The notes under the pieces were generated by a model. The model was not told where the DNA came from. It did no database searches and saw nothing but the letters and a program-made list of their open reading frames with translations. DNA of 16,145 nucleotides from Paracoccaceae bacterium (GTDB taxonomy: Bacteria; Pseudomonadota; Alphaproteobacteria; Rhodobacterales; Rhodobacteraceae): positions 1-16,145 of the forward strand of contig SKWP01000164.1 in NCBI GenBank assembly GCA_007128865.1. Direction: 5' to 3'. Shown piece by piece: positions 1-16,145 of the stretch. A program made the translations under genes and the position numbers. Each line of letters begins with the position of its first letter. Positions within the stretch are counted from its first letter, which is position 1.

Positions 1-1
1 C

Positions 2-289
2 GGCCACCGGATTCACTACGACCACCCCTATGCCACCGGCGAGGAAGGCTATCCCGGTCTTGTCGTGCATGGCCCGCTGCAGGCGACCTGGCTTTACAAC
101 TATGCGACCGAAATTCTCGGCAGCCGCCCCGCCCGTTTCGCGTTCCGCGGTCTCGGGCCGCTGCACGACTGCGATGCGATCAGCCTCAACGCCGACGAAC
201 CGGCGGCGGGCACGCTGCGCTTGTGGACCGCAGCCGGTGACGGAAACGTCGCCATGCAGGCCGAAGCCATGCTGTCACAAGGCGGCTGA
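2..289 (+). CDS. C-terminal part of a MaoC/HTD2-type hydroxyacyl-thioester dehydratase (5' end outside window)
   Basis: An open frame enters from the left edge and ends in TGA at 287-289, giving the last 95 residues of a protein. It opens with GHRIHYDHPYA, followed by EEGYPGLVVHGPLQA. This pattern (HRIHxD, then EGYPGLVVHGPL) is the C-terminal hotdog signature of type-2 hydroxyacyl-thioester dehydratases and mesaconyl-C4-CoA hydratase-like proteins. The HRIHYD segment matches the end of the hydratase-2 motif (NPLHxDP). Enzymes of this family add water to, or remove it from, enoyl- or hydroxyacyl-CoA or ACP thioesters in the cytoplasm. The exact substrate cannot be judged from this fragment. 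It has no visible tie to the flagellar genes and probably marks the neighbouring metabolic locus. Confidence 0.75.
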   Translation, partial: GHRIHYDHPYATGEEGYPGLVVHGPLQATWLYNYATEILGSRPARFAFRGLGPLHDCDAISLNADEPAAGTLRLWTAAGDGNVAMQAEAMLSQGG

Positions 290-313
290 ACCGCGCAAAG
301 GGTTGAAAAGCCT

Positions 314-387
314 TGGAGGCGAGTACCGGAATCGAACCGGTGTACACGGATTTGCAATCCGCTGCGTAACCACTCCGCCAACTCGCC
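314..387 (-). tRNA. tRNA-Cys (anticodon GCA)
   Basis: Read on the - strand this is a complete 74-nt tRNA with an encoded CCA end at 316-314. The acceptor stem GGCGAGT (387-381) pairs perfectly with ACTCGCC (324-318). The TTGCAAA loop places the anticodon GCA at 355-353 and is closed by a GGAT/ATCC stem. The T arm GGTTCGATTCC is canonical. The discriminator base at 317 is U in the RNA, the known identity base (U73) for cysteine tRNA. The gene sits between the dehydratase end and the flagellar cluster and is transcribed towards the dehydratase gene. Confidence 0.95.
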
Positions 388-684
388 AAAGCGTTGCCAT
401 CCTTAGATTTGCCATCGGGGCAGGTCAAGGGGGTGCAACGGTTGTCGCGATGCGGCACGTCATGGGCTCAATGATCAGTCGGGCATGTGCCGGGAACAAC
501 GGATGTGCAGGCTTGCAACCGTGGACAGGGCGCTCCGGCGGGGGCTGTGCCTCGGTGCGGCAATGGGCAGCCTGCGCGGCAATATCGACCCCAAAGCCGC
601 GCCCGCCAGAAAACCCGCTTACATTTCGCGACGCTCTGCCGTTCCGGACACATGCAATCAAGCAAGACCTGCGGAGAGTACCGG
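388..684. other. intergenic region between tRNA-Cys and fliS
   Basis: These 297 bp hold no convincing gene. Open frames here lack ribosome binding sites or are upstream extensions of the fliS frame. The left edge carries the probable tRNA-Cys promoter. The right part must carry the fliS promoter, but no clear one is visible. A segment at 453-468 has the GG-N10-GC spacing and a fair -24 half (CGGCACG), but its -12 half (GGGC) is poor. No sigma-28-like GCCGATAA element was seen. Confidence 0.6.
399..428 (-). promoter_or_regulatory. possible sigma-70 promoter of the tRNA-Cys gene
   Basis: On the - strand TTGACC (428-423) is a good -35 hexamer. It is followed after 18 nt by AAGGAT (404-399), a weaker -10 that keeps A2, A5 and T6 of TATAAT. 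Initiation would fall about 5 nt before the tRNA 5' end at 387, which fits a tRNA gene. An alternative -10 (TAAGGA at 17-nt spacing) overlaps it. The call rests on position plus one good hexamer. Confidence 0.45.
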
Positions 685-1089
685 ATGAACCTTCACTTTG
701 CCCGTCAGCAGTACCGCAGACATGCCCAGGCCGATGCCGCGGTTCCCGATGATGCGCATGCGATCGTCGAACTGGTGATGAACGAACTGCACGGCGCGCT
801 TGACCGGCTGTGCATCGCGGGCAGCAACAATGCCGCGCTGCCGCCCGATGCGATGGTCAAGGGCATGTCGGCAATCTACATCCTGCAGGGCAGCCTTGAC
901 ATGGACAGCGACAACGCGATCGCCGTGCCGCTGTTCCAGGTCTATGAATTCTGCCGGCAGCAGATCATGCGCGCCTTCCGCAAGGAGCCGGGCCATGCCG
1001 AGGGGCTGGAAAAGGCGCGGGACTTCATGGCGAGCCTGCGCGATGCCTGGGCCCAAATGGACCGTACGACGGCGGCGCCTTCAGCGTAG
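685..1089 (+). CDS. fliS: FliS-like flagellin export chaperone
   Basis: This 134-residue protein matches FliS in length and pattern. It has a QQYRRHAQADA start (compare the QAYAQ start of enterobacterial FliS), a helix VELVMNELHGALDRL, then AMVKGMSAIYILQGSLDMD, the VPLFQVYEFCRQQIMRAF helix, and an ending around SLRDAWAQM. FliS binds the flagellin C-terminus in the cytoplasm, blocks premature polymerisation and escorts it to the export gate. The ATG at 685 is preceded by GGAGAG at 672-677, so the longer in-frame version starting near 487 is rejected. The gene converges on flgL and overlaps its stop region by 9 nt. FliS is typical of gamma-type flagella, whereas many alphaproteobacteria use FlaF/FlbT. 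No flagellin or fliD gene is in view. The assignment is by pattern, since FliS diverges strongly in sequence. Confidence 0.78.
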   Translation: MNLHFARQQYRRHAQADAAVPDDAHAIVELVMNELHGALDRLCIAGSNNAALPPDAMVKGMSAIYILQGSLDMDSDNAIAVPLFQVYEFCRQQIMRAFRKEPGHAEGLEKARDFMASLRDAWAQMDRTTAAPSA

Positions 1090-2331
1090 GTAGTCAAACA
1101 GCGACCGTTCGGCGATCCTGACAAAGCTCTGCTGCGCGGCCTTCTGGTTCAGCAGCAGGCCCTGCAGGCGCGTGATCGCTTCGGCAACGTCCACATCCTG
1201 AAGGCGCGAGACAGCCTGATCCAGCGTCAGGCGCTTGTTTGCGACCTGCTCCAGCCGGGATTCAAGCGCGGCGGCAAGGCTGCCGCCGGCGGCGCGCATC
1301 TCGGCCATGTGCTCGACTGCCGCGGTTGTGCGGGAAACCAGCGTCTGGCTGCCCAGGTGGAGCGGTCGCAGGGCGGTAGGTTCGCGGGTCGGCCGACCGG
1401 CATCATCGGCCGCCGCAAGCCGCACGACAGGGCGTTCTGCCGCTGCGTCGGCCGGGCCGGTCTGAGCCGAAAGGCTGATCCTGCCCGCTGCCTCCAGCAC
1501 GATGCCGGCCCCGTCCTGCGCCGCCGCGGCATGAATGCCGGTCCGGTCGGTCAGGGCATTGATGGCCTCGATCTGCGCGTCGCGATCCGCAGCCCCAAGG
1601 GGCAGCAAAAGCTCGGCAGCACCCTGCGGGCCACCCAGCACAAGCGCGATTTCGCCACCGGCAGGCACCGGTGAAAGATCAAGCCTTGCCCGTCCATCGG
1701 CCTGAACCGTGTCGCGGGCCGACAGCACAGGCTCGGACAGCGCCAGAACGATATCGTCGAGCAGCGCAAACAATCCGTCCCGCCCGTCGCCGAACACCCG
1801 TTCGCCGGCAAGCCCGGTTTCCATCCGGGCGTGAGGCCCCATCTGCACCGCACTGGCCGCGTTGTCGCCCTGGTAGGCAACGCCCTGTGCAGTCGGCACG
1901 AATGCCGGCCCCGGCGCCGTACCCGAAAACAGCGGGCGGCCCTGCTGGTCGGTTGCATTCGCCGCCGCCAGCAACGTGCTGCGCAGGGTTTCGGCCTGCA
2001 CGCGCAGGGCAGCATGCGCTTCGCGGGTCAGCGTGTCGTTGCCGGCCTGAAGGCTGATGCGGTAGAGCTCGCGCACCCCGTCCGAAACCTCGGCAAGCGC
2101 TGAATCGGTCAACGCCAGACGGTCGGCGGCCGCGCGGCCGATGGCGGTTTGCGTCGCCAGATCCGAACGCAGGTCGCGCAGCGCCGACAGCTCCATGGCG
2201 CGGGCCGGATCGGCCGACACGCGCGGGTCGTTGACCCCCGAGGAAAGCTGCTCCTGCAACCGCGCGATGTCGCGATCCTGACGGGCGAAACCGCGGATTG
2301 CCTGTTGGGCAAAGAGAGCATCCGAAATCAT
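1081..2331 (-). CDS. flgL: Flagellar hook-associated protein 3 FlgL
   Basis: This 416-residue protein is a junction subunit between FlgK and the filament, exported through the flagellar type III apparatus. The N-terminus (ALFAQQAIRGFARQDRDIARLQEQLSSG, with the SSG and DPARAMELSALR pattern of flagellin-like D0/D1 helices) and the C-terminus (LQDVDVAEAITRLQGLLLNQKAAQQSFVRI, then SLFDYL) are the paired coiled-coil termini of FlgL. It is longer than enterobacterial FlgL (about 317), with the extra length in an Ala/Gly-rich middle. It begins 11 nt after the flgK stop with GGAG in the gap, and is the last gene of the - strand block. Its TGA (1083-1081) overlaps the convergent fliS end, and no terminator hairpin was seen between them. 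Confidence 0.9.
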   Translation of the reverse strand: MISDALFAQQAIRGFARQDRDIARLQEQLSSGVNDPRVSADPARAMELSALRDLRSDLATQTAIGRAAADRLALTDSALAEVSDGVRELYRISLQAGNDTLTREAHAALRVQAETLRSTLLAAANATDQQGRPLFSGTAPGPAFVPTAQGVAYQGDNAASAVQMGPHARMETGLAGERVFGDGRDGLFALLDDIVLALSEPVLSARDTVQADGRARLDLSPVPAGGEIALVLGGPQGAAELLLPLGAADRDAQIEAINALTDRTGIHAAAAQDGAGIVLEAAGRISLSAQTGPADAAAERPVVRLAAADDAGRPTREPTALRPLHLGSQTLVSRTTAAVEHMAEMRAAGGSLAAALESRLEQVANKRLTLDQAVSRLQDVDVAEAITRLQGLLLNQKAAQQSFVRIAERSLFDYLR

Positions 2332-2342
2332 GATCGGCTCCG

Positions 2343-4211
2343 TTACATCATCCGCAGGAGGGTTTCGAAGAGGCTGCGCGCGATGGAAAGCGCCTGCGCC
2401 GAAGCCTGATAGGATTGCTGAAGCTCCACCATGCGGGCTGCCTCGACATCCAGATTGACAGCGCCCAGGGCGGCCTCCTCGCGTTCGGCGCTTTCCAGAC
2501 GGGCCTGCGCCGTTTCCTGTGCACGCGCGGCCGCGGCCGCTCGGGTTCCCAGATCGCCCTGAAAGCGCGCAAGCTGGTCATGCAGGCCGCTGCCGGTGCC
2601 TTCGCCCCGGCGCATTGCCGCCATCGACTGTGCCAGATCGCCGTTGCCCGAGCCCGGTGCGGTCGGGCGCAGGGCAAAGCGATCTCCGCTCAGGGCTGCG
2701 CCTGTCAGATGCAGATCAAGCCCGGCAAGGCCAACGCGCCCCTGCGCGTCGAGCACCCCGGCTTCCACAAGCGCGCCATCCGGAACACTGCGCAATTCGA
2801 CCTGCCCGGTTTGAGCATCCGTCACCAGCAGGTCGAGCGCCTCTGGCCGCGGTGTTTCGGCAGGCCGGCTGACCTGCAACCGGGCCGCACCGGCATTGCC
2901 CGTCGCAGGGGCGGCGACCATGTCGGCCGAAGCCGCCAGCGCGCGCGGATCGGACAGCGCCAGGCGCAGATCCTGTGCGCGGCCGGTCACGGGCGTCAGG
3001 GTGATGCGGTCACCATCGCGCGCCGCACCGGCCAGATCGATGGCAACGCCGGGCAGGTTCAGCCGCTCGCGCCCGGATGCCAGTAGGGTGCCGCCTTCGT
3101 CCCGCGCCTGCCATTCCGCCGCAGCGGCATGAAAGACCAGTTCAACCGGGCCCGGCGGGGCACCGATGCCGTCATGGTGGACCTGCACCTGAACCCGCCC
3201 GGCATTCGCAGCCGCCGGCGTGACGGCCCAGCCCTGAAGGCTGAACAGATCCTGCCCGCCCCGGCCGGCCAGATCGACACCGCTGCGGTGCAGCTGGTTC
3301 ATCCCTTCGACCATGTTGCGGGCAAGCTGGTCGAACTCCTGCCGCGCCATGTCGATGGCCCCCAGCCCCATCGCCAGCCCGCCAATTCGCCCCGCACCGA
3401 TCATGCGGGTTTCGCGCGCCGACCCGTCGGGCGCGGTGATGTGCAGCGTCAACTGGTCGCGGCCCGACACCGACAACCGCGCCGCGCCGGAACTGTCCAG
3501 CAGCAGCGGCCCGGCTTCGGACCCGAGGCGGATTTCGGGGCGCCCGTCTGCAGTAAGCGAAACCGCAACCGGAAGCTGGCGCGACAGCTCTGTCAGCAGG
3601 GCGTCGCGCCGGTCGGCCAGCGGGTGATGGCCGGCGCCGGCGCCCGACCGGGCGATCTGGGCGTTGAGCCCGTGCAGATCCTCCAGCAGTCCCTGGGCGG
3701 CCGCGGCTGACTGCCCGGCCTGCGCCAGCGTATCGGCGCGCAATTGGTGCAGCCCAGCGGCGGTTTCGGCCATATGCGCGGCAAGGGCCTCGGCGCTGCG
3801 CAGGGTCTGGGCGCGGGTCGTCATGTCGGCGGGGCTTGCCGCCAGCCGCGACAGGCTGTCGAAAAAGGCGCGCATGCTGCCGTCCAGCCCGTTGTCACCC
3901 GGGATGAGCCGTGCCTCAACCGCTTCCGCGACACCCTGATGCGCCGCGGCTGAGGCATGCGCACTTGCCGCCATCCGCCCGCGTTCGGCCACCAGATGAT
4001 CGAATGCACGGCGCACTTCGGTCACGCTGACACCCTGCCCGCCGGTCGGAAGGGTCTGCGGGGTGGTCTGCCCGCCCGCCGCCGCAAGGCTGGCAACATC
4101 GCGCCTGCGATAGCCCTCGGTGCCGACATTGGCGACATTTTCGGCCGTGACCGCAAGGGCCGCGCGGCTTGCCAGAACGCCGCTGCGTGCGATGTGCAGC
4201 ATGTCGGTCAT
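2343..4211 (-). CDS. flgK: Flagellar hook-associated protein 1 FlgK
   Basis: This 622-residue protein forms the first hook-filament junction zone. The N-terminus carries the rod/hook family motif: LHIARSGVLASRAALAVTAENVAN leads into NVGTEGYRRRDV near residues 26-39. A long helical section with LHGLNAQIARSGAG and HHPLADRRDALLTELS near residues 170-210 is typical of FlgK. The C-terminus EAARMVELQQSYQASAQALSIARSLFETLLRMM matches the conserved terminal helix. It is longer than enterobacterial FlgK (about 547), with an enlarged variable centre. The ATG at 4211 overlaps the flgJ TGA by 4 nt (ATGA), implying translational coupling. It is co-transcribed with flgJ and flgL. Confidence 0.93.
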   Translation of the reverse strand: MTDMLHIARSGVLASRAALAVTAENVANVGTEGYRRRDVASLAAAGGQTTPQTLPTGGQGVSVTEVRRAFDHLVAERGRMAASAHASAAAHQGVAEAVEARLIPGDNGLDGSMRAFFDSLSRLAASPADMTTRAQTLRSAEALAAHMAETAAGLHQLRADTLAQAGQSAAAAQGLLEDLHGLNAQIARSGAGAGHHPLADRRDALLTELSRQLPVAVSLTADGRPEIRLGSEAGPLLLDSSGAARLSVSGRDQLTLHITAPDGSARETRMIGAGRIGGLAMGLGAIDMARQEFDQLARNMVEGMNQLHRSGVDLAGRGGQDLFSLQGWAVTPAAANAGRVQVQVHHDGIGAPPGPVELVFHAAAAEWQARDEGGTLLASGRERLNLPGVAIDLAGAARDGDRITLTPVTGRAQDLRLALSDPRALAASADMVAAPATGNAGAARLQVSRPAETPRPEALDLLVTDAQTGQVELRSVPDGALVEAGVLDAQGRVGLAGLDLHLTGAALSGDRFALRPTAPGSGNGDLAQSMAAMRRGEGTGSGLHDQLARFQGDLGTRAAAAARAQETAQARLESAEREEAALGAVNLDVEAARMVELQQSYQASAQALSIARSLFETLLRMM

Positions 4212-4501
4212 GGCCGTTCAACCCTGGGGCCGAACTGTTGCATGATGGCCTCGGCCACGCCCAGCCCCGCCTGTCCCGATGCGTGCCGCGCCAGATGCAT
4301 GTCGAGCATGTCCCGGGCCATGCTCACACCCTGCGAGCCGGTCAGATCGTCGCCCGGAAGGCTGGCACGGCCACCTTTCAGCAGCTCCGCCAGAAAGAGC
4401 GATTCGAAGCCTTCGGCAGCGGCCCGCAGATCGGCGGGCGGGGTGGGCAGGATCGGCTGCGACGGGGGCATCCGAAGCGCCGGGATCGGGGGAAGGTCCA
4501 T
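4208..4501 (-). CDS. flgJ: Rod-binding protein FlgJ, single-domain form lacking the muramidase domain
   Basis: This is a 97-residue protein. Residues 27-92 (EGFESLFLAELLKGGR ... GVSMARDMLDMHLARHAS ... LGVAEAIMQQF) match the rod-binding domain found at the N-terminus of enterobacterial FlgJ. The whole C-terminal peptidoglycan hydrolase domain (about 150-200 residues in enterobacteria) is absent. This matches Rhodobacter sphaeroides, where FlgJ also lacks it and a separate lytic enzyme (SltF) opens the cell wall. The start at 4501 was chosen because GAGGAGG lies just upstream, 13 nt after the flgI stop. The longer frame back to 4648 would overlap flgI heavily and is rejected. It sits in the canonical place between flgI and flgK, so the short length is not a truncation artefact. 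Confidence 0.85.
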   Translation of the reverse strand: MDLPPIPALRMPPSQPILPTPPADLRAAAEGFESLFLAELLKGGRASLPGDDLTGSQGVSMARDMLDMHLARHASGQAGLGVAEAIMQQFGPRVERP

Positions 4502-4514
4502 CCTGCGCCTCCTC

Positions 4515-5633
4515 TCAGATGACCATGAGTTCCGCGCGCAAGGCACCGGCCTGACGCAGCGCTTCGAGTATGGCCACCAGATCCGACGGGCTGGCGCCCA
4601 CGGCATTGATCGCATCGACCAGCGAGGACAGCGACACACCGGGGTCAAAGACGAAGGCCCGCGCGGGTTGCTGGTTCACATCGATCTGCGAATCCGGCGT
4701 GATCACGGCCTCACCGGGCACGATGACCGTACCATTGCCGCCAGCCACCACCGTCGCGCCCTGATCGACGTTGAAATCCTCGGTCACGCGCACGGTCAGC
4801 GACCCATGCGTAACCGCCGCCGGCGTGACCCGCACATTGCCGCCGATCACCACGGTTCCGGTGCGCGAATTCACGACAACCCTTGCAGGCGGGGCATCCG
4901 GCGTGACCTCGATGTTTTCGAGCATGCCCAGAAAGCTGACCCTCGCACCGGGATTGACCGGGGCGCGCACCCGCACCGACGAGCCGTCGATGGCCATGGC
5001 AGTGCCGGCGCCGAACAGCTCGTTGATCGCCTTTTCCACCGCTGCCGCGGTCGAGAAATCGGCGCGGTGCAGGTTGAGCAGCACGAATTCGCTGTCCATG
5101 AACGGCGTGTCGACCACCCGTTCGACGGTGGCGCCGCCGGGGATGCGCCCGACGGTGGGAATGTTGACGGTCAGGAACGATCCGTCATTGCCGCCAACCC
5201 CCAGGCCGCCAACCACGAGATTGCCCTGCGCGATGGCATAGATCTCGCCGTCCGCACCCAGAAGCGGGGTCATCAGCAGCGTGCCGCCCTGCAGCGACCG
5301 TGCGCTGCCCACGGTCGAAACCGTCACGTCCAGCGCCTGCCCTTCCTTCATGAACGGGCCAAGATCGGCGGTGACCATGACGGCTGCGGCGTTGCGGGCG
5401 TTCAGATCGCGGGCACTGACCTGCAGGCCAAGCCGCGAAATCAGCGATTCCAGCGATTGCAGCGTCAGCCCGCTGTTGCCATCGCCACTGCCCGCCAGGC
5501 CGACGACGACCCCATAACCCACAAGCTGGTTGATCCGCACGCCATAGACCGAGGTCAGATCCTTCAGCCTGTCGGCATGGGCCGTCCAGGGCAGGCAGCA
5601 CAGCACCAGCGCCATTGCAAACCGGGCGATCAT
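4515..5633 (-). CDS. flgI: Flagellar P-ring protein FlgI
   Basis: This 372-residue protein forms the P ring in the peptidoglycan layer, the bushing around the rod. Residues 1-20 are a Sec signal peptide (hydrophobic core, then TAHA with likely cleavage before DRLKDL). The family hallmark follows: [28 protein letters not shown] near residues 25-52. [17 protein letters not shown] and later [23 protein letters not shown] are also typical, as is the C-terminal [36 protein letters not shown]. Length agrees with FlgI from other bacteria (about 365-370). The start overlaps the flgH stop by 4 nt, so the two ring proteins are probably translationally coupled. Confidence 0.95.
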
Positions 5634-6277
5634 AGCGGGTTCACCACGGTCAGCGCGCGCGAAAGCCAGCCCTGCCGCCCGGTGTCGGCCACATCACCCG
5701 CGCCGACATAGCGGATATCGGCATGGGCCAGCCTGTCGGATGTCACCACATTGTCGGGGCCGATGTCTTCGGGCCGGACGATGCCGGTCAGCCGCACATA
5801 TTCGGCACCGTTGTTCAGCGCCAGGCGCTTTTGCCCGATGACCTCGAGGTGTCCGTTGGGCAGCACGCGGCTGACGGTTACGCTCAGCCGCCCGGTCAGG
5901 GAGTTCGACTGCGTCGCAGCCCCCCTTCCCGAAAAGCTCTGCCGCGTCGAATGGCCAAGACCGGACGAATCGAACCCGCCGGTCAGGACCGAGGGCAGTT
6001 CGATCTCGAAGGCCGAATTGCGCCCCGAACTGGCAGACTGCGACTTGCTGGCCTGAAAGCGCTCGACGAACTGAACGGTCAGCACATCGCCGACCCCGCT
6101 GGCGCGGCGGTCGTTCACGAACAGCCCGCGCGCCTCCTGGTGAAAGATGCCACCGGTGGCGCGCGCGGCGGCCGATATCGGCTCGTGATGGATCGGGGCA
6201 TAGTCCAGCCCGGCCCGGTCCTCGATATAGGTCGAGCAGGCAGCAAGGGGCAGCAGCAGGATCAGGCGATAACGCAT
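5630..6277 (-). CDS. flgH: Flagellar L-ring lipoprotein FlgH
   Basis: This 215-residue outer-membrane lipoprotein builds the L ring. The N-terminus is a short lipoprotein signal ending in the lipobox LAAC with the acylated cysteine at position 14. Family motifs include [31 protein letters not shown] near residues 42-72 and the closing [29 protein letters not shown]. The segment [12 protein letters not shown] followed by [24 protein letters not shown] corresponds to the serine/glycine-rich central part of FlgH. It begins 6 nt after flgG. The Shine-Dalgarno match is weak, so translation may depend on coupling to flgG. FlgA, the P-ring chaperone, is not in the window. Confidence 0.94.
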
Positions 6278-6283
6278 GTCAGG

Positions 6284-7072
6284 TCACAATCTGTTGGACA
6301 GGAAACGCAGCATCTCGTCAGAGGCCGAGATGGACCGCGAATTGATTTCATAGGCGCGCTGGGTCTCGATCATGTCGACGAGTTCCTGCACGACATTGAC
6401 GTTGGAAGCTTCCAGCGCGCCCTGCACAAGCTTGCCCATGCCGTCGCCCATCGGCGCGCCAAGCACCGGTTCGCCCGAGGCCGGGGTCTGCACCAGAAGG
6501 TTTTCCCCGATCGGGGACAAACCGCGCGGGTTTGCAAAGCTGGCCAGTGCAATCTGACCCACTTCCTGCGCTTCGACCTCGCCGGGCAGGGTAACCGTCA
6601 CGATGCCGTCGCCGGAAATGCTGATCGAAAGTGCATCGGGCGGAATGTTGATTTCGGGTTGCAGCAGATAGCCGCTGTCGGTGGTCAGCATCCCATCGGC
6701 GTTGCGCGAAAACCCGCCATCGCGGGAATACCCCATCCGCCCGTCCGGCAGCAGGATCTGAAAGAACCCCTGCCCGTCGATCGCCAGATCCAGCGCGTTG
6801 CCGGTAGTGGTCAGCGCGCCCTGGGTGTGGACCTTTTCGGTTGCCACCACGCGAACCCCGGTGCCGACGGCCAGCGGGCCGGTCAGGGCGGTCTGGTCGG
6901 ATGTCTGGGCGCCGGCGGGGCGATGTGTCTGGTACAGCAGGGTTTCGAAACTCGCACGGTCGCGCTTGAAACCGGTGGTGTTCACATTGGCCAGATTGTT
7001 GGCGATGACCTGCATGCGGGTCTGCTGGGCATCGAGCCCCGTGCGGGCCACATGCATGGCGTTGGTTGACAT
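6284..7072 (-). CDS. flgG: Flagellar distal rod protein FlgG
   Basis: This 262-residue protein has the usual length for FlgG (about 260). The N-terminus MSTNAMHVARTGLDAQQTRMQ is followed by IANNLANVNTTGFKRDRASF, the rod/hook family signature at residues 23-42. The C-terminal helix SNVNVVQELVDMIETQRAYEINSRSISASDEML is diagnostic. The central IDGQGFFQILLPDGRMGYSRDG block is also typical. FlgG polymerises into the distal rod that runs through the L and P rings. It follows flgF after 54 nt, the widest gap in the operon apart from flgE-flgF. That gap carries a near-consensus sigma-54 promoter and a GAAAGGA ribosome site (7086-7080). Confidence 0.96.
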   Translation of the reverse strand: MSTNAMHVARTGLDAQQTRMQVIANNLANVNTTGFKRDRASFETLLYQTHRPAGAQTSDQTALTGPLAVGTGVRVVATEKVHTQGALTTTGNALDLAIDGQGFFQILLPDGRMGYSRDGGFSRNADGMLTTDSGYLLQPEINIPPDALSISISGDGIVTVTLPGEVEAQEVGQIALASFANPRGLSPIGENLLVQTPASGEPVLGAPMGDGMGKLVQGALEASNVNVVQELVDMIETQRAYEINSRSISASDEMLRFLSNRL

Positions 7073-7108
7073 GGGTCGGTCCTTTCAGGGGTCGCTTTTC
7101 CCTTCCCC

Positions 7109-7124
7109 TGCAAGACCCGTGCCG
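7109..7124 (-). promoter_or_regulatory. sigma-54 promoter for flgG (internal operon promoter)
   Basis: Read on the - strand, 7124-7109 is CGGCACGGGTCTTGCA. It matches the sigma-54 consensus TGGCACG-N4-TTGCA at every defined base except the first. The GG and GC elements are separated by exactly 10 bp. It lies directly after the flgF stop (7127-7129) and wholly within the flgF-flgG gap. Predicted initiation near 7098 gives a leader of about 25 nt that still includes the flgG ribosome site. An enhancer-binding activator is required for this promoter class, but no binding site for one can be recognised here. Confidence 0.72.
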
Positions 7125-7126
7125 GA

Positions 7127-7894
7127 TCAGCCGCCCGGGGGGCGCAACAGGGTGGCGCCGGCCTCGTCGACGTCGCGCGCGGTCTGGACCATGCGCAGAT
7201 TGATCTCGAAACGGCGCTGCAGTTCGATCGATGCAATCAGCTCGGCCGTGGCGTTGACATTGCTGCCTTCGCGCATGCCCTGCACAACCCGCGCCTGCTG
7301 GTCAGGCGCCGGCAGGGCTTCGCCGTCCAGACGGCGGATATGGCCGTCAGGGGACTTGCGCAACGCCAGATCGTCGGGCGGGTTGACCGTGCCCAGCATG
7401 GCTATCAGATCGCGTTGCCCCGGTGCGCCGTCGATGGGGGTGACAAAGACCTGCCCCAGATCATCGACGACGATCTCCCGGAACGGCGGCAGGATGATCG
7501 GTTGCAGTTCATTGTCCAGCAGCAGGTCGCCGGCACCGTTGCGCAGGCTGCCATCGCGGCCCACCTGCAGATCGCCGCGGCGCGACAGCGCAGCCTCGCC
7601 GCCATTTGCCGGCTCGATCACGAAAAACCCGCTGTCGGCAATCGCAAGGTCCATGGGATCGCCTGTCTTTTCCAGCGGTCCGGGCGCACGCGAGAAACCA
7701 TGCACGCCATGTTCCATCCGGAAGGCGCGCGAGGTCTGCGCGCCCATCGCCTCCAGAAACCTGGCCGCGCCGTCATTGGGCAGGTCGCGCCGGAACCCCG
7801 GCACCGACATGTTCGCAAGGTTCTGCGCGGAAACCACCCGGTCATCGCGCAGATTGGCCAGCGAATTGAGCGCGGTATAGACCAGACGATCCAT
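7127..7894 (-). CDS. flgF: Flagellar proximal rod protein FlgF
   Basis: This 255-residue rod protein has the N-terminus MDRLVYTALNSLANLRDDRVVSAQNLANMSVPGFRRDL, carrying the NLAN...PGF signature at residues 25-34. It closes with EGSNVNATAELIASIELQRRFEINLRMVQTARDVDEAGATLL, the FlgF/FlgG terminal helix. The central IADSGFFVI and GDLQVGRDG segments are also family-typical. It forms part of the proximal rod with FlgB and FlgC. GGGGA at 7905-7901 lies 7 nt before the ATG and is a good ribosome site. The gene is separated from flgE by an unusual 329-nt gap that looks like an inserted repeat element. Transcripts from flgB must cross this element to reach flgF. Confidence 0.93.
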   Translation of the reverse strand: MDRLVYTALNSLANLRDDRVVSAQNLANMSVPGFRRDLPNDGAARFLEAMGAQTSRAFRMEHGVHGFSRAPGPLEKTGDPMDLAIADSGFFVIEPANGGEAALSRRGDLQVGRDGSLRNGAGDLLLDNELQPIILPPFREIVVDDLGQVFVTPIDGAPGQRDLIAMLGTVNPPDDLALRKSPDGHIRRLDGEALPAPDQQARVVQGMREGSNVNATAELIASIELQRRFEINLRMVQTARDVDEAGATLLRPPGG

Positions 7895-7905
7895 TCATAG
7901 TCCCC

Positions 7906-7914
7906 CTAGTGTTC
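7906..7914 (+). repeat. left inverted end CTAGTGTTC of the putative inserted element
   Basis: CTAGTGTTC is the exact reverse complement of GAACACTAG at 8219-8227. The first four bases would be the duplicated target CTAG and the rest the element tip. It lies just upstream of the flgF ribosome site. Confidence 0.5.
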
Positions 7915-8218
7915 ACTAACTGACGAAAGATGCCCACTGAGCGCTTGGAGCCCATGGCGGACGGTGGCCCCCTGGCCCGGAATCAAGGCGCGCAGCGCCG
8001 CCGGGCCGCGCCCGACCGCCCCCATCGGGCGGGCGCCCTGCAACGGTGCAAGCTGTGGCGCCGTCGGATGTTCTTGCACCATAAACCGCCCGGGTATCCG
8101 CCATTGCAGCGCCCACCCGGCGGTCGGACGCCGCCCTGGGTTGCGTCTCCGGTCAAGGGCCGCTCTGCCCCGCATATCTACCCCTCGCCTCGCATGGCGG
8201 AACCTGGTGTCGGGTTGG

Positions 8219-8227
8219 GAACACTAG
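8219..8227 (-). repeat. right inverted end of the putative inserted element, overlapping the flgE stop codon
   Basis: GAACACTAG is the inverted partner of 7906-7914. The flgE stop codon TAG (8226-8224) lies inside this CTAG, so insertion here would leave the FlgE reading frame intact. Confidence 0.5.
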
Positions 8228-9492
8228 CTGCGCAGGTTCATGATTGTCTGCATCATCTGCGACGATGTCTCCATCGCCTTGGCATTGGCCTGATAGTTGC
8301 GCTGCGCCGTGATCAGGGTGACCAGTTCCTCGGTCAGATCGACATTGGCCATTTCCAGCGCACCCGAACGCAGCCTGCCAAAGCCGGTGCCGCCCGGCGA
8401 CCCGGCCAGCGGTTCGCCGGCATCCGTGGTGGCTCCGAACGATGCCGCGCCCATCGGGCGCAACGCCCCGGGGTTGGGGAAGTTGACCAGCAGAAGCTTG
8501 CCGCGGGCCACCCGGGCATCGGCGCCATAGGATGCCCAGACGGTGCCTTCGGAATCGATGTCGAGCGTTGTCAGCTGGCTGACGGTCTGGCCGTTCTGGC
8601 GCGCGGCGGCCACCGCAAAGGCGCTGCCGTGCAGTTGCGAGGCAGCAAGGTCCAGCGTCAGGGCGCTGTCAGGCCCTGCGAACCCGAGCCGTGCAGGAGA
8701 TTGCAATTGCCCGTCCGGGCCGAACACGAGCCGGTTGGTGGTGCTTGCATTCATCGCTACGCCGTCGCGCATCAGATGGATGGCATATTCGGTCTGAGGG
8801 TTTTCGGGCGTCGGGTCTGCCAGACGCACCAGATAGACTTCGGCCTCGATCGCGCGGCCGTTGCCATCGAAAACCGGCATCTGTGTCCGGTGGGCCCAGG
8901 TTCCGGGGTCCGCGGCATCGAATTCCCCCGCGGGTGGAACGGCGGCCTGTGCGCCGGCCATTGCCGGGTCGGCGGGAAGGCGCAGTTCCAGCGCGACGGT
9001 CGAGGTCGCCACCGGTTCGCCCATGGCAAGCGGAATATGCAGCGGAACCGCCGCGGGCAGCGCCTCGGAAAGCACCTGCCCGTTCATCGCCACCGGCCAG
9101 CCCAGTAGCTGCTGGCCGGCGCTGTTGACGATGTGCCCGTCAGCCGACATCCCGAAGGCGCCGGCGCGGGAATAGACGGTCTCGTTCTGGGTGCCGGGCG
9201 CACTGCTTTCGGTGCGCAGGGCAAAGAAACCGGGCCCCTCGATCGCCAGATCCAGCCGGTTGCCGGTTCCGACAACGCTGCCCTGCGAAAAATCCTGCGC
9301 CACGCGTGTGATCTGGGTGCCCGAGCCGGCCGTCGTCCGGGCCACGGAAAACGGCGATTGCGTAAAGATGTCGGCAAACTCGGCGCGCGAACCACGAAAG
9401 CCGGTGGTGGATACATTGGCGATGTTGTGCGAGGTGACGGCGATATCCTTCTGCGCCGCGGAAAGCCCGGAAAGGGCCGTGTTCATGGACAT
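8224..9492 (-). CDS. flgE: Flagellar hook protein FlgE
   Basis: This 422-residue hook subunit (enterobacterial FlgE is about 400) has the N-terminus MSMNTALSGLSAAQKDIAVT, then SHNIANVSTTGFRGSRAEFADIF, the hook signature at residues 21-43. The C-terminus NVDLTEELVTLITAQRNYQANAKAMETSSQMMQTIMNL is the conserved terminal helix. LAIEGPGFFALR corresponds to the DLAIxGxGFF box. It polymerises into the hook, the universal joint outside the cell. ATG at 9492 was preferred over the second ATG at 9486 because GGAG (9503-9500) sits at better spacing. It lies 20 nt after flgD. The stop codon TAG coincides with the right boundary of the putative inserted element. Confidence 0.96.
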   Translation of the reverse strand: MSMNTALSGLSAAQKDIAVTSHNIANVSTTGFRGSRAEFADIFTQSPFSVARTTAGSGTQITRVAQDFSQGSVVGTGNRLDLAIEGPGFFALRTESSAPGTQNETVYSRAGAFGMSADGHIVNSAGQQLLGWPVAMNGQVLSEALPAAVPLHIPLAMGEPVATSTVALELRLPADPAMAGAQAAVPPAGEFDAADPGTWAHRTQMPVFDGNGRAIEAEVYLVRLADPTPENPQTEYAIHLMRDGVAMNASTTNRLVFGPDGQLQSPARLGFAGPDSALTLDLAASQLHGSAFAVAAARQNGQTVSQLTTLDIDSEGTVWASYGADARVARGKLLLVNFPNPGALRPMGAASFGATTDAGEPLAGSPGGTGFGRLRSGALEMANVDLTEELVTLITAQRNYQANAKAMETSSQMMQTIMNLRS

Positions 9493-9512
9493 GTCTTACT
9501 CCGATCCTGATG

Positions 9513-10193
9513 TCAGCGAATGGTTTCGACCTCGAGGCCGTGCAGGATGCCAAAGCCTTCGACGTCAAGCGTGATATCGTCCTGTCCGCGCCCCAGCGTT
9601 GCCGACAGAACCCGTGCATAGACCTGAGCGGGCAGGTCTTCGGCCCGTCCGTCCGTCGTGGCGAGAACGGAAACGCGCAGCGGCTGGCGTGCGGCAACCA
9701 GATCAGGCGGCGCGGCTTCCCAGCCGAAGCTGACCGCGCCGGCGGGCTGCGGCCCGAGGCTCTGGCGGTGCAGCAGCGCACCGGTACGCGCATCGCTGAA
9801 GCTGACCTGCACATCCTCGGCGGGGAACTCGAGCTGCGTCATGCCGCGATAGGCACCCTGCCCGTCCGGATAGACCGTTGCACCGGGCACCAGCACCGAC
9901 TGTCCGATCAGGGTCGATGCCATCCCGAGCCGCATGTCGCGCATCCCCGCGCCCAGCCCCTGCAGGCCGTCATGCAACCGGTCGATGCCTGCAACGGTGG
10001 AAAACTGCGCCATCTGGCCCAGAAATTCGGTGTTCTGCATCGGGTTGAGCGGATCCTGATTGCGCAGTTGTGCTGTCAGCAGGGTCAGAAAGTCCTGCTG
10101 TCCCAGCCTGTCCCGGGTCTGTGCATTTGCCCCGGCGGCAGCGGGGGCGGCAGGCAATGCTGACAGGTCGTCACCGATCCGGATCATCGTCAT
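9513..10193 (-). CDS. flgD: Flagellar hook cap / hook assembly protein FlgD
   Basis: This is a 226-residue protein. Residues 31-70 (GQQDFLTLLTAQLRNQDPLN followed by PMQNTEFLGQMAQFSTVAGI) are the diagnostic FlgD N-terminal export and capping motif. The rest (QLEFPAEDVQVSFSDARTGALLHRQSLGP and later AQVYARVLSATLGRGQDDITLDVEGFGIL) fits the Ig/Tudor-like C-terminal domain. FlgD caps the growing hook, is needed for FlgE polymerisation and is discarded when the hook is finished. It starts within the flgC stop (ATGA overlap, 4 nt), which suggests translational coupling. Confidence 0.94.
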   Translation of the reverse strand: MTMIRIGDDLSALPAAPAAAGANAQTRDRLGQQDFLTLLTAQLRNQDPLNPMQNTEFLGQMAQFSTVAGIDRLHDGLQGLGAGMRDMRLGMASTLIGQSVLVPGATVYPDGQGAYRGMTQLEFPAEDVQVSFSDARTGALLHRQSLGPQPAGAVSFGWEAAPPDLVAARQPLRVSVLATTDGRAEDLPAQVYARVLSATLGRGQDDITLDVEGFGILHGLEVETIR

Positions 10194-10600
10194 TCACCCA
10201 TCGACAGGGTGCGGGTCATCAGCATCCGCAGGGTGGACATGGCTTCGAGCGTGTTCTGATAGGCCCGGCTTGCCTCCAGCATCTCGACCATCTCTTCCTC
10301 GACATGAACGGCGGCCTCGTACACGAAGCCATCGGCATCGGCATGGGGATGGTCGGGGCGGAACATGCGAGCCGGTTCACGGTCCAGCGCCACGATGCGG
10401 TCGGCGCGCGGTGCGGCAAGTCCGGAACCCGGTCGGGCCTCGTCGACCACGAAAACCGGGCGAAGCGGGCGAAAGGCGGTTTCGGCGCTGCCCGATACCG
10501 TGCCGGCGTTGGCCAGGTTCGATGCCGTGGCATTGAGCCGCTGCATCTGCGCCGAAAGGGCCCGTCCGCCCAGGTCGAACACGTTGCGGATTTCGGTCAT
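10190..10600 (-). CDS. flgC: Flagellar proximal rod protein FlgC
   Basis: This 136-residue protein has the usual size for FlgC. MTEIRNVFDLGGRALSAQMQRLNATASNLAN carries the NLAN motif at residues 28-31. RPDHPHADADGFVYEAAVHVEEEMVEMLEASRAYQNTLEAM is strongly diagnostic of FlgC (PxHPxAdadGyV, then EEMVxMLEAsRaYq). It forms the proximal rod with FlgB and FlgF. It begins one nucleotide after the flgB stop. Its ribosome site (GGGGAG, 10612-10607) lies inside the flgB end, so translation of the two is probably coupled. Confidence 0.95.
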   Translation of the reverse strand: MTEIRNVFDLGGRALSAQMQRLNATASNLANAGTVSGSAETAFRPLRPVFVVDEARPGSGLAAPRADRIVALDREPARMFRPDHPHADADGFVYEAAVHVEEEMVEMLEASRAYQNTLEAMSTLRMLMTRTLSMGE

Positions 10601-10601
10601 C

Positions 10602-10991
10602 TCATTCTCCCCGGATGGCAGACATCAGCCCGCTGATGCGGCGGTTCAGCAGGGTCAGGCTGGCTTGCTGGCGAAGTGCGTTCTCGGCGAACTGCACCTG
10701 TTCGACCGCCATCTCGACGGTATTGCCGTCGAGCGAGGCGGTCGTGGGAACGCGAAAACCCGGTCCGTTCATCTGTGCTGCGGGATGCGCGAAATGCCGT
10801 GCGTCGGTGGCGCGCAGCGGGCCCTGCCCCGCAACCCGTTGTGCAAGCTCGGCGCGAAAGTCGATATCGCGCGCCTTGTAGCCGGGTGTCGAGGCATGGG
10901 CGATGTTCGACGCAAGGATTGCACCGCGTCTTTCGCCGATCTTCAGCGCTTCGGCATGCACGGCAATATGATCGCGCAGCAGGGTGGTCAT
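10602..10991 (-). CDS. flgB: Flagellar proximal rod protein FlgB
   Basis: This is a 129-residue protein. [30 protein letters not shown] near residues 20-50 is the FlgB signature, and the C-terminus [39 protein letters not shown] is the partner helix. FlgB is at the base of the rod next to FliE and the MS ring. It is the first gene of the flgB-L block. The ATG at 10991 has AAGGA at 11003-10999 with 7-nt spacing. A near-consensus sigma-54 promoter at 11046-11031 would start transcription near 11020, giving a leader of about 29 nt. That promoter overlaps another one serving the divergent gene at 11067. Confidence 0.94.
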
Positions 10992-11018
10992 CGGGTCGTC
11001 CTTGGTCCGGCCAGGTTC

Positions 11019-11034
11019 TGGCCCGGGAATTGCA
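11019..11034 (+). promoter_or_regulatory. sigma-54 promoter for the divergent unknown gene at 11067
   Basis: 11019-11034 reads TGGCCCGGGAATTGCA. It matches the sigma-54 consensus TGGCACG-N4-TTGCA everywhere except one base (C for A at the fifth position). The -24 GG is at 11020-11021 and the -12 GC at 11032-11033, exactly 10 bp apart. Predicted initiation near 11045 leaves a 22-nt leader that includes the GAAGGAGA ribosome site. Its -12 element is the same TTGCAA palindrome (11030-11035) used in the other direction by the flgB promoter. An inverted repeat GGCCAG-GTT-CTGGCC (11009-11023) overlaps its -24 element and might be an operator. Confidence 0.72.
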
Positions 11035-11046
11035 AGAAGGATGCCA
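11031..11046 (-). promoter_or_regulatory. sigma-54 promoter for the flgB operon
   Basis: On the - strand, 11046-11031 reads TGGCATCCTTCTTGCA. It matches TGGCA in the -24 element and TTGCA in the -12 element, with only the C and G after TGGCA replaced. The GG (11045-11044) and GC (11033-11032) are 10 bp apart. Predicted initiation is near 11020, about 29 nt before flgB, and keeps the flgB ribosome site in the mRNA. The -12 GC is the same pair of base pairs as in the + strand promoter. Each predicted start site falls in the other promoter's -24 element. Confidence 0.75.
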
Positions 11047-11066
11047 AATGCCGAAGGAGACCGCAG

Positions 11067-11561
11067 ATGAACCGCACCACGAGGGGCTGGATCGCGCAGC
11101 TGGCGCAGATGACCAAGGCGCTTTCGGCGGCCGATGCCGTCGCGTTGCAGGGCCGGGCAGGCGAACCGCCGCTTTCGGGCCGCGTCGGCCTCGGCCTGCG
11201 AATCGCCCTGTCGCGCCGCAGGCCCGCAGGCAAGCCACCGGCGCCCGCCACGATCATTGCGCTTGCACCGGCCCCGGCCGAACCGGTGACCGACGCGGCG
11301 GAAACGCCGCCGGCCGAGCCGCCCAAACCGCAGCGCCGGGCAAAGAAGGTCAGCTTTTCAGCCGTGTCGCTGGATGATGCGGCCAGCCTGCTGACCGCCT
11401 TTGGCCAGACCGGCGACGAAGCGCCAGGCCGCCCGGCCCCCGACACGCCCGCAGCCGAAGAGGCAGCGCCAAGGGCCACCACATTTGGAGAGCCCGAGGC
11501 GCCGGATGGGTCGGATTCTTCGCCAAAGTCGGGGGCTACCCCGACCATTGCCAAAAATTAG
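11067..11561 (+). CDS. Uncharacterised Ala/Pro-rich protein, divergent from the flgB operon
   Basis: I do not recognise this 164-residue protein. Residues 1-52 form a basic N-terminal part ([20 protein letters not shown], then [15 protein letters not shown]). Residues 53-94 are Pro/Ala-rich ([16 protein letters not shown] ... [10 protein letters not shown]). Residues 95-113 ([19 protein letters not shown]) look ordered. The tail is Ala/Pro/Glu-rich and probably disordered. There is no signal peptide, membrane segment or enzymatic motif. ATG 11067 was chosen for its excellent ribosome site GAAGGAGA (11053-11060); the frame is open further upstream to 10365, but that part lies opposite flgB and flgC. 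A near-consensus sigma-54 promoter shared head-to-head with flgB suggests a flagellar role. Its place resembles that of flgA/flgM/flgN in other bacteria, but I see no convincing likeness to those proteins. Confidence 0.72.
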
Positions 11562-11625
11562 CCGCAAACTTACTTTCTTGTCGGTCGCACAGCATGCGCC
11601 CATGCGGGAATCGTGAGTAGGTTTT

Positions 11626-12273
11626 GTGAACGTCCTGTCGTCGATAAAGAGTGACCAGATCCGCGTGTTGCTGGCCGATGATCACCGAATGGTTGTGGAC
11701 ATGTTCCAGCTGTTTCTGACCGACTCGGCCGGAATGTCCGTGCGCGTGGCCGAAAGCTTTGATGATGCTGCCCAGATCCTTCAGGCCGAAGGCAGTTTCG
11801 ACGTTGTCCTGCTGGACCTGAACATGCCCGGCATGAACGGTGTCGCCGGACTCAAACGCGCGATGCGCCTGAATGACGGCAAACCCGTATCGATCCTGAC
11901 CGGAAACACCACACCGCGGATGATGCAGGAGATCATGGCAACAGGCGCGGCCGGTATCGTGCTCAAGACGACGCCGTTGCGCAGCCTCGCCAATGCCATC
12001 CGCTTCATGCATTCGGGCGAACGCTATCTGCCGATGGAACTGATCAAGACGCAGGCGATGCCCGCATCCGGCAGCCGTCAGGGCAATCTGACGGACAAGG
12101 AAATGGATGTCCTGACCCAGTTGGCTGAGGGCAAGTCCAACAAGGAAATCGCCAACGAACTCCAGATGGCCGAAGCCACGGTCAAGATGCATGTCACCGG
12201 CATCTGCCGCAAGATCGGGGCCAACAACCGCACCCGGGCCGTGATCATGGCCAAGGAGATGGGGCTGGTCTGA
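11626..12273 (+). CDS. LuxR/NarL-family two-component response regulator
   Basis: This 215-residue protein has an N-terminal receiver (about 11-130) with all key residues: acidic pair D18/D19 in LLADDH, phosphoacceptor D64 in VVLLDLNMPGMNG, T92 and K114. A C-terminal LuxR-type helix-turn-helix spans about 152-213 (LTDKEMDVLTQLAEGKSNKEIANELQ, then AEATVKMHVTGICRKIGANNRT). Such proteins bind DNA as dimers once phosphorylated. Translation starts at GTG 11626; an in-frame TGA at 11614 rules out longer versions, and the ribosome site (GAGTAGG) is weak. A small GCATG/CATGC hairpin lies at 11592-11605, and no clear promoter was seen in the 64-nt gap, so read-through from the gene at 11067 is possible. 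The partner kinase may be the convergent gene at 12336-16130. Targets are unknown. Confidence 0.92.
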   Translation: MNVLSSIKSDQIRVLLADDHRMVVDMFQLFLTDSAGMSVRVAESFDDAAQILQAEGSFDVVLLDLNMPGMNGVAGLKRAMRLNDGKPVSILTGNTTPRMMQEIMATGAAGIVLKTTPLRSLANAIRFMHSGERYLPMELIKTQAMPASGSRQGNLTDKEMDVLTQLAEGKSNKEIANELQMAEATVKMHVTGICRKIGANNRTRAVIMAKEMGLV

Positions 12274-12283
12274 TACCGGCTCC

Positions 12284-12312
12284 GGGGCGGTGCCTGCCCG
12301 ACAGGCCGCCCC
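12284..12312. terminator. hairpin between convergent response regulator and kinase genes
   Basis: GGGGCGG (12284-12290) and CCTG (12293-12296) pair with CAGG (12302-12305) and CCGCCCC (12306-12312). This makes an 11-bp GC-rich stem with a 2-nt bulge and a CCCGA loop. It lies in the 62-nt gap between two convergent stop codons, where a two-way terminator is expected. There is no long T run on either side (only TTCGCG follows on the + strand), so termination may need help or be partial. Confidence 0.6.
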
Positions 12313-12335
12313 TTCGCGCTACCGGAACGGACCCT

Positions 12336-15300
12336 TCATGACTGCGACAGCAGCGCTTCGGCCGCGCCGGCCGCCGCGGCAGACTTGCATGCATGCAGAT
12401 CGGACAGGAAGCCGGGCCGGCCGACCGGACCGCGGCACAGCCACAGCCGGCCTTGGGCCTCGGGCATGTCCTGCCCGGCCGCATCGATCACGCCCACGAC
12501 AGGCACCTCTGCCCGCAGGGTGCCAAGGGCGGCTTGTGCCGCACCGATCCCGGAAACCCCGCCCAGATCGAGAACCACCGCATCCCAGCTCGCTTCCTCT
12601 GCCAGCATTTCGGCAACCTCGGTCAGGGTGCGACAGGGAAGCGTCAGGGCGCCGGCCTGTTCGAGCAGGGTTGCAAGCCCGGCCAGCCCGTCGGGGCTGG
12701 ATGAATACACAAGCACCCCCTCACCTGCCCATGCCTGCGCCGACGCGGTCGTTCCGGCCGGGGAAAGCCCCGTTCCCGGGGGTTCGATCGGCCAGAGGAT
12801 GGTGAAACGCGCCCCCTTGCCCGGCGCCGTGTCAAGGGCCAGCGCGCCGCCGTGTTCCAGCACCGCGCTTGCCACGATGGGCACGCCCAGACCGGTGCCC
12901 TTGTCGCCCTTGGTCGAGAAATAGGCGTCAAAGATGCTCGCACGGATGGCATCATCCATACCCGGTCCGTCGTCTTCGACAATGATGCGGGCATAGGGGG
13001 TATCCGTCACGGTCTCGCCGACGTCGAAGGCACGGTCCAGCTCGGCCGGTTCCGCCAGCCCGAGCGACAGCGCGATAGTCCCCGCAGCCTGCCCGCCCGG
13101 ACGGGCCGTCAGGGCATCGCGCGAATTGATGATCAGGTTCAGCACCATCTGCAAGACCGAAGTGCTGTCGGCAAAGGTCATCACCGGATGGTCAGGCAGG
13201 TCGACCGACAGCGAAACGGGCGCCCGCAGGCCGGGCCGCACCAATGCCTCGGCGTCGCGCAGCGGGCGCCGCAGATCCAGCAGTTCGTGCCGTGTCTCGC
13301 TCTTGCCGAGCGACAGCATGCGGCGCAACAGTCCCGAAGCCTGCTCCGATGCCTCGGATATCCGCCCGGCCAGCGACCGCGCCATGTCCAGATCCCCGGC
13401 TTCCCCGATCATGCTGGCCGCCCCCGAAACCACGGACAGCACATTGTTGAAATCATGGGTCAGGCCGGCTGCGATATGGCCGATTTCCTCGCGCCTGCGC
13501 GCAAGCGTCAGTTCCTCGCGGATGCGTTCGCGCTCGATCTCGTCGCGGCGCTTTTCCGAAATGTCGCGAAAGATGCACAGGATGCTCTGATCGGCATTCC
13601 GCGTCGCCGAAGTCTCGATCTCGACCGGTTCGCCGCCCGACAATCCGAGATAGGACTGCCCCTGCCAGAATCCTCCGGCTTCAAGCGCCGCATTCGCCTG
13701 CGCCGCAGCACCGCTTTCGTCGCCGCCGAAGATCAGGCCAAGCCAATCCAGCCCGATCATTTGCTCGGCAGTATCGCGCCCGAAAATCTCGACGGCGGCC
13801 GTATTGGCATAATTGATGCGCCCGTCCGCGGTGGCAAGAACGATCCCGTCGCGCGAGGCATCCATGGCCCGCGCCCGGTCTGCAAGCGCGCGCCGCTCGG
13901 CATCCTTCCATTCGGTCACATCGGTCAGGATGCAGATGCGCCCGCCATCGGGGGTGGCCTTCTGGGTTTCATGGTACCACCGGCCCGAAATGCTGCGCAG
14001 CCTGTTTTGCGAACTCTTCAGCCTGGCCTTGGCCAGCTGCCGTTCCAGCCACGCGTCCTTGTCGTCATGGGCCTTGCCGAAAACACCCTTCATCACGCCT
14101 TCGGCAAGGATATCGCGCAGCTCGAACCCGGGTTGCAGCATGTCTGCAAGCTCGGGATAAAGCGCACGGTAGCGTTCGTTGCAGATCACCAGCTTCTGGT
14201 CGGCATCGAACAGGATCAGCGCGTCCTGCATGATGTCCACGGCGCTTTTCAGTTGCGCACGGGCGGCCTTTTCGGAAGCCAGCGCAAGTTCGAGCTCCTG
14301 TGCGTGCAGACGGTTGATCGTGATGTCGGGCTGCACCGACATGAAGCCCTGCAGCGCGCCCCGGGCGTCGTGGATCGGCTGGATGGCCATGCTGATCCAG
14401 TATTTTTCGCCCGTTTTCGTGGCGTTGAGCAGTTCGCAGGTGATCGGGCGCTGCTGCCGCAGCGCCGCGCCGATGCGCCTGACCGTGGCCTGATCGGTTT
14501 CGGGGCATTGCAGGAAGGAACCCGGCTTTCTGCCCCTGATCTCGGACAGCTTGTAACCCGTCCGCTCCTCGAAGGCAGGGTTGACCCATTCAACCCCGCC
14601 GTCGGGATCGGTCGTGATGACAAGGTTGGTGGTGTTGCGGGCAATCTTGCTCAGCCGTTCGATTTCCCGACGCTGGGCATGCTGTTCGGAAACATCGCGC
14701 AGGATGGCGATATAGCCCGGCGGAATGTTGCTCCGGTCCTGCGGGCGGCGCGCGGCCGCAACCGAATAATGCCGCGTTGTCCCGTTTGCCGGGAAGGCAA
14801 GGGTATAGCCCTGGGCAACCTCCCGGCTTTCGAGATCGTTCCGGATACCGGCCGCGATCGCGGTAATGTCCGCCGGAAAATCCTCTGCGACACTCCGGCC
14901 GATCAGGGCGTTGAGGTCGAGTTGCCGCTCGATGCTCTGGTTGGCATGGAAGCCGGTGATGCGCAGGTCACTGTCGAGTTCGAGCAGGATGTCGGGAATG
15001 ACGCTGAGCGTCGAATGCAGGCGCCGCCGCTGCAGATCCTGCTCGGCGCGGATGGTGGCCAGCCGCAGCTGGGCATCGCGTTGCACCAGCATGGTTGCCA
15101 TGACATTGGCAACCGACCTGATCAGGTGGATCTCGCCTTTCAGGAAGCTCCGGTAACTGCGAACCGCATCATAGCCGACAAAGCCGAAGATCTGTCCGTC
15201 ATGGCGCAGGGGCACCGCCAGAAGCGAGCGTATCCCCTGCATTTCCAGAACCTTGCGAATGTCGTCTTCCGGATCCAGCGCACCGACATCGGCGATGTAT

Positions 15301-16130
15301 ATATGGGCATCATGGCTGAATGCCTCGTACCAGGGCTCGGCAATCTCGCGGGGTTGTTCCTGCAACAGCCCGATCATCGGCTCGATCCCCGGTGCGCACC
15401 ATTCATGGGTGTTGCTGATCGTGGTTTCCGAGGTATCGCGAAACAGATAGGTGCGGTCGGAACCGCAGAACCTGCCCATGCGGGCCAGCGCCGAGGTTAC
15501 CACCGCGTCGAGTTCGACGTGCCGCGCGCCCATCAGGTCGTTGATGATCTCGACGCTGAGCGCCTGCGCGGCCGTCAGCCTGTCGATTGCGCCGCGCAGC
15601 GCCTCGCGATCCGTGCTTTCCGGCCCGGTGCCGCCGGGCAGATCCGCATCACCGGCCGGCCGGGGCGAAACCGGCATCAGACCATGCTGCTTGCCGGTCA
15701 GCTGTGCATGTGCCAGCCTGACCAGGGCCGCCGATGCCTGCAGATCGGCAACGCCGGCTGCATCCAGGCGCCCCACGCCCTGCATCACCAGCGCCAGCGG
15801 AACGAGACCGCCGGTTTCAGGGCGCTGCAGCACCAGTGCCAGATACCCCGGACACGGATAAACCACCGCGTCCCGCACAGGGTCGCCGCCGGTCCAGATG
15901 CCATCGGAATCGATGCCATCAAGGTCGATCGAGCGTTCCGACGGGCTTTCCTCGAGCACGATCAGTCCGTGGTCGGTGCCGGTTACGATGGCGCAGTGAC
16001 TGGCCGACAGATGCCGGCAGATTTCGCCAAGAAACCGCCTCAGCGCATCGGAGGTGTCATCGGCATTCGCCAACGACTGCATGCTCGATACAAGAAAGCC
16101 TTGCCAGGACCTTTCGACGGGATGCGTCAT
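12336..16130 (-). CDS. Multi-sensor GAF/PAS hybrid-type histidine kinase with a degenerate receiver
   Basis: This is a 1264-residue cytoplasmic kinase with no membrane segment seen. Likely layout: a degenerate GAF-like region (about 15-140); a GAF domain (about 195-350, SLLAVPLRHDGQIFGFVGYD); and four PAS domains (about 366-480, 490-605, 625-742 and 750-862), several ending in RDVSE/TDVTE/RDISE. Next come the phosphoacceptor helix with H892 in LTHDFNNVLS, and an ATPase domain with N box LNLIINSRDAL (N998, N1002), G1 DDGPGMDD (D1054, G1055, G1057), F box IFDAYFSTK and G2 GTGLG (1078-1082). The last part (about 1137-1247) has a receiver-like fold: D1188 in VVLDLGG remains, but the N-terminal acidic pair is replaced (VLVYSSSP) and the Thr and Lys positions are not conserved. 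ATG 16130 has no clear ribosome site in the 15 nt visible, so the start is less certain. The HDFNN type resembles CckA-like and sensory hybrid kinases. Confidence 0.9.
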   Translation of the reverse strand: MTHPVERSWQGFLVSSMQSLANADDTSDALRRFLGEICRHLSASHCAIVTGTDHGLIVLEESPSERSIDLDGIDSDGIWTGGDPVRDAVVYPCPGYLALVLQRPETGGLVPLALVMQGVGRLDAAGVADLQASAALVRLAHAQLTGKQHGLMPVSPRPAGDADLPGGTGPESTDREALRGAIDRLTAAQALSVEIINDLMGARHVELDAVVTSALARMGRFCGSDRTYLFRDTSETTISNTHEWCAPGIEPMIGLLQEQPREIAEPWYEAFSHDAHIYIADVGALDPEDDIRKVLEMQGIRSLLAVPLRHDGQIFGFVGYDAVRSYRSFLKGEIHLIRSVANVMATMLVQRDAQLRLATIRAEQDLQRRRLHSTLSVIPDILLELDSDLRITGFHANQSIERQLDLNALIGRSVAEDFPADITAIAAGIRNDLESREVAQGYTLAFPANGTTRHYSVAAARRPQDRSNIPPGYIAILRDVSEQHAQRREIERLSKIARNTTNLVITTDPDGGVEWVNPAFEERTGYKLSEIRGRKPGSFLQCPETDQATVRRIGAALRQQRPITCELLNATKTGEKYWISMAIQPIHDARGALQGFMSVQPDITINRLHAQELELALASEKAARAQLKSAVDIMQDALILFDADQKLVICNERYRALYPELADMLQPGFELRDILAEGVMKGVFGKAHDDKDAWLERQLAKARLKSSQNRLRSISGRWYHETQKATPDGGRICILTDVTEWKDAERRALADRARAMDASRDGIVLATADGRINYANTAAVEIFGRDTAEQMIGLDWLGLIFGGDESGAAAQANAALEAGGFWQGQSYLGLSGGEPVEIETSATRNADQSILCIFRDISEKRRDEIERERIREELTLARRREEIGHIAAGLTHDFNNVLSVVSGAASMIGEAGDLDMARSLAGRISEASEQASGLLRRMLSLGKSETRHELLDLRRPLRDAEALVRPGLRAPVSLSVDLPDHPVMTFADSTSVLQMVLNLIINSRDALTARPGGQAAGTIALSLGLAEPAELDRAFDVGETVTDTPYARIIVEDDGPGMDDAIRASIFDAYFSTKGDKGTGLGVPIVASAVLEHGGALALDTAPGKGARFTILWPIEPPGTGLSPAGTTASAQAWAGEGVLVYSSSPDGLAGLATLLEQAGALTLPCRTLTEVAEMLAEEASWDAVVLDLGGVSGIGAAQAALGTLRAEVPVVGVIDAAGQDMPEAQGRLWLCRGPVGRPGFLSDLHACKSAAAAGAAEALLSQS

Positions 16131-16145
16131 CCGTGTTCAATTGCC

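Follow-up and report, generated by a model that had tools for sequence, protein, structure and literature searches.

In E. coli, the divergent operons flgAMN and flgBCD are driven by FlhDC and sigma-70, and they are not known to share a -12 element. Divergent sigma-54 promoters were reportedly found by Pena-Sanchez in 2009 at flhA/flgA of the Rhodobacter fla1 cluster, and at E. coli crl overlapping sigma-54 and sigma-70 promoters are said to have been described by Zafar in 2014. In E. coli and Salmonella, sigma-70-dependent bidirectional promoters are described as having a near-symmetrical core which is read on both strands, but by one polymerase at once (PMC12825309, PMC10268837). According to the definition used there, the divergent starts lie 7-25 bp apart (PMC10268837); mostly the distance is 18 bp, and the element used is the -10 element. 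For five tested promoters of this type, basal activity was reported to be too low for competition (PMC12825309). The sigma-54 holoenzyme, as described in PMC4591121, binds promoters in an inactive state, so that occupancy and competition need not follow the transcript level.

The DNA analysed here (the window, 16,145 nucleotides from a Paracoccaceae bacterium) carries in front of flgB an element at positions 11019-11046 that is probably a bidirectional sigma-54 promoter, serving flgB-L in one direction and a divergent, flagellum-linked gene in the other, the two being co-activated and sterically partitioned. We infer the RpoN dependence, the start sites, the mutual exclusion and the partition ratio.

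The putative promoter dyad in the window

The features of the locus are as follows.

1081-10600, minus strand: flgC, D, E, F, G, H, I, J, K and L, rest of the presumed operon (one strand, closely spaced)
10602-10991, minus strand: flgB, opening the presumed operon (TIGR01396, 89.7 bits, cut-off 59.05)
11019-11046, both strands: predicted bidirectional sigma-54 promoter, whole dyad TGGC-N7-TTGCAA-N7-GCCA (letters, uniqueness, kept in relatives)
11019-11022, plus strand: -24 element TGGC of the predicted divergent promoter (at exact spacing, GG in 47/57 and TGG in 38/57 loci)
11020, minus strand: predicted +1 of the flgB operon (from spacing only, 12 nt from the -12 C)
11030-11035, both strands: common, palindromic -12 element TTGCAA (shared G-C pairs at 11032-11033)
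11043-11046, minus strand: -24 element TGGC, then AT, of the predicted flgB promoter (TGGCA(C/T) in 57/57 loci, partly by construction)
11045, plus strand: predicted +1 of the divergent gene (from spacing only, 12 nt from the -12 C)
11054-11059, plus strand: AAGGAG, probable ribosome-binding site for the divergent gene
11067-11561, plus strand: divergent gene encoding 164 aa, without a Pfam match (fast-evolving family beside fla1 flgB; presumably RSP_0084 in C. sphaeroides)

The plus-strand promoter TGGCCCGGGAATTGCA (11019-11034) faces the open reading frame at 11067-11561, and the minus-strand promoter TGGCATCCTTCTTGCA (11046-11031) faces flgB-L; on each strand, GG-N10-GC is present with TGGC and TTGC. 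The letters and coordinates of both promoters in the original prediction proved correct on re-reading the sequence, and the opposed near-consensus promoter motifs with their common G-C pairs inside TTGCAA are seen in it directly. The further claim that each predicted start falls on the -24 GG of the other promoter also holds, positions 11020 and 11045, 25 bp apart, being the -25 G's. The -24 consensus of sigma-54 promoters is TGGCAC; TGGCAT on the flgB side fits it, whereas TGGCCC on the divergent side departs at -22. The A at -11 is fixed on both sides by the TTGCAA palindrome.

A scan of the window for TGGCN7TTGCA with up to two mismatches gave 92 matches (mean of 69 in the shuffled window, a figure for this whole class and not for exact matches), and the only exact ones are the two halves of the dyad. 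The complete 28-mer occurs exactly once in 2.84 Mb of this genome (a MAG, 66.9% complete).

The genes flgC-K were assigned by profile matches, several of the best of which (e.g. flgD, flgF, flgH and flgJ) are below the curated cut-offs. The divergent gene is followed by a LuxR-type (GerE-domain) response regulator (11626-12273, plus strand) and then by a PAS/GAF histidine kinase of 1264 aa (12336-16130, minus strand); L082, L098 and L101 also have comparable response regulators, noticed by eye, close to the divergent gene. At the other end of the window, a tRNA-Cys with GCA anticodon was detected by ARAGORN and Rfam (314-387, minus strand).

Conservation, displacement and loss at fla1-type flgB loci

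The FlgB sequence of the window was searched in 394 genomes of the family, 23 of which have a copy of the fla1 type (E <= 1e-18; the name follows R. sphaeroides). Further searches covered 61 relatives and named genome contigs, the latter giving 40 loci. From 71 loci with a FlgB match at E <= 1e-14 (tblastn), 9 duplicates were removed and 5 loci were set aside, namely L118-L120 from Vogesella, L121 from a Neisseriaceae MAG and L035 of the same class, while L034 from outside the family was retained. The resulting 57 loci take in Cereibacter, Paracoccus, Seohaeicola, Yoonia and Roseicyclus. Since the flgB-side score decided where the site was set in a given locus, conservation of the flgB side (57/57) and of the four bases TGCA is partly by construction; the divergent side, these four shared bases excepted, played no part in the placement. 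In the Vogesella loci, TGG stands at the shared spacing, but the -12 element reads AAGC and no homologue of the divergent gene was recognised there.

The divergent -24 GG was found at the exact shared offset in 47 of the 57 loci (39/48 without near-copies). TGG occupies this offset in 38/57 loci and any other offset from -25 to +8 in at most 4/57, with GG alone reaching at most 23/57 elsewhere; together with TTGCA it is present in 36/57. A pyrimidine directly precedes the TGG position in 54/57 loci. The columns 8-11 bases outside the divergent TGG hold almost no information, thus neutral bases have drifted. The divergent -24 element mostly reads TGGnCC, position -22 being non-consensus in 51/57 loci (C in 32/57, the consensus A in only 6/57), and since this differs from TGGCAC the divergent promoter may be weak. 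The alignment of relatives, suggested with the original prediction as a check, supported the opposed pair of promoter sequences sharing one -12 element, which is kept in 43/57 loci. By our criteria the remaining loci comprise 3 with a displaced divergent promoter and 11 in which it is lost, which indicates that sharing of the -12 element is not obligatory.

One reading that has to be weighed is that only the flgB-side promoter works. The opposite-strand TGGnCC would then be part of the flgB start region, kept by a preference of RpoN2 promoters in initiation or in the early transcript, and the divergent gene would use another promoter. Other fla1 sigma-54 sites served as controls. Upstream of fla1 flhA there are sigma-54 promoters on both strands, and 38 sites were obtained from 19 of the 20 flhA/flgA-side loci searched. 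Of these sites, 4/38 have CCA at the corresponding offset, compared with 38/57 at flgB (Fisher p 5e-8), which speaks against this reading; the 4/38 is nevertheless a mild excess over the 0-2 found at other offsets, and a few flhA/flgP promoters show the mirrored CCA without a gene sharing the -12 element, both of which favour it. The 23 fla1 genomes were also searched for TGGCAYN5TTGCA with CCA 3-15 bases behind it. Of the 40 rows obtained, 23 have the exact gap of 9; 18 of these 23 are at flgB and 5 elsewhere. In view of this and of the mild CCA excess, a start-region preference could account for part of the signal. That it suffices to explain the whole was rejected on the basis of the 38 flhA/flgA-side sites, with the weak excess staying. 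Near fla1 flhA/flgP (genes named by eye), the loci L158, L149 and L161 have a mirrored TGGnCC but no shared TTGCAA -12 element.

Further observations argue against a promoter that works towards flgB only. The T at -15 lies outside the flgB consensus and is retained in 43/57 loci. In addition, the divergent unit has moved intact in three loci: L087, L090 and L032 contain TGGTCCG..TTGCA with a -12 element of its own, shifted by 35, 13 and 12 bases, respectively, towards flgB. These displaced units give, in our opinion, the strongest single reason for regarding the right-facing element as a promoter in its own right. Finally, the start codon chosen for the divergent gene follows the predicted +1 by 20-35 nt in 38 of the 43 shared loci. 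Taken with these data, we consider a promoter for flgB only to be unlikely.

The displaced loci also bear on the idea that the dyad is the site of a dimeric regulator, for instance of a repressor covering the flgB start, which resembles sigma-54 elements by chance. The inverted symmetry of TGGC, TTGCAA and GCCA would suit such a site, but the two -24 sides differ in form (TGGCAY as opposed to TGGnCC), the halves separate in L087, L090 and L032, and GG-N10-GC is retained, so that this idea is highly improbable.

With regard to loss of the bidirectional promoter, 4 of the 11 lost loci still have the GG in place while the remainder of the element is missing. Other divergent promoters in the lost loci are weak candidates only, e.g. 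in L069 at -36 and in L064 at +39; in L028 the shared promoter is accompanied by a second good site at -46. Loss of one -24 element beside an intact divergent gene in close relatives had been named as evidence against the original prediction. It was found in distant relatives (11 lost and 3 displaced loci out of 57), whereas the clade of six rows to which the window belongs keeps the pair throughout (6/6). In the FlgB tree, the shared state occurs on both sides of the midpoint root, which was used for drawing only, and the three states need 9 changes (17 of the 54 inner branches are weak). This fits an old arrangement which would have been lost several times. Loss of the GG goes along with loss of T-15 (one-sided Fisher test, 6e-5 for 57 loci and 3e-4 for 48 non-redundant ones); with phylogeny controlled, the link is left with no more than 5 independent pairs and loses significance.

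Two observations concern the distribution of the cluster. The 2.2 Mb genome G281 has two fla1-type flgB loci, on contigs C70 (L078) and C87 (L081), both with the shared-promoter dyad. In G360 and G394-G397, which are of the same genus, only distant FlgB matches were obtained (best E 2.7e-9), four of these five genomes being 71-87% complete. The fla1-type cluster may therefore be patchy or missing within the genus of the window.

Independent of flgB, a pattern scan detected the exact dyad in 27 of the 394 family genomes and the reversed control pattern in one genome among the matches listed. A fla1-type flgB adjoins 5 of the 27 exact dyads, the window included, which means that most of the dyad excess is not due to flgB. 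By simple ORF calls, 21 of the other 22 lie inside ORFs; the test is a weak one, as 4 checked flgB sites are also inside spurious ORFs. A dyad with TGGCAY on both sides is absent from 398 genomes of the phylum, and the window itself does not satisfy this pattern (plus side TGGCCC). With one strict side and TGG on the other, 8/398 genomes have a dyad, again including the window, and by eye no pair of flgB and divergent gene was seen at the remaining 7.

The divergent gene, its expression and the sigma-54 machinery

In the window, the ATG of the divergent gene at 11067 is 22 nt past the predicted +1 at 11045. Among the 43 shared loci, an ATG with at least a 4/6 match to AGGAGG is present in 32; here and in the distances given above, start codons were picked by motif, ATG and ribosome-site score, a choice that favours good ones. 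The start-codon distances support the view that the plus half is placed such that it would drive the divergent gene.

One recognisable ORF family occupies the divergent position in most loci (judged by eye from motif and alignment); the exceptions are L094, where the contig ends too soon, and L099, L104 and L114, where no ORF of the family was picked. In its members, a motif like RRALLAARIALMRK lies within a short N-terminal stretch, after which comes a proline- and acid-rich region. Some of them, e.g. in L012 and L033, carry a C-terminal piece resembling DUF7302, which looks eroded in the window copy. When four homologues were scanned, that of L012 reached 26.5 bits for DUF7302 (cut-off 24.9), two were below the cut-off and the fourth, a piece of 110 residues, had no match. 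The search of the window protein against Pfam gave no match, and a database search gave 3 proteins at E <= 0.01, including one with 98% identity. With the homologue from Cereibacter ovatus as query, 11 proteins including itself were retrieved, and the names shown are hypothetical or uncharacterized. MotF, for which a review gives a mass of 24 kDa and a membrane span at 54-74, was considered as a candidate and rejected, because by eye the window protein was judged unlike this description.

In C. sphaeroides, flgB is RSP_0083. The divergent gene apparently corresponds to RSP_0084, on the basis of the locus numbering and of the Cereibacter-type loci L063, L092 and L105. In a 2025 preprint, the cluster (there called fla3) is given as RSP_0032 to RSP_0083 (PMC11974857). 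This bound stops just before RSP_0084, which would be an overlooked flagellum-linked gene, and our sequence evidence links the promoter of its family to flgB across genera.

Published transcript data from C. sphaeroides are available for both genes: in two comparisons, the log2 fold changes are 4.65 and -2.19 for flgB and 2.86 and -1.81 for RSP_0084 (PMC9779115, Table 1), that is, of one sign and different size, in sRNA strains rather than in an rpoN mutant, and with RSP_0084 assigned by number. This table contains the 50 most increased genes, and many other fla1 genes change too; in the same strain, rpoN2 mRNA is up by 2.8 and fleQ by 1. At the population level and from one experiment, these values support that RSP_0084 belongs to the fla1 regulon.

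The same values bear on the either/or switch which was one of the two functions originally proposed, along with a ratio setter. In a switch, the orientation of the holoenzyme would differ by state, and flgB and the divergent gene would change in opposition. The common -12 element and the steric logic would allow this, and for bidirectional sigma-70 promoters repression of one side is described as a possible result of strongly activating the other (PMC12825309). However, flgB and RSP_0084 rise together in one comparison of PMC9779115 (Table 1) and fall together in the other; the data come from a single paper, are population-level and concern a homologue taken by locus number. An orientation-specific regulator was not encountered either, in searches directed at other questions. 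The parallel changes argue against an on/off switch, which we regard as distinctly unlikely, and for a co-activated, partitioned promoter. The ratio setter stands as plausible in view of the unequal -24 elements.

The genome of the window contains three RpoN genes, one of them on a contig with fliE, fliP, fliR and flhB and with a 225-bit match to the activator domain. For this domain there are 7 matches at 6 places, four of 198-225 bits and the weakest of 24.7. Matches to PF00158 are also found in all 14 control genomes, so that weak ones say little and only the strong ones count. In C. sphaeroides, RpoN2 is reported to serve the fla1 genes together with FleQ and FleT, and position -11 to matter in the choice between RpoN1 and RpoN2 (PMC11999139). 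A repeat and word scan for an activator site, extending about 300 bp from the promoter, yielded nothing separable from coding conservation.

Proposed competition for one -12 element and comparison with known systems

For the bidirectional promoter we propose the following mechanism. The palindromic -12 element TTGCAA flanked by two -24 elements would allow the RpoN holoenzyme to be seated either way round, facing left to serve flgB-L or facing right to serve the divergent gene. Judged by the geometry, a single holoenzyme would fit at once. A common flagellar activator of the FleQ/FleT type would open whichever complex is bound, and as one activator acts on either complex, both genes would rise together. 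The proportions of the two outputs would be set mainly by the -24 elements, with flgB favoured because its -24 element is TGGCAY and that of the divergent gene mostly TGGnCC.

Since the sigma-54 holoenzyme binds in an inactive state, competition at the dyad could precede activation. From this follows a more specific and tentative version, to which we give somewhat less than an even chance: the dyad might be a setter of a fixed ratio, in which stable closed complexes compete for one -12 element before activation and the -24 elements fix how much flgB operon is made relative to divergent protein, a ratio which would stay constant as the activator raises both. A bidirectional promoter of the sigma-54 kind would differ from the sigma-70 ones in that the complexes competing there are stable and silent, a regime of its own that lends itself to clean tests, and the natural shared, displaced and lost versions are ready-made alleles for comparison.

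In our searches of open-licence PMC papers, no sigma-54 promoter pair sharing a -12 element was found, although an earlier mention is possible. Bidirectional promoters as such are already known for sigma-70; what may be new here is the sigma-54 version with a common -12 element. Like its sigma-70 counterparts as they are described, the dyad has a near-symmetrical core common to both strands. The starts predicted for it would lie 25 bp apart. Unlike them, it uses the sigma-54 -12 element in place of the -10 element, and the pair is conserved across genera. Like fla1 flhA/flgA, the locus has divergent, presumably RpoN2-dependent promoters that belong to this flagellar cluster, probably with the same activators; the promoters there each have a -24/-12 pair of their own, the distance in the genome of the window being 48 bp, whereas one common -12 element is found at flgB. 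At E. coli crl, a sigma-54 holoenzyme on one promoter reportedly occludes another, as would happen at the dyad, but on the same strand and with two sigma factors, in contrast to the opposite strands and the one sigma factor of the dyad. Finally, flgAMN/flgBCD of E. coli resembles our locus in that a flgB operon is accompanied by a divergent flagellar gene; the divergent genes differ, however, and no shared -12 element is known from the E. coli pair.
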